Source: a virus
Reading direction: 5' to 3' (one strand)
Length of the DNA: 61,332 nt
IMG/VR virus record: IMGVR_UViG_3300017996_000001
Span: 1 to 61,332 of that record
Below the pieces are notes generated by a model. That model ran no database searches and was not told where the DNA came from. It worked only from the letters and a program-made list of their open reading frames with translations. Shown piece after piece: positions 1-61,332 of this stretch (its first letter is position 1; the number at the start of each line of letters is the position of its first letter). The position numbers were made by a program, and so were the translations under genes.

Positions 1-86
1 GCTGCGAATGTCCCCGATCCGGCCAGCGCAGGCGATCCTAGCCCGACTAGCGCGAGTGCAAGGCAAAGATACCTGAGCGCTTTCAT
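1..86 (-). CDS. 5' fragment of the secreted fibre-like protein (duplicate of 60222-61295)
   Basis: Codons 1-28 of the gene that is complete at the other end of the window. ATG at 86-84, preceded by GGAGTG. The encoded piece is the signal peptide (hydrophobic core, ALA cleavage site). It appears truncated only because the circular sequence is cut here. Confidence 0.9.
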   Translation of the reverse strand, partial: MKALRYLCLALALVGLGSPALAGSGTFA

Positions 87-123
87 TTCAAATCACTCCT
101 ATGACGACGAGTTGGCATGAATA
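1..123. repeat. Direct terminal repeat, left copy
   Basis: Bases 1-123 are identical to 61210-61332. Either the contig is circular and was left with an assembly overlap, or the virion DNA has short direct terminal repeats. P22-type phages normally package by headful with circular permutation, so an assembly overlap on a circularly permuted genome is the simpler reading. The repeat covers the start of the fibre-like gene at 60222-61295. Confidence 0.95.
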
Positions 124-240
124 ATTCGTACCGCTTGGACACGGACCAGCCCCGGCACCCGCCTTGACCCAGAAGCCGGTCGCGGCGGTCGCTGCTGCAA
201 TGGTTGCCACAAGGGCAAGGATGACGATCAGCGTGCGCAT
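88..240 (-). CDS. Small single-membrane-segment protein, 50 aa
   Basis: ATG at 240-238 follows a good ribosome site (TAGGAG, 6-nt gap). Residues 3-24 form one hydrophobic segment rich in Ala, Ile and Val after an Arg, so it is either a signal peptide or a membrane anchor. The short remainder has two Cys, consistent with a periplasmic disulfide. The stop lies one base before the ATG of the next fibre-like gene, so the two are probably co-translated. I do not recognise a family. A holin-like or lipoprotein-like role cannot be excluded, but there is no lipobox. Confidence 0.6.
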   Translation of the reverse strand: MRTLIVILALVATIAAATAATGFWVKAGAGAGPCPSGTNYSCQLVVIGVI

Positions 241-254
241 AGGGTCTCCTACAT

Positions 255-494
255 CTAGGTATATGCACCATGACGGACCAGATCCGCCGCCTTGGTCGCC
301 GCCTCGAAAGCCCGCTTGCTTTCCATCGGATGCCCGGTAACCGGATGAATGATCGCGTCCATCTGATCGCGGATGACCATGGGCGCCGCAAGCTCCGATC
401 GGCATGACGCCGGCCCCAGCCGCCCAATATCGAGATTGCCGCCCTTGACGATGACGCCAACCCCATCGCGATAAATCATCGTTGTGCGAGCCAT
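255..494 (-). CDS. Conserved small phage protein, 79 aa
   Basis: Starts MARTTMIYRDGVG, with ATG overlapping the stop of the upstream glycosidase gene (TAATG at 496-492). The C-terminal third (HPVTGHPMESKRAFEAATKA) resembles a pattern I associate with small proteins in many tailed-phage head/tail clusters, where 'TG-x-x-x-x-SK-x-x-F' recurs. No catalytic motif is visible and it is probably a cytoplasmic or virion accessory protein. Function unknown. Confidence 0.65.
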   Translation of the reverse strand: MARTTMIYRDGVGVIVKGGNLDIGRLGPASCRSELAAPMVIRDQMDAIIHPVTGHPMESKRAFEAATKAADLVRHGAYT

Positions 495-2953
495 TATGTC
501 GGGTCCAATGACCCGGTAATGATGTAGACAGGTTCCGCGCCCAGGCTGATTCCGCTCACGGTTCCCGAGCTAAGGCCCGGCGTGCAAACGCCCATCCAAG
601 TGCAGAGGTAATAGACGCCGGCTGGAACCGTCGCGGTGTAAGAGGTCGAAGAGCTGTAGTCCCAAAGCGCCTGCGCGGTTGACGCGTAGCCGTTATGGGT
701 CCGCGTGAACCCATAGCCGAGTTGGGTTCCAGACGTTCCAGACACCGCGCCCGTCGAAGTCATGCCGTCGAGAACGTAGGTCATGAAGGCGTAGGCCGGA
801 ACAATTTCTTTCGGGCCGAGCTTGCTGTTCGCGCCGCCGCCAAGCGTCGTCGTGTCCATGTCGTAATAGAAGCCGTAATCGACTGCCTGCGCGCCGGTCG
901 CGTACATCGTGCAGGCGCCGGAGACGGCCAGCGCCGGGCCGCCTGGATAGGCCGCCACCGTCGCCGAAGTGCCGCCGCCAACTGAGCCGCCCGTCAGCGT
1001 GTAGAACGGCCTCGCGACCGCGACGCCGCAACCGGAGCCGAAATAAACCGCATAGGACGGATCAAGGTGGTTTGTCGGCGTGGTTAGCGTCGTTCCCGAC
1101 CCGGTGGCGGCATAAGTCACTGTGATGCCATCCGAGGGATAAAACGCGATCGCCAAAGGCGCATTGAACAGCCCGAGATAAAGCAAGGTGTTGCGAACGT
1201 CGCCTTCGGCTTGCTGCAATGTCGTCGGGTTCGCCGCATAGTTGGTTGCCGGGCCGCCTGTGTAGGCGCTTTCAGTCGGGACTAGCGGAATCGCGTGGCC
1301 GCGCGCCGCCGTCACGGCCGCGATTTGCGTCGTGATGCTCGAAATCCACGAACTGTTTTCGAAAGGCACGCCGGCGACATTGCTATAGGGGTGCATCGAA
1401 AAGGCGTCAAGATAAACGCCGAGGCCGCCAGACAGAAGCCCGCTAAGAAGCGTGTTGTTCGCGCTCCCACTCGTATCGGGGAACTGCGTCGGCCCCATGA
1501 CCTTCGCCTTGCGGTCCGCGCCGTGAATGACGTTGTAGCAAGTCGAGTACCATAGGTTGAAAGCTGCGGGCGGAAAACTCGAAATGTTGTACTGATTAAA
1601 CGGTTCCCACGTCATTTGATAGTAATCGACGGGATTTTGCGGGAACGCTTGCTGAAACCAAGTCGCAATCGCCGCGCAATACTGTGGCATTTCGGCTACG
1701 CCAGGCGGACTAATCATGGTCGCGCCGGGGCTTCCATAACCCGCAAAGTTGACGGTGCCCGAGCCTGTCACCGTCAACGTGCCGGCGTTGCAGCTATTCG
1801 TCGAGTTGACATTGAATGATCCGGCCGCGCCGTTGACGAGTGCTGTTGACGACACGAAAAAATTGGTTGTCGGGTTCGACGTGCCGCCGATTGTCCACCC
1901 GGTCCCGAAACTGACTTCCTGCCCGCAGGCCACATTATTATTGACAACGACGGTATTCGCCGAAGAAGTCCCCGCCGATTGATAGGCCCAAACCGGCGCG
2001 TAGGTCGCAAAATTCAGAATTGCATATATGTTCCACGGCTTGCCGCCGTAGGTGTTCCACGCGGCCTGACCCGTCAGGTTTGGATTGTCCGCCGAGGGAT
2101 AGACCGACACGCTCGAAGGCGAGCCGCTGAATACGACCGCCGCCCCGCCAGGCGCGGTTGCGACGGTAAATGTGGTCCCCGACGCAGTCAGAACATAGAA
2201 GGGACAGGAAACGCTTGGCAAAGCCGTGTCGCAGGCCGTGATCCCTGCTGGGAACGCGCCGCCCGAGCCAAAGGAAAAGACGACGACATCGCCGGGGACA
2301 TAGTTTGTCGTCGCGGCGCTCGTGACGGTTGAGCCCGAAAACGTCACCGCCGCCGGGACATTCGAGGCCGCCTTGTTGGCGATGAAAGTCCCCGGCGCTC
2401 CCGCGTCGTTAACGTACCAGCCGGGGCCTGCGATAATCCAACGCCAGCCGAGTAGCGGGAATATCGGGGCGGCATTGTTGAACCCACCCTCCGAGCCGAA
2501 ATGCGCATTCGCGCCGTAGTCGATGCGCTTGGCCGGATCAGGCACAACGGCATAGGTGAACAGGCCAGCCGGCCGAGTGACCGCCGCCGCGATATTCGAG
2601 CCGTCCGAAGGCAGGGCCGACAACGCGAGGTTGTACATGCCGGTATTCGTCGATGGAACGCTGACCGTAACCGAGCCGGTTCCCGCGCCGTTCGTCGAGA
2701 TTGACGTTCCGGTAGACGCGACGATGGTGTTGCCGTTTTCGTCTTTGATCTGGTAATTGAACGGCACCGCTGTCGAAATGTAATTTGTGTCCGCCGTCAG
2801 CGTGAAGGTGACTTGCGCAGTCGCGCCCTTGACAATGGTGCAGTGGATCGGCTGATTACAATCGGCCGTGAACTGCCCGACCGGGGCCAGAGCAAGCGCT
2901 GGCGAGCCCCCGAGAGCCAGCAGGAAGGCGACGAGAAGCGATTTAAGGCGCAT
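494..2953 (-). CDS. Secreted clan GH-A-type glycoside hydrolase with inserted beta domains, 819 aa
   Basis: ATG at 2953-2951 overlaps the preceding stop (TAATG). Residues 1-22 are a signal peptide (RLK, hydrophobic core, ALA). A TIM-barrel glycosidase is suggested by GWRW near 169, WEPFNQ with candidate acid/base Glu near 450, the barrel-strand motif FSMHPY near 520, and PTESAY with candidate nucleophile Glu near 561, in the order and spacing of GH39/GH5-like enzymes. Two stretches (about 195-290 and 330-415) and one after the nucleophile look like small phage-fibre beta domains ending in PGGA/PGGP and seem inserted in barrel loops. Likely role: cleaving host exopolysaccharide or capsule outside the cell. 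The residue after the Asn in WEPFNQ is Gln, not the Glu of a typical NE pair, so the acid/base assignment is tentative. Confidence 0.7.
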   Translation of the reverse strand: MRLKSLLVAFLLALGGSPALALAPVGQFTADCNQPIHCTIVKGATAQVTFTLTADTNYISTAVPFNYQIKDENGNTIVASTGTSISTNGAGTGSVTVSVPSTNTGMYNLALSALPSDGSNIAAAVTRPAGLFTYAVVPDPAKRIDYGANAHFGSEGGFNNAAPIFPLLGWRWIIAGPGWYVNDAGAPGTFIANKAASNVPAAVTFSGSTVTSAATTNYVPGDVVVFSFGSGGAFPAGITACDTALPSVSCPFYVLTASGTTFTVATAPGGAAVVFSGSPSSVSVYPSADNPNLTGQAAWNTYGGKPWNIYAILNFATYAPVWAYQSAGTSSANTVVVNNNVACGQEVSFGTGWTIGGTSNPTTNFFVSSTALVNGAAGSFNVNSTNSCNAGTLTVTGSGTVNFAGYGSPGATMISPPGVAEMPQYCAAIATWFQQAFPQNPVDYYQMTWEPFNQYNISSFPPAAFNLWYSTCYNVIHGADRKAKVMGPTQFPDTSGSANNTLLSGLLSGGLGVYLDAFSMHPYSNVAGVPFENSSWISSITTQIAAVTAARGHAIPLVPTESAYTGGPATNYAANPTTLQQAEGDVRNTLLYLGLFNAPLAIAFYPSDGITVTYAATGSGTTLTTPTNHLDPSYAVYFGSGCGVAVARPFYTLTGGSVGGGTSATVAAYPGGPALAVSGACTMYATGAQAVDYGFYYDMDTTTLGGGANSKLGPKEIVPAYAFMTYVLDGMTSTGAVSGTSGTQLGYGFTRTHNGYASTAQALWDYSSSTSYTATVPAGVYYLCTWMGVCTPGLSSGTVSGISLGAEPVYIITGSLDPT

Positions 2954-4074
2954 TAGAAGGGCGCTCCGTAGTGACATTTCTCGTAGAAGATCGGGTAAGG
3001 CAGGGCTTGGTTGTAAAGCCCAACAGCCTTGATGGTCCCGCCAAGCTGGCCGCTTCCGTTGCCATAACTGCCGATCCAACCAGCGGTGTATTGCAGAGGA
3101 ATGGTCGCGTTAATAGACCCGGCGCGGCCTTGTTCGCCCACCGTATTTCCTTGGGTTTGCGACAACTCTCCGCAGGATCGCTTATACGTGGGAGGTGACG
3201 CTCCAAGTATTGAGGACTGCGTCCCCGTTCCTGATTTATCCCAAATTGTTCCCGCGCTTTCAGTTAAGCAGAAAGTTCCAGTGGCGGCCTGCCCACACAG
3301 CAAGCGGCCGGATGAATTGATCGCGACCGTGTAATCAACCATCAGAGTAGAGTTTGCGCCCGTCACCGCAGACAGCGCAGCACCATTGAGCGCCATTGTC
3401 GGCACGCCGCGGTTGAAAGTGGCCGCCGCCGTCTTCATCAGGGGCGTCGGGCCATAGGCCGACGATGATGCGGGGCCTTCGACCTGGACCAGATTGATCG
3501 CCCCCGAGGCCGGAGCCGAGCCGGTCGGGTTTGTCCCTGTCCCCGTTACTGTAGTCGTCATTGTTCCGGCGACAGTGACGACGAGGGTTTGGTAGGTGCC
3601 AAGGCCGCAAGTCAGCGTGCCGGTGCCGGACGTGATTGTCGCCGTGCCGGCGGCCGTCAGAATGGACGTTGACGCGCCGCCGCTGCACCATGCAAAATAG
3701 GTTCCCGCCGAGGCGAACGTGACGGTGTTCGCTCCGGTCGCGATGCTCGCGCCGTAATTGTTCAGGAAAAACTGCGTCCGAGTCTCGTAAATATCAATTC
3801 CGCCGTACTTCGACCACGTGGGGGCGCCGGTCGCATAGCTGGTCGGAATCGTGCCGAGTGGGTCCGAAATGAGGGTGTCCGTCGAAGTCCCGCCGACGCC
3901 CGTGTCCGTGCGGGCATAGGTGACGGTCGAGGGCATACTGTTCTTGGTGAAATCTAGGACCGCTGTGACGGGGTACTGATTTTGCAGAGCAGCTTGCTGC
4001 GTCGCGTTGATCGCGAGCGCACAATTCGTCAGGCCAAGCAACAGGCCAAGGGCCGTGAAGAAGCCCTTAATCAT
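2953..4074 (-). CDS. Secreted LamG-like / receptor-binding-type protein, 373 aa
   Basis: Begins with a signal peptide (IKG, then a Leu-rich core, cleavage after CALA near 22). The body is Thr/Ser/Gly/Ala-rich beta structure with no charged helices. The end, with IGSYGNGSGQLGGTI followed by VGLYNQAL, matches the closing strands of concanavalin/LamG-like domains in phage adhesins ('G-x-I-x-x-V-x-x-Y-x-x-x-L'). ATG overlaps the stop of the upstream gene (ATGA at 4074). Probably a carbohydrate-binding adhesin in the same module as the glycosidase that follows. Why it carries a Sec signal is unclear. Confidence 0.6.
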   Translation of the reverse strand: MIKGFFTALGLLLGLTNCALAINATQQAALQNQYPVTAVLDFTKNSMPSTVTYARTDTGVGGTSTDTLISDPLGTIPTSYATGAPTWSKYGGIDIYETRTQFFLNNYGASIATGANTVTFASAGTYFAWCSGGASTSILTAAGTATITSGTGTLTCGLGTYQTLVVTVAGTMTTTVTGTGTNPTGSAPASGAINLVQVEGPASSSAYGPTPLMKTAAATFNRGVPTMALNGAALSAVTGANSTLMVDYTVAINSSGRLLCGQAATGTFCLTESAGTIWDKSGTGTQSSILGASPPTYKRSCGELSQTQGNTVGEQGRAGSINATIPLQYTAGWIGSYGNGSGQLGGTIKAVGLYNQALPYPIFYEKCHYGAPF

Positions 4075-5510
4075 CGCGAGCTATCCTGCACAAGGCCGAT
4101 TGTGGCGACGTAGTTTGTCGTGGCGCCAAAGGCCGTTGTGGTGACGCCAACCACATCGCAAACATAGAGGTTAACCGTCCCCGAGGAAGACGAAACCGAT
4201 TTGGAGAGCGGATAATCGCCCACTGTGAACCCCGATGCGGCTGGCTGATAGGGGGTAACGGTATTTATCATGAAGGGCGAGCCGGGAACCATAATAGCCT
4301 TGTCGGACGCGCTTAGGACGGCCGCAGCATGGTCCGTGCAGGTCATCGCTGGAGTGGCGCGGAATATGTAGCGATAGATAATTTCTGCCGTCTGGTTAAG
4401 CGCACCGTCCGCATCAAAGACGCCGAGGTCGGTCAGAATGCCAGATCCTTGGCTCGCATTGCCGAAGACGGCGAACGTCATCAGGCCGCCAATCGAATAG
4501 CCAGCCGTATAAGTGCTGGCCGTAATGGTCGGCATGACGGAGACTTCAGTGTTCGAAGTCACAACCGGCAGGCCCTCGCCGCCGACGCCCGGACCTTGCA
4601 CCGCAGCCGCGGTAGCCGAGGGTGAGCCGGTATTGGTGACGGGAAGACTGCTCGACCCGGTATTCGTCGCGATAGTTGCGAGAAACCCATTTTCGGCTTT
4701 GCCAAGACCAATCATATTGGCGTTGGTCGATCCAGAAACCCAAGCGCTCGTCGCAAGAGTTCCCAAATCAACATTCCAGCCATCCACACCGGACCCGACT
4801 GCAAAAGCGCCAGAGGTAAATGCATTGCTTGCCGCAGCGATCAGGAGAGGCGTTCCGCTGGCGTTGCCTTGAACCTCAACCGTGCTTCCCGATGCCGCTG
4901 CCGTGCCTGGCGTCGTGCCCTGAATTCCGCCAATCTGGGTCACGGAGACGGCCGCCGATGCCGCCGTGCTTGTTCCCAGCGGGCTTGTGATCGCCCCTCC
5001 ACCACCAGATCCGCTACCACCGCCAGTACCAGCTGGACTTCCAGTACCACCTTGGACATTGACCGTGGTGCCAGAGGGGGAAATGCAGCTCAGCTGAGTA
5101 ATTCCGCCGGTGGCATACCAGCTGAACCAGCTTCCCCCGCCACCGATATATTGATTAGAGGCCGTGGCTGGCCCAGCGCCGGGTACGCAGTAGGCTGCAT
5201 TGCTGCCGACATTGGTGACTATGATCTCTGTGGAGCTAGTCAGACTTGTAGTTCCACTCGAGCTAGTGACTGTGATGGGAGTCGCCAGACTCACCGTCTG
5301 GTTGAATCCCACTGGAGTGCTAGAGAATGTCCCTGTGACTGGCAGAGGATTATTCGCGTCAATCGGTAGGATTGACATTTGGTTGAGTTGCGTAGCCGAG
5401 TGCATGTATAGCTCGACCGGCTGCTGGGCTTGGGCCCGGCAAGACAAGAGCGCCCCGAGAAGCGCGAAGAGAAGTCTGTAAATTCGCGTTTTCATCTGAG
5501 TGCCCTTCAT
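4071..5510 (-). CDS. Secreted Gly/Ser/Thr-rich fibre-like protein, 479 aa
   Basis: ATG at 5510-5508 overlaps the preceding stop (ATGA). A second ATG at 5495 with an AGGG ribosome site would trim five residues and give a cleaner signal peptide (KTRIYR, hydrophobic core, AQA cleavage). The centre (about 165-185) is a Gly/Ser hinge, as seen between fibre domains. The C-terminal 150 residues form a compact beta-like domain with Cys pairs. No enzymatic motif. Probably an adhesin or tail appendage protein. Confidence 0.6.
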   Translation of the reverse strand: MKGTQMKTRIYRLLFALLGALLSCRAQAQQPVELYMHSATQLNQMSILPIDANNPLPVTGTFSSTPVGFNQTVSLATPITVTSSSGTTSLTSSTEIIVTNVGSNAAYCVPGAGPATASNQYIGGGGSWFSWYATGGITQLSCISPSGTTVNVQGGTGSPAGTGGGSGSGGGGAITSPLGTSTAASAAVSVTQIGGIQGTTPGTAAASGSTVEVQGNASGTPLLIAAASNAFTSGAFAVGSGVDGWNVDLGTLATSAWVSGSTNANMIGLGKAENGFLATIATNTGSSSLPVTNTGSPSATAAAVQGPGVGGEGLPVVTSNTEVSVMPTITASTYTAGYSIGGLMTFAVFGNASQGSGILTDLGVFDADGALNQTAEIIYRYIFRATPAMTCTDHAAAVLSASDKAIMVPGSPFMINTVTPYQPAASGFTVGDYPLSKSVSSSSGTVNLYVCDVVGVTTTAFGATTNYVATIGLVQDSSR

Positions 5511-5959
5511 GGGATAGTGACCGGTTGTGTTGGTGCTGTTCCCGCCCCAAGAACTGCCGCATCAAGAGCCGCGACATAATTAGCCACGGCATTTGCAAAC
5601 GATATGAACTTGGCCGTCGTCGTGAAGATATGCAGTCCCCCCGAAGCATCAGGCCAAGTGATTGTCGATTGGCCTCCAGGGAACGCCGCATTTACTTGAA
5701 TGTAAAGCGCGACGGAATTGATGTTGTCCAAAGCCAGAGGAGAAAGCGCATATGTCCCGCTAAGGACCGGCGTTCCGGTCGAGATGATTTGCAGGGTCGT
5801 CGGCACGCTTGGTGGCACGACATATGGCGTCGGCGTGTTCCCCGCTACGAGCCACGCCTGATAAGCTTGCCAACCGGCATTGCGCGGGTCAGTAGGAATG
5901 AATGCCCCATCGGAACGAAGCACATTCGATGTTGCTGTCAGCGCATACGTATAAGCCAT
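5507..5959 (-). CDS. DUF4376-like tail-fibre accessory protein, 150 aa
   Basis: The N-terminal part reads FIPTDPRNAGWQAYQAWLVA followed by GNTPTP. This is the 'DG-x-x-IP-x-D-x-x-N-x-x-W-x-x-Y-x-x-W' signature of small proteins next to tail-fibre genes. The C-terminal half (FPGGQSTITWPDASGGLHIF, then an Ala/Val helix) matches the DUF4376 pattern in phage tail-fibre assembly or tail accessory proteins. No signal peptide, unlike its neighbours. Likely acts in the cytoplasm on fibre folding or attachment. Confidence 0.6.
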   Translation of the reverse strand: MAYTYALTATSNVLRSDGAFIPTDPRNAGWQAYQAWLVAGNTPTPYVVPPSVPTTLQIISTGTPVLSGTYALSPLALDNINSVALYIQVNAAFPGGQSTITWPDASGGLHIFTTTAKFISFANAVANYVAALDAAVLGAGTAPTQPVTIP

Positions 5960-5962
5960 GGC

Positions 5963-6589
5963 TCACAACTCCGCGCTGGCGGTGTAGTTGATGAACAGCG
6001 TATTCGTATTAGACGATGCGAAAAGGATTGTCCCGGCTGATGCTTGAACATAAGTCAAAAACGAATATGCATTTGCCCAACTACCACCAGAATAAAGAGA
6101 ACATTTATTCGATGTTCCAGCGCCATCATAAAAGACAACAGTAGGCGATGAACGCATTACTATTGGTAATGCCATGCCAGTCCCGTATCCGGCGGCATAT
6201 ACGTTTGGAATTGGAACTAAATCAGCCGTATCCGAAGACCCCGGCGCTGTGCCTGCGTTATAACTGGTCTGGAAATATCTCTTGTTGAACGGAAGTTCTG
6301 CAAAGATCGGCCGCAATTCCGGAGGGGGAGGAGAAGCGTTTATCCCGATCGAGACGCCCGGCGTGACGCGAATGTCCGCCGCCGCGGCGAAAAGATTGAG
6401 CGCGGCTTGCTGGCGCGTGCAATTCCAATTGGCCGAGCGGAAAATCGCGTCGACCTGCGTCTGATAGTTACGGCTGGCGACCTGAGCGACGACCGAATTT
6501 GACGGAGATGCAGGCGAAATCCCCTGTATCGGCGTGTTGACGCCCATGCTGTCGAGACTCTGGTTGATGATATCGACCGGCGACGTCAT
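5963..6589 (-). CDS. Phage protein with adaptor-like N-terminal domain, 208 aa
   Basis: Residues 1-75 (VDIINQSLDSMGV, then DAIFRSANWNCTRQQAAL) look like the helical N-terminus of tail-tube/head-adaptor proteins of the gp4/gp11 type, which start with 'DI-x-N-x-A-L-x-x-x-G' and contain a 'W-x-x-A/T-R' helix. The remainder is beta-rich (ALPIVMRSSPTVVFYDGAG) and resembles the distal 'wrap' domain of receptor-binding proteins. This hybrid could attach an appendage to the tail. The genome has a more complete gp4 homologue at 39250-40011. Exact role uncertain. Confidence 0.5.
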   Translation of the reverse strand: MTSPVDIINQSLDSMGVNTPIQGISPASPSNSVVAQVASRNYQTQVDAIFRSANWNCTRQQAALNLFAAAADIRVTPGVSIGINASPPPPELRPIFAELPFNKRYFQTSYNAGTAPGSSDTADLVPIPNVYAAGYGTGMALPIVMRSSPTVVFYDGAGTSNKCSLYSGGSWANAYSFLTYVQASAGTILFASSNTNTLFINYTASAEL

Positions 6590-6592
6590 GGA

Positions 6593-6820
6593 TCATTCCT
6601 CGCGGACTTCCTCGAAAAGCGGAATGTCCTCCCAATCGCCTGCGTATTTGCCCTGAAACGCCTGTTGCGAGACCGCGTCCATCGATGCGGCGTGAAGATC
6701 TGGTGATTTCTGGACGCTTTTATGCGGGCCGCGCACGCCTTCGGGAAGCTCGAAGATATAGCCCGGCAGGCGATGCGCGCCATCGAGTTGCGCCGGAGCC
6801 AGAAGACGATATTTTGTCAT
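6593..6820 (-). CDS. Conserved small phage protein, 75 aa
   Basis: ATG at 6820-6818 (MTKYRLLAPAQLDG). The pattern 'K-Y-x-x-L-x-P-A-Q-x-D-G ... G-Y-x-F-x-L-P-E-G-V-x-G-P-H' occurs in small proteins near tail-fibre genes of phages and prophages. The acidic tail (EDIPLFEEVREE) is typical of the family. Sits between the large tail fibre and the adaptor-like protein. Function not known; no enzymatic or membrane feature. Confidence 0.6.
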   Translation of the reverse strand: MTKYRLLAPAQLDGAHRLPGYIFELPEGVRGPHKSVQKSPDLHAASMDAVSQQAFQGKYAGDWEDIPLFEEVREE

Positions 6821-6834
6821 GCGCCAAATCCCTC

Positions 6835-9663
6835 TCAGCAATGCATGACGATGCCGCCGATCGTGGCGAAACTGCCAGATGGCGAACCGCTGCAACTTAG
6901 TCCGACGCCGCGCGCGAACATCGTATTAGTTCCCGTATTCAAGGTCGCGCTTGTCGACGCTCCAGACACGTTGCCGACGCCGAAATAATTGAGCGTCGCG
7001 CCGGTCTCCACAACGACGCCATATTGAAGGCCACCCTGCGCGTTGTTGATGATGCCGATATCCCACTCGTCATAGGATCCCCACGCATCGACGCCACGCG
7101 ATGAGCCACCATTATTCTCGATATTGTTGATCTTCCATTGGTTTGAATTGTACTGCGCGATGTTCGTCGAGTTATAACCCTCATTGACACCGGCAGTGAC
7201 GGCGCCATGGATTTGCTGAATGTCTATTTTTGTTTGCTGGAGGCCAGTCGTGCCGCTCGCACCCTCGACGAGCACGCCATAATATGCGCTGTTGTTCGCA
7301 TTGATTTCTGTGAAATTCAAATTTTCCTGTATAATAGACCCCGACCCCGTGATAAGGCAAACATCGGCAGTGATCGTGCCGCTGACGGGATTGGAGACTG
7401 GAGATTTTATTCTGACGAGGCCAGCGTAAATTCCGGCAAAGCCGTCCTGTGTATTTGTGACAGGGGACAGTTGCACGATGCAGGAGGGGTTAGTTATTGT
7501 GTTGCCGTTCGGACTCGTGACGTGATAGACGATCTTGCCATCCCAGACGAAGCTACTCGCGCCTTCGCTATCCAGCGTAAGGCCCGACGTCGTCGTGACA
7601 TTGATATTCAGGTTGCAGGTGTTGTCGGCGTAAAAATCCCAATCCTGCGCGACGGGAACGCGGATGGCCGAACTCGTATTGATGTAAACCGGCTCGGTCC
7701 CGCTGGGAAACTTGGTGCCCTGACAATTGACGCGCGCTGGCCATGAGTTTGATGCCGTCGCGGTGATAAATTCTTGAAGGCATTGCGTTGTCGTTCCCGC
7801 GCAGGAGATCGGATTGCCCCATGGATCGACCGCATTCCACGGCACCGTCGGCGTCGTCGATTGGCTCGGATGAGGCCACATCCGCGCAAAGCCCGGCTCG
7901 ACTTGAACAATCGTGCTCGTAAGAAAATTGGCGCCCTGCCCCAGCGCGCAATATTGCACCGCGCCCGTCGATCCAGTCGAATTGCAGAGAACCGACGATG
8001 CGCTGGCGTTGCCGAGACCGGCCGACGTGATCGTCTGATTCGGCCAAGATCCAGTGATAGTGACGTTTGTCCCTGCGACAAGGGCAGGCGAGGCCGTTCC
8101 GGTTCCACCATTGGCAACAGCCACAGTTCCAGTCAGAACTGAGGCTGGGATGGTTGCCGAGGCTGACATGGCACTGGTGCCATTGCCATAGACAAAACCA
8201 GACAAGGTTCCAATTCCAGTACCACCACCCGAGACTGGAACTGGAGTTCCAAAGGCCAGCGCACCAGTAGCACTTAGGGTCCCCGAGATTGAAGTGTTGC
8301 CAAGCGTTCCAGTGCTGGTAATGTTGCCCTGAACTGCTGCAGGTAAGGTCGAGCTAATGCTCGGAACGCCGCCAGAACTGGTGACCAGGACTCCGTTATT
8401 GGCCGAGGCTAAGCCACTGACTGTTGTGCCAGAACTGGAATAGTATGCAAGTTGATTAGCGGTCCCTGAAGCGACAGTGCCGCCGCCACCGCCCGTCGTG
8501 CAAGCTCCGCCTGCATCTACAAAATTACCACTAGCGTCAATATCTACACAGTGGGTAGGAGTTAGTGTGCCAGTTGTAGTTACAACCTTAGTTGTATTGC
8601 CAGACACGGTACCAGCAGTCACTGGACTTGTTCCTGCACCAAATAGTGGCAGGCCAGATCCAAGTGTTACCGCTCCAGTGCCGCCTTGAGGCACCGTAAC
8701 TGTGGTTCCGGCGAGAAGCGCCACTGCCCCGGCGTCTATGATGTTTCCCAGCGCGTCCTGCTTGACTGCGTTGCCAGTGTTTCCTAGGCCACCGCTTTCC
8801 GTCACGAAAGCACTAGTAGATCCGGACAGTGTCCCTGTTGCAAAGGTGTTGATTCCATTGCCCAGCAGTGGAGCCCCAGATGTGAACGTGCCCGCGCCGG
8901 AACCACCATTCTGCACTGAGAGAACTGTGCCAACCCAGTTGGAATTATTGATTGTGTTTAAAAAGGCTAGGGCTTTGAAGGGTACCCCGTTAGATGCAGT
9001 ACAGGTGATGTTTGGGCTGGTGAAGGAGCAATCACCCCCGAGGGCGATGCTTCCAACTGTGGAGGAAGAGGCATAGGCAGCAAGATTGCCAGTAGTTCCT
9101 GCATTTACTCCACTATTTGGTGGAGTTGTCCAGTGCCCGGTGCCATTCCACCAGGTGGAACTGCTGGCTCCAGTTCCTGAATCCAGATTGGTGACTGGAA
9201 GGTTCTGGACACCACTCAGGGTCGTTGGCCCGGTCCAGATACCAATCTGGCCGCTTAGTGGAGTGCCGACATTGGACACGTTGCCGCTGCCAGCCCCGCC
9301 GGCATTGATTGGGCTGATGAGGTACCAGGAATTACCATGATTGGCCAGCTGGACTACAGTCCCGGCTCCCGGCAGGGCTCCAGGGACTAAGGCTCCGCCA
9401 GAGTTATTGTAAATTGGAAGGGCCGGAAAGCCGAATTGCTGGAGAGTTGGGCTGGTGGTAAGATTGGCTGCACTCAGAGTCAGCAGCAACATGTTGGTGG
9501 TGGTTTGGCATGGCAGAACTGGAATCGTGATCGCGTCCCCAGTGCCAGTAGCGATTGCACTAGCAACGCATTGAGTGACTGGAGGAACCTGCGCGCTTGC
9601 TGGGGCCAGGGGGAAAAGACCCAGCATCAACGTGGCGACAGCCGCCAGCCAGGGGGGCCTCAC
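6835..9663 (-). CDS. Large tail fibre / adhesin with signal peptide, 942 aa
   Basis: GTG start at 9663-9661 overlaps the terminase small-subunit stop (GTGA). Residues 1-25 are a classical signal peptide (RPP, Leu/Ala core, ASA cleavage). Residues about 90-540 contain repeated 'GGTG/GGSG' units (QGGTG, NGGSG, GGGTG, NGGTG), the usual fibre shaft repeat. Residues about 650-930 look like a right-handed beta-helix ending in a compact tip. Base composition changes near 8040 (residue about 541): the shaft resembles the phage core, while the C-terminal 400 residues are CG-rich. The receptor-binding part therefore appears to have been exchanged. Whether it is on the virion or exported is not clear from sequence. 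Confidence 0.75.
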   Translation of the reverse strand: MRPPWLAAVATLMLGLFPLAPASAQVPPVTQCVASAIATGTGDAITIPVLPCQTTTNMLLLTLSAANLTTSPTLQQFGFPALPIYNNSGGALVPGALPGAGTVVQLANHGNSWYLISPINAGGAGSGNVSNVGTPLSGQIGIWTGPTTLSGVQNLPVTNLDSGTGASSSTWWNGTGHWTTPPNSGVNAGTTGNLAAYASSSTVGSIALGGDCSFTSPNITCTASNGVPFKALAFLNTINNSNWVGTVLSVQNGGSGAGTFTSGAPLLGNGINTFATGTLSGSTSAFVTESGGLGNTGNAVKQDALGNIIDAGAVALLAGTTVTVPQGGTGAVTLGSGLPLFGAGTSPVTAGTVSGNTTKVVTTTGTLTPTHCVDIDASGNFVDAGGACTTGGGGGTVASGTANQLAYYSSSGTTVSGLASANNGVLVTSSGGVPSISSTLPAAVQGNITSTGTLGNTSISGTLSATGALAFGTPVPVSGGGTGIGTLSGFVYGNGTSAMSASATIPASVLTGTVAVANGGTGTASPALVAGTNVTITGSWPNQTITSAGLGNASASSVLCNSTGSTGAVQYCALGQGANFLTSTIVQVEPGFARMWPHPSQSTTPTVPWNAVDPWGNPISCAGTTTQCLQEFITATASNSWPARVNCQGTKFPSGTEPVYINTSSAIRVPVAQDWDFYADNTCNLNINVTTTSGLTLDSEGASSFVWDGKIVYHVTSPNGNTITNPSCIVQLSPVTNTQDGFAGIYAGLVRIKSPVSNPVSGTITADVCLITGSGSIIQENLNFTEINANNSAYYGVLVEGASGTTGLQQTKIDIQQIHGAVTAGVNEGYNSTNIAQYNSNQWKINNIENNGGSSRGVDAWGSYDEWDIGIINNAQGGLQYGVVVETGATLNYFGVGNVSGASTSATLNTGTNTMFARGVGLSCSGSPSGSFATIGGIVMHC

Positions 9664-10262
9664 TGGCTTTGCTCCACTACAGTCTGGTCTGCCTTGACAA
9701 AGGTCACATTGACCTGGACTCCGCCGCCGGCCCCCGGCACACCTCCGAGTCCTCCGGCTGCCCGCGCCGGTTTGATGAGAAGAAGTTCAGCCAGATCCAT
9801 GATCTGCTGATTGGTCCACTTCTCTGGACTGGCTTCAAGTCGTGCTTGCAGCTCATCCAGGGTAGTGAGCCCGAGGGTCTTCATCCTTTCCAGGGTGTCC
9901 ACGAAGACCTGCTCCCGCTGATGGGAGTAGTATTCCAGCAGTTCCACGAACATGGGATCTCGCTGGATACTCGAGATGTAGGCTGGAGAATATCCGGTGA
10001 TTAGGCTGACCTCGCCTCCTGGGGTGCCGGAGGCCAGCAGCCTCGCCAGCTGGTGGTGGGCGTGCTTGATAGTGAGGACTGTCTGGGCGCTGGTGCCCAT
10101 TGGCTCGCGAGCAGCAAGTGCTGGCACGTCCTCGGCTGTCAGGCTGCGGAGCACCGCGATCTCGACATGGACCCTCGGCCGACGGCCACCACGGCTGTCA
10201 GGCAGGAAGATCTCCTGGACTATGTCTTGGGGCTGCGCTTGGCTGCCCTCGGAGTCTGGCAA
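9660..10262 (-). CDS. terS: Terminase small subunit (probable), 200 aa
   Basis: The reading frame opens after a TAG at about 10313 and the only plausible start is TTG at 10262-10260, with AGGAA about 10 nt upstream. Residues about 75-130 contain a helix-turn-helix (GGEVSLITGYSPAYISSIQR, then DPMF-x-ELL-x-Y), the usual DNA-binding core of phage small terminases, followed by a long oligomerisation helix (FVDTLERMKTLGLTTL). It recognises the packaging site and hands DNA to the large subunit. Unusually, the large subunit is not adjacent but about 21 kb downstream through the contig junction. The C-terminus is Gly/Ala-rich and disordered. Confidence 0.65.
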   Translation of the reverse strand: MPDSEGSQAQPQDIVQEIFLPDSRGGRRPRVHVEIAVLRSLTAEDVPALAAREPMGTSAQTVLTIKHAHHQLARLLASGTPGGEVSLITGYSPAYISSIQRDPMFVELLEYYSHQREQVFVDTLERMKTLGLTTLDELQARLEASPEKWTNQQIMDLAELLLIKPARAAGGLGGVPGAGGGVQVNVTFVKADQTVVEQSQ

Positions 10263-10718
10263 GTCTGGGTTCCTGAGGTCTGGTTGCCCGGTGGCTGGTC
10301 CTGGAAGGAGGGGCTAGGCGCTTGCTGCCCTCTGCCCTGCTCCTTCCAGTCCCCAGCCCAAGGAGGCAACGGGCAACCAATCCGCCGCCATAAGCATAAT
10401 GAACGCGCGCGCGCGAGGCGGCAAGGCCGATGGCCGTGGGTCGGCCGAGGCTGGGGGCAATCTGTGGGGGCGCGGGGGCCAGCCCCGCCAGGCGCACGGC
10501 TTGCAGGTCCGCCTTGCGTTTTGGCAGGAAGAAGAAGAAAGTGACCCACGCTGAAATCTGAAAAAAAGTCAGGATGGCTTTATACGCCCATTCCTTAACC
10601 AGTCCTAAGGCCGGTCCCCCCGGCCTCGCCAGCCATGGGCGGAAACGAGTCCGAGGCGGAAGCTGGTTTGATCCAGTCCGCCTCGGCTTGCATAGCCTTG
10701 GTTGTCAAGTGTCCTGGA
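10263..10718. other. Intergenic region upstream of terS
   Basis: 456 bases without a convincing gene: open frames on both strands here are Pro/Arg/Gly-rich and lack ribosome sites. It holds a GC-rich hairpin (10608-10626), an A-run (10561-10567; U-run on the - strand), a GC-rich stretch at 10430-10500 and one CCCACG core at about 10541. It could carry the terS promoter or the pac site, but I see no clear consensus. Confidence 0.5.
10608..10626 (-). terminator. GC hairpin after the 10719-11306 gene
   Basis: AGGCCGG - 5-nt loop - CCGGCCT, a perfect 7-bp stem about 90 nt past the stop. A T-run on the transcribed strand follows only about 40 nt later, so this is a candidate pause or terminator rather than a textbook intrinsic terminator. 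Confidence 0.4.
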
Positions 10719-11306
10719 TCAAAGATCAGACAAATCAACCTCGGCAGCATCACTGGCCACCTTGGCTGCAACCTTAGCCTTGTCCGCGAGGCGCTTGGCC
10801 ACGTTCTTGCTTGCCACCTCGGCAATTGACTTGCCTTTGTGCGGTCCGACAGAGAACACATCACGGGCAAGCTTGGCGTCGATAAGGCTGCGCCACGAGC
10901 GAGAGTTTCCGCCAATGGTGAACACGGTCTCGTCATCAATTTTGCCTTTGGGCCAAGAGCCCTTGGCACGCAGCACGGCTTGCAGATCCGCCTTGGCCAG
11001 GCTTTCAGCCTCGCGTTCAACCGGATCAACGCTGGAGCCGCGTTCAACCGTAATTTCGCCGGACTGTAAGCGAGCGAGATACTCCTCGGTGAAGTCTTTA
11101 CGCCAGCCAGCCTTGGTCTCAATCGTGGCAGGAGCCTTGGTCTCTTCCTCAAACTTATCTGCCTTGGCGACTACCTTGGAGGCAACTTCATTGCCAAGCC
11201 AGTGAGCCAAGCCCTTGGTCATAAGAGCCAGGCGAGAGATTTCGGGGAGCGAAGCTTCGTCAACCGAGACCGTGACTGCGCCATCGCGGGATGCATATGT
11301 AAGCAT
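10719..11306 (-). CDS. Uncharacterised Lys/Ala-rich protein, 195 aa
   Basis: ATG at 11306-11304 with AAGGAA upstream; the longer frame to 11774 runs through the control region and is not used. First gene of the leftward unit. The N-terminal half is mixed alpha/beta (MLTYASRDGAVTV) and the centre has SSVDPVEREAESLAKADLQA. The last 45 residues are a basic Lys/Ala helix (KRLADKAKVAAKVASDAAEV) ending in the acidic DLSDL. This charge pattern suggests a nucleic-acid-binding or regulatory protein. It is translated from a leader that carries a perfect palindrome (11335-11347). No family recognised. Confidence 0.6.
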   Translation of the reverse strand: MLTYASRDGAVTVSVDEASLPEISRLALMTKGLAHWLGNEVASKVVAKADKFEEETKAPATIETKAGWRKDFTEEYLARLQSGEITVERGSSVDPVEREAESLAKADLQAVLRAKGSWPKGKIDDETVFTIGGNSRSWRSLIDAKLARDVFSVGPHKGKSIAEVASKNVAKRLADKAKVAAKVASDAAEVDLSDL

Positions 11307-11325
11307 GGAAGTGTTCCTTTGGGTT

Positions 11326-11352
11326 GGACGGACCGGACACCGTGTCCCGTCC
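11326..11352. promoter_or_regulatory. Nested palindrome in the leader of the leftward unit
   Basis: GGACAC-c-GTGTCC (11335-11347) is a perfect palindrome, and GGACGG/CCGTCC arms flank it. It lies just downstream of the predicted start site of the leftward promoter and 20 nt before the ATG at 11306, so it could be an operator or an RNA hairpin that controls translation. Confidence 0.5.
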
Positions 11353-11361
11353 GACAAATAC

Positions 11362-11390
11362 ACAATACGCCCAGCTGGTCCGAAAGGCAA
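11362..11390 (-). promoter_or_regulatory. Sigma70-like promoter, leftward
   Basis: On the - strand: TTGCCT (11390-11385), a 17-bp spacer, TATTGT (11367-11362). It would transcribe the gene at 10719-11306. Confidence 0.4.
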
Positions 11391-11410
11391 CATTTCCGTT
11401 GGCCAAATCT

Positions 11411-11427
11411 GATCACGAATTGTAACA
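11411..11427 (+). promoter_or_regulatory. GATCACG operator-like site, copy 1
   Basis: GATCACGAATTGTAACA here matches GATCACGTAATGTAACA at 12523-12539 in 15 of 17 positions. One copy lies by the leftward promoter and one by the second rightward promoter, as expected for a common regulator. Confidence 0.4.
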
Positions 11428-11520
11428 AGGCTGACGGCCCGGCTGGGCTGACGTTTTGGCCGTTTCATCAGCCCAAGGCCAGTTCGATCACGCTTTTGTG
11501 ACCAGACTGGAAGGAAATTT

Positions 11521-11585
11521 GGCCCCCGCTGGGCCCCCGCTGGGCGGTATTTGGTATCTGACCCCAGCGCGGTATTTGGTATCTG
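11521..11585. repeat. Iteron-like direct repeats
   Basis: GGCCCCCGCT occurs twice in tandem (11521-11530, 11532-11541 with one spacer base). GCGGTATTTGGTATCTG occurs twice exactly (11544-11560, 11569-11585; period 25 bp). A shorter GGCGGTATTT recurs near 12740. Spacing and position suggest binding sites for a replication initiator or regulator. Confidence 0.6.
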
Positions 11586-11619
11586 GCGAAGCCTGGCTGG
11601 CGGATTCGCGCCCCGCCAA

Positions 11620-11640
11620 CCCACGTTTCCTTGGAAAACC
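11620..11640 (+). promoter_or_regulatory. CCCACGTTT motif, copy A
   Basis: CCCACGTTT, 8 bases (CCTTGGAA), AACC. One of four copies of a 21-bp motif (others at 19924, 31564 and, on the - strand, 50456-50476). This copy lies in the divergent control region, 328 bp upstream of the first rightward gene. Confidence 0.65.
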
Positions 11641-11865
11641 AGCCTGTTACCCGTCATTCCGCCGCAAACACCAATACCTCCAGTTGCATGTGTTGTTACT
11701 CCCTCTCTCCGTCTGGCTCCCTTGCCCCCCAGTACTGCCCGGCTCGGCCCCGTGGTATAGGGTTTTTTTCTCATTTTTTTTTTTTACTGGAATTCTGGAA
11801 CTGACCCACGCACCCGCCCACGCACCCACGCAAGTCGGATGACGTCAATAACATCACATGTAATC

Positions 11866-11894
11866 TTGTGTATCACCGTTTACCCCGTTATAAT
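11866..11894 (+). promoter_or_regulatory. Sigma70-like early promoter, rightward
   Basis: TTGTGT (11866-11871), a 17-bp spacer, TATAAT (11889-11894). Followed by CCCACATCAC, which also follows the TATAAT at 12583. A hairpin (AGCGAGC-gaa-GCTCGCT, about 11937-11953) lies in the leader before the ATG at 11969. Confidence 0.6.
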
Positions 11895-11968
11895 GTCCCA
11901 CATCACACCCGAGGCTTCGCCAGCCACACGAGACCAGCGAGCGAAGCTCGCTAGAAAGCCAATCCCTC

Positions 11969-12487
11969 ATGCCAATCACCTCCGACAGGCTTGCCCACGT
12001 AATCACCGCCGCGCGCCAGATCGAGCTTGAGTACCTAACCGCATGTGAAATGGTCACAGACCTAATTGCCAAGCGCGAGACCCAACTCATAACCGAAGCC
12101 GAATTCCTCTCCAGCCTTTGGCCAATCATCTCCAATCCCACAGCTAACATCTCCCAGGCTTGTATCACTCTTGGAATCGAGGAGGAAAGATACAAGCTCC
12201 GCGCTAAACATAACCGCTGGAGCCGAGACTACATGCGGCGAGTCAGATCTGGTGAGATAGTCCAAACTCCCAAGCCAGCGCTTGCCAAGCCCCGAGAGGC
12301 TTCGCCAGCCACGGCTTCGCCAGCCACTAGCCTAACCCAAGACATAATCACCCAGATCGAGCGCGAGGCAGAACTCGAAGCTCAACGCATGGCAGCAGCC
12401 AGCTTGCCAGCGGCTTCGCCAACCACCCATTGCCAGCATGATCCTCTAGCCGAAGACCCAATGGACCAGCTTGGAGACTTGCTTTGA
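11969..12487 (+). CDS. Uncharacterised helical early protein, 172 aa
   Basis: First gene of the rightward arm, ATG at 11969 with only a weak ribosome site. Residues 1-110 are mostly helical (HVITAARQIELEYLTACEMV) and contain a possible helix-turn-helix (ANISQACITLGIEEERYKLR). The C-terminal 60 residues are a Pro/Ala/Ser linker with ASPAT repeats encoded by repeats of GGCTTCGCCAGCCAC, ending in DQLGDLL. Position behind the strongest promoter suggests an early regulator or host-takeover protein; no family recognised. Confidence 0.6.
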   Translation: MPITSDRLAHVITAARQIELEYLTACEMVTDLIAKRETQLITEAEFLSSLWPIISNPTANISQACITLGIEEERYKLRAKHNRWSRDYMRRVRSGEIVQTPKPALAKPREASPATASPATSLTQDIITQIEREAELEAQRMAAASLPAASPTTHCQHDPLAEDPMDQLGDLL

Positions 12488-12500
12488 CCACACCCGGCTG

Positions 12501-12528
12501 GCCAGTACGATCACGCCAGTACGATCAC
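12501..12528. repeat. 14-bp perfect tandem repeat
   Basis: GCCAGTACGATCAC at 12501-12514 and again at 12515-12528, directly abutting the operator-like site at 12523. Lies in the 313-bp gap (12488-12800) between the first and second rightward genes. Confidence 0.75.
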
Positions 12529-12559
12529 GTAATGTAACACAATATAACAAAAACGTGAT
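12523..12559. promoter_or_regulatory. Operator-like inverted repeat and GATCACG site, copy 2
   Basis: ATCACGT (12524-12530) and ACGTGAT (12553-12559) form a 7-bp inverted repeat around an A/T-rich spacer. The left arm is part of GATCACGTAATGTAACA, the second copy of the site at 11411. It sits about 25 bp upstream of an extended -10 box, where a repressor or activator would act. Confidence 0.5.
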
Positions 12560-12579
12560 TAAGCCATTGCCACGCCATG

Positions 12580-12588
12580 TGTTATAAT
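12580..12588 (+). promoter_or_regulatory. Extended -10 promoter
   Basis: TGTTATAAT: a TGn extension plus a perfect TATAAT (12583-12588), with no good -35 hexamer. Would drive the small genes from 12801 onward. The rest of 12589-12800 is a leader without a gene, rich in CCAG words. Confidence 0.5.
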
Positions 12589-12800
12589 TACCACATCACC
12601 AGTCCCAGCGGCTCCAACGGAGTCCCAGCCAGGCTCTTCAACCAAAGGTTCCCTCCCCCTGCCAGGCGCAATTCTTTCCAGGCCCAGGTGGCGGCCCAGC
12701 CACTCTAGTCATCTTCGCGGACCTCAGGGACGAAACCAGGGCGGTATTTACCATCGAAACCAACAGTCTATATTTCCACGGTCTTGCGGAGGTATGAGTC

Positions 12801-12890
12801 ATGGAATTCTTCATCTACCTCGCCTTCTTCTTCGCCGTGACTTGGTTCCTGTCTAAAATTGACAACTATCCCGGCAACGGTATCGACTAG
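12801..12890 (+). CDS. Membrane microprotein, 29 aa
   Basis: ATG at 12801 with an excellent ribosome site (GCGGAGG, 8-nt gap). The product begins MEFFIYLAFF, continues as one aromatic-rich transmembrane segment (residues 3-17) and ends in a short polar tail. One of at least five tiny single-segment membrane proteins in this genome. Function unknown; candidates include host-membrane modulators and superinfection factors. Confidence 0.65.
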   Translation: MEFFIYLAFFFAVTWFLSKIDNYPGNGID

Positions 12891-12899
12891 GAGCCAGCC

Positions 12900-13143
12900 A
12901 TGGCCAATATCCAGTCCAACACAACTGCCAGCGCTTGCAGAGCTTGGATCAACTCCAAGCCCGCTGGCGGAATGCACCAGGCCGGCAGAAGACATCAGAC
13001 CCCTCCCTCTCCAGTCCCTCGCGGACAAAATCATGGACCTCGCCAGCGCGATCGAGTCCAGGACCAAAGCCAAGCATGAGATCCTCAGGTTCTTCTCCGA
13101 CGCGGACCTCATAGCCGAACTCGCCAAGAGGCACACAAAATGA
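12900..13143 (+). CDS. Small protein, possibly frameshifted
   Basis: An ATG at 12900 has a strong ribosome site (TAGGAG, 6-nt gap) and begins MANIQSNTTASACRAW with C-ending codons like its neighbours, but that frame turns Arg/Gln/Pro-rich and stops at 13079. The +1 frame then looks coding from about 12995 (LQSLADKIMDLASAIE, later DADLIAELAKRH) and ends at 13143 in an ATGA overlap with the next gene. The simplest reading is one gene of about 80 aa with a sequencing error, a mutation or programmed +1 frameshifting. An alternative TTG start in the second frame exists at 12859 but lacks a ribosome site. Confidence 0.45.
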
Positions 13144-13361
13144 CCCGCCAGGACTACATCCTCATCGCCCAGATCCTCCACGAGCGCAAACCTATCCAGC
13201 CAACAACCATCATCGGCCGCAGCTACAAGCAGGTATTTAGGGAACTTGAGCGAGACTGGATCCTCATGATTATCGCCTTCGCGGATAACCTAGGAGATTG
13301 CAATCCAAAATTTTCCAAAGATCTCTTTATCGCCCATTGTGAACTCGGAGCTAAGCCATGA
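13140..13361 (+). CDS. Conserved small phage protein, 73 aa
   Basis: ATGA overlap with the preceding gene. Begins MTRQDYILIAQIL and ends with a 'FADNLGDCNPKFSKDLFIAHC' type tail (quoted in part). The 'M-T-x-x-D-Y-x-x-I-A ... LAD-x-L-x-x-x-N-P-x-F-x-x-x-x-F-x-x-x-C' layout is common among small phage and prophage proteins. Helical, cytoplasmic, function unknown. Its stop overlaps the next start (13358). Confidence 0.7.
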   Translation: MTRQDYILIAQILHERKPIQPTTIIGRSYKQVFRELERDWILMIIAFADNLGDCNPKFSKDLFIAHCELGAKP

Positions 13362-13921
13362 CCCAGGCTACCAAGCGGAAACTCCGAGCGTCCCAGGCCG
13401 AAGGCACCGGCGGAAACTCGCCAAACTCGCCAAACCCAGCTAGCCCAGACGACTTCACAGCCCTAATCACCCAGGCTCTCGGCGCCCCAGCCAGGCTCGA
13501 TTTCCAGCCCAGCATCCCTCGGCCGACCCTCCTAGTTTCCCTCACTACCGAGGGAGCCCTATGCATGGCCTTGCCGGGTCCAACTGGAGTCCCCCGCTAT
13601 GTTACCCTCAAGCCAGGCCACGAAGCACAGATCCTTACCCGTATTCTTGAGGGACAAGCTACGGGCAAATATGCTATCGGCTCCGACGGTGCTCCGACCT
13701 CTCAACAGTCCGAACATTGGGCGAAGCACAGTACCTTCCCTGATAGCCGCTGCCCTCACTGCCAAGCTGAGGGCCGCTTCAGCAGCACCAAGATCAAGCT
13801 CACTACCATAGTACGCAGCAGCGTCCAGCGCGGCGAGATCACAGTCCGGAGGCTCAATCCCTCCAGTGCCAAGATAGTCCGTCCGGCCCAGCCGGTCAGC
13901 GAAGCTGATCTCGGAATCTAG
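13358..13921 (+). CDS. Uncharacterised protein with DLGI tail, 187 aa
   Basis: ATGA overlap at 13358. Low-complexity N-terminus (NSPNSPNPASP), then a beta-rich domain (PTLLVSLTTEGALCM) and a CPHC pair near 143-146, possibly half of a zinc site. The C-terminus reads QPVSEADLGI, the first of four proteins with the [VI]S-x-x-DLG[IL] ending. The function may depend on a shared binding partner of that tail. No family recognised. Confidence 0.6.
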   Translation: MTQATKRKLRASQAEGTGGNSPNSPNPASPDDFTALITQALGAPARLDFQPSIPRPTLLVSLTTEGALCMALPGPTGVPRYVTLKPGHEAQILTRILEGQATGKYAIGSDGAPTSQQSEHWAKHSTFPDSRCPHCQAEGRFSSTKIKLTTIVRSSVQRGEITVRRLNPSSAKIVRPAQPVSEADLGI

Positions 13922-13947
13922 TCCACGCCAGCCAAGGAACCCCAGCC

Positions 13948-14154
13948 ATGCCAACTTGCCAGCCAACTTGCCAGCCCACTTGCCAGCCAAACCTCATTGA
14001 CCTCCTAGCTCGAGTTCCCACTCCCATCCTCGAACTCTGGGCACTCCGCCTAATCTCCCACGCCAACGGGCCGACGCTGCGCTACGGAGTTGCCAGAATC
14101 GAAGCCGAGCTTAGGTTGCGGCTCACGCCAGCCTACCAAGTTCCCCAGTCCTAG
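13948..14154 (+). CDS. Small protein with TCQP tandem repeat, 68 aa
   Basis: ATG at 13948 with AAGGA about 10 nt upstream. Residues 3-14 are three TCQP units encoded by a 12-bp tandem repeat (ACTTGCCAGCCA/C, 13954-13989). The rest is an amphipathic helix pair (ILELWALRLISHANGP, then YGVARIEAELRLRL). The repeat could vary in number between isolates. No known family. Confidence 0.5.
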   Translation: MPTCQPTCQPTCQPNLIDLLARVPTPILELWALRLISHANGPTLRYGVARIEAELRLRLTPAYQVPQS

Positions 14155-14181
14155 CCCCAGTCCAGCCACGGAGCCTCCCAT

Positions 14182-14541
14182 ATGTCCAATCTAACTGTCC
14201 AAGCCAGACTTCTGGTCGAAAAGACCATTGTATCCAAGGTTGTCTCAGCCGCCCTTGCTGCTGACTACGATCTCACAGTTAATGACGGGGAAGAGGACAC
14301 CATCCAGCAAAGCGATAACCACAAGGAAATCCTCAAAGCCCTCTTCACCACAGACCAAGACACATTATACCTGTTCAACGACAAAGGTCTCCAAGTTGGC
14401 TGGGTAGACTTCATATACGGCAATGATGGCTGGGATGTCATCAACGACTACACCTTAAATCTGGAGGAACTTCTAAAGCCTATTCTTAGCTGGATAGACA
14501 AATCAGAAGCCTCTCCTATTCTCCTTGCGGTTCTTCGCTAA
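14182..14541 (+). CDS. Conserved small phage protein, 119 aa
   Basis: ATG at 14182 with GGAG upstream. Mixed alpha/beta: KVVSAALAADYDLTVNDGEE, then QVGWVDFIYGNDGWDVINDY and a C-terminal helix. The 'G-W-V-x-x-x-Y-G-N-D-G-W-D-V-I-x-D-Y' stretch is a motif I recall from phage proteins of about this length. Acidic, soluble. Function unknown. Confidence 0.65.
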   Translation: MSNLTVQARLLVEKTIVSKVVSAALAADYDLTVNDGEEDTIQQSDNHKEILKALFTTDQDTLYLFNDKGLQVGWVDFIYGNDGWDVINDYTLNLEELLKPILSWIDKSEASPILLAVLR

Positions 14542-14575
14542 TCACCCAACCCTCCCAACTCCCGGAGCCTCCCAT

Positions 14576-15532
14576 ATGTCCGCCATTACCCTCACCCCAG
14601 CTCAAGAAGCCCTCCTTGACCAGCGCTACAAGGAATGGCTCGCCTACGGCTACAGCTGCGCCCCAGCCGACTTCCCAGCTGCCGACGCGGCCATTACCAG
14701 ACTCTACGCCCTGATTAACCTCCCAGCCCCTAAGATCATCCATGTCCCCAGCATCTACGCAGCCGAGGTCAAAGCCAACGAGCTATTCAATCCAAACTAT
14801 CGCCCTGGCGAAGCCCTCAGTCCTATCTTCCTCAACAATCGTTGGGCCTCCCAGCATTGGACTTCCCTCGAAGCCCATTACTTCTTCCTGCGCGAGATCA
14901 ACGTCGATGTTGGAGAGGAGTTTCTTGACCCCCTCACTCAGTGGGCCATCCTTGCCAAGTCCATCTGCTGGTGGGCCGCATGGGAGGGCATAGCTATCGT
15001 GTCTGACCGAGCCGAGGAACTCCATGTCGATGCTCAGGGCAACCTGCACTGCGAGACTGGTCCAGCAATCAAGTTTCGCAACGGCTGGGCAATCTACAAC
15101 TGGCACGGGGTGCAGATTCCATCCCAGTGGATCGAAGATCGCGCCAGCATCACAATTCGCCAGATCCAAGCCGAGGGCAACATAGAGCTTCGCCGAGTCC
15201 TCATGGACCTCTACGGCCGCAACAGGTATCTGCTCGACGCCGGGGCGAAACCCATAGCCGAGGACAGGTTCGGCAAGCTCTGGTCCATGAAGGAACCCGG
15301 CAGCAACGAGCCACTGGTATATGTCCAGGTCTGGAACAGCACGGAGGAACCCCAGTTCGCGGAGTCCGACATCTTCAAAGCTTGGTGGACCAAACACTAC
15401 CCCGGCCAACCCTCCCGGCCCCGGCGCGAGTTCTGGCTTCGAGTCCCTCCCGGCACCAAAACCCCCCACGAGGCTGTAGCATGGACATTCGGAAAAACCT
15501 CCAAGACCTACAACCCCAGCCACGAGGCTTGA
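14576..15532 (+). CDS. DUF6745-like protein, 318 aa
   Basis: ATG at 14576 after GGAG. The C-terminal 190 residues carry the DUF6745-type landmarks: LHVDAQGNLHCETGPAI near 158, IYNWHGVQIP near 182, LMDLYGRNRYL near 217, FWLRVPPGTKTPHEAVAWTF near 285. The N-terminal half is Trp/Tyr-rich and helical. The family is widespread in phages and actinobacterial/proteobacterial genomes with no experimentally assigned role that I know. Soluble, in the middle of the early operon. Confidence 0.7.
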   Translation: MSAITLTPAQEALLDQRYKEWLAYGYSCAPADFPAADAAITRLYALINLPAPKIIHVPSIYAAEVKANELFNPNYRPGEALSPIFLNNRWASQHWTSLEAHYFFLREINVDVGEEFLDPLTQWAILAKSICWWAAWEGIAIVSDRAEELHVDAQGNLHCETGPAIKFRNGWAIYNWHGVQIPSQWIEDRASITIRQIQAEGNIELRRVLMDLYGRNRYLLDAGAKPIAEDRFGKLWSMKEPGSNEPLVYVQVWNSTEEPQFAESDIFKAWWTKHYPGQPSRPRREFWLRVPPGTKTPHEAVAWTFGKTSKTYNPSHEA

Positions 15533-15662
15533 GGGGCGGGCTAGCAGGCGCTCGGTCCCTAGCCTTCCACACACTCGTCCAGCTTCCAGCTCTTTACTCC
15601 CCCTGGGGTTCCCATCCGGACCTAGTCACTTCCCTCACCCGCGCACTCAGGAGACACCAGCC

Positions 15663-15971
15663 ATGACCCAATTTGAACTCATGCTTCGCGATACTGCCGC
15701 CGCCCTTTCCGCTCGCTTCGCAGACCAGAACGCCGGGCATCTCAGCCTAGTTATCAGCATCGAGGGCCGAACCATGCCAGAGGACATCAAAATCACCTTC
15801 CGAGTCTCAGACCAGTACTACAACGGCGATGCTGTCTCCGGCGGCAGCCTTGACGCCTGTGTGGATGAACTGTTCCGCCGACGGGGCTGGTCCCAGGCCA
15901 ACGCGCCACTCATGCTCCGCCCCCCGACCTCGCCAGCCGAGGCAGCAGCCGTGGACGATATGCCACTCTAG
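15663..15971 (+). CDS. Small protein with SSB-like acidic tail, 102 aa
   Basis: ATG at 15663 with GGAG nine bases upstream. A helix (FELMLRDTAAALSARFAD) is followed by three beta strands and a linker, then ends in AAVDDMPL. The acidic-hydrophobic C-terminus resembles the partner-binding tip of bacterial SSB (DDDIPF), but there is no visible OB fold. Function unknown. Confidence 0.6.
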   Translation: MTQFELMLRDTAAALSARFADQNAGHLSLVISIEGRTMPEDIKITFRVSDQYYNGDAVSGGSLDACVDELFRRRGWSQANAPLMLRPPTSPAEAAAVDDMPL

Positions 15972-16001
15972 GTCCCAGCTCCTGGCCTTGACCCTTCCTC
16001 C

Positions 16002-16068
16002 ATACGGGCTACGGCCCGTATTTGGGGAGTGCCAAGCTAGCACTTCCAGGCCACGGGTCCGTGGCCTG
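16002..16068 (+). promoter_or_regulatory. Three tandem hairpins in the leader of 16087
   Basis: Hairpin 1: ATACGGGC-tacg-GCCCGTAT (16002-16021, 8 bp). Hairpin 2: about 16025-16047, core AGTGC/GCACT extended by one wobble pair. Hairpin 3: CAGGCCACGG-gt-CCGTGGCCTG (16047-16068, 10 bp). No U-run follows, and the ribosome site (AGGAG) of the next gene begins a few bases later. A structured leader RNA, attenuator or protein-binding site is likely. Confidence 0.65.
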
Positions 16069-16086
16069 TAATTAGGAGTACTTCCT

Positions 16087-16494
16087 ATGTTAGTCAATCC
16101 CAATGGTATCCTTGGCCAGGTGCGCCAGGGCGACGTGCTGATCGAACTGGTCAGCCCGAACCTGTCTCGCCCGGCAGTCCCCGCCAGCGCGGCCCCGGTC
16201 CTCGCCGAGGGCGAAACTCATGGTCACTCCCATCGAGTCTTTGCCCGTGATGGTGCTATCGTCGGTCGCCTCGCGCCTGTGGAGCACTTCCGTGACCCGA
16301 ATCTCGAGGGCCAGATTGGCCGAACGGTCTACGGAGGCACTCTGCTGCTCGACGCCCCCGGCGAAGTCGGTCATGTGAACCGCGACGGCTCGGCGACCGG
16401 AGAGCACCAGACTCTGCCTCTCGAGTCTGGAACTCACCACGTTATCCTGCAGCGGGAATACAATCCTGAAGCAGATCGCCGCGCGGCGGACTGA
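16087..16494 (+). CDS. Conserved phage protein (RQGDVL family), 135 aa
   Basis: ATG at 16087 after AGGAG. Begins with GQVRQGDVLIELV, contains EGETHGHSHRV near 48 and ends with LPLESGTHHVILQREYNPEA. This layout (R-Q-G-D-V, an 'E-G-x-x-x-G-H-x-H' turn, 'L-P-x-G-x-Y/H-x-V-x-x-Q-R-E-Y') is a recurrent small phage/bacterial family. The conserved His pair suggests metal binding in a cupin-like beta fold; this is inference. Preceded by a strongly structured leader. Confidence 0.65.
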   Translation: MLVNPNGILGQVRQGDVLIELVSPNLSRPAVPASAAPVLAEGETHGHSHRVFARDGAIVGRLAPVEHFRDPNLEGQIGRTVYGGTLLLDAPGEVGHVNRDGSATGEHQTLPLESGTHHVILQREYNPEADRRAAD

Positions 16495-16513
16495 GCCCCA
16501 GGCCCACCAGCTG

Positions 16514-16549
16514 GAGCCGGGGAGCTTGCCAGCTATGGCTCCCCGGCTC
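16514..16549 (+). terminator. Strong hairpin after 16494
   Basis: GAGCCGGGGAGC (16514-16525), 12-nt loop, GCTCCCCGGCTC (16538-16549): a perfect 12-bp stem 20 nt past the stop. There is no U-run. A TATAAT (16565-16570) follows, so termination and re-initiation of transcription here is plausible. Confidence 0.55.
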
Positions 16550-16583
16550 TTGCCAGACCATAACTATAATAAGGAACCTCACA

Positions 16584-16775
16584 ATGCATGATCGCCAGCC
16601 AGCTCCTCGCATACTGAACTCTCGCTGCCCACAGTGTGAGGCTGCGCTTGGCATCCGCCCAGCCAAGGCCCCACACAAGCGCTTCTGCAGCACCAAGTGT
16701 CGGAACCTCTGGCACTCCGAGCGCCGAGCCAAGGCCATGGAGAGGCTCAAGGCTGAGGAGGAGACAGTGGTATGA
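16584..16775 (+). CDS. Zinc-ribbon microprotein, 63 aa
   Basis: ATG at 16584 with AAGGAA upstream. Four cysteines as CPQC (15-18) and CSTKC (35-39) around a basic loop form a treble-clef or zinc-ribbon finger, then a charged helix (SERRAKAMERLKAEEE). Such small fingers are common in phages and typically bind RNA, DNA or RNA polymerase. It lies behind a terminator/-10 pair, so it may have its own promoter. Confidence 0.65.
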   Translation: MHDRQPAPRILNSRCPQCEAALGIRPAKAPHKRFCSTKCRNLWHSERRAKAMERLKAEEETVV

Positions 16776-16961
16776 AGCCATATGCCAGCCATGCCAGTCA
16801 TGCCAGCCCAAGACCAGTATACCATGAGTTATTAGGTCTTCACTTAAGACCTAGCAATTTCCTAACATCCAGGCGATCTGCTTGCGAGTTGCCTGCATTC
16901 TTTTCTCTCCCTTCTTGGCACTTAAGCCCTTCGTTATTCAACAACCTCAAGGAGTCCCTTC
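16776..16961. other. Intergenic: tandem ATGCCAGYC repeats and a hairpin
   Basis: Starts with three tandem 9-bp ATGCCAGCC/ATGCCAGTC units (about 16782-16808). It then has a hairpin TAGGTCTT-cactt-AAGACCTA (16833-16853, 8-bp stem) followed by GCAATTT, a candidate weak terminator. An 85-codon frame runs through it but does not look coding. The AAGGAG for the next gene is at about 16949. Confidence 0.5.
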
Positions 16962-17378
16962 ATGCCCATGCTCAAATCCCTCCTCGTCGGAGTCCACTTC
17001 CACCCGCCGGCCAAACTAATCCTCGCTAGCCTCCCGGCCGGAACTCCAGTGTCCCTAGTCCCCGAACCGGAGAACCCCTATGATCCAGATGCTATCCAGG
17101 TCTACGTTGACCCTTCGCATATACCAGCCAGTGAGAGACCAGGCCTGGAACTCGCCCTACCTGGCATGGGGCAAGACTTGGTATCCATCCTCACCCAAGA
17201 TTCCATTCTCCTTGGACATGTGGCAGCTACTGGGGGAAAACCCTTGCTTAAAGCTGGTCCAGGCTTTGTTGGAACCCTCGAATTTGCCGGGCTCCGCAGC
17301 GCCAGACTAGGCTTCAGCCCTGATGGTTCGCCAACCTTGACAGCTGAGAAGGAGGCCAACGATGACCAGGAAGCTTAG
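16962..17378 (+). CDS. HIRAN-like domain protein, 138 aa
   Basis: ATG at 16962 after AAGGAG. Residues 5-50 (LLVGVHFHPPAKLILASLP, then GTPVSLVPEPENPYDPDAIQ) fit the HIRAN signature 'V-G-V ... G-x-x-V-x-L-x-x-E-P-x-N-x-Y-D-x-x-A-I-x-V'. HIRAN domains bind 3' ends of ssDNA, as in HLTF/Rad5, or accompany helicases. Here it is a stand-alone protein three genes before an SF1 helicase, which supports a DNA-processing role. The acidic tail overlaps the next gene. Confidence 0.65.
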   Translation: MPMLKSLLVGVHFHPPAKLILASLPAGTPVSLVPEPENPYDPDAIQVYVDPSHIPASERPGLELALPGMGQDLVSILTQDSILLGHVAATGGKPLLKAGPGFVGTLEFAGLRSARLGFSPDGSPTLTAEKEANDDQEA

Positions 17379-17703
17379 AGGCGACGAGTTCGACCCTCCG
17401 GCCTATTCCCATCCTCCGAAGGCTCCATTGCTGGCCTTGGCGCTCTTGCTGGCGCTGGGAGCCCATGCACGGGCAGATGGCCCAGCTACTGACATCCCTA
17501 TTTGCGCCGCAGACCTGCCAGTCGGTTCGCTCTGCATCTGGCGAGGTGCTCCAACCTGTGCCGTCCACGATTCTCAGGTCGCCGACGACCCAGCAAACTA
17601 TTGCCATGCCAGATACCAAGCCAAGCAGTTTTCCCCCCTAACATTGGAAGGTCGCACCCGGCTTGAGGGCCTTTGTGTCGAGCACCAGCGGAGGATGAAA
17701 TGA
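17362..17703 (+). CDS. Membrane-anchored or secreted Cys-containing protein, 113 aa
   Basis: ATG at 17362 overlaps the upstream gene by 17 bases. A hydrophobic segment at about 22-37 (PLLALALLLALGAHARADG) ends in a possible signal peptidase site; the n-region is unusually long. The remainder holds six Cys (ICAADLPVGSLCIW and others), consistent with a disulfide-rich periplasmic domain. An N-terminal membrane-anchored topology is also possible. Function unknown. Translationally coupled to 17700. Confidence 0.55.
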   Translation: MTRKLRGDEFDPPAYSHPPKAPLLALALLLALGAHARADGPATDIPICAADLPVGSLCIWRGAPTCAVHDSQVADDPANYCHARYQAKQFSPLTLEGRTRLEGLCVEHQRRMK

Positions 17704-17792
17704 AGCGCGCTTTCCTAACTCTCGCCGTCGCGATGATCGTGTTTGTATGGCTTCCCCTACGTGTCCTTGGTTTAGATTGGAGCATAAAATGA
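17700..17792 (+). CDS. Membrane microprotein, 30 aa
   Basis: ATGA overlaps at both ends: its ATG (17700) overlaps the stop at 17703 and its stop overlaps the ATG at 17789. The product (MKRAFLTLAVAMIVFVW...) is a basic N-terminus plus one transmembrane segment and a short tail with Trp. The perfect coupling on both sides argues that it is translated. Unknown function. Confidence 0.6.
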   Translation: MKRAFLTLAVAMIVFVWLPLRVLGLDWSIK

Positions 17793-17971
17793 CCGATGAG
17801 ACCAGCGCCCCGATCATCGACCTCGCCCGTTGGCGTCAAGCACGCGCGCTTCCACCAGGAGCGATTGAGGTCACGTTCCCTGAGGCCCGCGCCCGCGCAT
17901 GGCTTGCAGCCAGGCGGCCAAGCCCTACTTCCTTCAACCAAGGACTCCCTCCCCATGAACCCAACCGATGA
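17789..17971 (+). CDS. Small protein, 60 aa
   Basis: ATG at 17789 in an ATGA overlap. Begins MTDETSAPIIDLARWRQARA; the 'I-I-D-L-A-R-W-R-x-A-R' helix resembles a motif at the start of several small alphaproteobacterial phage proteins. The C-terminus runs 17 bases into the helicase gene and looks unstructured. Possibly a short partner of the helicase; otherwise unknown. Confidence 0.5.
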   Translation: MTDETSAPIIDLARWRQARALPPGAIEVTFPEARARAWLAARRPSPTSFNQGLPPHEPNR

Positions 17972-19502
17972 ACAACTCTCAATCATCCAATCCACTCGCA
18001 GCTCTCCAGCTTCACTTCGAATACTCGCGTATGCTGGCTGCGGCAAGACCACTACACTTCAGCTACTGGGAGAGACCATCAAATCCCCTGCTCTTGCCCT
18101 CGCGTTCAACAAATCAACTGCAAATGAGTTTAGCAAGCGCTTTGCAGGAAACTTCACCACCAAGACCATCAACAGCCTTGGCTACGGAGCCTGGACCCGA
18201 GCTAATCCACAAGTCGCCAGCTGGAAACTAGACGCTAACAAGACCGGCAAGCTAGTGACCCAAATCTCCAAGGACCGCAAGCTTGACCTAACCAGCGATC
18301 AGTGGGATTCCGCCCGTCGGCTCACCAGCGCAGCCATGCAAGCTGGCATCACTCCCGGAGACATCGGAGATCCGATGGCCCCAGATACCGAGGATTCCTG
18401 GCTATCCCTAGCCGAACAACTTTACCTGGACCCAGACGATGCAGCACTTTTACTTGACATTGCGCATGAGGCCCTCGAACGAGACATTCTCGAGGCGAAG
18501 AGAGGGACTATATCGTTCGATGACCAGGTCTATTGTCCCACGGTCCTGGGAGGAAAATGGGCCAAATTCCCGGTTGTGCTGGGAGATGAGGCCCAAGACT
18601 TCAGCCCACTTAACCACAGAATACTTGCCCTCAGCCTTCGGCCCGACGGAAGACTGATCGTGTGTGGAGATCCCAAGCAGTCTATCTATGGCTTTCGTGG
18701 CGCGGACCACCAGTCTATGGATACCCTGCTGGGCCTTCGGCCTGATTGGCAGTCCCTCCCCCTTACTCTGACCTATCGGTGCCCCCATGCTATCGTCGAA
18801 AGACAGCAAACCCATGCCCCTGGCTTTAGGGCCGCAGCTGAGGCGCCAGAGGGCCAGATTAAACATGTGCGTAATCCCGAGCACACCTTATGCGAATCCT
18901 GGCCTGGATGGACCTTTACAACAATCATGGAAAGCCTTCCGAGTCCTGAATCCTCAGCTGCAATCCTTTGCCGCAACAATGGACCATTGCTTGGTCTTGC
19001 TTTCAAGCTCATTCGACGAGGCATCGGACCAGTAATGCTCGGCCGTGACATTGGCAAAGGTCTAGTGTCCCTCAGCAGAAAGATTTCCCCCGATGACAAC
19101 ACACCAGCAGCTAGCTTTGCCTCTGCCATCCTTGACTGGGAGCTTCACGAGACGAGCCTTGCGCGGGCAAATGATCACGAGGAACGAATTGCAGGGATTG
19201 TTGACCGAGCCGAATGTCTCAGGGCTACGCTGGCTAACTCAGAAGCGCGTGATGCCGGCACGGTTAGAGTTCTTCTTGAGCGCCTATTTGCGCGAGAGTC
19301 TGGCCAGATCACCCTTAGCTCCATCCACAAGGCCAAAGGACTCGAGTGGGACCTAGTCCTTCATCTCGATCCCTGGCGTATTCCAGCAAAGCAAGCCAAG
19401 GGCAACCCAGCTCAGATGGCCCAAGAGCTGAATCTACGCTATGTGGCCGAAACTCGGTCCAAACACACCCTGATACTGGCCAACCTTGCTGACTTCAGAT
19501 AG
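17955..19502 (+). CDS. SF1 (UvrD/Rep-like) DNA helicase, 515 aa
   Basis: ATG at 17955 gives a start just before the Q motif (NPTDEQ, 2-7). Walker A AGCGKT at 27-32, Walker B DEAQD at about 211-215, motif III GDPKQSIYGFRG at about 238-249, motif V TLSSIHKAKGLEWD and motif VI VAETRSKH near the end. The complete set is present in the right order. It is shorter than UvrD (about 720 aa) and lacks most of the 1B/2B insertions, as in phage Dda-like enzymes. An ATP-driven ssDNA translocase/helicase for replication or recombination. Preceded by a HIRAN-like protein. Confidence 0.9.
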   Translation: MNPTDEQLSIIQSTRSSPASLRILAYAGCGKTTTLQLLGETIKSPALALAFNKSTANEFSKRFAGNFTTKTINSLGYGAWTRANPQVASWKLDANKTGKLVTQISKDRKLDLTSDQWDSARRLTSAAMQAGITPGDIGDPMAPDTEDSWLSLAEQLYLDPDDAALLLDIAHEALERDILEAKRGTISFDDQVYCPTVLGGKWAKFPVVLGDEAQDFSPLNHRILALSLRPDGRLIVCGDPKQSIYGFRGADHQSMDTLLGLRPDWQSLPLTLTYRCPHAIVERQQTHAPGFRAAAEAPEGQIKHVRNPEHTLCESWPGWTFTTIMESLPSPESSAAILCRNNGPLLGLAFKLIRRGIGPVMLGRDIGKGLVSLSRKISPDDNTPAASFASAILDWELHETSLARANDHEERIAGIVDRAECLRATLANSEARDAGTVRVLLERLFARESGQITLSSIHKAKGLEWDLVLHLDPWRIPAKQAKGNPAQMAQELNLRYVAETRSKHTLILANLADFR

Positions 19503-19513
19503 GAGCCTAGCTG

Positions 19514-19873
19514 ATGACAACCTACCATGACCCCGATCGCCCTCGGCTTCTCAATCAGCAGCCCTGCTGGCTTGGAACCCTGATCTCCCTTCCCAGGCTT
19601 GAGGTCTGGCCAACCGAGGGCAGTGGAACCCTAGACATAAGTCTATGGCACTTCACTGGGACTGGCTTCAGCCGCCAGACCATCCAGATCGGGTACCATC
19701 AGATCTCCCAGCTGCTTGAGGAATGGGCCCTGGACCCAGAATCGACTCTCAAGTCCCGCTGGGCCCTCAACCCGCCAGCCCTCGGCTCCAGCGGCCACAG
19801 TATCACCAAGGGCCAAGGGCACGAAATCGTAATCGCCAGTGAGGCTATTAGTGATGAGGATCTAGGGATATGA
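19514..19873 (+). CDS. Uncharacterised protein with DLGI tail, 119 aa
   Basis: ATG at 19514 after a GGAG. Beta-rich (CWLGTLISLPRLEVWP, then GTLDISLWHFTGTGF) with one helix (ISQLLEEWAL). Ends in EAISDEDLGI, the second of four shared C-termini. No family recognised. Last gene before the CCCACG cluster at 19885-19944, so it may close a transcription unit. Confidence 0.6.
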   Translation: MTTYHDPDRPRLLNQQPCWLGTLISLPRLEVWPTEGSGTLDISLWHFTGTGFSRQTIQIGYHQISQLLEEWALDPESTLKSRWALNPPALGSSGHSITKGQGHEIVIASEAISDEDLGI

Positions 19874-19923
19874 GCGGAAGGGTTCCCCCGACCCACAAAC
19901 CCACGTTCTCACCCACGCTCTGC

Positions 19924-19944
19924 CCCACGTTTCTTGAAAAAACC
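19924..19944 (+). promoter_or_regulatory. CCCACGTTT motif, copy B, with degenerate upstream copies
   Basis: CCCACGTTT, 8 bases (CTTGAAAA), AACC, 40 nt before the ATG at 19985. Upstream, CCCACAAA, CCCACGTTCTCA and CCCACGCTCTGC are spaced 12-15 bp apart, making a small cluster. A TATTAT lies 10 nt downstream. Confidence 0.65.
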
Positions 19945-19984
19945 TCCGCCCCATGCTATTATCTCCCTTTCCGAGGGCCTTCCC

Positions 19985-20467
19985 ATGCAAATAAAAGTCC
20001 TCCACTACACCTTCACTCTCTCCGAGCCATACCAACCAGGCCACCAGCTTACCCTAGGGGAGGCTCAAGCCCTCAATTCCCTCCGCACTGACCAAATCCG
20101 CGCAAAGGGCGCGCGGCTAGTTGCCCGTGCCCAGGTGCCCTTTGGTCAAGGGCAGATTCTTCCCCAACCAATTCTCGATTCTGTCAGATCCTCCATCAGC
20201 CAGCTAGACCTAGCTTTTGAATTCAAGCCACACCCAACAGTAAGTCCACCAACTCCCAAACCTGGAACTCTCGAAGCCGCGATTTGGGAAGTGGCCAGCA
20301 TCGAGCTAGAACTTGAAGCTGCTAAGTCGGGCTTCCCGCCTCCCAGCCAAGCTCAGATAGCCGCCCGAGCTTGCGAGGCCGAGATCATCGAATCCGGCCG
20401 CCGGCGCTATGCCCAGTACCAGGACGTAGCCGCGCAGGAACTTGCAGCTTTGCTGGGAGACCTCTGA
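19985..20467 (+). CDS. Uncharacterised early protein, 160 aa
   Basis: ATG at 19985. N-terminal beta hairpin (IKVLHYTFTLSEPYQPGHQL), then a long helical part and a Pro-rich hinge near 90 (TVSPPTPKPGT), then helices ending ELAALLGDL. The 'L-G-D-L' end is a loose match to the DLGI-type tails. First gene after the copy-B motif, so it probably starts a transcription unit. No family recognised. Confidence 0.6.
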   Translation: MQIKVLHYTFTLSEPYQPGHQLTLGEAQALNSLRTDQIRAKGARLVARAQVPFGQGQILPQPILDSVRSSISQLDLAFEFKPHPTVSPPTPKPGTLEAAIWEVASIELELEAAKSGFPPPSQAQIAARACEAEIIESGRRRYAQYQDVAAQELAALLGDL

Positions 20468-20697
20468 TGGACCTACTCACAAGCTCGACTATGAAGCTGT
20501 TTATGCCAGTGCTGGGACCGCAGATCCCAGATAATCCCTTTGACCGCACTAACAGCATCCTTGGCCTCACCGTCCAGCGGACCATTCGCAGAGCATGTCA
20601 GGAGAAATTCACATTGACACAGCTACCATCATCTGGATTATCCAGGCCGCAATCTTCCTTGGAATCCTTTTCTGGGCAGCAAATCGATGAGCACTGA
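20467..20697 (+). CDS. Small protein, 76 aa (boundaries doubtful)
   Basis: ATG at 20467 overlaps the stop of the upstream gene. Begins MDLLTSSTMKLFMPVLGPQI. The last 32 codons share DNA with a membrane microprotein in another frame (20595-20690), and coding quality falls there (Ser/Gln-rich). The first 43 residues may be the functional part. Unknown function. Confidence 0.35.
   Translation: MDLLTSSTMKLFMPVLGPQIPDNPFDRTNSILGLTVQRTIRRACQEKFTLTQLPSSGLSRPQSSLESFSGQQIDEH
20595..20690 (+). CDS. Membrane microprotein, 31 aa
   Basis: ATG at 20595; the product is a short polar N-terminus (MSGEIHIDTATI) and one transmembrane segment (IIWIIQAAIFLGILFWA). Its TGA overlaps the ATG of the next gene (ATGA at 20687). 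This resembles the microproteins at 12801, 17700 and 27893. The ribosome site is weak. Confidence 0.5.
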   Translation: MSGEIHIDTATIIWIIQAAIFLGILFWAANR

Positions 20698-20971
20698 TCC
20701 CGAGTTACAGGATATCCTATACCTCGCTCTGCAGGAGCCCATCGGCCTGGTGCTAGTAACCAACGATCCTCATCGCGCGCGGCAGAGGCTCTACCGAGCT
20801 AGGACTGAGATCCAGGACCCAGCCCTTGAGATTCTCCAAATCAGGATGAGCCCCCTGGGCGGATCCGGCAGCTCCGCTCCCGGTGATCTCGTGATCTGCA
20901 AGCGCCAAGAGCCAGCCAAGGCTCCCCAGCCAGTTCTCCCACCTGTGTCCCTCTCCGACCTAGGACTCTAA
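20687..20971 (+). CDS. Small conserved phage protein with DLGL tail, 94 aa
   Basis: ATGA overlap at 20687. A helix-strand core (DILYLALQEPIGLVLVTNDP, then RARQRLYRARTEIQDP) is followed by a flexible linker and the end PPVSLSDLGL, third of the four shared tails. The 'R-Q-x-L-Y-x-A-R' motif recurs in small phage proteins. Function unknown. Confidence 0.65.
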   Translation: MSTDPELQDILYLALQEPIGLVLVTNDPHRARQRLYRARTEIQDPALEILQIRMSPLGGSGSSAPGDLVICKRQEPAKAPQPVLPPVSLSDLGL

Positions 20972-20974
20972 CCC

Positions 20975-21202
20975 ATGGCCAAGCGATCTCCCCTGCCCCA
21001 ATCCCGTCGTCATATCATGGTATTTGATGAAGATTGGGCCTACATCACCAGCACCTACGGAATCAGCTCCCCCAATCCTATAGGAGCCGGGGAGATGTGC
21101 AAGAGCATGATCCATGCCTATGTGCGAGCACTCAAGGCTAAGGCCATCAGACGGATTGATGAGGCAGAGCCAGCAGAACTCCAGTCACTTCTCCAAGTCT
21201 AG
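20975..21202 (+). CDS. Small conserved phage protein, 75 aa
   Basis: ATG at 20975. Begins MAKRSPLPQSRRHIMVFDED and continues WAYI. The 'S-R-R-H-I-x-V-x-D-E-D-W' motif is familiar from short phage proteins and looks like the strand-helix of a ribbon-helix-helix-type DNA-binding protein, followed by an amphipathic helix (MIHAYVRALKAKAIRRI). A transcription-regulator role is possible. Basic N-terminus, acidic C-terminus. Confidence 0.6.
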   Translation: MAKRSPLPQSRRHIMVFDEDWAYITSTYGISSPNPIGAGEMCKSMIHAYVRALKAKAIRRIDEAEPAELQSLLQV

Positions 21203-21214
21203 GAGGCACCTGCA

Positions 21215-21451
21215 TTGCCCTCCCTTCTCCTACTCCTGGCCCTCTACCAGTATGGCAACGGCTGCTGGAGCCAAAACACGGGCCCAGTCTATTGCCCCAG
21301 CAATCCCGTCTATGCCTGGGAACAAAGTGGCCAACAGCAGCAAGAACGGATCGCAGTCTGCGGGCACAAATTTGACTCCCAGGCCCTAAGCCCAGCAAGC
21401 CGCCAGCTCCTAATCCACCAGTGCGAAATAGGCCAACCAGCTAGCCCCTAG
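21215..21451 (+). CDS. Secreted Cys-rich small protein, 78 aa
   Basis: TTG start at 21215 with a full AGGAGG eight bases upstream; no ATG is available. The N-terminus is a run of leucines (MPSLLLLLALYQYGNG) that would act as a short signal peptide without a basic n-region. Four Cys in the remainder suggest two disulfides in the periplasm. Function unknown; a host-envelope modulator is one idea. Confidence 0.5.
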   Translation: MPSLLLLLALYQYGNGCWSQNTGPVYCPSNPVYAWEQSGQQQQERIAVCGHKFDSQALSPASRQLLIHQCEIGQPASP

Positions 21452-21483
21452 CCAGCCGCCAGCCCGCCCCCGAGGAATCAGCT

Positions 21484-21732
21484 ATGTCCAACCAGCTCCC
21501 CCAGACTACCATCCTAGCCGAGGCCAGCCCTGAGTCCTTCACGGAACTCATGAACAGGGACCCCCTCGGCTTCACGCGTCAGGACCGAGACGCCATCGTG
21601 GCAGCCCTCCGAGCGCACAGGGAGCGGCTAGAGAAAACAGCTGCCAGTGCCCCAACCAAGGTCCGCAAGGCCATAGCTCTCAGCTCCCCAGCCGATGCGC
21701 AGCCGGTGAGCGATGAGGACTTGGGAATATGA
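21484..21732 (+). CDS. Small conserved phage protein with DLGI tail, 82 aa
   Basis: ATG at 21484. The core (SFTELMNRDPLGFTRQDRDA, then IVAALRAHRERLEK) has the 'L-x-x-D-P ... D-x-D-x-I-V-x-x-L-R-x-x-R' pattern of short phage proteins. Ends QPVSDEDLGI, the fourth shared tail. ATGA overlap with the recombination nuclease suggests it is made together with that module. Confidence 0.65.
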   Translation: MSNQLPQTTILAEASPESFTELMNRDPLGFTRQDRDAIVAALRAHRERLEKTAASAPTKVRKAIALSSPADAQPVSDEDLGI

Positions 21733-22703
21733 GCGCCCAACTGCCAGCTCTGCTCCCGCGCCCACTCAACTCCAGCTTCAGCACCAAGCTCCCCACCCTC
21801 CAACTGGGCATCGACTCCACCAGCCTCGGGGAGTTCAAAATCTGCCCCCGGCGGTACTACTACTCCCTTGTGGAAGGCTGGCAGACTCGCCTCCAGTCCG
21901 CCCATCTTGTCTTCGGAATTGCACTGCATAAAGCTCGGGAGACCTATGACTATGCAAGAAGCTCGGGAGCAGGACATGAGGACGCCCTTGACAAATCTTT
22001 GGGGGAAGTCCTCCAGTCTACATGGAACTCGGAGCTTGGCCGCCCGTGGCTTTCCGATATTCCAATCAAGACTCGGGTCACCCTTGTCCGAACCGTGGTT
22101 TGGTACCTCGATACCCTCGGCCAGGATGACCCCCTCCAAACCGTTCAACTCGCTAATGGCCGCCCTGCGGTCGAGCTTAGCTTCAGGTTCGACAGCGGAT
22201 ACAGGTCACGACTGACCGGCGAAGCCTTCCTGTTCTGCGGCCACTTAGACCGCATTGCGAGGTTCCATGAGCAATACTACATCGTTGACATCAAAACCAC
22301 TGGCCATTCCCTTGATGAACGGTTCTTTGGTCAGTTTACTCCGGATAACCAGATGTCCCTTTACGCTCTTGCGGGTCGGGTGGGGTACTCTATCCCTGTC
22401 TCGGGCCTCATTATCGATGGTGTACAGATTGGAGTCGGATTTAGCCGATTCTCTCGCTTCCCAATCACACGAGACGAAGCGCAAATCAATGAGTGGTACG
22501 AAGGCGCCGGGCATTGGCTAGCTCAGATTGAGCACTGTGCTGCGACTGGTAGTTGGCCACAGAACGACAAGAGCTGTGGAGTCTACGGTGGCTGCCAATT
22601 TCGCAAGGTCTGCAGTCGCAGTCCCGTAGCCCGCCAGACTTGGCTAGAAGCCAACTTCACTCGCCGGGTCTGGGATCCACTCGTAGCCCGAGGTGAGACA
22701 TGA
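21729..22703 (+). CDS. Cas4/RecB-like PD-(D/E)XK exonuclease, 324 aa
   Basis: ATGA overlap at 21729. Landmarks of the RecB/Cas4 nuclease fold: C39 (FKICPRRYYY), H67 (LHKARETY), D174 (GHLDRI), D187 and K189 (VDIKTT), Q208 (Q-M-S-L-Y). Three more Cys (283, 289, 295) near the C-terminus complete the four-Cys set that holds an iron-sulfur cluster in Cas4 and AddB. It would resect DNA ends to provide ssDNA for the annealing/strand-exchange ATPase that follows. Confidence 0.85.
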   Translation: MSAQLPALLPRPLNSSFSTKLPTLQLGIDSTSLGEFKICPRRYYYSLVEGWQTRLQSAHLVFGIALHKARETYDYARSSGAGHEDALDKSLGEVLQSTWNSELGRPWLSDIPIKTRVTLVRTVVWYLDTLGQDDPLQTVQLANGRPAVELSFRFDSGYRSRLTGEAFLFCGHLDRIARFHEQYYIVDIKTTGHSLDERFFGQFTPDNQMSLYALAGRVGYSIPVSGLIIDGVQIGVGFSRFSRFPITRDEAQINEWYEGAGHWLAQIEHCAATGSWPQNDKSCGVYGGCQFRKVCSRSPVARQTWLEANFTRRVWDPLVARGET

Positions 22704-22733
22704 CCCAAGCCCTCCAACTTAGGATACACGCCT

Positions 22734-23582
22734 TTGCCCAACTTCCGCGACTACCCAGCCAGTCAAATCACCAAGATGCTGCTCCTCGGCCATACGGGAG
22801 CCGGCAAGACCGGCGCACTGTGTAGCCTTGCGGCCGCTGGCTATAACGTCAGGCTCCTGGATCTGGACAAGGGAGCGGAGATTATTAAAGACTTCCTTAT
22901 CAACCCGAAATCTATTTATACCCGTGCTAACCCAGGGCATTGGACTGCCGAACAGGCAGCTGCAGTCCTCGATCGCTTCAGCTATGTCGAGATTGACGAG
23001 TCAGTCAGCGTCAAGGGACCAAACCTAATAGCTCGCGGCGACGCCTGGCAAAAGATCACCACCCAGCTAGGAGCCTGGAAAGATGGAACTTCCGATTTCG
23101 GTAATGTCAGCAACTGGGGACCAGAGGATATTCTCGTTATCGACGGGCTCTCCAGGCTCAGCCGCGCTGCCCTTAACTACATACGGGCTATGGAGGGCAA
23201 AATGCTCGCTCCTCTTGAGCAATCGCATTACTTCAAGTCACAGAACCTCGTTGAGGGTATACTGGAACTGCTATACAGCTCTGCAGTCAACACTAATATC
23301 ATCATGATCTGCCATATAGCCTACGGCGAGATGCCTGGCTCCCAGCTCACTCGTGGCTTCCCTCAGACCATCGGCAAGGCCATCGGGCCAAAAGTTGGCC
23401 AGTACTTCAACCACGCCCTTCGAGTCAAGGCCAGCGGGCAAGGCAGCCTCGAAAAACGCATGATCCTAACCAATACCAGCGATATGATCGAACTCAAGTC
23501 TGCCGCGCCGTTGCGGGTCAAGGCCGAATATCCGATCGAAACCGGACTTGCAGATTACTTTGCAGATGTGAGGGCGAGATGA
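22734..23582 (+). CDS. Sak4-like RecA-family ATPase (AAA_24), 282 aa
   Basis: TTG start at 22734 with AGGA about 10 nt upstream. Walker A GHTGAGKT at 19-26; Walker B ILVIDGLSR at about 133-141; a conserved ICHIAY stretch follows, as in sensor regions of this family. Length and layout match phage Sak4-type recombinases, which bind ssDNA and work with a nuclease and an SSB. Both partners flank it (21729 and 23796). Confidence 0.8.
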   Translation: MPNFRDYPASQITKMLLLGHTGAGKTGALCSLAAAGYNVRLLDLDKGAEIIKDFLINPKSIYTRANPGHWTAEQAAAVLDRFSYVEIDESVSVKGPNLIARGDAWQKITTQLGAWKDGTSDFGNVSNWGPEDILVIDGLSRLSRAALNYIRAMEGKMLAPLEQSHYFKSQNLVEGILELLYSSAVNTNIIMICHIAYGEMPGSQLTRGFPQTIGKAIGPKVGQYFNHALRVKASGQGSLEKRMILTNTSDMIELKSAAPLRVKAEYPIETGLADYFADVRAR

Positions 23583-23806
23583 AGGCTCTAGGCCGAGAAC
23601 CCACCAATCCTTTTCTTGGGAAATATATCTCCACTACCTGGAGAGATTTCGCTTGGGATCTTACTAACAAATTCGAGCTTCCATTCATCAATACCCTCTC
23701 CCACGCAGTTCTCTCCAGATCTAGCAGCCTTGCTGCTGATGCCAGAACGGAGGACGCTGGCAAATTCGTCCTCCCACTCACCAGGACCAACTCTCATGGC
23801 AGCTGA
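23579..23806 (+). CDS. Small protein of the recombination module, 75 aa
   Basis: ATGA overlap at 23579, and its last codons overlap the start of the next gene at 23796. Contains TWRDFAWDLTNKFELPFINT, an aromatic helix, and no recognisable motif. Coupled translation with Sak4-like and SSB-like genes suggests an accessory factor. Unknown. Confidence 0.5.
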   Translation: MKALGREPTNPFLGKYISTTWRDFAWDLTNKFELPFINTLSHAVLSRSSSLAADARTEDAGKFVLPLTRTNSHGS

Positions 23807-24251
23807 CTTTTCTCAACTCCTCTCAGTCCCTCTCGACTCCATCAAAAAGCCCCCGATCCTCCCGGCCGGGGACTATCCTGGCATCATTAAGCAGTACGAA
23901 CTTGGAGACGCCAACAAAAACAAGACTCCCTACATTCGCTTCAACCTAGTCCCGACTGACTGGGCAGTCACCACCGAGGACACTTGGCTTGACTCCGAAG
24001 GAGCCTCGCATTCCAAGTCCGATGTGGACCTGTCCAAGCGTCAGTTCCGCCGAGACTATTTCCTGACCCAGGACGCTCTTTGGCGCCTTACGGACCTCAT
24101 GAAGGGCTGCGGACTGGAGCTAGCAGGTAAGCAGATCCAGGACGTGCTGCCGGAACTTATCGGCTGTCAGGTGCTGATTGAAATCCAGCAGTACCTCAGC
24201 GAGAAGTCCGGCGAGTTTGGCAACCAGGTCGGCAAGGTCGTCGGAGTCTAG
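23796..24251 (+). CDS. SSB-like / DUF669-type DNA-binding protein, 151 aa
   Basis: ATG at 23796. Begins with 'F-S-x-L-L ... PPILPAGDYPGIIKQYE' and continues with beta strands (PYIRFNLVP) and DALWRLTDLMKGCGLEL, then GCQVLIEIQQYLSE and GNQVGKVV. This is the OB-like arrangement of phage proteins that sit next to Sak4/AAA_24 ATPases and bind ssDNA. It lacks an acidic tip at the C-terminus. Confidence 0.65.
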   Translation: MAADFSQLLSVPLDSIKKPPILPAGDYPGIIKQYELGDANKNKTPYIRFNLVPTDWAVTTEDTWLDSEGASHSKSDVDLSKRQFRRDYFLTQDALWRLTDLMKGCGLELAGKQIQDVLPELIGCQVLIEIQQYLSEKSGEFGNQVGKVVGV

Positions 24252-24268
24252 GCTCTGCCAGTAACTAG

Positions 24269-24291
24269 TTGGGGGGCGCTCTGCCCCCCAA
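24269..24291 (+). terminator. Strong hairpin between SSB-like and methylase genes
   Basis: TTGGGGGGC-gctct-GCCCCCCAA, a perfect 9-bp stem 18 nt after the stop at 24251, followed by TTCTCCC. A weak U-tract makes partial termination likely, which would lower expression of downstream genes relative to the recombination set. Confidence 0.6.
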
Positions 24292-24325
24292 TTCTCCCTC
24301 AGCTTCCAACCCGGACCCTCTCCCC

Positions 24326-25747
24326 ATGGCCATCACTGACGAGTTCCGCCGCCTGCCACTGACCTCTATCCTAGTCGACCGTGAAGCCCGCCAGCGCCGA
24401 GAGATCAAAACCGAGGGCCTCTTCGGTTCCATAGCTCTCCGCGGCGTCATCAATCCAATCATAGTGGAGTCTCGTGATGGAACCCTCGGTTTTGGAATAT
24501 ATCTCGTGGCCGGGGAGCGCAGGCTTGAGGCGTCTCGTGAACTCGAACTTCCGGATATACCCGTGCGGTTCGCCAGCGATCTCAGCCCTACCGAGTCTGC
24601 AATCTTCGAGCTTGAGGAGAATATCAAACGGCGGGATCTCGAGTGGCAGGAACTTGTCGGAGCTGTTGCCTCAATCCATAAACTATACTTGGACTCGAAT
24701 CCCGACTGGACCCTAACTGAAACCGCTGAGGCCCTGAGTCTAACCAAAGGCCACGTCAGCAAATACCTAAAGATCAGCGAGTTCCTCCATGATCCCAAGA
24801 TTTCCGATGCCAGTACCTATGCCGAGGCCTATAATACTCTCACTCGCCGAGACCAGAGAGCCATCGGCGATGCCCTTCAGGAGATGTTCGACACAACGGA
24901 GCTGGTTGTTAAGCCCGATTCTCCAGCTGGATCAAATCCAGATGTCAGTCTTGGAGAGCGTAGCAGCAGTCTCCGTAATGGATTTCCCCCAGCGCCATCA
25001 CTCGGCGATGCATCCATCTCGGATCTGGTAGCTCCGGCTCAGCCAGCTGTTTCCATCCACCAGCTCAGTTTTCTAGATTGGGCCCCCAGTTACTCTGGTC
25101 CCAAGTTCAACCTAATCCACTGTGATTTCCCCTACGGCATAGACGTGTTTGCCGGCGGCCAGGCCAGTGGCAGCGGAGGCCCCAAGTATGACGATAGCCA
25201 AGATATCTACTGGCAACTCCTTACCTGCTTCTGCCAGAACCTCTCCAGATTTATGTCCATCGCCGGGCATATCATGTTCTGGTACTCCGGCCGCCGTGAT
25301 GGAGAGGCTAAGACCAAAGACTTTATACGAGCAAATGCTCCCAGCCTTCGAGTCTTTGATCTGCCGTTGGTCTGGGTTAAGTCCGATAACTCTGGGCTGG
25401 TTACCGACGTTCGCCGACAGCCCCGACACATCTACGAGACTTGCCTCTTACTTAGCCGAGGAGATCAACACCTTGTCCAGCCGATGGCGGACGCATACGT
25501 AAGTCCCTCCGATCGGAGTCTTCACCCCAGCTGCAAACCCGAGCCCATGCTTCGCCACTTCATGACTATGCTAGTGGATACTAACACTCGCTTCCTAGAT
25601 CCAACCTGTGGCAGCGCCAGTAGCCTCCGCGCTGCCGAGAGCCTCGGAGCCAGGGAAGTCTTAGGCCTAGAGATCGACCCAGAATACTTCGAGACTTCCA
25701 CTCGCGCCCTACGCAAGTTCCGCAGCCTTAGGAGAGCCTCACTATGA
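24326..25747 (+). CDS. ParB-N / DNA methyltransferase fusion, 473 aa
   Basis: ATG at 24326. Residues about 9-105 are a ParB/Srx-type N-domain (ALRGVINPIIV, GERR at 63-66, ENIKR at 98-102), followed by a helix-turn-helix (TLTETAEALSLTKGHVSKYL, 129-148). Residues about 255-473 are a methylase with motif IV HCDFPYG (267-270 = DFPY, a DPPY variant) before motif I DPTCGSASS (425-433), i.e. beta-class order, and KPEPMLRHF between. It should methylate an amino group of adenine or cytosine. Protection from host restriction or control of replication are the likely roles. Confidence 0.85.
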   Translation: MAITDEFRRLPLTSILVDREARQRREIKTEGLFGSIALRGVINPIIVESRDGTLGFGIYLVAGERRLEASRELELPDIPVRFASDLSPTESAIFELEENIKRRDLEWQELVGAVASIHKLYLDSNPDWTLTETAEALSLTKGHVSKYLKISEFLHDPKISDASTYAEAYNTLTRRDQRAIGDALQEMFDTTELVVKPDSPAGSNPDVSLGERSSSLRNGFPPAPSLGDASISDLVAPAQPAVSIHQLSFLDWAPSYSGPKFNLIHCDFPYGIDVFAGGQASGSGGPKYDDSQDIYWQLLTCFCQNLSRFMSIAGHIMFWYSGRRDGEAKTKDFIRANAPSLRVFDLPLVWVKSDNSGLVTDVRRQPRHIYETCLLLSRGDQHLVQPMADAYVSPSDRSLHPSCKPEPMLRHFMTMLVDTNTRFLDPTCGSASSLRAAESLGAREVLGLEIDPEYFETSTRALRKFRSLRRASL

Positions 25748-26139
25748 GAGCAGAAAGCCGCCGGCCCAAGAGACCAGATCATATCTGGACTCCACAGGAA
25801 GACTCCATCCTCCTGTCTGAAGCCATGTCTCGCAAGCAGATCGCCTGGATGCTAGGAATCGGCATCACCACAGTCGATCGGCGGGCCACTCATCTCGGCC
25901 TAGCTAAGCGCAAGGCCCCAGCCCAAGACCTCTACCGCATGACAGCGTGTATCAGCAGCCAGCAGGGCAAATTTATTATCCAGGAGGCTCGCATCCGCCG
26001 AACTACCAGATCGAACATTATCCGACAGGCTCTTGACCTTTATGCCAAATTCCAGCGCCAGCGGGCCACCAGTAGCCAAATCCAGGAGACCAATTATGAC
26101 ACAACTGCCCCCCGATCTGAGGAAATTCAGTCATGCTGA
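25744..26139 (+). CDS. GcrA/SANT-like helix-turn-helix protein, 131 aa
   Basis: ATGA overlap with the methylase at 25744. IWTPQEDSILLSEAMSRKQI, then AWMLGIGITTVDRRATHLGL, is a Myb/SANT-like or GcrA-like HTH ('W-T-x-x-E-D ... I-A-x-x-L-G-x-x-x-x-x-V-x-x-R-A-x-x-L-G-L'). A second basic helix pair (RTTRSNIIRQALDLYAKFQR) resembles a ribbon-helix-helix. It may regulate transcription, as GcrA does with methylated promoters in alphaproteobacteria; its coupling to a methylase makes that attractive but unproven. Confidence 0.6.
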   Translation: MRAESRRPKRPDHIWTPQEDSILLSEAMSRKQIAWMLGIGITTVDRRATHLGLAKRKAPAQDLYRMTACISSQQGKFIIQEARIRRTTRSNIIRQALDLYAKFQRQRATSSQIQETNYDTTAPRSEEIQSC

Positions 26140-26734
26140 ATGGGACACACTACTTGAGGCTACCATTAGCCAGATTAAGTCGCTCGCTAGCCTTAAAGGC
26201 GCCGAGTACGCAGGAGATTCCGATCGCCTCGCAAATTTTCGGCGCGGCGGCGCAGAGCTTGGAGTCCCAGCTGAGGAGGTCTGGTGGATATACACGTATA
26301 AGCATTGGGCTGCCATTACACAGTATATTAGTGACATTCGAGCTGGAAGATCCCGCCTACGGACTGAGCCTATTTCTGGAAGGCTTGATGACCTAATTGT
26401 CTATAGCATTTTGCTAAAAGCCATAGTGATTGAGCGGGAACGGCTGCCGGCCCCTGCGCCAGAGATCTCTAGTTCTCCAGTCTGTCAAGGGTTCTGGCGT
26501 CCTTACTCTGAGTACCCAAAAGCCGAACGCCCAGCCGTCTCTCTCCGTATCAATCGCTTTGCGAACTATGAATATCTTGGTCGAAAGGTTCCGATGGATA
26601 TTCCGCGTCTTTCCCGCAATTGGTCCGAAGATGACCTTGAATGGCTTGACGAGGCCCCCGTCTGGCCAACGGCCCACGTGGCGACACCCGAGGCTCCCCA
26701 AATCGACCCTGCTCCCGTGGGCCGACCTGTATGA
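26096..26734 (+). CDS. DUF1599-like nucleotide-metabolism-associated protein, 212 aa
   Basis: ATG at 26096, 44 bases inside the HTH gene. LKGAEYAGDSDRLANFRRGG near 35 and YTYKHWAAITQYISDI near 70, then EPISGRLDDLIVYSILLKAI, match the all-helical family found in phages next to nucleotide-modification genes (KG-x-[DE]-Y-A ... N-F ... K-H ... E-x-I-x-x-R-x-x-D-x-x-x-Y). It resembles MazG-like NTP pyrophosphohydrolases in layout. The C-terminal 70 residues are a separate Pro-rich region. Confidence 0.6.
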   Translation: MTQLPPDLRKFSHAEWDTLLEATISQIKSLASLKGAEYAGDSDRLANFRRGGAELGVPAEEVWWIYTYKHWAAITQYISDIRAGRSRLRTEPISGRLDDLIVYSILLKAIVIERERLPAPAPEISSSPVCQGFWRPYSEYPKAERPAVSLRINRFANYEYLGRKVPMDIPRLSRNWSEDDLEWLDEAPVWPTAHVATPEAPQIDPAPVGRPV

Positions 26735-27900
26735 CGGCCCACGAACCCATATCCGCTTACTGTGGGCCTCCAAATCCCAAGCTTCTGCTAGTTGGCGAAG
26801 CCTTTGGGGGCAACGAGGCCGATATTCGCAAGCCCTTCGTAGGCGAAGCTGGGAAGGAACTGTTCCGCATCCTGGGCGAAGCCATGCCAGATCTTGAACC
26901 AGAGCTTCACTGCCAGATCCAGGAGCTATTCAAATACGGCCCCGCCTGGGCCAAGCGCAGGGAAGATTGGCTAGCAGCTGCCAGCATCGGCCTCACCAAT
27001 GTATTCAACCTAAGGCCAGCGAACAATGACATCAGTCAGCTCTTCGAAACTAAGAAAGAATCCGCCGCCAGCCCTGACTACGATCTCCCGCTCTATCGCA
27101 TTTCGGGTTCTCCGGGCAAAAGCTGCCTTAAACCCGAATTTCGAGCTGAGATCTCGCGTCTCATGGCCGAGATCGAGCGCTACCGCCCGAACCTCATCGT
27201 CGCACTTGGTAATACAGCCTCTTGGGCCGTGGCCGGGGTATCGGGAATATCTACAATTCGAGGAACCCTATGTCTTGCCAAGGGAACTTCCAGCCCTTGC
27301 AAGGTTCTCCCCACTTATCACCCGGCTGGGATTCTGCGAAACTGGTCTTGGCGAAGCATTGTTGTTGCAGACCTTATTAAAGCCAGAAGGGAAATGGAGT
27401 TCAGCGAGATCATTCGCCCAGCTCGCAAGATACTTATCAATCCAACGCTGGTGGAACTGGAGGATTGGGTCCAATGGACGCTAGCACACCCCCCATCGTT
27501 GCTCAGCTGCGATATAGAGACGGCCTATTCTCAAATTACATGTATTGGGTTCGCGAGGTCCAAGTCCGAAGCCGTCGTAATTCCATTCTTGAACAAGACG
27601 AATCCAGGATGGCATTACTGGTTGGACAGCTCTGGCGAGCTGTACGCTTGGGATCTGGTAGCGAAGCTCCTAGCCAGTCCAATCCCCAAGCTAGGCCAGA
27701 ATTTCGTCTACGACCTCCAGTACCTACTACGCATGGGCCTACGAGTTAATGCCTACCATCACGACACCATGCTGCTGCATCATAGCCTGTTTCCCGAACT
27801 CCAGAAAGGCCTAGGCTTTCTTGGCAGTATCTACACCAGCGAGCCTGCCTGGAAACTCATGCGGCACTTCAAGCCAGACACGGAAAAGCGAGATGAGTAG
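26731..27900 (+). CDS. Uracil-DNA glycosylase / 3'-5' exonuclease fusion, 389 aa
   Basis: ATGA overlap at 26731. Residues 15-225 are a UDG-superfamily domain: motif 1 VGEAFGGNEADIRKPFVGEA at 21-40, TNVFNLRP at 89-96, LIVALGNTA at 155-163 and the catalytic loop YHPAG at 196-200. Residues 240-389 are a DnaQ-like proofreading domain: Exo I CDIET at 260-264, Exo II NFVYD at 324-328, then HHDTMLLHHSLFPELQKGLG. The Exo III motif is missing here and is found at the start of the polymerase gene (YCGLD, 28404-28418). The protein ends KRDE exactly where a single-chain polymerase would continue. Confidence 0.8.
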   Translation: MTAHEPISAYCGPPNPKLLLVGEAFGGNEADIRKPFVGEAGKELFRILGEAMPDLEPELHCQIQELFKYGPAWAKRREDWLAAASIGLTNVFNLRPANNDISQLFETKKESAASPDYDLPLYRISGSPGKSCLKPEFRAEISRLMAEIERYRPNLIVALGNTASWAVAGVSGISTIRGTLCLAKGTSSPCKVLPTYHPAGILRNWSWRSIVVADLIKARREMEFSEIIRPARKILINPTLVELEDWVQWTLAHPPSLLSCDIETAYSQITCIGFARSKSEAVVIPFLNKTNPGWHYWLDSSGELYAWDLVAKLLASPIPKLGQNFVYDLQYLLRMGLRVNAYHHDTMLLHHSLFPELQKGLGFLGSIYTSEPAWKLMRHFKPDTEKRDE

Positions 27901-27976
27901 CTTCCAGATTCTCAACGCCCTAATCTACCTAATCGGCCTTTGGTCTATCCTCCGTTGGATCTGGAACAAACGATAG
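27893..27976 (+). CDS. Membrane microprotein, 27 aa
   Basis: ATG at 27893 lies within the last codons of the exonuclease gene. The product is almost entirely one transmembrane segment (FQILNALIYLIGLWSIL) with a basic Trp-rich C-terminus (RWIWNKR). First of two small genes between the exonuclease and polymerase parts. Confidence 0.55.
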   Translation: MSSFQILNALIYLIGLWSILRWIWNKR

Positions 27977-27987
27977 GAGCCACAGCC

Positions 27988-28347
27988 ATGCCAATTAAAA
28001 TATCCAAGACCCTAGTTATTATCGAATCCCCCTACGCTGGCCAGATCGAACGCAACACAGCCTATGCCCGACTAGCGGTTCGCCATTCCGTGCTGCGGGG
28101 TGAGGCGCCAATCGCCTCCCACTTGCTATTCACCCAGCCAGACATTCTGGATGACTCCGTCCCTGTCGAGCGAGCACTTGGAATTTCCGCTGGCCTTGCT
28201 TGGCGTCAGGTCTGTCATCTAGCTGCGTTCTATATTGACTACGGCTGGAGTTCCGGTATGATAAACGCCAGAGCACTCTACGAAGCCGCCGGCATTCCAT
28301 TCGAGTTTAGGACAATTCTCGATGCCAGAGACCCGCCATGCCCATAA
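27988..28347 (+). CDS. Nucleoside 2-deoxyribosyltransferase-like (DUF7768-like) protein, 119 aa
   Basis: ATG at 27988 after TAGGAG. LVIIESPYAG near 10, RNTAYARLAVRHSVLRGEAP near 22, HLLFTQPDILDD near 45, ERALGISAGLAW near 60, FYIDYGWSSGMINA near 80 reproduce the Rossmann-like core and 'S-P-Y-x-G ... G-E-x-P-x-x-x-H-L ... R-x-x-G-I ... Y-x-D-x-G-x-S-x-G-M' pattern of DUF7768/NDT-like phage proteins. It may process deoxynucleosides. It lies inside the interrupted polymerase region, with a 10-base overlap with the polymerase gene. Confidence 0.7.
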   Translation: MPIKISKTLVIIESPYAGQIERNTAYARLAVRHSVLRGEAPIASHLLFTQPDILDDSVPVERALGISAGLAWRQVCHLAAFYIDYGWSSGMINARALYEAAGIPFEFRTILDARDPPCP

Positions 28348-29939
28348 TTCAAACTGAGGAGCTAGCCCATGCCCGTCTTGACGAATCTAGCAACCTGCAA
28401 ACCTATTGCGGACTTGATTGCTGCCTCACGCTTGAGATATTTGAAGAAATCAACGCAATCCACCCACAACCGACTATTTATTCCTTTGAACGTGCGCTCC
28501 AAGCTCCTTATCTTGAAATCATGTTTAGGGGTTTCGCTATTGACGAATACGCTCGGCGACATGCTGCAGGGGAACTCAGAGATAAGATAGCTAAACTCCG
28601 GCTGGTGCTAAACGAGTTTGCCTCAGCTATCTGGGACAACCAGTTTAAGCATACTAAGACGAAAGAGTGGAGCAGTCTGAATGCTGCCAGTCCAACTCAG
28701 CTCAAGGACTTCTTCTACTCCACCGAACCTGGCAAGCGTGGTCTTTGCCTACCAGAGATCTGGCTGAGCCAAAAGGGCGAGCGCAAGCTCAGTGTCAACA
28801 GAGAGGCTTTGGAGAAAATCCATGACCAGTACCTCCTTGCACGACCGATTGTCAACACAATCCTTGCGATACGAGACTATACAAAGCAAGTGGAGATCTT
28901 CGAGACAGAAATCGATTCGGATGGGCGGTTTCGAGCCTCTTATAATATCGCGGGTACCGAGACTGGCCGCCCATCAAGCAGCAGATCTGCGCTTGGCACT
29001 GGCCGAAATGGCCAAAACATCGCCCCAGGATGCAAGTATCCATTCGTAGCCGATCCAGGCTACAAGCTCTGTGTCATCGACCTGGAACAAGTCGAGGCCC
29101 GAGACGTAGGATTTATCTGTGGTTGCCTATTCGATGATTGGACCTTCCTAGACGCCTGTGAGTCTGGTGATCTCCACACCAACAACTGCAAGTTGATCTG
29201 GCCTGAGCTTCCCTGGACTGGAGACAAAACCAATGACCGCAAGACCGCTGACAGGATTTTCTACCGAGATTTTACCTATCGGGATATGGCCAAACGAGGA
29301 GGTCATCTTACCAACTATTTTGGTACAGCTTGGACTATGTCGCGCAGCCTTAAGATCCCCTTGGGACTGGCGGAGGAGTTCCAGGCCAGGTATTGCCGTG
29401 GGCGGCAGGAGAGTCAAAGCCAGTCGGGTATCTATCCAGCTTACCCATGCATTCCGAAATGGTGGCAATGGACAGCAACCCAGCTTCAGACCACCCGCCA
29501 GATAACCACTCCCTTCGGCCGTCGGCGACATTTCTTCGGAAGACCTGGGGATGACACGACTCTTCGCGAGGCTATTGCGTTCCTTCCTCAATCCATGACT
29601 GCAGAGCGCATGAACCTTGGCCTCTATCGCATCTGGGAAGAAATGCCCCATGTCCAGCTCCTTGCACAGACCTTTGACTCAGTTACCTTCCAGTTTCTTG
29701 ACTTGGGTCACGAGACCACAACTCAGATTATCAATCAAGCACTCAGACTTCTTGACATCCCTATCTTCAGCCCTAGCGGCCGTCGATATAGCGTGCCGGG
29801 TGAAGCTAAGATTGGATATAACTGGGGATACTTCGATCCCAAGCAGCCAGATAAGAATCCCCTAGGCCTAGCCAAATTCAACCCAGCTAAGCCCGACCTT
29901 CGTGTCCGTGGCACTGGCCTCCAGACCATAATGCTCTAG
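28338..29939 (+). CDS. Family A DNA polymerase, polymerase part, 533 aa
   Basis: ATG at 28338 is the only in-frame start. Residues 16-35 (SSNLQTYCGLDCCLTLEIF) are the Exo III end of a proofreading domain whose front half is in 26731-27900. Polymerase motif A DLEQVEARDV at 248-257, motif B RDMAKRGGHLTNYFG at about 315-329, motif C QTFDSVTF with Asp in a FDS variant of the usual HDE. It is shorter than Pol I because the exonuclease is separate. A better ribosome site (GAGGAG) precedes an out-of-frame ATG at 28369, so translation of this gene probably depends on coupling to the upstream gene. Confidence 0.85.
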   Translation: MPIIQTEELAHARLDESSNLQTYCGLDCCLTLEIFEEINAIHPQPTIYSFERALQAPYLEIMFRGFAIDEYARRHAAGELRDKIAKLRLVLNEFASAIWDNQFKHTKTKEWSSLNAASPTQLKDFFYSTEPGKRGLCLPEIWLSQKGERKLSVNREALEKIHDQYLLARPIVNTILAIRDYTKQVEIFETEIDSDGRFRASYNIAGTETGRPSSSRSALGTGRNGQNIAPGCKYPFVADPGYKLCVIDLEQVEARDVGFICGCLFDDWTFLDACESGDLHTNNCKLIWPELPWTGDKTNDRKTADRIFYRDFTYRDMAKRGGHLTNYFGTAWTMSRSLKIPLGLAEEFQARYCRGRQESQSQSGIYPAYPCIPKWWQWTATQLQTTRQITTPFGRRRHFFGRPGDDTTLREAIAFLPQSMTAERMNLGLYRIWEEMPHVQLLAQTFDSVTFQFLDLGHETTTQIINQALRLLDIPIFSPSGRRYSVPGEAKIGYNWGYFDPKQPDKNPLGLAKFNPAKPDLRVRGTGLQTIML

Positions 29940-29991
29940 CCTGCTGCCTGCCTTGCTAGACCTGCCGAAACAAGAAAAAGGAACCCTCCAT

Positions 29992-31224
29992 GTGCCGCAA
30001 GACCCTCAGCCCTCGGCCGATTTCATTGCAGAATTTTTGGCCTACACCGAAGGCACCAGTAGCCCTGACATATTTAGACAATGGTCAGCTATCAGTATGC
30101 TGGCGGGTGCCCTTGAGCGACGGGTCTGGATCAAAACTGGTCGTGGACTTGCCTTCCCGAACCTTTACACTCTGCTCGTCGCTCCGCCAGGCGTTGGAAA
30201 ATTCATTATCGAAACCGTGAGGGAACTATGGACAGCATCTTGCCAGCCAGGGACCAAGATTCCAGCCTATCGAGTAGCTCCAGACTCGATGACCAAAGCC
30301 AGCCTAATGGACACCTTAGTCAAGGCAAAAAATATCTTTTTGGCCCCCTCCGGACCGCCGCTTATATCACACTCACTGCTGGTGGCGGCGGAAGAATTCT
30401 CAGTACTAATGCCCACATACGATATGGAGTACATCGGTTCCCTCAACTCAATCTGGTGCAACAAGGACTTACACGAGGAATCGAGGCGGACTGGCTCGGT
30501 CCGAGAACTTAAGATCGAATTTCCTTGCCTCAATATCCTTGGTGGAGTCCAGCCCAGCTTCCTCGCTAGCACATTTCCAGAAGAAGCCTGGGCCTCCGGC
30601 CTTGCTAGGCGATTAATAATGGTCTACTCCTCCGAGGCCCCTTACAAGGAACTTTTCTATGAAAATACCGAGAGCGCTGAGATTCGCGGACGTTTACTCG
30701 CACGACTTACCAAACTATCCACAGCTTACGGCCAGCTTGGCTGGACGCGTGAGGCTGCTGAGGCTATTGCAGACTGGGATAGAGTCGGCGGTCCTCCAGT
30801 ACCTCAGCACTCCAAGCTGGCCCATTACAATCGAAGCAGGACCCAGCTTGTCCTTAAGCTCATTATCATCTCGGTCTTAGCCCGGACGCCCAAGCTCCTA
30901 ATCGAGCTGGTAGACGTGCGCCGAGCAATTGCTTGGCTAGTCGATGCCGAGCGCCTAATGCCAGACATCTTCCGAGAGATGATAGGGAAGTCAGACTCCC
31001 AGCTGCTTGAGGAACTCCATCTCTATGCCCACTCGACTTACATCAAGTCCGGCAAGAAGCCGATCTACGGCCAGAGCCTCTGGCGATTCCTTGGCGAACG
31101 AGCGCCAAGCGAGAAGATCGAGAGGCTTATCATGGTCGCCGAGCGGAGTAATATGATCGCGCGCGTGGCTGGGGCTGATGATATGTGGATACCTCGGCCG
31201 AAGCATACACATGGGGCGGAATGA
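29992..31224 (+). CDS. DUF3987-like primase-helicase ATPase, 410 aa
   Basis: GTG at 29992 with AAGGAA upstream is preferred to a TTG at 29953, which lacks a ribosome site. Early residues (FIAEFLAYTEGTSSPDIFRQ, then WSAISMLAGALERRVWI) and Walker A-like LLVAPPGVGKF at about 62-72 fit the DUF3987/phage primase-helicase family; the residue after GK is Phe, not Ser/Thr. LVAAEEFSVLM and LGGVQPSFL follow as Walker B and sensor regions. It would act as replicative helicase or loader. C-terminal winged-helix-like region. ATGA overlap with the next gene. Confidence 0.7.
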   Translation: MPQDPQPSADFIAEFLAYTEGTSSPDIFRQWSAISMLAGALERRVWIKTGRGLAFPNLYTLLVAPPGVGKFIIETVRELWTASCQPGTKIPAYRVAPDSMTKASLMDTLVKAKNIFLAPSGPPLISHSLLVAAEEFSVLMPTYDMEYIGSLNSIWCNKDLHEESRRTGSVRELKIEFPCLNILGGVQPSFLASTFPEEAWASGLARRLIMVYSSEAPYKELFYENTESAEIRGRLLARLTKLSTAYGQLGWTREAAEAIADWDRVGGPPVPQHSKLAHYNRSRTQLVLKLIIISVLARTPKLLIELVDVRRAIAWLVDAERLMPDIFREMIGKSDSQLLEELHLYAHSTYIKSGKKPIYGQSLWRFLGERAPSEKIERLIMVAERSNMIARVAGADDMWIPRPKHTHGAE

Positions 31225-31436
31225 TGACAGATCCAGATCCATATCTAGACACAATCGCGCGTATGGAACCAGAGATCGCTATGGTTGATACAGGAGGAGC
31301 CTTGGCTTCAATAGCTATTTCCCTTAGGCGAATTGCGGACTGTCTTGAAGGACCTGCGCCCAAGACAGGAGCGAATATCAACTGGGTGTTATATGAGATA
31401 TGGCAGCAGATGATGACTGCTAATAACCGGCGATGA
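31221..31436 (+). CDS. Small acidic protein, 71 aa
   Basis: ATG at 31221 (ATGATGACAG; second ATG at 31224). Begins MMTDPDPYLDTIARMEPEIA and continues with one helix (ASIAISLRRIADCLEG) and a C-terminal aromatic helix. Similar short acidic proteins with an 'I-x-x-S-L-R-R-I-A-D-x-L-E' helix are common in phages. Function unknown. Confidence 0.55.
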   Translation: MMTDPDPYLDTIARMEPEIAMVDTGGALASIAISLRRIADCLEGPAPKTGANINWVLYEIWQQMMTANNRR

Positions 31437-31563
31437 TCCGGCGGGCGCGGCGGGTGATCGGTTGCGCGGGGAAGGCGTGCAACGGCTTCGGACCATGCCC
31501 GCGCACCGTCACCGCCGCCCGGCTTTTAAGCCGTACCACGCCTTGCATTTCCCTTCGAAAAAA

Positions 31564-31584
31564 CCCACGTTTCCTGAGGCAACC
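31564..31584 (+). promoter_or_regulatory. CCCACGTTT motif, copy C
   Basis: CCCACGTTT, 8 bases (CCTGAGGC), AACC, 18 nt before the ATG at 31603. Preceded by an A-run and, at 31530-31543, a CGGCTT/AAGCCG hairpin. Marks a separately transcribed last gene of the rightward arm. Confidence 0.6.
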
Positions 31585-31602
31585 CCACGGAGCCGCCTAG
31601 CC

Positions 31603-31875
31603 ATGACCGACCAGCCCCCCACCATCGACTGGAACCTTCCCGCCAGCATCCCAGCATACTTCTCCAACTGCTTCTTCAGCACGAACTATGGTAATGGAAT
31701 GATTCGCCTTTGCTTCGGAGAGAGGTTCCCAGACGCAGACACGACAGTTCACACAGCAGTGATTATGAGTTTTGAGGACTTTGCGGCGCTAGCTAGTCTG
31801 GTCCAGCAAAGCCTTGAGCGCCAAGCTAAAGCTTTAGCTGCAGCGCAGGCACAAGGCCCGGTTATCCTGGACTAG
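31603..31875 (+). CDS. DUF3467-like protein, 90 aa
   Basis: ATG at 31603. The core (FSNCFFSTNYGNGMIRLCFG, then DTTVHTAVIMSFEDFAALAS and LVQQSLERQ) follows the DUF3467 pattern of 'Y-x-N-x-x-x-x ... F-G ... V-x-x-x-x-x-I-x-M-x-x-x-x-A-x-x-L-x-x-x-L'. It stands alone behind its own motif copy at the end of the early arm. Its stop overlaps the stem of the convergent hairpin. Function unknown. Confidence 0.6.
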   Translation: MTDQPPTIDWNLPASIPAYFSNCFFSTNYGNGMIRLCFGERFPDADTTVHTAVIMSFEDFAALASLVQQSLERQAKALAAAQAQGPVILD

Positions 31876-31929
31876 GACCTAGGGTCCTAGTGGATTTATC
31901 CGAACCGAGTTTGCACCTAGCAAACTCGG
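31872..31929. terminator. Convergent hairpin pair
   Basis: Hairpin 1: CTAGGACC-tag-GGTCCTAG (31872-31890) covers the stop codons of both converging genes. Hairpin 2: CCGAGTTTGC-accta-GCAAACTCGG (31905-31929, 10 bp) lies in the last codons of the leftward gene. Neither has a strong U-run, but position and symmetry suit bidirectional termination. Confidence 0.6.
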
Positions 31930-33543
31930 CACTACCTTAGGAGTAGCAGCTAATGCCCCAGGAACTCTTCGCGCTAATGGCATCGCGGCGCCGGTTAGTG
32001 CACCAGCGGCTGCCAGTCCTTCTTGCAGCCCAGGATAACCAGCATGAGTCGCGAGTTGCCCTGCCAGATTCCCAAGTTCTCCGCCAGCGATTATATTTAG
32101 TTGCGGATGCTGTGCGGGAGTCGATGCTGGCTTCGCTGTCAAGCTCGAAACCAGATCTCGATCTCGCTGATTGGGGACTAGAGCAGCCTGAGCCTCAGGA
32201 CTAGTCCTTTGCCAACTAGGGGCAGCCTTACCCAGCTGAAAGGCCGCCAGCTCATCTACACCAGCTGGAATCTCCTGCCGAAGAGTTGCCAGAGTATCTC
32301 CAGTAGTACGGCCCTGAGTCAGCAGTCGTTGAGCCGCAGTTCCCGGCGCGATCTTCTCATCAGCTTCGTTGCCACTAGTGATGATCTTCGCCATCGGGCC
32401 TTTCTGGATGCCAAAGAGGCGAGTGCTTTCAGCATTGGCAGAGTCAAACGCCGTGGCAGCGTCGGGGCTAATACTTCCAGCAGCTGATCTCATATCACCA
32501 GTTAGGCTAGAATACAACGCGCTGAGCTGCTGCTGGGTAATGTCCTTAGTAATCTTTGGATTAGTCATCGCGTCGCCGATCGCGGACCGAATCTGCTGCG
32601 CACCTGACCAAGTCGGAGTACCACCTAGGTCTAACGAGGTCTCCAGCGCATTGGCAAGTTTCTTCGGCAGCCTCGGTCTCAGGGCATCAAGCACTGGCTG
32701 AAGGTCTCCTCCACTGGAGGTCATCTTAGCCAGGGTTCCCTGAAATCCAGTCAGCGGAGTCACTGTGTCCTTCGGAATGAGTGCATCTACCGGTGCCCAG
32801 GCAGCTGCATGTTTCGCCGGAGCTACATTATTTACCCAGTCTCTCGCGGCCTCTTGCAGCGAGTCTCCAGCTTGGTCTAGGGTCTGACTGGTCCCAAGTC
32901 TTGCAGCAATATCCGCCAACTTAGGAGTCGTCAATGCCCGAGCCCCCTGCTCCACAGCGCCAGCCAGACCTCCACCCAGTAGCCCTCCAGCTAGTTCTCC
33001 AGGAGTCCCTAACCCTAGGTCGTGCCCAGCCTGGGCACCTAGCCCCCCGGCCGCTCCCTGAGCTGCGACGCTTGCCGGCCCGATGCCTGGTATCATTGCC
33101 AAGGGTCCAACTGCCCCGAGTCCTCCAGCCGCAGCTCCAGCGTATCTTTCCATTGCATTCTGAGGAGCTAGAGGTGGTGGCATCAGTCCTTTACCTTGCA
33201 GCCAGGAATTTGCTACTTCCGGGCTCGGCAGCGGACTCTCCGGAACAAGTTGATTAGTCTGTCCAGGGCCGCTTGAGTATGTAATTGGCGCTGCGTGTAG
33301 CAGGTTCTGCAGCATTCGTGGAACCCCCAGCAGGGTTCCGGTTGCTCCAGCCTCAAGCCTATTGCCAATGATCTGGCCCATACGAGCCAAGTTAGTTGGA
33401 GGACTTGCAGCAGGTGCTCCCTTATCCAGCGGCGAGTCCACTCCAGCCAGAAATTGGTCCGCCGGCGTGCTGGTGCTAGCAGGCACTGCGTCATGCGGAC
33501 TGGAAACTCCGGTCAAAAAGTCATCTGCACTCTGGCTTGCCAT
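31879..33543 (-). CDS. Ejection/internal virion protein (P22 gp16 position), 554 aa
   Basis: Last gene of the late arm. N-terminal SADDFLTGVSSPHD, then a low-complexity Gly/Ala/Pro zone with a long hydrophobic glycine-rich segment (about 125-205: AAAGGLGAVGPLAMIPGIGP and following) as in injected pore-forming proteins. The C-terminal half is helical with coiled-coil-like stretches. Same position as gp16 after gp7/gp20 equivalents in P22. Function assigned by synteny; sequence similarity is not evident by eye. Confidence 0.5.
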   Translation of the reverse strand: MASQSADDFLTGVSSPHDAVPASTSTPADQFLAGVDSPLDKGAPAASPPTNLARMGQIIGNRLEAGATGTLLGVPRMLQNLLHAAPITYSSGPGQTNQLVPESPLPSPEVANSWLQGKGLMPPPLAPQNAMERYAGAAAGGLGAVGPLAMIPGIGPASVAAQGAAGGLGAQAGHDLGLGTPGELAGGLLGGGLAGAVEQGARALTTPKLADIAARLGTSQTLDQAGDSLQEAARDWVNNVAPAKHAAAWAPVDALIPKDTVTPLTGFQGTLAKMTSSGGDLQPVLDALRPRLPKKLANALETSLDLGGTPTWSGAQQIRSAIGDAMTNPKITKDITQQQLSALYSSLTGDMRSAAGSISPDAATAFDSANAESTRLFGIQKGPMAKIITSGNEADEKIAPGTAAQRLLTQGRTTGDTLATLRQEIPAGVDELAAFQLGKAAPSWQRTSPEAQAALVPNQRDRDLVSSLTAKPASTPAQHPQLNIIAGGELGNLAGQLATHAGYPGLQEGLAAAGALTGAAMPLARRVPGALAATPKVVPSLLGANSVRINPLGP

Positions 33544-33553
33544 AGCCTAGCTC

Positions 33554-34975
33554 CTAGTGGAATTGATCAGGGAATTGCTGCTTGAGAATACCCGAGGCTT
33601 CAGTTCGGGTCAGATAACCAGCAGTAACTGCACTCTTAACTGCCTCTGGACTCTGAAATCCCTTCTCGTTCATTCCGAATTGATTGAGGACCTTGTTGGC
33701 ATAATCTTGTGCAGGATGCAGCTGATTGAAGGATTCCAGTGCTCCAGTTAAGTTCCCCTGATTCTGTTGTTGCCACTGATTCTCAAAATTCCTCCAGTCA
33801 ATTCCGCGTTGGAGGGTACCCTGAATACCTTGGATCAACAGCTTTCCACCTAGGTATGTGTTCTCAATCCCAGGAACGCTGGCGGTCATGGAATTGATCA
33901 CACTGGCTGATTCGCGACTGCCGCCGAAGAAGCTGTTGGTTATCTGGGCTCCCATCCTCTTAGTCTCTTTATTAAAATCCTCAATACTTGCTATCTTAGT
34001 CGGATCAAACGGCGGTGGCTGGCCTGTAGCTTGCGCCAGTGTATTAACCGCCTTGGAGAAATCTCCACGGAAGGTAGCTAGGGTTCCCGGCACATTAAAT
34101 CCACCGCCTTGCGCCATGTTATCATAGGCTGCATCCATATAGCGAAGGCTTGACATGGATTGGGTGATACCCTGGAAATTCTCCAGCTCCTTCCCAGAAT
34201 AATCCTTCCCCAGTTCCGTCGCGATTCCTTGCTGAGTTGGACTTAGCACTGGCGCGCCACTGATAGCTGAGGAGCCAAGCTTCGGGCTAGAAGGTGCAAA
34301 CCCTGGTGGGATCAGTGGCTTGCCGTCGCCTGCTAGTTGGGCAGCCCCTGAACTCGGAACTCCTCCTCCTTGCTGAGTCTGAGTCGGCGGAGTGGTTCCC
34401 GAGGACATGATACTGCCGATGGCATCTGGAGCTATCCCGGCCCCTAGCATCGCCGCGCCAACCTGCTTGCGAAATGAGTCCGGGTCCGACTTCGCCAGTG
34501 GCGCATAGGCTTTATAGAAACCCTGAATAGCTGGTATTGCGTTTTCTCTAATACCAGGTGGCATCTGGGCTACTAGCCTATTCATAATTGGATCAAACTG
34601 ACTTGGATCACTAATCGCAGGACCAAGACCTCCAATCAGCGTTTTCATAGCTGTGTCATTCTGCCCCTGGATCATGCCCTGCTGTTGCGTCAGGGCAACC
34701 TGATTCTGGCGATAGCTTGAGGCTATATCGCTGGCAAAAGCTGCAGTCCTTGGATCCTTATACAGATTAGCAATTCCAGATTCAACATCAGGAGACTGGG
34801 AGATAATCTGCCCGGCAATCTGCTTGGCTTGGAAGCTCTGCTGAAACAGCTGATTAGCATTCAGCCGATTCTGGATCTCAGAGACTTGGCCGAGAGCACC
34901 CAGCGGCCCACCAGTCCCGAGCATCCCCGGCGGCTGCGGGACATTGATCCCAAGCGCAATAGCATTATCTGGCAT
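33554..34975 (-). CDS. Ejection protein (P22 gp20 position), 473 aa
   Basis: Gln/Gly-rich helical protein: SEIQNRLNANQLFQQSFQAK at about 32-51, a disordered Thr/Gln/Pro linker around 205-225, and a C-terminal helical domain with WRNFENQWQQQNQGNLTGAL. Length and composition match gp20-like internal head proteins that form a channel in the host envelope during DNA delivery. Placed between the gp7-like and gp16-like genes. Assigned by synteny. Confidence 0.5.
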   Translation of the reverse strand: MPDNAIALGINVPQPPGMLGTGGPLGALGQVSEIQNRLNANQLFQQSFQAKQIAGQIISQSPDVESGIANLYKDPRTAAFASDIASSYRQNQVALTQQQGMIQGQNDTAMKTLIGGLGPAISDPSQFDPIMNRLVAQMPPGIRENAIPAIQGFYKAYAPLAKSDPDSFRKQVGAAMLGAGIAPDAIGSIMSSGTTPPTQTQQGGGVPSSGAAQLAGDGKPLIPPGFAPSSPKLGSSAISGAPVLSPTQQGIATELGKDYSGKELENFQGITQSMSSLRYMDAAYDNMAQGGGFNVPGTLATFRGDFSKAVNTLAQATGQPPPFDPTKIASIEDFNKETKRMGAQITNSFFGGSRESASVINSMTASVPGIENTYLGGKLLIQGIQGTLQRGIDWRNFENQWQQQNQGNLTGALESFNQLHPAQDYANKVLNQFGMNEKGFQSPEAVKSAVTAGYLTRTEASGILKQQFPDQFH

Positions 34976-34976
34976 C

Positions 34977-35495
34977 TTAGCCTCCTAGCGGGGCAGTAGC
35001 CCCAGGCCCTGGACCTGCTGGCATCATTGGATTTGGAGCCGGCGGCTGGGGGGCCTGAGCCTGCCCCTGCTGCGCCATCTGCATAGCGTGCTGGCCTCCC
35101 AGACTATGCAACGCAGTGACTCCCATCTGGTGCCTCGTAGCCTCCAACTGCTGCTTTAGCATCGTTTCGTTCTGAGTCAAGTCCTGGTCCTGCTTCTTCA
35201 CCCAGTCACCGATTGCCTGGCCTCCGCCATTAACCGGAGCCTGGGCCAAGATACTCGCCACCTTAGCTGCTGGCAGCCCCGCACCAGTCCACTCAGCTGC
35301 TTCCTTAATCAGGTCATCCATCGTGACCGTGTCTGCCATCTTGAGCAGCCTGTCGAAGCCTAACCTGACCTTGTCCATGATTCCAAGGCCCTCGGTGAGC
35401 TTATCAAACTGGCTCCCCAGCACGTCAAGCGGACTGATCTTAGTGGTCTGAGGTTGCGCTGGCATTTGTGCTGGCATTTGCGCTGTTGTATCCAT
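34977..35495 (-). CDS. Virion-associated helical protein, 172 aa
   Basis: Begins with MPAQMPAQPQ-type repeats, then KISPLDVLGSQFDKLTEGLG and long helices (QNETMLKQQLEATRHQMGVT) and ends in a Pro/Gly/Ala-rich tail. No membrane segment. Located among the ejection genes; could be a chaperone or a minor internal protein. Confidence 0.5.
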   Translation of the reverse strand: MDTTAQMPAQMPAQPQTTKISPLDVLGSQFDKLTEGLGIMDKVRLGFDRLLKMADTVTMDDLIKEAAEWTGAGLPAAKVASILAQAPVNGGGQAIGDWVKKQDQDLTQNETMLKQQLEATRHQMGVTALHSLGGQHAMQMAQQGQAQAPQPPAPNPMMPAGPGPGATAPLGG

Positions 35496-35498
35496 TAC

Positions 35499-36338
35499 TT
35501 ACCCTCCAGGAAAGAGCCCAGGACCATAGTCTGCTGCAGTGAGGCCATTTTGGGCTCCATACAATCCAGCTGACTGGGAGCTAATATCACCAAGTCCCTG
35601 TTGAGCACCAAGCATATTTCCTAACGGCCCCGACAGCAGACTCGTCCCAGCTGCACTGGTAGCTCCACTGAGCCCCGAGATCAGCGCATTGGCGCTTCCA
35701 ACAGTTCCGGCAGCACTTGCTGCCCCACCAGCCATGGCTGCATTGCCAGCTCCAGTCGCGGCCTGCTGGCCTAAGGCCCCGGTGCCCAGCGCCGCATTAG
35801 CTCCAATCTGTGCTTGATTGGCAAGCTGGCCTTGAGCCTGAGTATAAATATTACTGATGTTTGCATTTTGCCCAAGCATCTGTTGGAGATAGGTTGCCCA
35901 GCTCGATTGCGCCAAGCCTTCTGCGTACCCAGTTGCCCCCTTCATAGCTGCGCCTGAGGCTCCCAGTCCCTGACTCGCGTACTGATTCTGGGTCGCCTGG
36001 AGCCCCTGATTGAGCTGAAATTGATACCCCGGTAGGTTCTGCAGAGTCGAAACACTTGGATTGATAACACTAGTGAGACTAGGTAGTTGGGCTTGCTCCT
36101 GCTGATTAACTTGTCCCAGTTGCCCAGCCGCAGCGGTTCCCATAGCCCTAAATGGTGCAGTCTCTTGCTGAGTCTGCTGGAAATTAGCCTCCTGCATCAT
36201 CAGAGCATTGTTCGCCGCTTGTTCTTGGGCTTGGGCAGCACTCTTACTAGCTCCTGCGCCAAATATCCCCGAGATAAGGCTTCCGATTCCGCTGATCGCA
36301 GCCCCACCAAGAATTGCAGTCCCTAGTCCGATTGCCAT
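35499..36338 (-). CDS. DNA-transfer/ejection protein (gp7-like), 279 aa
   Basis: Residues 4-30 are a Gly/Ala/Ile hydrophobic stretch (GTAILGGAAISGIGSLISGI), followed by an Ala/Gln helix and Gly/Ala/Ser-rich sequence to the end. NLPGYQFQLNQGLQATQNQY near 97 and 'A-A-x-G-L-G-x-S-G-A' are typical of P22 gp7-like internal proteins of podophages. It would be ejected first with the DNA. Confidence 0.6.
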   Translation of the reverse strand: MAIGLGTAILGGAAISGIGSLISGIFGAGASKSAAQAQEQAANNALMMQEANFQQTQQETAPFRAMGTAAAGQLGQVNQQEQAQLPSLTSVINPSVSTLQNLPGYQFQLNQGLQATQNQYASQGLGASGAAMKGATGYAEGLAQSSWATYLQQMLGQNANISNIYTQAQGQLANQAQIGANAALGTGALGQQAATGAGNAAMAGGAASAAGTVGSANALISGLSGATSAAGTSLLSGPLGNMLGAQQGLGDISSQSAGLYGAQNGLTAADYGPGLFPGG

Positions 36339-36339
36339 A

Positions 36340-36873
36340 TCATCCCTCCCGCAATTCGTGGATGGTTCGATTGATCCTAGCCAGGTTTATCTGGTTCCTA
36401 ACTAGTCTCTCAACCATGTCTATCTGTACATTCTGCTTGTCCCAGTATTCCCACCAGCCCTGCTGCGGCGTCAGCCCCAGGCAATGCTGATAGATCATCT
36501 CGCACACATCCTGAGACTTGAGTTCATGATATTCAAATACCGGACAGCCAGTCACCTTGACTGCCAGATCTAGCTGGTGATTGCGCTCTGGTAGATCATC
36601 CCAGTCCAGCCCAAACCTCGCTAGACTTCTCTGAACCTCCAGCAGGTTTCGTTTCACCACCAGCAGCTGGTGGCCTTCCTCGTAAATTCTGTTCCAGCCA
36701 TACATGGCAGCGGTTTCACAACTGCCGTCTAGCGCCTCGAGCCGGGTAAGAAAGTCCCTAGCTCCATCTGACTCAGCAACTAGGTCATGGCCACAAGTCC
36801 GCCCCGGTGGGCTCAAGAATGTGCTGAGCCACTTAGTTCGAGACCTTGGCAGAGCTAGAATCACAAAGGCCAT
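36340..36873 (-). CDS. Sulfotransferase-like P-loop protein, 177 aa
   Basis: ATG at 36873-36871 overlaps the preceding stop (ATGA). The N-terminus FVILALPRSRTKWLSTFL matches the 5'-phosphosulfate loop of sulfotransferases ('P-R-S-G-T-x-W-L') with Arg in place of Gly. Further on are helices with charged residues but no clear 3'-phosphate motif. The protein is short for the family (usually 250-300 aa). It lies in the tail/ejection gene cluster, where such proteins also occur in marine phages; the substrate is unknown. Confidence 0.6.
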   Translation of the reverse strand: MAFVILALPRSRTKWLSTFLSPPGRTCGHDLVAESDGARDFLTRLEALDGSCETAAMYGWNRIYEEGHQLLVVKRNLLEVQRSLARFGLDWDDLPERNHQLDLAVKVTGCPVFEYHELKSQDVCEMIYQHCLGLTPQQGWWEYWDKQNVQIDMVERLVRNQINLARINRTIHELREG

Positions 36874-37304
36874 CAGGTCGCTCCCGCAGCAGGAAAGAAC
36901 GTAACCACAGGTGCAGTCCCGGTCCAAGTCACAGTCACCTGATCTGTGTAGGTCACATTTACAGCTCCACCAGTAGTCCCAGACCCAATAGCCTGAAAGC
37001 TAGTTCCCTGATCTCGGCTTAGCGCCAGCGCGCCGCTGCTAGCTACCAGCACTCCCGAACTCGGAGCTATGAACGTAAACGGACTAGCGGCTAGGGTCTG
37101 CCCTATTGCTGCTGGGCCCTGAGTTCTTACCAACTGCGCCAGCGCGATTAGGAATCGATACCAGACCTGAGTAATGAGCCCTACGGCTGCTGGAGTACCA
37201 AATTCGTTCCCGCTCCCTAGCTGCCCATTCTCGCTCGTCAGTGGATCAGTAGGTCTTGGAAATCCCTGCTGGCCTACTGCTGTTTGTGGAGTTGGATTTG
37301 CCAA
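36873..37304 (-). CDS. Tail-associated beta protein, 143 aa
   Basis: N-terminus polar (TPQTAVGQQGFPRPTDPLTS), one helix (QVWYRFLIALAQLVRTQ), then beta strands ending VNVTYTDQVTVTWTGTAPVV. The last part resembles the 'V-S-x-G-D-x-V-x-V-T-Y-x-x-x-P-x-V-x-F-x-P' end of small phage virion proteins that follow gp10. Could be the tail needle or plug equivalent by position, but is not coiled-coil. Function unproven. Confidence 0.5.
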   Translation of the reverse strand: MANPTPQTAVGQQGFPRPTDPLTSENGQLGSGNEFGTPAAVGLITQVWYRFLIALAQLVRTQGPAAIGQTLAASPFTFIAPSSGVLVASSGALALSRDQGTSFQAIGSGTTGGAVNVTYTDQVTVTWTGTAPVVTFFPAAGAT

Positions 37305-37313
37305 GATCTTGCC

Positions 37314-38804
37314 CTACTTCGTCGCTAGCTCTGCGTCAACCCAGGCACCTTGGAGCGCCGCCGGGCCGGCAAAACTATAATTTACCTCGAAGACTCGATC
37401 CCGCGCCAGCCCAAGGCCCTTCCAAGTCGGCCGAGTCAGATAGTGTCCCGTGGCTCCTGCACTCTGCAAGATCGTGTTCCCCCAAGTCTTTCCCCTCGTA
37501 TCACTCCACCTAAGCCCAACCTGGGGCGGATTGCCGTTCAGATCCGCCGGGCCGTTGCCACACTCCAGATCCAGCATGAAACTCCGAAACACTAGTTCCA
37601 GCCCGTTGGCTAGAACCATCTGCCCCTGAGAGGTTCTTCCCGCCACAATATGAGGAAAACCTCGGATATACGAGATAGGGCCATTATCCCCACTAACCTG
37701 ATCTGTATAATAATTAGGGTCCAGCGCGTATAAGGTTCCATTTTGCCAGTCTCCTACCACATTAGTTCCATATATGAACGCATGGCAGTTAGACCGATCA
37801 CGGTTCAGATTCCCAGCCTGGTCGGTCCATGCCCTCTGATGCCAATCCTGAGTTGATTCATCAAACACCCAAGTCTCGTTCCCACTAGGGAAGATAAGGA
37901 CGTAGAAGACATGGCCCCCCTGCTGATATGTGTATCCAATCGCGTCAGTAATTGATCCATTTGCTGCCATTTGTTGAATTGCGTATTCCAGAGCATGGTT
38001 TGAGATTCGTTCATTAGAATATCCTCTCTGGCGGACTACGACTCCCTGGCCTTGCAAATCAGAGCTAAGCCAGTAAACCGCGATGTCTTGATAGGCGATA
38101 GAGTATGGAGCTGCGCAACCATGTTCGATGTAAGCCCCAGGTAGCTTGGCAAACGGGAATAGTGCTCCCCCCGCATCGTACCAGATTTCTCCCTTCAGTT
38201 GACCAATCAGCAGAATCTGATCATGATTGACCATCAGAGTCACCAGCGGATCAGGATACCCGACCTTGCCGGCGGTGTAGAGAGGATCGAAGATCAGCGA
38301 GTTGGAGTGAGTAGATCCAAAGTTTACGGTATTCGGCAGGTTCCATAGTACGAAGGTGTCGATATAGTCAACCCTGGTTGCCCCCACAAATGTCCCAGTT
38401 GAATCGACGATCTGGCTAAACGCATTATTGCTCATTTGAATCTGGTAGCCCACCGGGCTCGAATCTACCAGCAGGATATCAATCCCGTTGTCGATGAACG
38501 AAACTGGATTGTTATTTGGACTAACCAAGGCTCCAATTTGTGTCAGGAAGAATCCAGGGCTAATGAAAAAGACTCGATTCCCGATGACACAATAGCCATT
38601 GCCATTGCTGGCACGATACAGCCCGCGAACCACAGCAGCTTGTGGCCCAGATACCAGCTTGCGAAAGCCTGGTCGCTGGTAGTGCGTAACTGGAGTTGGA
38701 GAGTCCTTCGGATTGCGTTCTGGATACAGATTCACACAGCGCTGAGCATTGGCTATAATGCTCCTCGCTACGTAGGATCCACCGATGAGTTGAAGGCGCT
38801 CCAA
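37314..38804 (-). CDS. P22 gp10-like packaged-DNA stabilisation protein, 496 aa
   Basis: MERLQLIGGSYVARSIIANA followed by QRCVNLYPERN is the canonical N-terminal signature of gp10 ('G-x-S-Y-x-x-x-S-x-x-x-x-x-Q-x-x-x-N-L-Y-P-E'). The rest is a beta-propeller-like fold with CHAFIYGTNVVGDWQNG and LYALDPNYYTD, also typical. About the length of P22 gp10 (472 aa). It closes the portal together with the gp4 homologue at 39250. Confidence 0.85.
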   Translation of the reverse strand: MERLQLIGGSYVARSIIANAQRCVNLYPERNPKDSPTPVTHYQRPGFRKLVSGPQAAVVRGLYRASNGNGYCVIGNRVFFISPGFFLTQIGALVSPNNNPVSFIDNGIDILLVDSSPVGYQIQMSNNAFSQIVDSTGTFVGATRVDYIDTFVLWNLPNTVNFGSTHSNSLIFDPLYTAGKVGYPDPLVTLMVNHDQILLIGQLKGEIWYDAGGALFPFAKLPGAYIEHGCAAPYSIAYQDIAVYWLSSDLQGQGVVVRQRGYSNERISNHALEYAIQQMAANGSITDAIGYTYQQGGHVFYVLIFPSGNETWVFDESTQDWHQRAWTDQAGNLNRDRSNCHAFIYGTNVVGDWQNGTLYALDPNYYTDQVSGDNGPISYIRGFPHIVAGRTSQGQMVLANGLELVFRSFMLDLECGNGPADLNGNPPQVGLRWSDTRGKTWGNTILQSAGATGHYLTRPTWKGLGLARDRVFEVNYSFAGPAALQGAWVDAELATK

Positions 38805-38816
38805 AGCCGGGGCTCC

Positions 38817-39248
38817 TTAGCTCTGCTGGGATTTCCAGCGACCAATCGCAGTCGAGCTGAAGACATTATATCCATTCGCAGCAATGTCTACATAGCCGTT
38901 AGCCGAGCTACCTGCAGCATTTACCAGCGTATCCGCTACATTGCCGTTGTTGGGATTATTTTGGTCAGCCCAGACCCGCAGACTTGCCGCACCAGAGTTA
39001 ATAACTGTGATCTCATTACCGCCAATCGCTGGTGGAAGCACAGCTGAGTCTGCGTTAGTTGCCACAGTAGTGAACTCAGCAATGTAGGTCACGATCGGAG
39101 TGGCCAGTGGAGCCAAGCCACCTGCATGAGCCACGAGTCCAGACTGAGAACTAAGACTCATCTGAACTATCGCCAGACAGTCTCCGCCATCCACCAGCCG
39201 TGAGCCGGGGATGAAGCTCTTAAAATAATTCATGATGCTGAAGGCCAT
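38817..39248 (-). CDS. Beta-rich structural protein, 143 aa
   Basis: Small Gly/Ala/Val/Asn-rich protein (MNYFKSFIPGSRLVDGGDCL, later ITVINSGAASLRVWAD and NNPNNGNVADT). The 'N-x-G-x-A-x-L-x-V-x-x' strand and the polar loops suit a decoration or tail accessory protein. It lies between the gp4 and gp10 homologues, and P22 has no direct counterpart there. No signal peptide. Confidence 0.55.
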   Translation of the reverse strand: MAFSIMNYFKSFIPGSRLVDGGDCLAIVQMSLSSQSGLVAHAGGLAPLATPIVTYIAEFTTVATNADSAVLPPAIGGNEITVINSGAASLRVWADQNNPNNGNVADTLVNAAGSSANGYVDIAANGYNVFSSTAIGRWKSQQS

Positions 39249-39249
39249 C

Positions 39250-40011
39250 CTAGTAACTCCTATCGCTGAATATGTTATAGATCCCAGGGCGATTCAGATC
39301 CGCTGGCATGGTGAGTTGCGCAATTGCTGTATTCGCCCCGCGCAGGACGTTTAGGGAATTCTTCGCCAGCTCCGGAACCATATCGCCCGGATAGGTTCCA
39401 ATGCCATACTTCGGCCGCAGGCGCAGGGCCAGGTTATAGAGCATCACGGAGTAGTACTCGTAAGGCAGATTGAACTTAACTGCCTGATTTGCAAACTGGT
39501 TCGGCAGCTGTTCCTTGATTAGGATATTGACCCCATAGATATTGGCCTGAGGCACTGGATAGATATGCAGAGTGCCAAGAGGCCAACCTGGATCATAATA
39601 AATATAGGTTGGAAAGCTGACTAGCTTCTTGAGTGCAATGCGATTGAAGTCCTCAAAGCTCTGCAAGAGTTCCAGTGGGTAGTCGATTTGATTCGGCTGG
39701 CTTTGTGTCAACTGGCGCAGAAATCCAGATTCAAGTTTGTCTGGCCGGGCACTCTGCACTCCTGTATCATAGTCGCCCCCAGGACCGACTGAGTACGTGT
39801 AGGCCCCAGTACTAGTCACCAGAATATTAACCAGATGATAGACTAGCCAGCGCTTGCGCTCCCACTCCTGCAGCATGAACTGCAGCCGTGCCCAGGCGTC
39901 GTTGAGATCCTCGGCCAAGGGAGACTGTCCTACACCTACAACTCCAGCCTCTTTCAAAGCCGCAGAGCAAATGTCCAGAACCGTAACTGCCCCTGGCTCG
40001 AGGATTGCCAT
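39250..40011 (-). CDS. P22 gp4-like tail accessory factor, 253 aa
   Basis: VLDICSAALKEAGVVGVGQS followed by AEDLNDAWARLQFMLQEWER is the gp4 signature ('I-x-x-A-L-x-x-x-G-V ... D-A-x-x-x-L-x-x-M-L-x-x-W'). ALKKLVSFPTYIYYDPGWPL near 126 and a C-terminal helical region follow. In P22, gp4 binds the portal and its C-terminal part has muramidase activity; whether this one does is not evident. Next gene down is the gp10 partner after one small gene. Confidence 0.85.
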   Translation of the reverse strand: MAILEPGAVTVLDICSAALKEAGVVGVGQSPLAEDLNDAWARLQFMLQEWERKRWLVYHLVNILVTSTGAYTYSVGPGGDYDTGVQSARPDKLESGFLRQLTQSQPNQIDYPLELLQSFEDFNRIALKKLVSFPTYIYYDPGWPLGTLHIYPVPQANIYGVNILIKEQLPNQFANQAVKFNLPYEYYSVMLYNLALRLRPKYGIGTYPGDMVPELAKNSLNVLRGANTAIAQLTMPADLNRPGIYNIFSDRSY

Positions 40012-40014
40012 GGG

Positions 40015-40497
40015 CTAGACTCCCTTGGACTTGACTATGTTGCCAGAAGCCCGCTGATCCGCCAGCTTGGCCGCGTTCATAGCATCCAATTGCAACTGCA
40101 GCTCCGCGATCTTAGCCTGCTGGTCCGAGATCACCGAGTCACTGCTCATAGCCGGCGCGGCCTTTCCGCCAGCTGCCAGGGACTTGGCGGGATGATTGTG
40201 CCAGCCGAGGGCAAGATACTTCTTCTCCTCAGCCTCATCAGCCACAATCACATGGACCAGCTCTCGCTGCTCGTTCACTGCCTTCGGCCCCATCGGAGTC
40301 ACAATGATCTCAGCTGGAACTACAATCCTCTCATCACCATCAGGGGAGTACAGCATCTTAGGATACTGCACCGGCCCTTTATACAGCGATGCGTTAGTCT
40401 CAGGGTCCCTCGAATCCTGGTTCGCCGGATTGATCTCAAATGCTCCCTTCTCTTCCATCATGTCGTAGATCGTGAATCGTTTGGCAGCTCTCGCCAT
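40015..40497 (-). CDS. Uncharacterised protein with YPKMLY motif, 160 aa
   Basis: KGPVQYPKMLYSPDGDERIV near 39 and a second motif KKYLALGWHNHP near 90 are also present in the next-but-one gene (40633-41031: YPKMLYHDMF and KMLKQGWRLTPLHTH). Two related proteins therefore flank a 53-aa gene just after the coat protein. The C-terminus is a coiled-coil-like helix (IAELQLQLDAMNAAKLADQR). Possibly head-completion or decoration proteins; family not named. Confidence 0.5.
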   Translation of the reverse strand: MARAAKRFTIYDMMEEKGAFEINPANQDSRDPETNASLYKGPVQYPKMLYSPDGDERIVVPAEIIVTPMGPKAVNEQRELVHVIVADEAEEKKYLALGWHNHPAKSLAAGGKAAPAMSSDSVISDQQAKIAELQLQLDAMNAAKLADQRASGNIVKSKGV

Positions 40498-40499
40498 GA

Positions 40500-40661
40500 C
40501 TACTTGCCTTTCTTAGTTGGAAGGGCCTTGATGTTCCTTCCCTTATCCGCGGCAGCGAACTCTTTCCCTACCTTCTGCGGAATGCCGACCTTCTTAGCAA
40601 AAGCCGGATTATGCGCTACACCTTCCATCAGTCTATTTTGACTTCGAGATTTGCTCGGCAT
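40500..40661 (-). CDS. Conserved small phage protein, 53 aa
   Basis: ATG at 40661-40659. MPSKSRSQNRLMEGVAHNPA, then FAKKVGIPQKVGKEF and AADKG, is the well-known small basic protein found in many tailed phages and prophages ('M-P-x-K-S-x-x-Q-x-x-x-M ... A-H-N-P ... V-G-x-P-x-x-V-x-x-E-F'). Very basic, probably nucleic-acid associated. Overlaps its upstream neighbour by 29 bases. Confidence 0.75.
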   Translation of the reverse strand: MPSKSRSQNRLMEGVAHNPAFAKKVGIPQKVGKEFAAADKGRNIKALPTKKGK

Positions 40662-41031
40662 CAGGGCTCTCCAGTGGTAGCTCAGGCTCAGGCTCAGGCT
40701 TCGGAACTGGGGCTCCAAGACTAGCATGAGTATGCAGCGGCGTAAGCCGCCAGCCTTGCTTCAGCATCTTGGCTTCCATGTCCTCATTCGTGACCGTGAC
40801 TGGAGCCGGGAACATATCGTGATAGAGCATCTTGGGATACTCTTCGAAGTCTGGAGCATGGGGATGCTCCGAGTCTGCCCAATCCAGCCTTAGCACGAGG
40901 CCCAGCCCTGCCAGATGATTGATCGCATCATGAGCCTGGTCTAGCATAACATGCGCCAGGCCAATGCGCTGGGGATAGCCTGCAAGCCGAGCTTCAATCT
41001 CGGCTTGCAGTTCTGCTCGTTTCGTCGCCAT
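40633..41031 (-). CDS. Uncharacterised protein with YPKMLY motif, 132 aa
   Basis: ATG at 41031-41029. A helical N-terminus (MATKRAELQAEIEARLAGYP) is followed by FEEYPKMLYHDM near 64 and a Pro/Glu-rich C-terminus (PKPEPEPELPLESP). Shares the YPKMLY and 'G-W ... H' motifs with 40015-40497. Directly after the coat protein gene. Function unknown. Confidence 0.5.
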   Translation of the reverse strand: MATKRAELQAEIEARLAGYPQRIGLAHVMLDQAHDAINHLAGLGLVLRLDWADSEHPHAPDFEEYPKMLYHDMFPAPVTVTNEDMEAKMLKQGWRLTPLHTHASLGAPVPKPEPEPELPLESPDAEQISKSK

Positions 41032-41050
41032 GATTCTGTGCCTCCTCGGC

Positions 41051-42274
41051 TTAGATCTGGTCAGCCACCACCACTGCCCACTCAGGTCTGATCCAGAGAT
41101 AGCCATAGAGCACATCCAGTCGGGTAATAAGCTGGTCAGTTCCGATAAAGTAATCAGTGACCATTCTCATCGTGACTCCATCGAACTGATCCCTCGCGGC
41201 CTCATGAACTCCCTTGGGCAGTTCCATGTCCGCAGTAGCCAGCGTAACCGCCTCCGGCGCGTAGGCGAAGTTCTTGCGGTACTGTGTGCTAGCTGTCAGG
41301 CCGTTGGTCGGATTAACCGCCGCGCCATTGGCAGGGCTCACCGTGACCGTCTGATACTGCACCTGCTGACCACCAACACCGGGCACCAGCGCGGGATAGA
41401 TTGGAATCGAAACTGCTCCGACGCCCACATTGGCTGTCACTGCGAACTGGCGAAGCTCACCAGTGCTTTGCTTGGTAATCCGGTTGACCGCATAGACTCC
41501 GGCAATGGTAATAATATCACCGACGTTGAGTCCGGCCGCCAGCGCGTTGACCGTGAGATTAAGTCCAGTCTGGTTGGCTCCGTTAACTGTCGCTGAGCCC
41601 TGAGCCAGCGCGCCATCTGTATGGACAATGGCCGTCTGGTCTTTCATCCAGACAAATCCAAGGGCATCATACATGCGCCCGGTTACATACTGGCGGGAGA
41701 TTTCGCTGGCCGGATTGAGCAAGCCAGACAGACTTGCAACCACACGGGCCTCAGTTCTCGGGCTGTTCACAATCTTGCGATTGGCAATCGGCCCAGAGTT
41801 GAGATCCAGGCTCGCCCCAGCATTCAGATACGTGCTGGCAATCGGGCTCAGGATATTGTTGTTGACATCCTGGTTCGCGACGAAGTTGCAGATGCCACCC
41901 TCGCTACCAGACATGATGTCAACTGCGACGGCGCCAGCAAGGTTGTTGACCATAGGGGCCAGGACTCGCCGATCGTAGTCATCGAGGCTGAGGGTCCGAT
42001 CAGCGGTCGAGTAGGCCACGTCCACGTGTTTCTGGGTCGCAAGGGTGAGGGTGGTGGATTGCTCCGCAGTATCCTGGACACTCAGCGCAGGACCGGTCGT
42101 AACTGTGAAGTCATTCGGCAGTCTGATCCGCAGCGTGGAGCCGATCTTGGCCCCCGAGACCGCAAAACTCTCATCATATTGCATATCCACATTCTGGATA
42201 AACGCATTAGAGTTCTTCCAGAGGCGCACGGCTTCTCTGGTGATCAGGTTAATGGTAAGCAGTGTGTTAGCCAT
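41051..42274 (-). CDS. Major capsid protein, P22 coat (gp5) type, 407 aa
   Basis: NLITREAVRLWKNSNAFIQN, then GSTLRIRLPNDFTVTTGP and TLTLATQKHVDVAYST, LSLDDYDRRVLAPMVNNLAG fit the P22-type HK97 fold coat (407 aa against 430 in P22). The insertion-domain-like part is at about 220-320 (VNGANQTGLNLTVNALAAGL, GDIITIAGVYAVNRI). Preceded by a scaffold gene, as in P22. Ribosome site AAAGGATT before ATG at 42274. Confidence 0.85.
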   Translation of the reverse strand: MANTLLTINLITREAVRLWKNSNAFIQNVDMQYDESFAVSGAKIGSTLRIRLPNDFTVTTGPALSVQDTAEQSTTLTLATQKHVDVAYSTADRTLSLDDYDRRVLAPMVNNLAGAVAVDIMSGSEGGICNFVANQDVNNNILSPIASTYLNAGASLDLNSGPIANRKIVNSPRTEARVVASLSGLLNPASEISRQYVTGRMYDALGFVWMKDQTAIVHTDGALAQGSATVNGANQTGLNLTVNALAAGLNVGDIITIAGVYAVNRITKQSTGELRQFAVTANVGVGAVSIPIYPALVPGVGGQQVQYQTVTVSPANGAAVNPTNGLTASTQYRKNFAYAPEAVTLATADMELPKGVHEAARDQFDGVTMRMVTDYFIGTDQLITRLDVLYGYLWIRPEWAVVVADQI

Positions 42275-42367
42275 CTGGATAATCCTTTCAGGAAATGGTG
42301 CCAGGCTCCTCGCTGGCGACTCAGGGTTTCGCGCTGGATCAGGCGCTAGTTAATCCGATCAGGAGAT

Positions 42368-42445
42368 AAGGGTCTCCAGAACCCATCAGAGCTTAAGGTG
42401 CTCAGAACCCAACAGGAGGATTTAAGGTCTCCCCAAGAAGACCCA
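42368..42445. repeat. Three imperfect repeats between scaffold-side gene and coat gene
   Basis: Units start AAGGGTCTCCAGAACCCA (42368), AAGGTGCTCAGAACCCA (42395) and AAGGTCTCCCCAAGAAGACC (42424), period 27-29 bp, within the 184-bp gap upstream of the coat gene. On the - strand each can form a small hairpin (GGGT...ACCC, GGT...ACC, GGTCT...AGACC). A regulatory leader for the most highly expressed gene is plausible. Confidence 0.5.
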
Positions 42446-42458
42446 GATGGCTAGCAAG

Positions 42459-42773
42459 CTAATTGAATTTATTATATTCAGCCCAAAGGGCCTTATCCTT
42501 CTCCGAGATCTCTTCACCATTTACAGCTGTAGTAGCTCTACGGCGAAATAGCTTAAGGATTTCTCCTGGATGAGCCTTCTCAAATGCACAGCCGGCTAGA
42601 TTGAGCAACCCAATCTTAACAGCGGCTTGACGCACTGGCTTCTTAATCTCCACATGTATCTGGTGCTTAGGCCACCAGAGCACTACAGCTCCTGGAGCCC
42701 GACGGACCTCAATCTCTGGAGGAACTTGATATGGATGGTCTTGCCAGACTGGATAGTCAGTTACCAGTTCCAT
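42459..42773 (-). CDS. Small head-cluster protein, 104 aa
   Basis: ATG at 42773-42771 overlaps the scaffold stop (ATGA). Mixed beta/alpha: EIEVRRAPGAVVLWWPKHQI then LLNLAGCAFEKAHPGEILKL and a charged C-terminal helix. No family recognised. Sits between scaffold and coat genes. Confidence 0.55.
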   Translation of the reverse strand: MELVTDYPVWQDHPYQVPPEIEVRRAPGAVVLWWPKHQIHVEIKKPVRQAAVKIGLLNLAGCAFEKAHPGEILKLFRRRATTAVNGEEISEKDKALWAEYNKFN

Positions 42774-43606
42774 CAGTGCATCTTCCTTCTTTCTGCTACC
42801 TGGGCCGCACGCCGCGCCATCCACTCAGCAGTGCTAAGTCTGTCGGCCTTCTCTGGATCATCTGGCTGGATAGCTGCATGGCTTGCCGGGCGACTGCCCA
42901 CCGGCGTAATTGGCTTTGGAGCAGCAGATAGGGTCTTACCGCCCGCCGGCTTGAGAGCCAGCTTAGTCAGCTCCACTGCCATTTTGGCCGGCGGCAGATT
43001 TGCAATTCTGGTGGCCTCATTGAGATCCTTGCCCAGGGCATACAGCAGCTTGGGAGCCTCTCCAGTGTCAATGGCCGCAGCGAGGAACTGTTGATAGTTT
43101 CTAAGACTCACCGGATCATCCCGATCCACCAGCGCAGTTGCGAGGCCATCAGGCCCCTTAATCACCGAGTCGAAGTCAGGATACAACTTCGCCCCCTCGG
43201 CCGCAATGCGGTTGCAGTCGGAATTGAACTGAGCCTCTGCTGCTTTCTGGCTAGCCTTGGCTTCGACTAGCTTCTCAATCTCTTCCTCGGTCTTCGTCCC
43301 CCCCGGCTGGGTATCTGGTGTCTGCCGAGCCTTGAGCAGCTCCTCACGCAGTTCCTTGAGCTGCGCAGCTTGCTTGGCAATCCGCTTGTGCCTCCAGTCC
43401 TCTACTGGCTTCTCTGGCTCCCCGTCCTCGACCGCAGCTGCAGTTGGCTCAGTGGACTCTCCACCCTCGACAACAACTGGGGTAGCAGGAGTACTTTCCC
43501 CAGAGCCGTCAGCGGGAACACTACTGGCAACTGGAGTTTCTCCAGCTCCTGCCACCGGATTTGCTGCATCAACTGACACTGCGGGGTCATTTTCCACCTT
43601 GTCCAT
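42773..43606 (-). CDS. Scaffolding protein, 277 aa
   Basis: ATG at 43606-43604 (MDKVENDPAVSVDAANP). The first 85 residues are an acidic, disordered Pro/Ala/Ser/Glu region, then helices (HKRIAKQAAQLKELREELLK) and a Lys/Arg-rich C-terminal helix (STAEWMARRAAQVAERRKMH) that would contact the coat. Such disordered, acidic proteins with a basic C-terminal helix directly upstream of a P22-type coat are the scaffold; P22 gp8 is 303 aa. Confidence 0.75.
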   Translation of the reverse strand: MDKVENDPAVSVDAANPVAGAGETPVASSVPADGSGESTPATPVVVEGGESTEPTAAAVEDGEPEKPVEDWRHKRIAKQAAQLKELREELLKARQTPDTQPGGTKTEEEIEKLVEAKASQKAAEAQFNSDCNRIAAEGAKLYPDFDSVIKGPDGLATALVDRDDPVSLRNYQQFLAAAIDTGEAPKLLYALGKDLNEATRIANLPPAKMAVELTKLALKPAGGKTLSAAPKPITPVGSRPASHAAIQPDDPEKADRLSTAEWMARRAAQVAERRKMH

Positions 43607-43619
43607 AGCTGGGTTTCTC

Positions 43620-43958
43620 CTATTGCACTCTGGCTGGGCCGATGAGCATATGCGGATCACTCCGCCGCTTTTTCAACGTGTTGTCTTTTATGAGAGCATC
43701 TAAGACCTGCTCTTTCAAGCCTTCTTCCATGGGTCCGGCCAACATGGCCGCGAGCGTGGCTCGTGCTTGGGGAATCAATGGTCCCCAATTTGCATTCACG
43801 AATCGAGCTTGCATAGCCTTGGCAGTCGCCCCAGGATTCTTAGATTTCCAGATGGCATACCAGTCATTGTCCTTCATCATGGTTGAGTAGAGTTCCTGGG
43901 CCATGCTCTGAGCTGTCTCAGCGACAAGTTTATGGCAGTGGTAGATTGGCTTGGGCAT
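43620..43958 (-). CDS. Small basic protein, 112 aa
   Basis: MPKPIYHCHKLVAETAQSMA with helical DNDWYAIWKSKNPGATAKAM and AALAAMLAGPMEEGLKEQV-like stretches. Predominantly alpha-helical. Lies between the polyvalent ART protein and the scaffold. Family not recognised; could be a DNA-ejection or head-assembly helper. Confidence 0.5.
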   Translation of the reverse strand: MPKPIYHCHKLVAETAQSMAQELYSTMMKDNDWYAIWKSKNPGATAKAMQARFVNANWGPLIPQARATLAAMLAGPMEEGLKEQVLDALIKDNTLKKRRSDPHMLIGPARVQ

Positions 43959-45934
43959 CAGGGTCCTCCTGGCTGGATGTCAAATGGGTCATGGCCGACA
44001 GGCCGAAGACTAGTCGAGAACGGATCATGAGGCACTGGCTTGATAATCACTGGCTGGTCCGACTGGTCCTGATCCTGGCCAGCCAGCGGCACCCCGGCAG
44101 CTCTTGTCAGCACTGGACTTTCCCGATGCTCAGGAGCAAAGGCAGCAAACTGACTACGGAGTCTGTTGGGGTGCATGATCACGTACTGGGTCTGCGGGCC
44201 ACCCACATCTCGGATATTGTTGACTACCAGCAAATCCCCGCCTATCTTCCTAGTATGCTCAATCAGCTTGCTCATCACCCCGCCGTCATAGCTAGGATCC
44301 CCAGCGACATCTGGCCAGTTAACTGCAAATGGCTTGTCCGCGCGGGCGAACATAGGAAAGGTCTCGGCATGAAGCCCACCAGCATACATGTTGGACACCT
44401 GCGGAGTATCCGCAGCAAAGATGCCACGCTCATTGGGTTTGCTGGCTGGGTCAGTCCAAGCTGGTTCTTCTTCTGGCATTTTCCACTGCGAGCCGAATCC
44501 AGGATCAGTCTCTAAACCCTTGTACAGTGGAAGGTTAGTATTGAAGCCCAGAGACTGAGCTCTTGCCAGCTGAGCCTGATAGGCCGGATCTGGCACCTCG
44601 GCCGGGCGGCGGAACAAGCTATGCAGGTCTTGGAAGTTAATCGGATAGACTGCTTCCTCGGGAGACTTTATGTCTGGTGGAGTCCAGGACGGGGCTGTAG
44701 CCCACTTGGCAGCTGGAGGCTTGGCAGGGAGAGGTTTAGTGATTGGAGCCTTTGGAGCCGCTGGTTTTCCTGCTCCAGACATCTGAGCAATGTCTAGTTC
44801 TTGGCCGGTCTGATTATGCAACATGCCTGTAAGACTAACTTCATATAACTTATCTACCTCTTCCTTAGTCCAAGTAGTTGGCATACCTTTCGGTGTTGCA
44901 GCTTGCATTGTTTGCTTCGCCAGATTATTCCCTGCCTCGGCATAATTATATGATCCATGCTGCTTTGCGTATTCTATGACTGGATAGGCATATTCCTCTA
45001 AGTGTTCCGGCAGTGAGTTGATAAGCTTCACATCAGATAGGTAGAGTGGAGTAGCCTTCGGAACCTCACTAGCTGGAAGCATTGTCGCCGCTGCTTCGGT
45101 GTCAGGATGGACACCGTTACTAGTGAACCAACCACTCATATGGCTCTGTGGAATATGGTTCGCATCATGGGCATCTATTACTGCTGCCACATGAGCTGGA
45201 TCCTCCGGGTCCGCCATCTTACCATTCACGATCCAATCGACTGGAAGTTCAGGAGCCTTAGTTGGATGGCCGAGGCTAAAGTTGGTTGGAGCTGGAGCTT
45301 GCCCCTTCGCCTGAGCTGTCCAGGGTTTCTGGTCTAGCTCATTATCCTCTTTGTTGTCAAGCCAATCCATAATTGAGCTAGTTGCATTTTTATACGAACT
45401 TTGAGTGAAGTTTCCCCCCTTAAGCATTCCCAGTTGTTGAGCAGCTAAGAGTGGATCATAGTGTTGTTTATCTACCATCTGGCCAATAATATCTACTGCA
45501 GCATCCTTTAGCTCATCTGGCAGGCTATCTAGAAAAGGAGCCATTCCTGACAACTTCCCGCCGAAAGAATAAGGAGCAAACCCCGTCGGCTTTCCTCCCA
45601 GTCCAACCTTGAGGGTCCCAGCCTCTCCCCCTCCAGTCAGCCCCCCTAGGCTCAGCATCCCCGCCAGCTGCTGCACACTAGCAAAGCCCTGAGGGCTCAA
45701 CGGATTCACCTGCCCAGTCATCACATCATGCGGCAGCGCCAGCGCATTGCCAATGCCAGACACGAAATTCTGAGCTTCCTGCCCAGTGGCCCCTAGCACA
45801 GCCCGACCGATCTTAATCCATTCTGGATCGCTCAGGGCATTATGCTCTGGCAACGGCGGAGCCAGCCCAGCAGCATAAGCTCCGAGGGCATTAGTCGAGT
45901 CCTGGTCCTGGGGGGCGAATTCGAGACTTGGCAC
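43958..45934 (-). CDS. Large polyvalent protein with C-terminal ADP-ribosyltransferase-like domain, 658 aa
   Basis: GTG start at 45934-45932 directly follows the stop of the 41-aa gene. Residues 1-460 are Pro/Ala/Gly-rich with helical segments and no signal peptide. Residues about 460-600 match an ART-PolyVal pattern: RAQSLGFNTNLPLYKGLE, then GIFAADTPQVSNMYAGG, FARADKPFAVNW, SYDGGVMSKLIEH, VNNIRDVGGPQTQYVI and MHPNRLRSQFAAF. The usual R of 'Y-R-G' is Lys (YKG). Such domains sit in virion or internal proteins and may modify host proteins after ejection. Activity is uncertain because of the R-to-K change. Confidence 0.6.
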   Translation of the reverse strand: MPSLEFAPQDQDSTNALGAYAAGLAPPLPEHNALSDPEWIKIGRAVLGATGQEAQNFVSGIGNALALPHDVMTGQVNPLSPQGFASVQQLAGMLSLGGLTGGGEAGTLKVGLGGKPTGFAPYSFGGKLSGMAPFLDSLPDELKDAAVDIIGQMVDKQHYDPLLAAQQLGMLKGGNFTQSSYKNATSSIMDWLDNKEDNELDQKPWTAQAKGQAPAPTNFSLGHPTKAPELPVDWIVNGKMADPEDPAHVAAVIDAHDANHIPQSHMSGWFTSNGVHPDTEAAATMLPASEVPKATPLYLSDVKLINSLPEHLEEYAYPVIEYAKQHGSYNYAEAGNNLAKQTMQAATPKGMPTTWTKEEVDKLYEVSLTGMLHNQTGQELDIAQMSGAGKPAAPKAPITKPLPAKPPAAKWATAPSWTPPDIKSPEEAVYPINFQDLHSLFRRPAEVPDPAYQAQLARAQSLGFNTNLPLYKGLETDPGFGSQWKMPEEEPAWTDPASKPNERGIFAADTPQVSNMYAGGLHAETFPMFARADKPFAVNWPDVAGDPSYDGGVMSKLIEHTRKIGGDLLVVNNIRDVGGPQTQYVIMHPNRLRSQFAAFAPEHRESPVLTRAAGVPLAGQDQDQSDQPVIIKPVPHDPFSTSLRPVGHDPFDIQPGGP

Positions 45935-46060
45935 TCAGGTTCTCCCGATTCTCTTACAGCGTTTGCAGGTCCTATACCAGCCGTGGACTCCCTTTGGCTG
46001 AGTCCAGGCATGTAGCCCCAGCCAGCAACACAGTCTCCCTATCCAACGCCAGCGAGTCAC
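45935..46060 (-). CDS. DUF1660-like zinc-ribbon microprotein, 41 aa
   Basis: GTG at 46060-46058 overlaps the stop of the lysozyme-like gene (GTGA) and its TGA is immediately followed by the GTG of the next gene. WIGRLCCWLGLHAWTQPKG and WYRTCKRCKRIGRT carry the pattern 'L-C-x-L-G-x-H-x-W ... C-x-x-C' of DUF1660-like proteins, a tiny Zn-binding fold with Cys/His ligands. Strongly basic, so nucleic-acid binding is likely. Confidence 0.6.
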   Translation of the reverse strand: MTRWRWIGRLCCWLGLHAWTQPKGVHGWYRTCKRCKRIGRT

Positions 46061-46761
46061 AGGTGTCCCTCCACCTTCCAGGGATCATAGTCCACCGGAG
46101 TAAACTTGCTAGTCGGTGCGAGGGCCTGCAGTTGGGCCATCACAATTGCTGGATTTGGCTGTTGGGGGACCTCATCAGGGCTAGAGTACAACTGGTTAGC
46201 CGGCTGACCACCCGGCTGGCCGCCCAACTTGCTGCTGCTGGTGCCGGTACTTGGACTTGGGCTTGCCCCTGTGCTGCCCCGCAGGCTTGGCCATTGGCCC
46301 GCCAGCGCGCTATAGTCCACCTTTCCCGCCTGCTGGTCCGCTGTCAAGTCCCGTCCGGTCTGGTTCTTATAAGTAGTTTGCGCAAGGTCCCAGGCAGCCA
46401 AGTCTTGGTTCCTTGGGCTGAAGTCAGTGAGTCCCAACTTGCTGGCCTGGGCATCCCACGTACCAGCGAGAAATTGATATTTTCCAGCCGCTGTTGAGTA
46501 GAGCCCTGGCCTATCGGGAATCGAGACCTTAATTCTAGGGTGATCGGCAAAGGAATCGAATTGCTGGCCACCATATATGGTATGATAGTCCTGGCTCTCG
46601 CCCGACGAGATCTTGGCCAGGACGCTGTAAGCAGCTGGAGAAAGGCCTGAATCCGAAGTAGTAGTGGAACCCGAAGATGAAGGAGCAGCACCTTGTATCT
46701 CCCAACCAGTAGGAGTTAGAACCTGAGTATATCCATTAACTACTCGCGTCTGATCCATCAC
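46057..46761 (-). CDS. Lambda-R-type lysozyme domain protein (GH104-like), 234 aa
   Basis: GTG at 46761-46759 (or ATG at 46758) overlaps the portal stop. Residues about 43-140 match the lambda R transglycosylase: catalytic Glu in KISSGESQDYHTIYGG, then FADHPRIKV, STAAGKYQFLAGTWDAQA and LGLTDFSPRNQDLAAW. Flanked by Ser/Thr/Gly linkers and a disordered tail (GQPGGQPANQLYSSPDEVPQ). Expression with head genes and no signal peptide suggests a virion-associated enzyme that opens peptidoglycan during DNA entry. A separate endolysin is at 57436. Confidence 0.75.
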   Translation of the reverse strand: MMDQTRVVNGYTQVLTPTGWEIQGAAPSSSGSTTTSDSGLSPAAYSVLAKISSGESQDYHTIYGGQQFDSFADHPRIKVSIPDRPGLYSTAAGKYQFLAGTWDAQASKLGLTDFSPRNQDLAAWDLAQTTYKNQTGRDLTADQQAGKVDYSALAGQWPSLRGSTGASPSPSTGTSSSKLGGQPGGQPANQLYSSPDEVPQQPNPAIVMAQLQALAPTSKFTPVDYDPWKVEGHL

Positions 46762-49007
46762 TGTCCTCCACCCGGCGGCCGGCGCTGCTGTGCGAGCGGA
46801 GCGACATGGAGATACCTTCCTCTACGTGTCGGATCTGCCAAGTACCACTCTCCATCTGGGGCCTTCTGGGCCCCAGGAATTGGGGGAGGTTCATCAGGCT
46901 GAAGCGCTGGTTTCCCGACGTCATCTCCACCGAGCTGATTCTTGTTTGCCTCGACAATAGAATCAAGAGAGGTCTTGTGTGCATCGCCCACCAGCTGAGT
47001 TATCAGATCCTGCATTCCCTGAGGATCCAGCGGCAGTTGATCTTGCAGGGCCTTAATCCTATCGGTCTCGGCCTTGTAGACATCAATGTCTCGCATCTCG
47101 GACTTGCCCACGAGCTTCAGCCTGTCCTTCCCGTGCGCCTCCAGAGACTTAGTCAGTGCCTGAGTCAGCGCCTGGATCTGCTGCTGCATCTGCTGCTCAG
47201 CCTGGGTCGGACCATTTCCTAGTGCCTGCTGCGGTACCATTCGCCGTAGACGTGCTGCAGCTTCCTCAGCTTTATCAAAACCCATGCTGCTAAGCAGAAG
47301 ATCACCCACAATCGCGGTAAGCCCAGGGTTCTGTGTAAGAATGAGACCAAGCGCCTCGACGGTTTCCTCCCGCTTGGATTCATATGCTGGCCCAACCCCC
47401 GGTGCAACATCATACTTACCAAGTAGAGGATTGAAAACCCGAGAAACCACCACATTATTATGATCCATCTGCTGAGAGTAAGCTTGCTGGGCCGTAGGAT
47501 CGATAGTCATTTCGAGGTCAGTACCGTCATCAGCCAGAATACGCAGCACGCGGCGAGTATCGTAGACCATAGGAATCAGGTCAATAAGCTGGCGTGCCAG
47601 GTTGATCAAGGATTCTTCATATGAGTCCTGGAAATGATAGACCGCCGTGGCGCTCTGCTCCTGGCGCTTGCCAATCGCGGCTCCAGTCCTCTCATTCCCA
47701 ACCATCCCCATCTCATTCTGATACTGCCCAGACGTCATCATCATCTGGTTGAAGGCAGTCTCCATGGCAGCCTGATAGGCCGGGCTGGCAGTCGGGGGTG
47801 CAGTGCGGAATGGTGGTGGGACTACATTCCCCTCGTCGTCTAGATGGTTCCAGATCAGGACCGAGTGATTGGTCCTATTAGCTGTGTTCCACATAGACTC
47901 GAATTCCTCCACAGCGGCCGCCGGGGCGACCCAGGGAGTCTTACCTTGCAAGGCGGTAAACTCAACCTGGGCCGAGGCATTATAGTTATACATCCTCTGA
48001 GCGTCCTTCATCGCCCGAGTGTGACCCTTGCGATCCAGTATCCCCCCGATCACGGTCTCTTCCCCTAGGACTCGAATAAGGGGAATATACTTTCCTGGCC
48101 AGGTAGTCTTGTCAGCAATCTCCTCTCCAACGATAAGGAACCACTCAATCACTTCTCGCTGTACGTCCCTGATCTTAGTAAGTTTGTCCTCCTTCAGCTC
48201 ATCATACAGCTCCTTCGGCATCTTGGACTTCAACAACATATCGCGCTCACCAGAGTCGCTAATCCAACTCACCAGCTGATCATCGTCTAGGGTCTTGCGG
48301 AAGTACTCACAAATTCGCACATCATCCTTAGTCAACCAGTCGTCACTCACACTGGTGATGCCGAGGGGAGTCTGACTCAGCACTCCCTTATACTTTGGAT
48401 ACATGTCCTCGAATAAGTCCTTCGGCACGTTGTCAAACACAAATGCGTAGCGCATGTCACTGGCATCGCGCTGCTGAGTGTCAGGGTCCGCATAGATACT
48501 CAGCGGATCATTGACTGGGCGGATAAAGATTTCCTGATCAAAGCTGTCAGGGCCTGCATATTCAGTAACCAGTCTGAACCACCCAATGCCCCCATCGATC
48601 TGGAAATCTCTGGCAATCGTGAATGCTGACTGTGCATTGGATTGGTGCTCGACATGCCTGGCAATATCGCGCAGAGCATTAGCTGATTCCTGAGTTGCCC
48701 CGTTGCCGGTTGCGATGAACTTGACTGAGGACTTGTTTTTCTTTGCTGCATTAGAGATCTGCAAGTTATGCTGGCGAATGATATTCATCGTCAGACAGGG
48801 CTTCGCGGACTCATTCCTCTGAATCTTAATGTCGTTTGGCCACTGGTAGCCGTTCTCGCTATCTCCATGGCGGAACTTGAGATCATCCAGGAACCTAATC
48901 CGAGCCGTGCTTTCCCACTCGGAGCAGCGATCAAATCTCTTCCGAGCCTCTTGAATTACCGGATCCCCTGAGATTGTGTTCGGGGCCGGATCTGGATCAG
49001 CTGCCAC
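46758..49007 (-). CDS. Portal protein, P22 (gp1) type, 749 aa
   Basis: GTG start at 49007-49005 with AGGA upstream. The N-terminal third (KRFDRCSEWESTARIRFLDD, LKFRHGDSENGYQWPND, NIIRQHNLQISNAAKKNKSS) and FDNVPKDLFEDMYPKYKGVL are P22-type portal landmarks; length 749 aa (P22: 725). The C-terminal helices (QIQALTQALTKSLEAHGKDR) are the barrel/crown region. It forms the DNA channel and packaging motor docking site. Confidence 0.9.
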   Translation of the reverse strand: MAADPDPAPNTISGDPVIQEARKRFDRCSEWESTARIRFLDDLKFRHGDSENGYQWPNDIKIQRNESAKPCLTMNIIRQHNLQISNAAKKNKSSVKFIATGNGATQESANALRDIARHVEHQSNAQSAFTIARDFQIDGGIGWFRLVTEYAGPDSFDQEIFIRPVNDPLSIYADPDTQQRDASDMRYAFVFDNVPKDLFEDMYPKYKGVLSQTPLGITSVSDDWLTKDDVRICEYFRKTLDDDQLVSWISDSGERDMLLKSKMPKELYDELKEDKLTKIRDVQREVIEWFLIVGEEIADKTTWPGKYIPLIRVLGEETVIGGILDRKGHTRAMKDAQRMYNYNASAQVEFTALQGKTPWVAPAAAVEEFESMWNTANRTNHSVLIWNHLDDEGNVVPPPFRTAPPTASPAYQAAMETAFNQMMMTSGQYQNEMGMVGNERTGAAIGKRQEQSATAVYHFQDSYEESLINLARQLIDLIPMVYDTRRVLRILADDGTDLEMTIDPTAQQAYSQQMDHNNVVVSRVFNPLLGKYDVAPGVGPAYESKREETVEALGLILTQNPGLTAIVGDLLLSSMGFDKAEEAAARLRRMVPQQALGNGPTQAEQQMQQQIQALTQALTKSLEAHGKDRLKLVGKSEMRDIDVYKAETDRIKALQDQLPLDPQGMQDLITQLVGDAHKTSLDSIVEANKNQLGGDDVGKPALQPDEPPPIPGAQKAPDGEWYLADPTRRGRYLHVAPLAQQRRPPGGGQ

Positions 49008-49116
49008 AGGAAGTTATCCTTTTCTTAACTACCTTTAACTTAACTTGTTTTTTAGGCCCAAAATCTTTTCGAGTTCCTTTTGCGCCATGCGCAATATAGG
49101 ATTCAAAAAATCTTGC

Positions 49117-50427
49117 TCATCCCATCCACCCCAGTCCAGGATACTTATCCGAGAATTGATCTTTTACCTTACGAAGTTTTTCAACCAACTGGCTAGGGCC
49201 CTTCGGAGTCTTGAGCGCGAGGGCAAGTGTTGCGAAAGCATCTGCTCCATCGCTTGCCCAATCATGGACAGGCTCATTTGAGAGCTGGCCGTCCACGACG
49301 CGATAACGGTAATGCCTGAGGGCGCTGATTCCATCTGTACACTCTTCCTCGTCGAACCAACAATTTGGTAAAATGAGCCTGGCCGCATTAACTGAGTCAA
49401 CCTTGGCGGTTCTTGGGACAATATGGACACGGTAGCCAGCTCCTCGAATCATAGCCTCAATTGACTTTTTCTCTCCAAGTCTCTTCGCAGCGCCATCGTG
49501 AGGGAGGTACACAGTCCCATAGACATATTGCCGCGTCTGAAGTTCACGTAGATAGTGGGTGATGTCCTCGCCAGTTCCTTGGTAATAGGCCAAAATCCTA
49601 TACTGCATTGCGACTCGCTGCGCGAACCAAATAGCTGTAGCATCGGCGCGTCCCAGGTCCCAAAATGTATCAACGGGACAGGTACGGTCATAGGGAACAG
49701 TGCAGATACGACCCTCTTCCTGGCACTTGCGAAGCTCTTTAGCATAAACGGCACCCTCTAGCAACTGCAGACAGTGGCCTTCCCACACATTCAGGTAGTA
49801 GTCATGATCTCGCTTCTTGTCTCCTTCCATCTCCTCGCGGAGGACCTGGGGAAACCAGGGATTGTCTCGATAGGTCATCTTAATGACGATGGAATCGGAG
49901 GATTCCGAGATCTGGGCCGTGGCCTTAGCTAGCTCTGGATTCTTGATGAACCTAGTATAGGTATAGTCTGTATCTAGTTCTGGATTGAAGGTAATCCAGA
50001 TCTCGCTACCCGGCCGCCGGATGGTAGGAATGAGTGTGCCCCAGCTAGACCGCGAGACCTTATTTCCCTCCTCAACCCAACAATGTGTGATGCCCTCAAA
50101 GCTCTTAATCTTATTGACATTGTTCTTGATGCCAGCAAAGACAAATGTCGTTCCATTGGCTCCAATGATCTTGTCCTTCTGGACCTCATAGAAATTGCTT
50201 AATCCGAGAGCTTCGACCTGATCACTCAGGACCTTATGAACCGACTCGGAAATGGAATTCTGTAGTTCACGAGCGCAAAGTACTCGCAAAGCCTTCTCAG
50301 TTCCCAACAGCAGCAGCGCACGTGCTACTCCCCAAGACCTGCCAGCACCGCGGCCTCCATAGAGAATCTTGTATCTCTTAGGAGCGAAGAGGCACTGGAG
50401 CAGGTCAGGAAACTGTGCGTCAATCAT
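49117..50427 (-). CDS. terL: Terminase large subunit, 436 aa
   Basis: ATG at 50427-50425 (MIDAQFPDLLQCLFAPKRYK). Walker A-like YGGRGAGRSWGVARAL at 23-38 has Arg where the canonical Lys stands. Walker B HCWVEE at 115-120, motif III TFNPE at 146-150, nuclease Asp in FWDLGRADATAIWF and a C-terminal Asp in HDWASDGADAFATL. This is the DNA-packaging ATPase/nuclease. The small subunit is far away at 9660-10262. It starts 28 nt after motif copy D and after a stable hairpin, so it probably has its own promoter. The 109-bp gap before the portal gene is A/T-rich and shows at most a 17-codon frame (49035-49088). Confidence 0.9.
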   Translation of the reverse strand: MIDAQFPDLLQCLFAPKRYKILYGGRGAGRSWGVARALLLLGTEKALRVLCARELQNSISESVHKVLSDQVEALGLSNFYEVQKDKIIGANGTTFVFAGIKNNVNKIKSFEGITHCWVEEGNKVSRSSWGTLIPTIRRPGSEIWITFNPELDTDYTYTRFIKNPELAKATAQISESSDSIVIKMTYRDNPWFPQVLREEMEGDKKRDHDYYLNVWEGHCLQLLEGAVYAKELRKCQEEGRICTVPYDRTCPVDTFWDLGRADATAIWFAQRVAMQYRILAYYQGTGEDITHYLRELQTRQYVYGTVYLPHDGAAKRLGEKKSIEAMIRGAGYRVHIVPRTAKVDSVNAARLILPNCWFDEEECTDGISALRHYRYRVVDGQLSNEPVHDWASDGADAFATLALALKTPKGPSQLVEKLRKVKDQFSDKYPGLGWMG

Positions 50428-50455
50428 GACTTCTTGCCGAGGACCTTGCCATGGG

Positions 50456-50476
50456 GGTTTCTCCAAAAAACGTGGG
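50456..50476 (-). promoter_or_regulatory. CCCACGTTT motif, copy D
   Basis: On the - strand CCCACGTTT, 8 bases (TTTGGAGA), AACC, 28 nt before the terL ATG. The same motif on the + strand precedes three other genes or regions, here in the opposite orientation and in the late arm. It sits immediately after the hairpin at 50480. Confidence 0.65.
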
Positions 50477-50479
50477 CCG

Positions 50480-50497
50480 GGGGGGCCGAAGCCCCCC
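50480..50497 (-). terminator. UUCG hairpin between 50507 and terL genes
   Basis: GGGGGGC-TTCG-GCCCCCC on the - strand, a perfect 7-bp stem with a UUCG tetraloop 9 nt past the stop. The T-run (50465-50470) comes after a 9-nt gap and belongs to motif copy D, so termination may be partial. Confidence 0.55.
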
Positions 50498-50506
50498 AGA
50501 CTAGAC

Positions 50507-51883
50507 TTAGAGCGCCGCACTCCAGGTAAGGATGCTGCCGCCACCCGCGCCAACAAGAGCGCAAGTGTCGCCAGCAGTAAAGCCAGAGGCTACGGTGGCA
50601 ATCAGGCCGCCATACTGCGGAGTATTGCCGGTTTGCACTACCAAGAACGTAGTTGCCAGGGCAGTATTAGTGCCCGCCACACCCAACTTCCAAGTGCTGG
50701 TGCTCAGAGCCGTGCCGCTTGCGCTAAAGGTCGGTGCAGCCCGCATGGCCGCTGGCCACTGGAACTGGACCCAGCAGGTAGTCGTAGAAGCAGCATACCC
50801 CACAGCAACCTGCGCTGCCGTTGCCGGCTCCGCCACTGAGTACACGAAGTAGTTCTGCTGAGCCTGACTAGCCTGCAGCCCAATCGAATTGAAGGGCTGG
50901 ACGGGAGCACCAGTCCCAACTGCGCTGCCAGTCCCCGTCAGATAGCTCGCGGCATTGTCTACCGCCAGCTGGAGTCCAGCAAAGGCCACATAGTTGGTCG
51001 CTCCAGCTGTTGCCGTCGGGGTGAAGCAGACAGCCACACCAACCTCAGTTGCAGCCGCCGGCACAGTGCCATAGACTACATAGCGAGTCGGAGTAGTGCT
51101 GACAGTCAGTGCCTGGGCAACTGCGTTGGTCTGCCCAGACCATCCACTGGAGCCGCCGCCACCAGCATTCAGCCCATAGGCCATATTGACCGAGCCATTG
51201 TCACCGCCGGAGTCCTTTCCGTAGATGATATAGGCCGTAATCTGGCCATTGGTATCCGCAGCAAAGGTGGCATCCGCTGTGGCATAGAAGCTAAACTCCA
51301 GCGTGGAGCCAGCAACTCCAGCAGTAGTTGAAGCTAGAACTTCCTGCCCCATGCAAACCGGCACAAGTCCGGTCTGGCTCGCGGTTTCCGCCATCTTATA
51401 CGCAGTCGCAAAGCCAGTCGGCAGATCACCCGCAGTCGTGTCCTTGGACACAGTCATAGCCGTCGAGGTTCCAGACCACGCGAACCAATCCGAGTTCTGA
51501 TACTTGACTGCCGTCGTAGCACTAATACCAGCGGTACCGAACGGATAGGTGTTCTGAGTCGCGTCCCCAGCCACCAGCAGCTGAGCAGCACCGCTGGCTA
51601 CATAGTTAGCTGCGTATTGCCCCAGCTGTTGGACTGTGATTCCCTCGGTCTGGGGATTCTGACCATTCGGCAGCTGAGTATCGAAGCTGGCTCCCTCCTT
51701 GCCGGTCAGGGGAATCGTGCTTGGATACTGCACTCCTCCCGCAAACGGATACGGAGTCACAGTCCCACCCGTCAGAGTATTATTTATCCCTGTATTAGTC
51801 GTAAAGCCGCCGGCCCAAGCCGTAGCTCCTAGTCCAAGCGCTGCGCAGAATGCCAGCACTGACACCTTTGTCCTCGTCTTCAT
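50507..51883 (-). CDS. Secreted Ala/Thr/Gly-rich adhesin-like protein, 458 aa
   Basis: ATG at 51883 with AAGGAG. Signal peptide residues 1-25 (KTRTKVS, hydrophobic core, AWA). The body is beta-rich with tandem jelly-roll-like domains: YQNSDWFAWSGTSTAM near 125 resembles the carbohydrate-binding-type domain that recurs in phage tail proteins, and the C-terminal part is an all-beta domain with Cys. No catalytic residues seen. Composition is phage-core-like, unlike the CG-rich adhesins at the contig ends, so signal peptides are not limited to the foreign block. Confidence 0.65.
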   Translation of the reverse strand: MKTRTKVSVLAFCAALGLGATAWAGGFTTNTGINNTLTGGTVTPYPFAGGVQYPSTIPLTGKEGASFDTQLPNGQNPQTEGITVQQLGQYAANYVASGAAQLLVAGDATQNTYPFGTAGISATTAVKYQNSDWFAWSGTSTAMTVSKDTTAGDLPTGFATAYKMAETASQTGLVPVCMGQEVLASTTAGVAGSTLEFSFYATADATFAADTNGQITAYIIYGKDSGGDNGSVNMAYGLNAGGGGSSGWSGQTNAVAQALTVSTTPTRYVVYGTVPAAATEVGVAVCFTPTATAGATNYVAFAGLQLAVDNAASYLTGTGSAVGTGAPVQPFNSIGLQASQAQQNYFVYSVAEPATAAQVAVGYAASTTTCWVQFQWPAAMRAAPTFSASGTALSTSTWKLGVAGTNTALATTFLVVQTGNTPQYGGLIATVASGFTAGDTCALVGAGGGSILTWSAAL

Positions 51884-51946
51884 TTTCAGTCTCCTTCAGG
51901 GCACCATTGCCCTTGCTAGCATTCAGGCGCAAGCGCCAGAATTTCC

Positions 51947-53836
51947 TCAACATGATGCGTTATTATAGGGCACCGTGACATATTGTATATAGGAGTCAGG
52001 AGGAACTGGCCCCACCTGAGTTGTGCTCTGTGTAAAGGTATTTCCAAGGTGAGAGCATGCAGTTCCTACAAACGTATTCCCCGACACAATTCCTACTACC
52101 CCTGCCACATCTCCATACTGCGCACTGCTGTTGCCGAATATAGAATTTCCAGTCACAGCTACCTGAGTTCCAGCGGATGAGGCCACCCGAATTCCCTGGC
52201 AGGCAACACTCACCCCATTATTTGCTATCTGGTTTCCAGTCACCATCAGCTCGCTCAGGGTACCAAGCCCCTGGATTCCGCAGGCTGAGTTGCTGATAAC
52301 CTGGGTTCCAGTAATAGCTACCGAGGTATTATTAACCGAGAGGTGGATTCCGTCCCCAGTGTGGCTAGCGGCTGTGCTTCCAGCTCTACCAGTAACTGTT
52401 TGTCCAGCTCCTTGAAAGGACCCGCCAGAAATTGTATGCTGACTTCCGAAAGTGCTTAGAACTACCTCTCCTCCATTCCCTCCCCCATCATCCAAACCAA
52501 CTGCTCCGGTTAACTGAACTCCAGAGATCGGATTCCCGCTGGTTCCAACAAAGTGGAAACCTCCAGCAGTATTGGCCTGGGACTGCGGCCCATCCCAGTT
52601 GACTTGGATAGTTGACGTGCCAGCCCCTGCTCCTCCAATCCAATCATATCCCCAGCCGTTGTTGCCCTGGCTAAGGGTTCCATTCATAGCCCAGCGGAGT
52701 GGAATGGCACCAGTACTAGCACTAGCTGAGAATCCATCAGCATAGTTAAACTGAGCCACACATCCATTGCAGCTACTACCAGACGTAGACCCGAGGGTAA
52801 ATCCGTTGTTGTGATTGGCAGAGGTCACTCGATCAATAGTCATCCCAGACACACTAGTAGCCACACTAATGCCATCAGCCCCAGCGGAGGGAATTCCAAT
52901 CCGAGTAATGGAGAAGTCTGCAAGATGAATCCCAGCAGCAGCGGCCGCCGGGCAAAGCCCACTCACAGTACTGGAGTTAACCGTGATGGTGGTTTCAGAC
53001 TGCCCAGCTCCAAGCAAGTTAGTACCACTTGGAAGCACCAGGCAAGATGAGATAGTGAAGTTTCCAACTGGAAGGTAGACTGTGGAATAGTTCGTAATGC
53101 AAGATTGAATAGCAGCTGTGGAGTCATTAGTCCCTGTTGGGTCCGCGAAGCAATTCGCCACAGCATCCGTTGGTCCACCCTGAAATGCGCGAGAGACGCT
53201 TGAGTACCAAGTTCCAGGACTGCCACCATTAGTGGAAATGTAGACTGTCTGGCCAGTCTTGATCACTAGGGGTTGGCCCGCAGTCTGTCCCTGAAATGCA
53301 TCAGCACTTTGTGGGTTGACTGTTACATTTCCTCCCTGCTGGTTTGAAATCCAGAACCCAAAACCGCTGAATACCGTCGCGGCTACAGGCAGAGTATAGG
53401 CTATCGGTCCGGTGGCAATACGCTGGGTGAGCTGAAAGGCGCTTGTAACCGTAGTTGGACTTGAATCTGCGAATATCGGGAAGGACACAGTGCTAATTGC
53501 ATTTGAACTAGGCACTGGGACCTGAACTATCGTGTCCCAGATAGTATTGCCAAATTGGTCCTGCAGTACCTGGCGGTAGGTTCCTGTTCCCCAGATTATC
53601 GCTCGGCCGTTGGCATCCAGCCGGACTGGATTGGCATTAGCCGTAGTCAGGCCATTATCGAGATAAGTTGGTGCTGGGGTGGTAGTATTCGGAACATAGA
53701 AATAGACATACCCATTTGCATAGGGAACTCCATTCCCATCCGAGAATTGCTGCATTCCGTTGGGTAGCAGACTTTGGCCAGCGGCGAAGCTCACCAGACC
53801 TAGCCAAACCACCAACCCCAGCCACCAGGACTTCAT
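51947..53836 (-). CDS. Tailspike-like beta-helix protein with signal peptide and head-binding-like domain, 629 aa
   Basis: ATG at 53836-53834 with GGAG; five earlier in-frame residues are not needed. Residues 1-20 are a signal peptide (KSWWLG, Leu/Val core, AAG cleavage). Directly after it, SLLPNGMQQFSDGNGVPYAN, YVYFYVPNTTTPAPTYLDNG, RLDANGRAIIWGTGTYRQVL and DQFGNTIWDT are the familiar N-terminal domain by which tailspikes attach to phage tails. Residues about 230-600 are a pectate-lyase-type beta-helix (DSTAAIQSCITNYSTVYLPV). A virion-attachment domain behind a Sec signal is contradictory for cytoplasmic assembly. Confidence 0.75.
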   Translation of the reverse strand: MKSWWLGLVVWLGLVSFAAGQSLLPNGMQQFSDGNGVPYANGYVYFYVPNTTTPAPTYLDNGLTTANANPVRLDANGRAIIWGTGTYRQVLQDQFGNTIWDTIVQVPVPSSNAISTVSFPIFADSSPTTVTSAFQLTQRIATGPIAYTLPVAATVFSGFGFWISNQQGGNVTVNPQSADAFQGQTAGQPLVIKTGQTVYISTNGGSPGTWYSSVSRAFQGGPTDAVANCFADPTGTNDSTAAIQSCITNYSTVYLPVGNFTISSCLVLPSGTNLLGAGQSETTITVNSSTVSGLCPAAAAAGIHLADFSITRIGIPSAGADGISVATSVSGMTIDRVTSANHNNGFTLGSTSGSSCNGCVAQFNYADGFSASASTGAIPLRWAMNGTLSQGNNGWGYDWIGGAGAGTSTIQVNWDGPQSQANTAGGFHFVGTSGNPISGVQLTGAVGLDDGGGNGGEVVLSTFGSQHTISGGSFQGAGQTVTGRAGSTAASHTGDGIHLSVNNTSVAITGTQVISNSACGIQGLGTLSELMVTGNQIANNGVSVACQGIRVASSAGTQVAVTGNSIFGNSSAQYGDVAGVVGIVSGNTFVGTACSHLGNTFTQSTTQVGPVPPDSYIQYVTVPYNNASC

Positions 53837-53837
53837 G

Positions 53838-54047
53838 CTACTCTCCAGCAATCTTGCAGGCAGAAGACAGGGAACCTTTGCCTCCTGAGGTCTTATGTCG
53901 GATAGAGGTCATATGCTCAGTATCCCACTCAGGAAAGTCTGAAGCCTTCCGAGCAGTCCGAAGACCACTCTGCTCCGGATAGCAGTTGCCAAGACTTGGA
54001 CTCTGCTCCATGCCGGCAATTGCCTTAGTGCTATTAAGCTTTGCCAT
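53838..54047 (-). CDS. Small protein, 69 aa
   Basis: ATG at 54047 (a GTG at 54050 is also in frame) after GGAGG. AKLNSTKAIAGMEQSPSLGN then SIRHKTSGGKGSL; Gly/Ser/Lys-rich, no membrane segment. Unknown; located between the tailspike gene and the Cys-tailed protein. Confidence 0.45.
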   Translation of the reverse strand: MAKLNSTKAIAGMEQSPSLGNCYPEQSGLRTARKASDFPEWDTEHMTSIRHKTSGGKGSLSSACKIAGE

Positions 54048-54060
54048 CACGAGTCCCTCC

Positions 54061-54339
54061 TTACTTGCAGCACGGCTTCATGCCGCTGAGCTTCTCGTGG
54101 CGAACATTAGCCGAGTCCTTCATCCCGCCATGCCCAGTAGCCTGACTGGTCGGATGCTCGCCATGCAGGACGCTGGAGGGCTTACCAATCGACAGCTTGG
54201 GGTCCGAGCCAGCTGCGGTCCTTCCAGCTAAGCCCCGAGTCTCATTCCCAACTCCGCCCATAGCTGGCGCCTGGCGGATATGCGCCGCAGGCTTAGAGGC
54301 ACTCGCAACTCGTGCCACTGGCATATTTCCTTTTCCCAT
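54061..54339 (-). CDS. Gly/Ala/Ser-rich small protein with CC end, 92 aa
   Basis: ATG at 54339-54337 after AAGGAG. Basic, low-complexity (VARVASASKPAAHIRQAPAM, then GHGGMKDSANVRHEKLSG), ending KPCCK. No structure predicted by eye. Phage head-to-tail regions often hold such disordered proteins. Function unknown. Confidence 0.5.
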   Translation of the reverse strand: MGKGNMPVARVASASKPAAHIRQAPAMGGVGNETRGLAGRTAAGSDPKLSIGKPSSVLHGEHPTSQATGHGGMKDSANVRHEKLSGMKPCCK

Positions 54340-54374
54340 TTCAGTTCTCCTTGATTACAATCTAGTCCTTGATA

Positions 54375-54896
54375 CTATAATCCGTCGCTTGCTATCTGGC
54401 AAGACGCCCGAATACCCAAAATCGGATAATGTGTCTCAACCCGCGAGCCGCCTATCCAGTGCCATACACTTCGCGGGGCGTTTTCGATAGCCTCCCCGAG
54501 GTCTCCCGAGATCTTGTATCCTGTCATCCCAACTCTTAGCTTCTTAGCTACGACAACTCCTACTACTGGTCGTCCATAGACGCACCTAAGCACTGGCTCA
54601 TAGAGTGTCCTAAGCTCATCATGCGCACCAGTGGACCAAGTGTGCTTTGCTTCCAGTACCACGACATGACTAGGGGTAACTCGGATGAAATCCGGCTGAC
54701 AAAAGCCGCCTCCATTTCGGTCCTCAAATCTAAACCAGGGCCCAAATTCCCAGCTAGCATCCAGAGCTCTGGCAAGCTCCTTCTCGTACTTACAGCCAAG
54801 TCTCTTGGCTCCTCGGGGCCGACGGATGCCAGGCCAAGGACTAGTTTCTGATCTTTCTGCACTGACCAGTCCTACTATGATTCGTTTCACAGCCAA
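54375..54896 (-). CDS. PD-(D/E)XK nuclease-fold protein, 173 aa
   Basis: GCKYEKELARALDASW near 34, GGGFCQPDFI near 62 and VVVLEAKHTW near 78 give the nuclease triad E39?-D69-E82-x-K84 of PD-(D/E)XK enzymes (restriction-type or Holliday-junction resolvase-like). The following helices (HDELRTLYEPVLRCVYGRPV) complete the fold. It could resolve branched DNA before packaging, or degrade host DNA. Placed between lysis-type genes and structural adhesins. Overlaps the upstream gene by 10 bases. Confidence 0.7.
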   Translation of the reverse strand: MAVKRIIVGLVSAERSETSPWPGIRRPRGAKRLGCKYEKELARALDASWEFGPWFRFEDRNGGGFCQPDFIRVTPSHVVVLEAKHTWSTGAHDELRTLYEPVLRCVYGRPVVGVVVAKKLRVGMTGYKISGDLGEAIENAPRSVWHWIGGSRVETHYPILGIRASCQIASDGL

Positions 54897-55171
54897 GTTT
54901 TCCCAGTCACGAAGTGGTACAACAGTGAAATGGCAGTCCCAACTCCAGCTAGCAAAGCTGCAACTGCTATTGAAATAACTGAGTAGGTCACAGCATTTGA
55001 GGCAGACTCAGACAATTGTCGTAGCCGCCTGACGTGGTGAAAGTCAGCTCGAAGAGCTGCCATATCATCCTTGCTGTCAATATCCGTCCCAAAGGCCTGA
55101 AGCATGAACATGCGCACAGTATGCTCAGCTGCCTCATGAATATACTCCCTCATCTTGTCATCATCTGTCAT
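54887..55171 (-). CDS. Small C-terminal-anchored membrane protein, 94 aa
   Basis: ATGA overlap at 55171. MTDDDKMREYIHEAAEHTVR then FGTDIDSKDDMAALRADFHH and VRRLRQLSESASNAV, followed by one transmembrane segment (VISIAVAALLAGVGTAISLL) near the C-terminus. The 'D-I-D-S-x-x-D-M-x-x-L-R-A-D-F-x-H-V-R-R' stretch is common in small phage proteins next to endolysins. Candidate holin or lysis accessory. Confidence 0.6.
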   Translation of the reverse strand: MTDDDKMREYIHEAAEHTVRMFMLQAFGTDIDSKDDMAALRADFHHVRRLRQLSESASNAVTYSVISIAVAALLAGVGTAISLLYHFVTGKTWL

Positions 55172-55386
55172 GACGCGGCTCCTTCATCCTCGACTCCAAA
55201 CAGATGGAGCACAATGGTAAGCTCAATCCCTCGCCTGTTTTGTGTATCCAACCGTCTAGCCCTCCAGATAAAGGCCTCTTCTAGCGCTGCCTTAACGTTT
55301 TCCAGCAATTCCTTGCGTTCACCGTTAGCAAGTAATGAAGGCTGTTGCGCCAACCTCTCGTAAAGTTTTGCTGGAATCTCAACCAC
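55168..55386 (-). CDS. Small protein, 72 aa, GTG start
   Basis: GTG at 55386-55384 shares its G with the TAG of the upstream gene (TAGTG) and has AAGGAAAA upstream; the longer in-frame ATG is less likely. VVEIPAKLYERLAQQPSLLA then ELLENVKAALEEAFIWRARR, helical throughout, no membrane segment. Coupled to membrane proteins on both sides, so it may be a lysis-cassette component. Confidence 0.5.
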   Translation of the reverse strand: MVEIPAKLYERLAQQPSLLANGERKELLENVKAALEEAFIWRARRLDTQNRRGIELTIVLHLFGVEDEGAAS

Positions 55387-55655
55387 TAGCCATTTTCCTT
55401 GCTGCCAGGAGTATAAGGCGTCATAGCCCAACCATTACTGAAGAAATGAACCGCCAGCGCGCCGGAAAACACTCCACAAATCCAGATCGCTAGCGGGAAC
55501 TTAAACCCGATTTCAGCAATGAAAAATGACAACGTATCAGAATGCCCATTAGCATCCGGATGCGCCAGCGCCCACCATTCAGTCCCAGTGAAAAACAAGA
55601 TAGAGCCCAGCAAACCTGCCAGCCAAACCCATCCAAGATTGAACTTTAGACTCAT
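55386..55655 (-). CDS. Two-segment membrane protein, 89 aa (holin candidate)
   Basis: ATG at 55655 after TAAGGAGG. First transmembrane segment at about 9-23 (VWLAGLLGSILFFTG), second at about 53-72 (FPLAIWICGVFSGALAVHFF), with a polar loop between. Small two-segment proteins next to an endolysin are typical class II-like holins, but other roles are possible. Confidence 0.5.
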   Translation of the reverse strand: MSLKFNLGWVWLAGLLGSILFFTGTEWWALAHPDANGHSDTLSFFIAEIGFKFPLAIWICGVFSGALAVHFFSNGWAMTPYTPGSKENG

Positions 55656-55665
55656 TACAGCCTCC

Positions 55666-55740
55666 TTAGAGTAAATTAAGGTACAGAATCAGTCCAGCCA
55701 GGACCAAACCAGTCACAACTCCTGCAAAAAACTTAATCAC
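55666..55740 (-). CDS. Membrane microprotein, 24 aa
   Basis: GTG at 55740-55738 overlaps the TGA of the upstream gene (GTGA) and the TAA is followed at once by GGAGG for the next gene. The product (MIKFFAGVVTGLVLAGLILY, then NLL) is a single transmembrane segment with one Lys. Too short for most annotation tools. Coupling on both sides supports translation. Confidence 0.55.
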   Translation of the reverse strand: MIKFFAGVVTGLVLAGLILYLNLL

Positions 55741-56249
55741 TTGAGTGCCGCCAAGGTCGCTGCGCCGGTCGTGATGCCCGTCACCATGTTAAGCAGCGTT
55801 AACTTCTGGAAATTCGCTAAGGCTGCGCAGCCGGTCATGAGAGGAGAATTCGGCTGGAACGCCACGATCAGGTCAGTTCCGATCTCGATGTCAACCGCGA
55901 GATGAAGCTTCGGCATCTGGTCGGCGGTTGGAAGCGTCGCGATCTGATTCACGAAGGTAAGAATCGGCTGGAAGCACGCCACCGTCATCGTATCGGGCGG
56001 AACGGCAACCCCCGCGAGTTTGATCGCCATTGTCAAATCCGCCGCCGCATCGGCAGTAACCCACGCCCGAACCTTGTCGATCATCTGATCAATCGAGAGC
56101 GACTTGTTACCGGTTCCATTGAGGTTCAGCGGATCGAATGGGAGGGGGATAGGGAGGCCGGCGACAGGCACGGGTGGCACCAGGTCTTTCGCCAGCGCTG
56201 GCCCCATGGCGAGCGCAAGACCAAATCCAGCGGCAAGAATTCGTTTCAT
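55737..56249 (-). CDS. Secreted protein, 170 aa
   Basis: Signal peptide 1-20 (KRILAAG, hydrophobic core, ALA cleavage). The mature part has a Pro-rich start (VPPVPVAGLPIPLPFDPLNL), then a helical body with ACFQPILTFV and GCAALANFQKL containing two Cys that could pair. No enzymatic motif. CG-rich like the other foreign-looking genes. Lies between the cysteine peptidase and the membrane microprotein. Family not recognised. Confidence 0.55.
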   Translation of the reverse strand: MKRILAAGFGLALAMGPALAKDLVPPVPVAGLPIPLPFDPLNLNGTGNKSLSIDQMIDKVRAWVTADAAADLTMAIKLAGVAVPPDTMTVACFQPILTFVNQIATLPTADQMPKLHLAVDIEIGTDLIVAFQPNSPLMTGCAALANFQKLTLLNMVTGITTGAATLAALK

Positions 56250-56250
56250 G

Positions 56251-57003
56251 TCATCCTCCAGAGATTGCGGTCATGTAGCCCTGCAGGGCACTGACATCGA
56301 TGCCGCCGGGCGACTTAGCATTCGCGATCCACGCCGCCGGCAGGACAGCGTGAACCTCGTCGCAATATTTCAGAAACCACGTCCATGTTGCTTTCTTGAG
56401 GACGCCCCAAGTGATTACGGTAATATAGGTCTCATCGTAATCAACTAAGACTATACAGTGGCCGCCCCATCCCCCAGGCTCGCTTCCCGGCCCAGCGACA
56501 TAATCCCAAATATCCTGCGTCTGTGCATTGAGAGGCAGGGCGACGCCCAGGTAAAGACCAGGGAACAAGAACGCTCCCTGCTTCACATGATCGACATTCT
56601 GCGGCTCGACGGTCGCATGGCCGATAAGGTGTCGGCCAAGAATCCCGTGCGTCTGCCAGAAGTTGAGCACATCAACCTCGACGCCGCCCCGGTCTGTCGA
56701 AGGATCGGCCGGATTGTACCCGGTCGATGCCGAATAGAAGGCGATGACGTTCGCGGTCGAGGGATTGAAGTGCCGCGCCGTTTCCATGGTCGCGATTTCT
56801 TCAAGATGATAGCACCCGGCGGCAGTACAGTCGCCAAGATTGTCATTCCCAAGCATTCCCCAATCGGAGCGCCCTTGGGACCATGAATGCGCTGCGGGGG
56901 CCGCTGGGACAATATCAGCAAGGACCGACATCATCCGAGGCACGCGGTCGTCGATGCGCGCAGGCAGCTTCCCCAGCTTCATGAGCGAATGATCCACAGA
57001 CAT
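56251..57003 (-). CDS. Papain-like cysteine peptidase-fold protein, 250 aa
   Basis: ATG at 57003 after AAAAGGAG. LGNDNLGDCTAAGCYHLEEI at 51-70 holds the candidate nucleophile Cys59 and an Asn/Asp-rich oxyanion loop, and GGHCIVLVDYDETYITVITWG at about 180-200 holds His182 and the 'W-G' that follows the third catalytic strand in papain/C39-like folds. No signal peptide. Substrate unknown; could cleave peptidoglycan peptides, a host protein or a virion protein. The neighbouring secreted gene and CG-rich composition mark it as accessory. Confidence 0.6.
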   Translation of the reverse strand: MSVDHSLMKLGKLPARIDDRVPRMMSVLADIVPAAPAAHSWSQGRSDWGMLGNDNLGDCTAAGCYHLEEIATMETARHFNPSTANVIAFYSASTGYNPADPSTDRGGVEVDVLNFWQTHGILGRHLIGHATVEPQNVDHVKQGAFLFPGLYLGVALPLNAQTQDIWDYVAGPGSEPGGWGGHCIVLVDYDETYITVITWGVLKKATWTWFLKYCDEVHAVLPAAWIANAKSPGGIDVSALQGYMTAISGG

Positions 57004-57005
57004 GA

Positions 57006-57425
57006 CTAGGCTCCTTTTGCTGGAATTGCCGCACCCGGCGACTGGGCCTGCAGCTTGCCGATCTTGGATAGAATCAGGTCTGCCATCTCAGTCTCAGCTT
57101 TTTCCTGTGTAAAGCCGAGGGCACTAATCTCGTTTGGAATCTTAGCTATAGCTTCACGGGCTAAATCTGCAATTACCGGGTCTCGTAAGTCCACTACCAG
57201 ATTAGACAGCGTTCCCGCCTGGCTAGCCCACCATTTTTCCGCCGCAGCCTCGGCTGCTGAGTGAAAAATAGCCCAAAACTGGTTCAGCAGGTCAAAATCC
57301 TGCTTACTTAAGTGTTTACTGAGTACCTGATATAGCAAATGGCTCAGTATTCCTAGGACGATAGTAACCATCCCAGTCAAAATCTGAACCAAAATCGGCC
57401 CAATTAGCACCAGAGTATCATGCAT
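57006..57425 (-). CDS. LLH-type holin candidate, 139 aa
   Basis: ATG at 57425 after AAGGAG. One transmembrane segment at about 6-30 (VLIGPILVQILTGMVTIVLG) and a long soluble helical C-terminus (AIFHSAAEAAAEKWWASQAG, IADLAREAIAKIP). This layout (N-terminal membrane helix, charged coiled tail with 'A-x-x-x-A-x-E') is that of the Holin_LLH/phage holin superfamily 6 proteins. Next to the GH24 endolysin, which supports a lysis role. Confidence 0.6.
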   Translation of the reverse strand: MHDTLVLIGPILVQILTGMVTIVLGILSHLLYQVLSKHLSKQDFDLLNQFWAIFHSAAEAAAEKWWASQAGTLSNLVVDLRDPVIADLAREAIAKIPNEISALGFTQEKAETEMADLILSKIGKLQAQSPGAAIPAKGA

Positions 57426-57435
57426 GACAGGCTCC

Positions 57436-57861
57436 TTAGGTTAGAAATTGGGCTCTCTCGGCCTTTCGGCGCCCCAACAGTTCTGCTGGATGGTCCCAAA
57501 GCAGAAAATCGTCAGCAGCAGCGCCCACATTCCCCTGATTGAACATCTTCACCGTGCTAGAGCTGGCAAATCCACCAACTCCAATATTAAAGCATAGTGA
57601 GCAGTAGGCATCGAACTGATTTTGGCTCATTGGCAGCCTGACAGCTCGATTTACCTCAGCCATTGTCGGCCCAAGATCTTGGCGCAGGATCTGGATTGCA
57701 TAGTCTCGAGTCCAGACTATACCATTTGAGACCCTAGGAGGGCTCATCCTTCCAGTATGCCCTACTCCAATGGTCAAAATTCCCCTTGAGTCACGATAGG
57801 CCTTGAGTATCAGGCCCTCGCGCTGCACGATAGCTTCTAGTCCTGCTTGGCTGATTTCCAT
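57436..57861 (-). CDS. GH24 endolysin (T4-type lysozyme), 141 aa
   Basis: ATG at 57861 after TAGGAG. The catalytic triad E15-x8-D24-x5-T30 is intact (VQREGLILKAYRDSRGILTI), followed by GVGHTG and a helical lobe (MSQNQFDAYCSLCFNIGVGG). No signal peptide, so export needs a holin. Cleaves the glycan backbone of host peptidoglycan. Its composition is core-like, in contrast to its CG-rich neighbours on both sides. Confidence 0.9.
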   Translation of the reverse strand: MEISQAGLEAIVQREGLILKAYRDSRGILTIGVGHTGRMSPPRVSNGIVWTRDYAIQILRQDLGPTMAEVNRAVRLPMSQNQFDAYCSLCFNIGVGGFASSSTVKMFNQGNVGAAADDFLLWDHPAELLGRRKAERAQFLT

Positions 57862-57877
57862 ATCAGTATACTCCTAG

Positions 57878-59473
57878 CTAAAGACCGCATGGTTTGGTGA
57901 TCAGGCCAGAATTTTCGTAGATCGTCGTTCCACTAACACTGAGATAGACGATGCCTTTGAGATAGGGCGGATAGTCAGGATCCGACGCACATGCCGTGCT
58001 CGGCGGCTGGTAGCCCTTCCCGCTCGATCCCGAGACTGTCGGCGTCAGGTCATAAATCGGCGTGTTCGCCGTCGCCGACGACCCGTTCCATCCCATGCAC
58101 GCGACCGTCGTCGCATAGCCAGAACAGTTCGGCGCGCTAACCCAATTCGTCAGCAGATCACTGACATTGTTGAACGCCGCGCTTTCGTAGGTGTTCGTGC
58201 CGTAGCTCTCGCCGCCATAGGCCGTCGCGCTGTCGGTCGTGTCGCAGGAGCCGGATACGCAAGAACCGGAGATCGCCCAGAAGATATTTTGCGAATTGGC
58301 CGGGCTTGACCCCTGGTTGCCAAAGTTCGTGCCGGGGACGTTGCTACCGACCAGCAGCGCGTAAAGGGTCACGGCAGAGCCGTTATTCCCTTGATGAGCG
58401 TAATTTGTCTGCGCGATATTGTTGTAGATGTATGTCGTCCAAGGAATAGCCGTGCCGCTGGAGTTGTTTGTGTTGATCTCGCCGGCCGATCCTGTTCCGA
58501 TGTCACCAGCATATTGATTATTTGCATAAAATGTATTGTTGTAAATCTTTATGACCGGATTGCTGCTGTTGAAATTCTGGTAGAAGTAGTTAAACCCATA
58601 CCGCGCATTGTCCCATGCAATATTGTTCTTGGCGATACCTTGGCCGGTGTAGCCATGAGCGTCCCACGTGTCGAACATGAAACCCTCGCCGTCCGTGGCG
58701 CAATGAACGAGGCCGGCATAAGAAAAATTCTGCGACCAAAAAACATGCGTGCCGGTCGTCGAGTCTCCGATGAAGTTGGCCGGCCCCGGGTCGTCGATCG
58801 CCGCGACGCAAATCGGATCATTGTTCGCGTTGACGGCAATCGACCCTACTACGGCAAACTCATCGATGCCGTTGCCGGGAACATTGTGGTTCTTGCCGCC
58901 ATCTCCCGTGCCAAATCCATCGTGACTATTTTCAGAAATGTCATTGATGAACGCGATGTAATGATATTGCGTCGTTCCGGTCGCGGTGGCGTCCGCCAAA
59001 TAGGCGTAGCCCGTTGCGCCGGCAACCCATCCTTCTACCGCCCAATTATTTGCGGCGATGTCGAAGACGTTTCCGCTGGCTCCGGTATCAGAGCATGCGA
59101 AAGCGGTTTGGCAAACAACCGTCGCGAAATAGACGCCGCCTGTCCCGTCTATGCCGCCGGTCGTCGATGGACAACTGGACGCGCTTGTCGTGATGGCCAG
59201 AGAGCCACTGTAGGTTCCCGACTGAGCAATGATCACATCACCGCAGTTTACGGCATGATTAGGCGTACACCATGGCCCTGTCGATCCAGAGCCATGAGTT
59301 GTCTCCTTGCCGTCGTAGGAATCGCTGCACCCGCTTGACGCCATGTAATAGGGCACATCGCCAGTCGGCAGCGAAAAGATCGTCTGCGGCGCCGTTCCGC
59401 TCACAAGAATTAGCGTGTTTCCTTGCAGCAGCAAGCAACAAAGAGCAACGAATATACCGGCTATCTTCTTCAA
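57878..59473 (-). CDS. Secreted right-handed beta-helix protein, 531 aa
   Basis: TTG start at 59473-59471 overlaps the previous stop (TTGA); no ATG is near. The first 20 residues (KKIAGIFVALCCLLLQG) are a signal peptide, with a poor cleavage site. Then the pattern of a parallel beta-helix: CGDVIIAQSGTYSGSLAITT, NVFDIAANNWAVEGWVAG, NNIAWDNARYGFNYFYQNFN, VIKIYNNTFYANNQYAG. The body is Asn/Gly/Ser-rich with several Cys. Polysaccharide lyases (PL9-like) and adhesins share this fold; I see no diagnostic catalytic site. Probably acts on host surface polysaccharide. Confidence 0.65.
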   Translation of the reverse strand: MKKIAGIFVALCCLLLQGNTLILVSGTAPQTIFSLPTGDVPYYMASSGCSDSYDGKETTHGSGSTGPWCTPNHAVNCGDVIIAQSGTYSGSLAITTSASSCPSTTGGIDGTGGVYFATVVCQTAFACSDTGASGNVFDIAANNWAVEGWVAGATGYAYLADATATGTTQYHYIAFINDISENSHDGFGTGDGGKNHNVPGNGIDEFAVVGSIAVNANNDPICVAAIDDPGPANFIGDSTTGTHVFWSQNFSYAGLVHCATDGEGFMFDTWDAHGYTGQGIAKNNIAWDNARYGFNYFYQNFNSSNPVIKIYNNTFYANNQYAGDIGTGSAGEINTNNSSGTAIPWTTYIYNNIAQTNYAHQGNNGSAVTLYALLVGSNVPGTNFGNQGSSPANSQNIFWAISGSCVSGSCDTTDSATAYGGESYGTNTYESAAFNNVSDLLTNWVSAPNCSGYATTVACMGWNGSSATANTPIYDLTPTVSGSSGKGYQPPSTACASDPDYPPYLKGIVYLSVSGTTIYENSGLITKPCGL

Positions 59474-60222
59474 TTCCCGGCCCCCGTGGTCGACAAATTA
59501 TGCCTAACAGCGGCGCCGCCTGTCGGCTCGAAAGAGACAATGATCGCCGACACATACTGGCTCGCGCTGGTGCCCGAATAGGTTAGCGCGCTCGTCCCGC
59601 TGTTGGTCTGGTATGACGAAATGAAACTTCCAGAGAGAGCGGAGGGGGTATTCGGCGGAGCGGTGCTCCATGTCCCCGAACCAGTAACCGCGATGGTGCC
59701 TCCGTTCGCATAGGCCACGCCAAAATATAACTCATTGGCAACCGCCGCACTTCCATTACCAGTCACGGTCCATGTAGTAGCATACGCGTTTGAAGATGTC
59801 GTTGTTGCGGTGTCTAAAGTCGCATATCCTGTGGTATAGACCGGAGACAGCGAGATATAAGTCGCCTGCGCGCCATCGCTCGCGGTGAAAGTTATGGTGT
59901 CTGTGCCGCCGGTCAGCGCATGCGTCGTGACGCAATAAAATATCTCGATCCATGTGCTTGTCGAAATGACCTGTGTCGTGATTTGATGGTAGCCGCTGCA
60001 ATTTCCTTGGCTGTCAGTCACTGTGTCGCTGGCGGGCCCCGACGAACCGCCGTTGTAAACCGGGACAACGATTAGAGCGCCTGCCGGCACTGTGGTCGCG
60101 GCGGTGACAACCGAAGTCGCCGAGTTGAAAGTAGCGGTGTCGCCAATATTCGTCACCGCCGCCTGTGCAGCAGCGCACCAAAGGCCCGCAATGATCGCGA
60201 GAGAGGCTAGAAGGCGGCGCAT
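59470..60222 (-). CDS. Secreted Ser/Thr-rich beta protein, 250 aa
   Basis: ATG at 60222-60220 overlaps the upstream stop (TAATG); the longer in-frame start at 60282 is not used. Signal peptide 1-22 (RRLLASL, hydrophobic core, AQA). The mature part (ATTVPAGALIVVPVYNGGSS, TDSQGNCSGYHQITTQVIST, WSTAPPNTPSALSGSFISSY) is a beta-sandwich pattern common in phage and bacterial extracellular proteins, with repeats of Ser/Thr. No enzymatic motif. Confidence 0.6.
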   Translation of the reverse strand: MRRLLASLAIIAGLWCAAAQAAVTNIGDTATFNSATSVVTAATTVPAGALIVVPVYNGGSSGPASDTVTDSQGNCSGYHQITTQVISTSTWIEIFYCVTTHALTGGTDTITFTASDGAQATYISLSPVYTTGYATLDTATTTSSNAYATTWTVTGNGSAAVANELYFGVAYANGGTIAVTGSGTWSTAPPNTPSALSGSFISSYQTNSGTSALTYSGTSASQYVSAIIVSFEPTGGAAVRHNLSTTGAGN

Positions 60223-61295
60223 TACTGCGTCACCCAGACGATAACGCCAGCCAGAGGTCCAGCAGCGGAGGTAATCAGACAAAGATCATCGTTCGCGGTG
60301 GCGGTGGCCGCAACGTGCTGAGTGCCTCCATTCATGACAAAGCCCTGATTTGCCGCGAAGTTGAACCCGTTCGCCGCCGTCGCGCCGCCGATGACGCCGG
60401 CCGCACTGGTACCGCATGTCGTCGCCGTCGTGCCCTCGATTACCGCGACATTGTTCGCGATGGCAGTGAAAAGCGTCAGGCTGCACACATAGATTTTCTT
60501 GGCCGAGACACCCGTCGCGATCTTCGTAGTTGTCGCAGAGGTCATGCTAATCGGCGTGGTCGTCTGCGCATTGCCGGCGCATGGATCGACTTGAGGAATG
60601 GCCACGTTCGTTCCGCTGAGGCCCGCGCCGACGACGCCATTGCTGCCTGTGAAGGCCGCGGCATTGGCAAATCCGGTGATCCCGCCGCCGGAAATATACG
60701 TATTAAGCGCATTCGCAGTCGAAGCGATGACGTTCCCCGAGCCATCGACCACTTGGGTTTTCTGGCTGGCGTTGGTTTGATTGGCAGAGGTCGCCAGCGC
60801 CGACGTGTTCAGGTTTGTGCCTGCGTTCGCCGTCACCGTTCCGCTAACTCCCCAAGTCGCGGCGGTCGTCGGGGCGACGAAGAGGCCGTTGGTCGCAGAT
60901 AAGACGCTGCCGCCCTGAAGCAGATTGCCGATATTGCCAGTGCCCGTGCCGAGGACGAAGGTTGCGCCAGTGCCCGGCGAGAAGAACAATGGGTTCCCCA
61001 CCGCATTCACCGCACCAGCGATCCAAGGCGTTGCGATCCATGGCCCCGAAGCCGCCGCGGCGCCCTGGTCCACGGTGAAGTTGTGATCGCTGCCGATCGC
61101 GAGACCGTTCGCGCCAGCCGAGTAATCCCAGAGGGAGAACTGCCCCAAGGAATTCCCGCCGCCGTTCGTGGTCGTCTGGTAGGTCGTGCAGCCAGCGGAA
61201 CATGGCGTTGCTGCGAATGTCCCCGATCCGGCCAGCGCAGGCGATCCTAGCCCGACTAGCGCGAGTGCAAGGCAAAGATACCTGAGCGCTTTCAT
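60222..61295 (-). CDS. Secreted fibre-like protein, 357 aa
   Basis: ATG at 61295 with GGAGTG. Signal peptide 1-22 (KALRYL, Leu/Ala core, ALA). The middle is Gly/Ala/Thr/Asn-rich (VVDGSGNVIASTANALNTYI), fibre-shaft-like. The C-terminal 130 residues form a beta domain with paired Cys (MTSATTTKIATGVSAKKIYV, CSLTLFTAIANNVAVIEGTT, DDLCLITSAAGPLAGVIVWV) of a type seen in extracellular phage tips. First of the secreted series downstream of the 50-aa membrane protein; its start is duplicated at window position 86. Confidence 0.65.
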   Translation of the reverse strand: MKALRYLCLALALVGLGSPALAGSGTFAATPCSAGCTTYQTTTNGGGNSLGQFSLWDYSAGANGLAIGSDHNFTVDQGAAAASGPWIATPWIAGAVNAVGNPLFFSPGTGATFVLGTGTGNIGNLLQGGSVLSATNGLFVAPTTAATWGVSGTVTANAGTNLNTSALATSANQTNASQKTQVVDGSGNVIASTANALNTYISGGGITGFANAAAFTGSNGVVGAGLSGTNVAIPQVDPCAGNAQTTTPISMTSATTTKIATGVSAKKIYVCSLTLFTAIANNVAVIEGTTATTCGTSAAGVIGGATAANGFNFAANQGFVMNGGTQHVAATATANDDLCLITSAAGPLAGVIVWVTQ

Positions 61296-61332
61296 TTCAA
61301 ATCACTCCTATGACGACGAGTTGGCATGAATA
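61210..61332. repeat. Direct terminal repeat, right copy
   Basis: Identical to 1-123. Joining the copies gives a circle of 61,209 bp in which the leftward late arm is continuous from 11306 through the junction to 31879. Confidence 0.95.

Follow-up and report, generated by a model that had tools for sequence, protein, structure and literature searches.

Assembly of tailed phages is taught as a cytoplasmic process. The stretch of DNA analysed here (the window, 61,332 bases) is the complete 61-kb genome of a P22-like podovirus, a soil-type tailed phage, and it raises the question of why ten of its late gene products, a tailspike and fibre-type proteins among them, appear to begin with Sec signal peptides. 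The original prediction offered three options for this set: export of surface-acting proteins and their release ahead of lysis, fibres whose attachment to virions takes place outside the cytoplasm, or hydrophobic anchors at the N-terminus put to some other use.

The P22-type portal, coat, head-closure (gp10) and ejection (gp7-like) genes match PHROG families phrog_156 (1.5e-96), phrog_283 (3.9e-55), phrog_578 (6.6e-90) and phrog_598 (1.9e-19), and by these matches the window phage is a P22-like podovirus. The late region lies on the minus strand, crosses the circular junction and carries the P22-like gene set. Given the identical 123-bp ends, the contig closes as a circle and the ten leader genes fall in one late region. 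The interval originally given for the set, 494-9663, contains only four of them; the remaining six, at 50.5-61.3 kb, belong to that late region too, on the other side of the junction. The features that frame the ten genes are as follows.

1..123, no strand: direct terminal repeat of 123 bp, identical to 61210-61332
49117..50556, minus strand: terminase large subunit, leaderless (context gene)
46758..49007, minus strand: P22-like portal, leaderless, 3 Cys in 749 aa
41051..42274, minus strand: major capsid protein of P22 coat type, leaderless, 1 Cys
39250-40011 and 37314-38804, minus-strand late region: tail accessory and head-closure genes
35499-36338, minus-strand late region: ejection protein
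57436..57861, minus strand: lysozyme-type endolysin, leaderless

The lack of a leader on the lysozyme-type endolysin implies holin-timed lysis. A lysozyme/tail-fibre-lysozyme match directly behind the portal gene (46057-46761) is possibly a virion lysozyme, and a late protein without a leader (36340-36927; 9 Cys in 195 residues, no Pfam match) is a homologue of G001 47387-48520. Elsewhere in the window, a single protein at 24269-25747 matches both the ParB N-terminal domain and DNA methylase, and an early-region match to the uracil-DNA-glycosylase superfamily (26731-27900) lies near a family A DNA polymerase (28338-29939). A prophage search with capsid alignment was too weak to name a host, yielding only 3 metagenome bins (Xanthobacteraceae, Rhizobiales, Proteobacteria).

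All ten minus-strand starts are present at the positions originally given, and the GC content of the genes runs from 0.517 to 0.620, in keeping with the earlier remark that the set spans composition types. The proteins, referred to below by start position, are listed here with the cysteines of their mature parts.

51947..53836, minus strand: predicted exported tailspike, 629 aa; signal peptide from 1 to about 20, head-binding domain at about 28-108, beta-helix; 10 Cys
50507..51883, minus strand: predicted exported tail-fibre-like protein, 458 aa, adjoining TerL; signal peptide, 'GFTN' N-terminal domain; 4 Cys
6835..9663, minus strand: predicted exported tail fibre, 942 aa; GTG start, signal peptide, GGTG-type shaft repeats; 16 Cys
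4071..5510, minus strand: predicted exported low-charge protein, 479 aa; signal peptide ends A-Q-A; 4 Cys; no family match
2953..4074, minus strand: predicted exported low-charge protein, 373 aa; signal peptide ends A-L-A; 6 Cys; no family match
494..2953, minus strand: predicted exported large protein, 819 aa; signal peptide ends A-L-A; 12 Cys
60222..61295, minus strand: predicted exported low-charge protein, 357 aa; signal peptide ends A-L-A; 6 Cys; no family match
59470..60222, minus strand: predicted exported low-charge protein, 250 aa; signal peptide ends A-Q-A; 2 Cys
57878..59473, minus strand: probable exported protein, 531 aa; TTG start, hydrophobic leader with poor cleavage site; 14 Cys
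55737..56249, minus strand: predicted small exported protein, 170 aa, adjoining lysis genes; signal peptide ends A-L-A; 2 Cys

Apart from 53836, 51883 and 9663, none of the ten has a family match, and most have no recognisable virion-binding domain. For the protein that starts at 2953 (494..2953), no match was found in Pfam, PHROG, NCBIfam or PDB and no relative in viral contigs, its single-sequence structure model is unusable (mean pLDDT 34.5), and the earlier suggestion that it is a GH-A-type glycosidase, which would call for a TIM barrel with two catalytic glutamates, is not confirmed. The protein at 56249 is small, more charged than the other leader proteins and located beside lysis genes; it probably has a lysis-related or accessory role in the periplasm and is no adhesin.

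Leaders were scored with a home-made test that combines a von Heijne-type cleavage matrix with rules for the n- and h-regions, and which is passed by 12 of 12 known E. coli signal peptides and by 0.55% of internal windows. Nine of the ten proteins, rather than all ten as first claimed, pass the test and have the basic n-region, hydrophobic core and A-x-A site of Sec and signal peptidase I substrates. The exception is 59473, which has a strong hydrophobic core and no good A-x-A and fails at the cleavage site; the original wording had placed this site 'in most cases' only, which is correct. The same nine are the sole credible hits among the 67 open reading frames of the window, with one weak extra hit (42459-42824, score 3.9), and a residue-shuffled window proteome gives a mean of 0.2 leader proteins compared with the nine observed. 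When the first 40 residues of these proteins were shuffled, 12% of the shuffles passed, though this is a poor control, the N-terminal composition itself being leader-like. Applied to Rhodoferax phage P26218, the test accepts a single annotated gene, as well as one unannotated antisense open reading frame, and the genome paper reports exactly one signal-peptide protein by SignalP (PMC4657236).

The starts themselves are also very likely correct, as six of the ten (9663, 5510, 4074, 2953, 60222 and 59473) overlap the stop codon of the upstream gene in the manner of coupled genes. By inspection, none of the ten leaders contains the lipobox L-[AST]-[GA]-C of lipoproteins. A scan of all open reading frames in capsid loci under a loose start rule gave 51 leader hits versus 33 in shuffled sequence, a contrast weak enough that family-based tests were used instead. 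Judged on sequence, the leaders are genuine features, and export of the proteins that carry them is a well supported prediction.

The tailspike provides the most direct view of how a leader relates to the protein behind it. As predicted, 53836 has a head-binding-like domain, with residues 31-102 matching by sequence or profile the solved tailspike head-binding domains PDB 7eeq and 9vyg/9vyh, and its body has pectate-lyase/epimerase-like and beta-helix matches. The domain is 64% identical to that of G001 while the remainder of the spike does not align, and such a contrast is what one usually sees where a virion anchor is joined to a receptor-binding part that varies. Searches seeded with leader-bearing sequences identified, in viral contigs, 28 homologues with a leader ending directly before the head-binding domain and about 50 without a leader that start at the domain. 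In the phage collection the domain starts the protein, with no leader, in 14 of 14 records examined: PAE2 and P26218, where it begins at residue 3 or 4, and 12 others from Vibrio, Shewanella, Thalassomonas, Xanthomonas, lake and spring phages. Additional relatives in the collection were listed with an approximate spike N-terminus query, and four of these (H72, H76, H82 and H84) were examined.

Whereas these phage-collection proteins begin at the head-binding domain, 53836 has a signal peptide in front of it. The predicted mature N-terminus is ANA^ATLVPNG in the leader form, compared with M^ATLLPNG in the leaderless form, so cleavage at the predicted A-x-A would leave the protein starting where leaderless homologues start once methionine is lost. 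Leaders are kept in homologues even though the leader sequence has diverged. We also checked whether the leader might be an ordinary virion-binding tip in homologues; it is not, as the domain begins after the leader and leaderless homologues have no such segment. By sequence, the leader is a module added to proteins of virion type. On the domain tree leader-bearing and leaderless members cluster, with 6 changes on the best tree, a pattern that a single origin could also give and in which counts are not fully independent; a tree-based independent-pairs test had too few supported pairs. In several genomes a leaderless spike is found beside leader-bearing fibres (L249/G015, L080/G009 and L207/G007), indicating that such phages do not require all of their spikes to be exported. 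On contig L193 (3300011116_001156), a leaderless spike with the head-binding domain adjoins a leader-bearing fibre of the 9663 type.

Proteins exported to oxidising compartments tend to have even numbers of cysteines because cysteines pair. The mature parts of all ten window proteins have an even count, and the leaderless virion proteins of the window have almost no cysteines (terminase left out of the comparison). Within the spike family, 25 of the members with a leader have an even count and 1 an odd one, whereas the leaderless members divide into 18 even and 27 odd (Fisher p=1e-6), a conservative figure given that L217 and L231 were scored as leaderless yet have long leaders by eye. With one sequence per cluster the ratios are 10 even to 0 odd versus 10 to 17 (p=6e-4); this non-redundant set came from stricter clustering of C-termini, single-linkage having chained nearly everything together. 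Across 15 clade genomes including the window, the low-charge proteins that carry a leader comprise 36 with an even count and 2 with an odd one (p=5e-9), or 27 and 2 without the window. Genome G015 offers an internal control, with leader-bearing proteins of 10, 2 and 2 cysteines and a leaderless spike of 9. Even, co-varying cysteines are the mark of periplasmic disulfide proteins; the pairs are tied to the leader, and we infer that they form disulfides.

The fibre-type proteins repeat this pattern. The family of 51883, named GFTN after its N-terminal motif, has leader and leaderless forms as the spike family does, mostly with a leader, and the predicted mature N-termini again correspond (ALA^AGFFTNG in the leader form versus M^SGFITNG in the leaderless form). 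Both kinds of member are found on a single contig (L062, 2-889 and 13475-14053). The predicted structure of 51883 is beta-rich (mean pLDDT 65.7), with its N-terminal 100 residues poorly modelled, and resembles carbohydrate-binding modules in the PDB and viral tail-fibre models (E down to 1e-21). Cysteines in this family are gained and lost as pairs: columns 192 and 307 are both occupied in 13 of 13 members and columns 399 and 473 in the same 6 of 13. The three complete leaderless members have zero cysteines. In 9663 the GGTG shaft repeats of the original description are confirmed, and its N-terminal domain has a conserved cysteine pair (TQC...LPC); four relatives with this domain also bear leaders, the one in L193 judged by eye.

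Taken together, these observations lead us to favour, as somewhat better than evenly probable, the view that the proteins are Sec-exported, periplasmically oxidised, receptor-binding or polysaccharide-acting proteins, and that those with virion-binding domains dock at lysis. Several other explanations would account for parts of the data. In small proteins of low charge, an abundance of A, L and G can look like a leader, and some N-terminal shuffles do pass our test, so the leaders could be artefacts of chance or composition, or of wrong start codons. The excess over whole-protein shuffles, the coupled starts, the retention of leaders in homologues and the cysteine parity make this scarcely credible. 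It is slightly less far-fetched, but still very improbable, that the leaders stay uncleaved and serve to hold the proteins in the inner membrane or a virion tip. The poor cleavage site of 59473 would fit such an anchor, whereas most members have an A-x-A, at a position that would restore the leaderless N-terminus, followed by a mature part with paired cysteines. Together with the placement of the leader before the normal start domain, this also disfavours the third of the original options, that of anchors reused for another purpose.

The main rival, which we consider unlikely on the whole, holds that these are exported, disulfide-bonded depolymerases or lectins that act freely in the periplasm or outside, where they could shorten O-antigen or exopolysaccharide as it is made, guard against superinfection by blocking receptors, or remove debris at lysis, the head-binding domain being a leftover or serving trimerisation. 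Several of the ten have no virion-binding domain, some genomes pair a leaderless spike with separate leader-bearing fibres, and in Acetobacter phage phiAX1 a leader-bearing fibre and glucanotransferase adjoin the tail genes, all of which would fit free action, above all in the case of 494-2953, 56249 and those proteins that lack a virion-binding domain. On the other hand, the spikes with leaders have kept a conserved head-binding domain, beginning at the mature N-terminus just as in leaderless virion spikes, and an enzyme that acts freely would have no need of it. Of the original options, export and joining of virions are supported in part, and the retained domain favours joining virions over release before lysis.

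Under the favoured reading of export followed by docking, the tailspike, fibres and other polysaccharide-acting proteins would be synthesised as Sec precursors that cross the inner membrane, lose their leader to signal peptidase I, and fold and form disulfide bonds in the periplasm. The head, portal and ejection proteins, which have no leader, would remain cytoplasmic. Once holin opens the inner membrane, DNA-filled particles would meet finished spikes, and at least 53836 would dock via its head-binding domain as the last assembly step; we infer this attachment after export from the retention and conservation of that domain. P22 assembly ends with the addition of the spike. Its tailspikes fold slowly into very stable trimers (PMC9576892). 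With stable trimers that are slow to form and a spike that is added last, an external spike pool would be compatible with assembly. Whether this extends to two-compartment assembly in many uncultured P22-like phages, with a cytoplasmic capsid and with receptor-binding proteins that are exported, oxidised by host Dsb, attached after breach of the inner membrane and switched gene by gene via a leader placed exactly before the virion-binding domain, we regard as evenly balanced.

If spikes are exported first, host recognition would depend on the Sec and disulfide machinery of the host, spikes could already block receptors or attack polysaccharide at the surface before the cell lyses, and producing the depolymerases of such phages as recombinant proteins would call for oxidising expression. 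For annotation, a leader before a virion-binding domain should be read as real and not as a mis-called start. The claim can be tested directly by comparing cysteine parity, within one domain family, between members that have a leader and members that do not.

The closest known systems are the P22/Sf6-type tailspikes and those of PAE2 (Pseudomonas), P26218 (Rhodoferax) and PBR31 (Xanthomonas), together with PDB 7eeq and 9vyg, which share P22-like portal, coat and tail genes, the head-binding domain and a beta-helix body. The known P22/Sf6-type, PAE2, P26218 and PBR31 spikes nevertheless start at the domain without a leader, and their cysteine counts are odd or even without bias. P26218 (L010), whose spike is leaderless, has a single small leader-bearing protein with 2 Cys near its lysis genes (gp24, 15489-15998). 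For tailed phages, a limited full-text literature search, which does not prove absence, turned up no account of tailspikes or fibres exported by Sec.

The cultivated prophage phiAX1 (LC644973, L009), which is called incomplete by PHAST, also has a P22-like portal and encodes, at 26418-29312 and 40047-40361, a fibre (4 Cys), a cycloisomaltooligosaccharide glucanotransferase (6 Cys) and a small protein (2 Cys), all three leader-bearing; the fibre and the glucanotransferase adjoin the tail genes. It differs in that no leader-bearing spike with a head-binding domain of the 53836 type was found in it. The annotated start of the glucanotransferase (27492) misses a leader that starts at 27387, and a term search of the main text of the phiAX1 paper found no mention of signal peptides.

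Other phage-encoded proteins use the host export route, including Lom and Bor of lambda, Llp of T5, spanins and SAR endolysins, but these are not virion adhesins. In filamentous phages the coat proteins pIII and pVIII are virion proteins made as Sec precursors. Lom is discussed in PMC12309495. Filamentous phages, however, extrude through the membrane, whereas the window phage is a tailed phage whose capsid is assembled in the cytoplasm.
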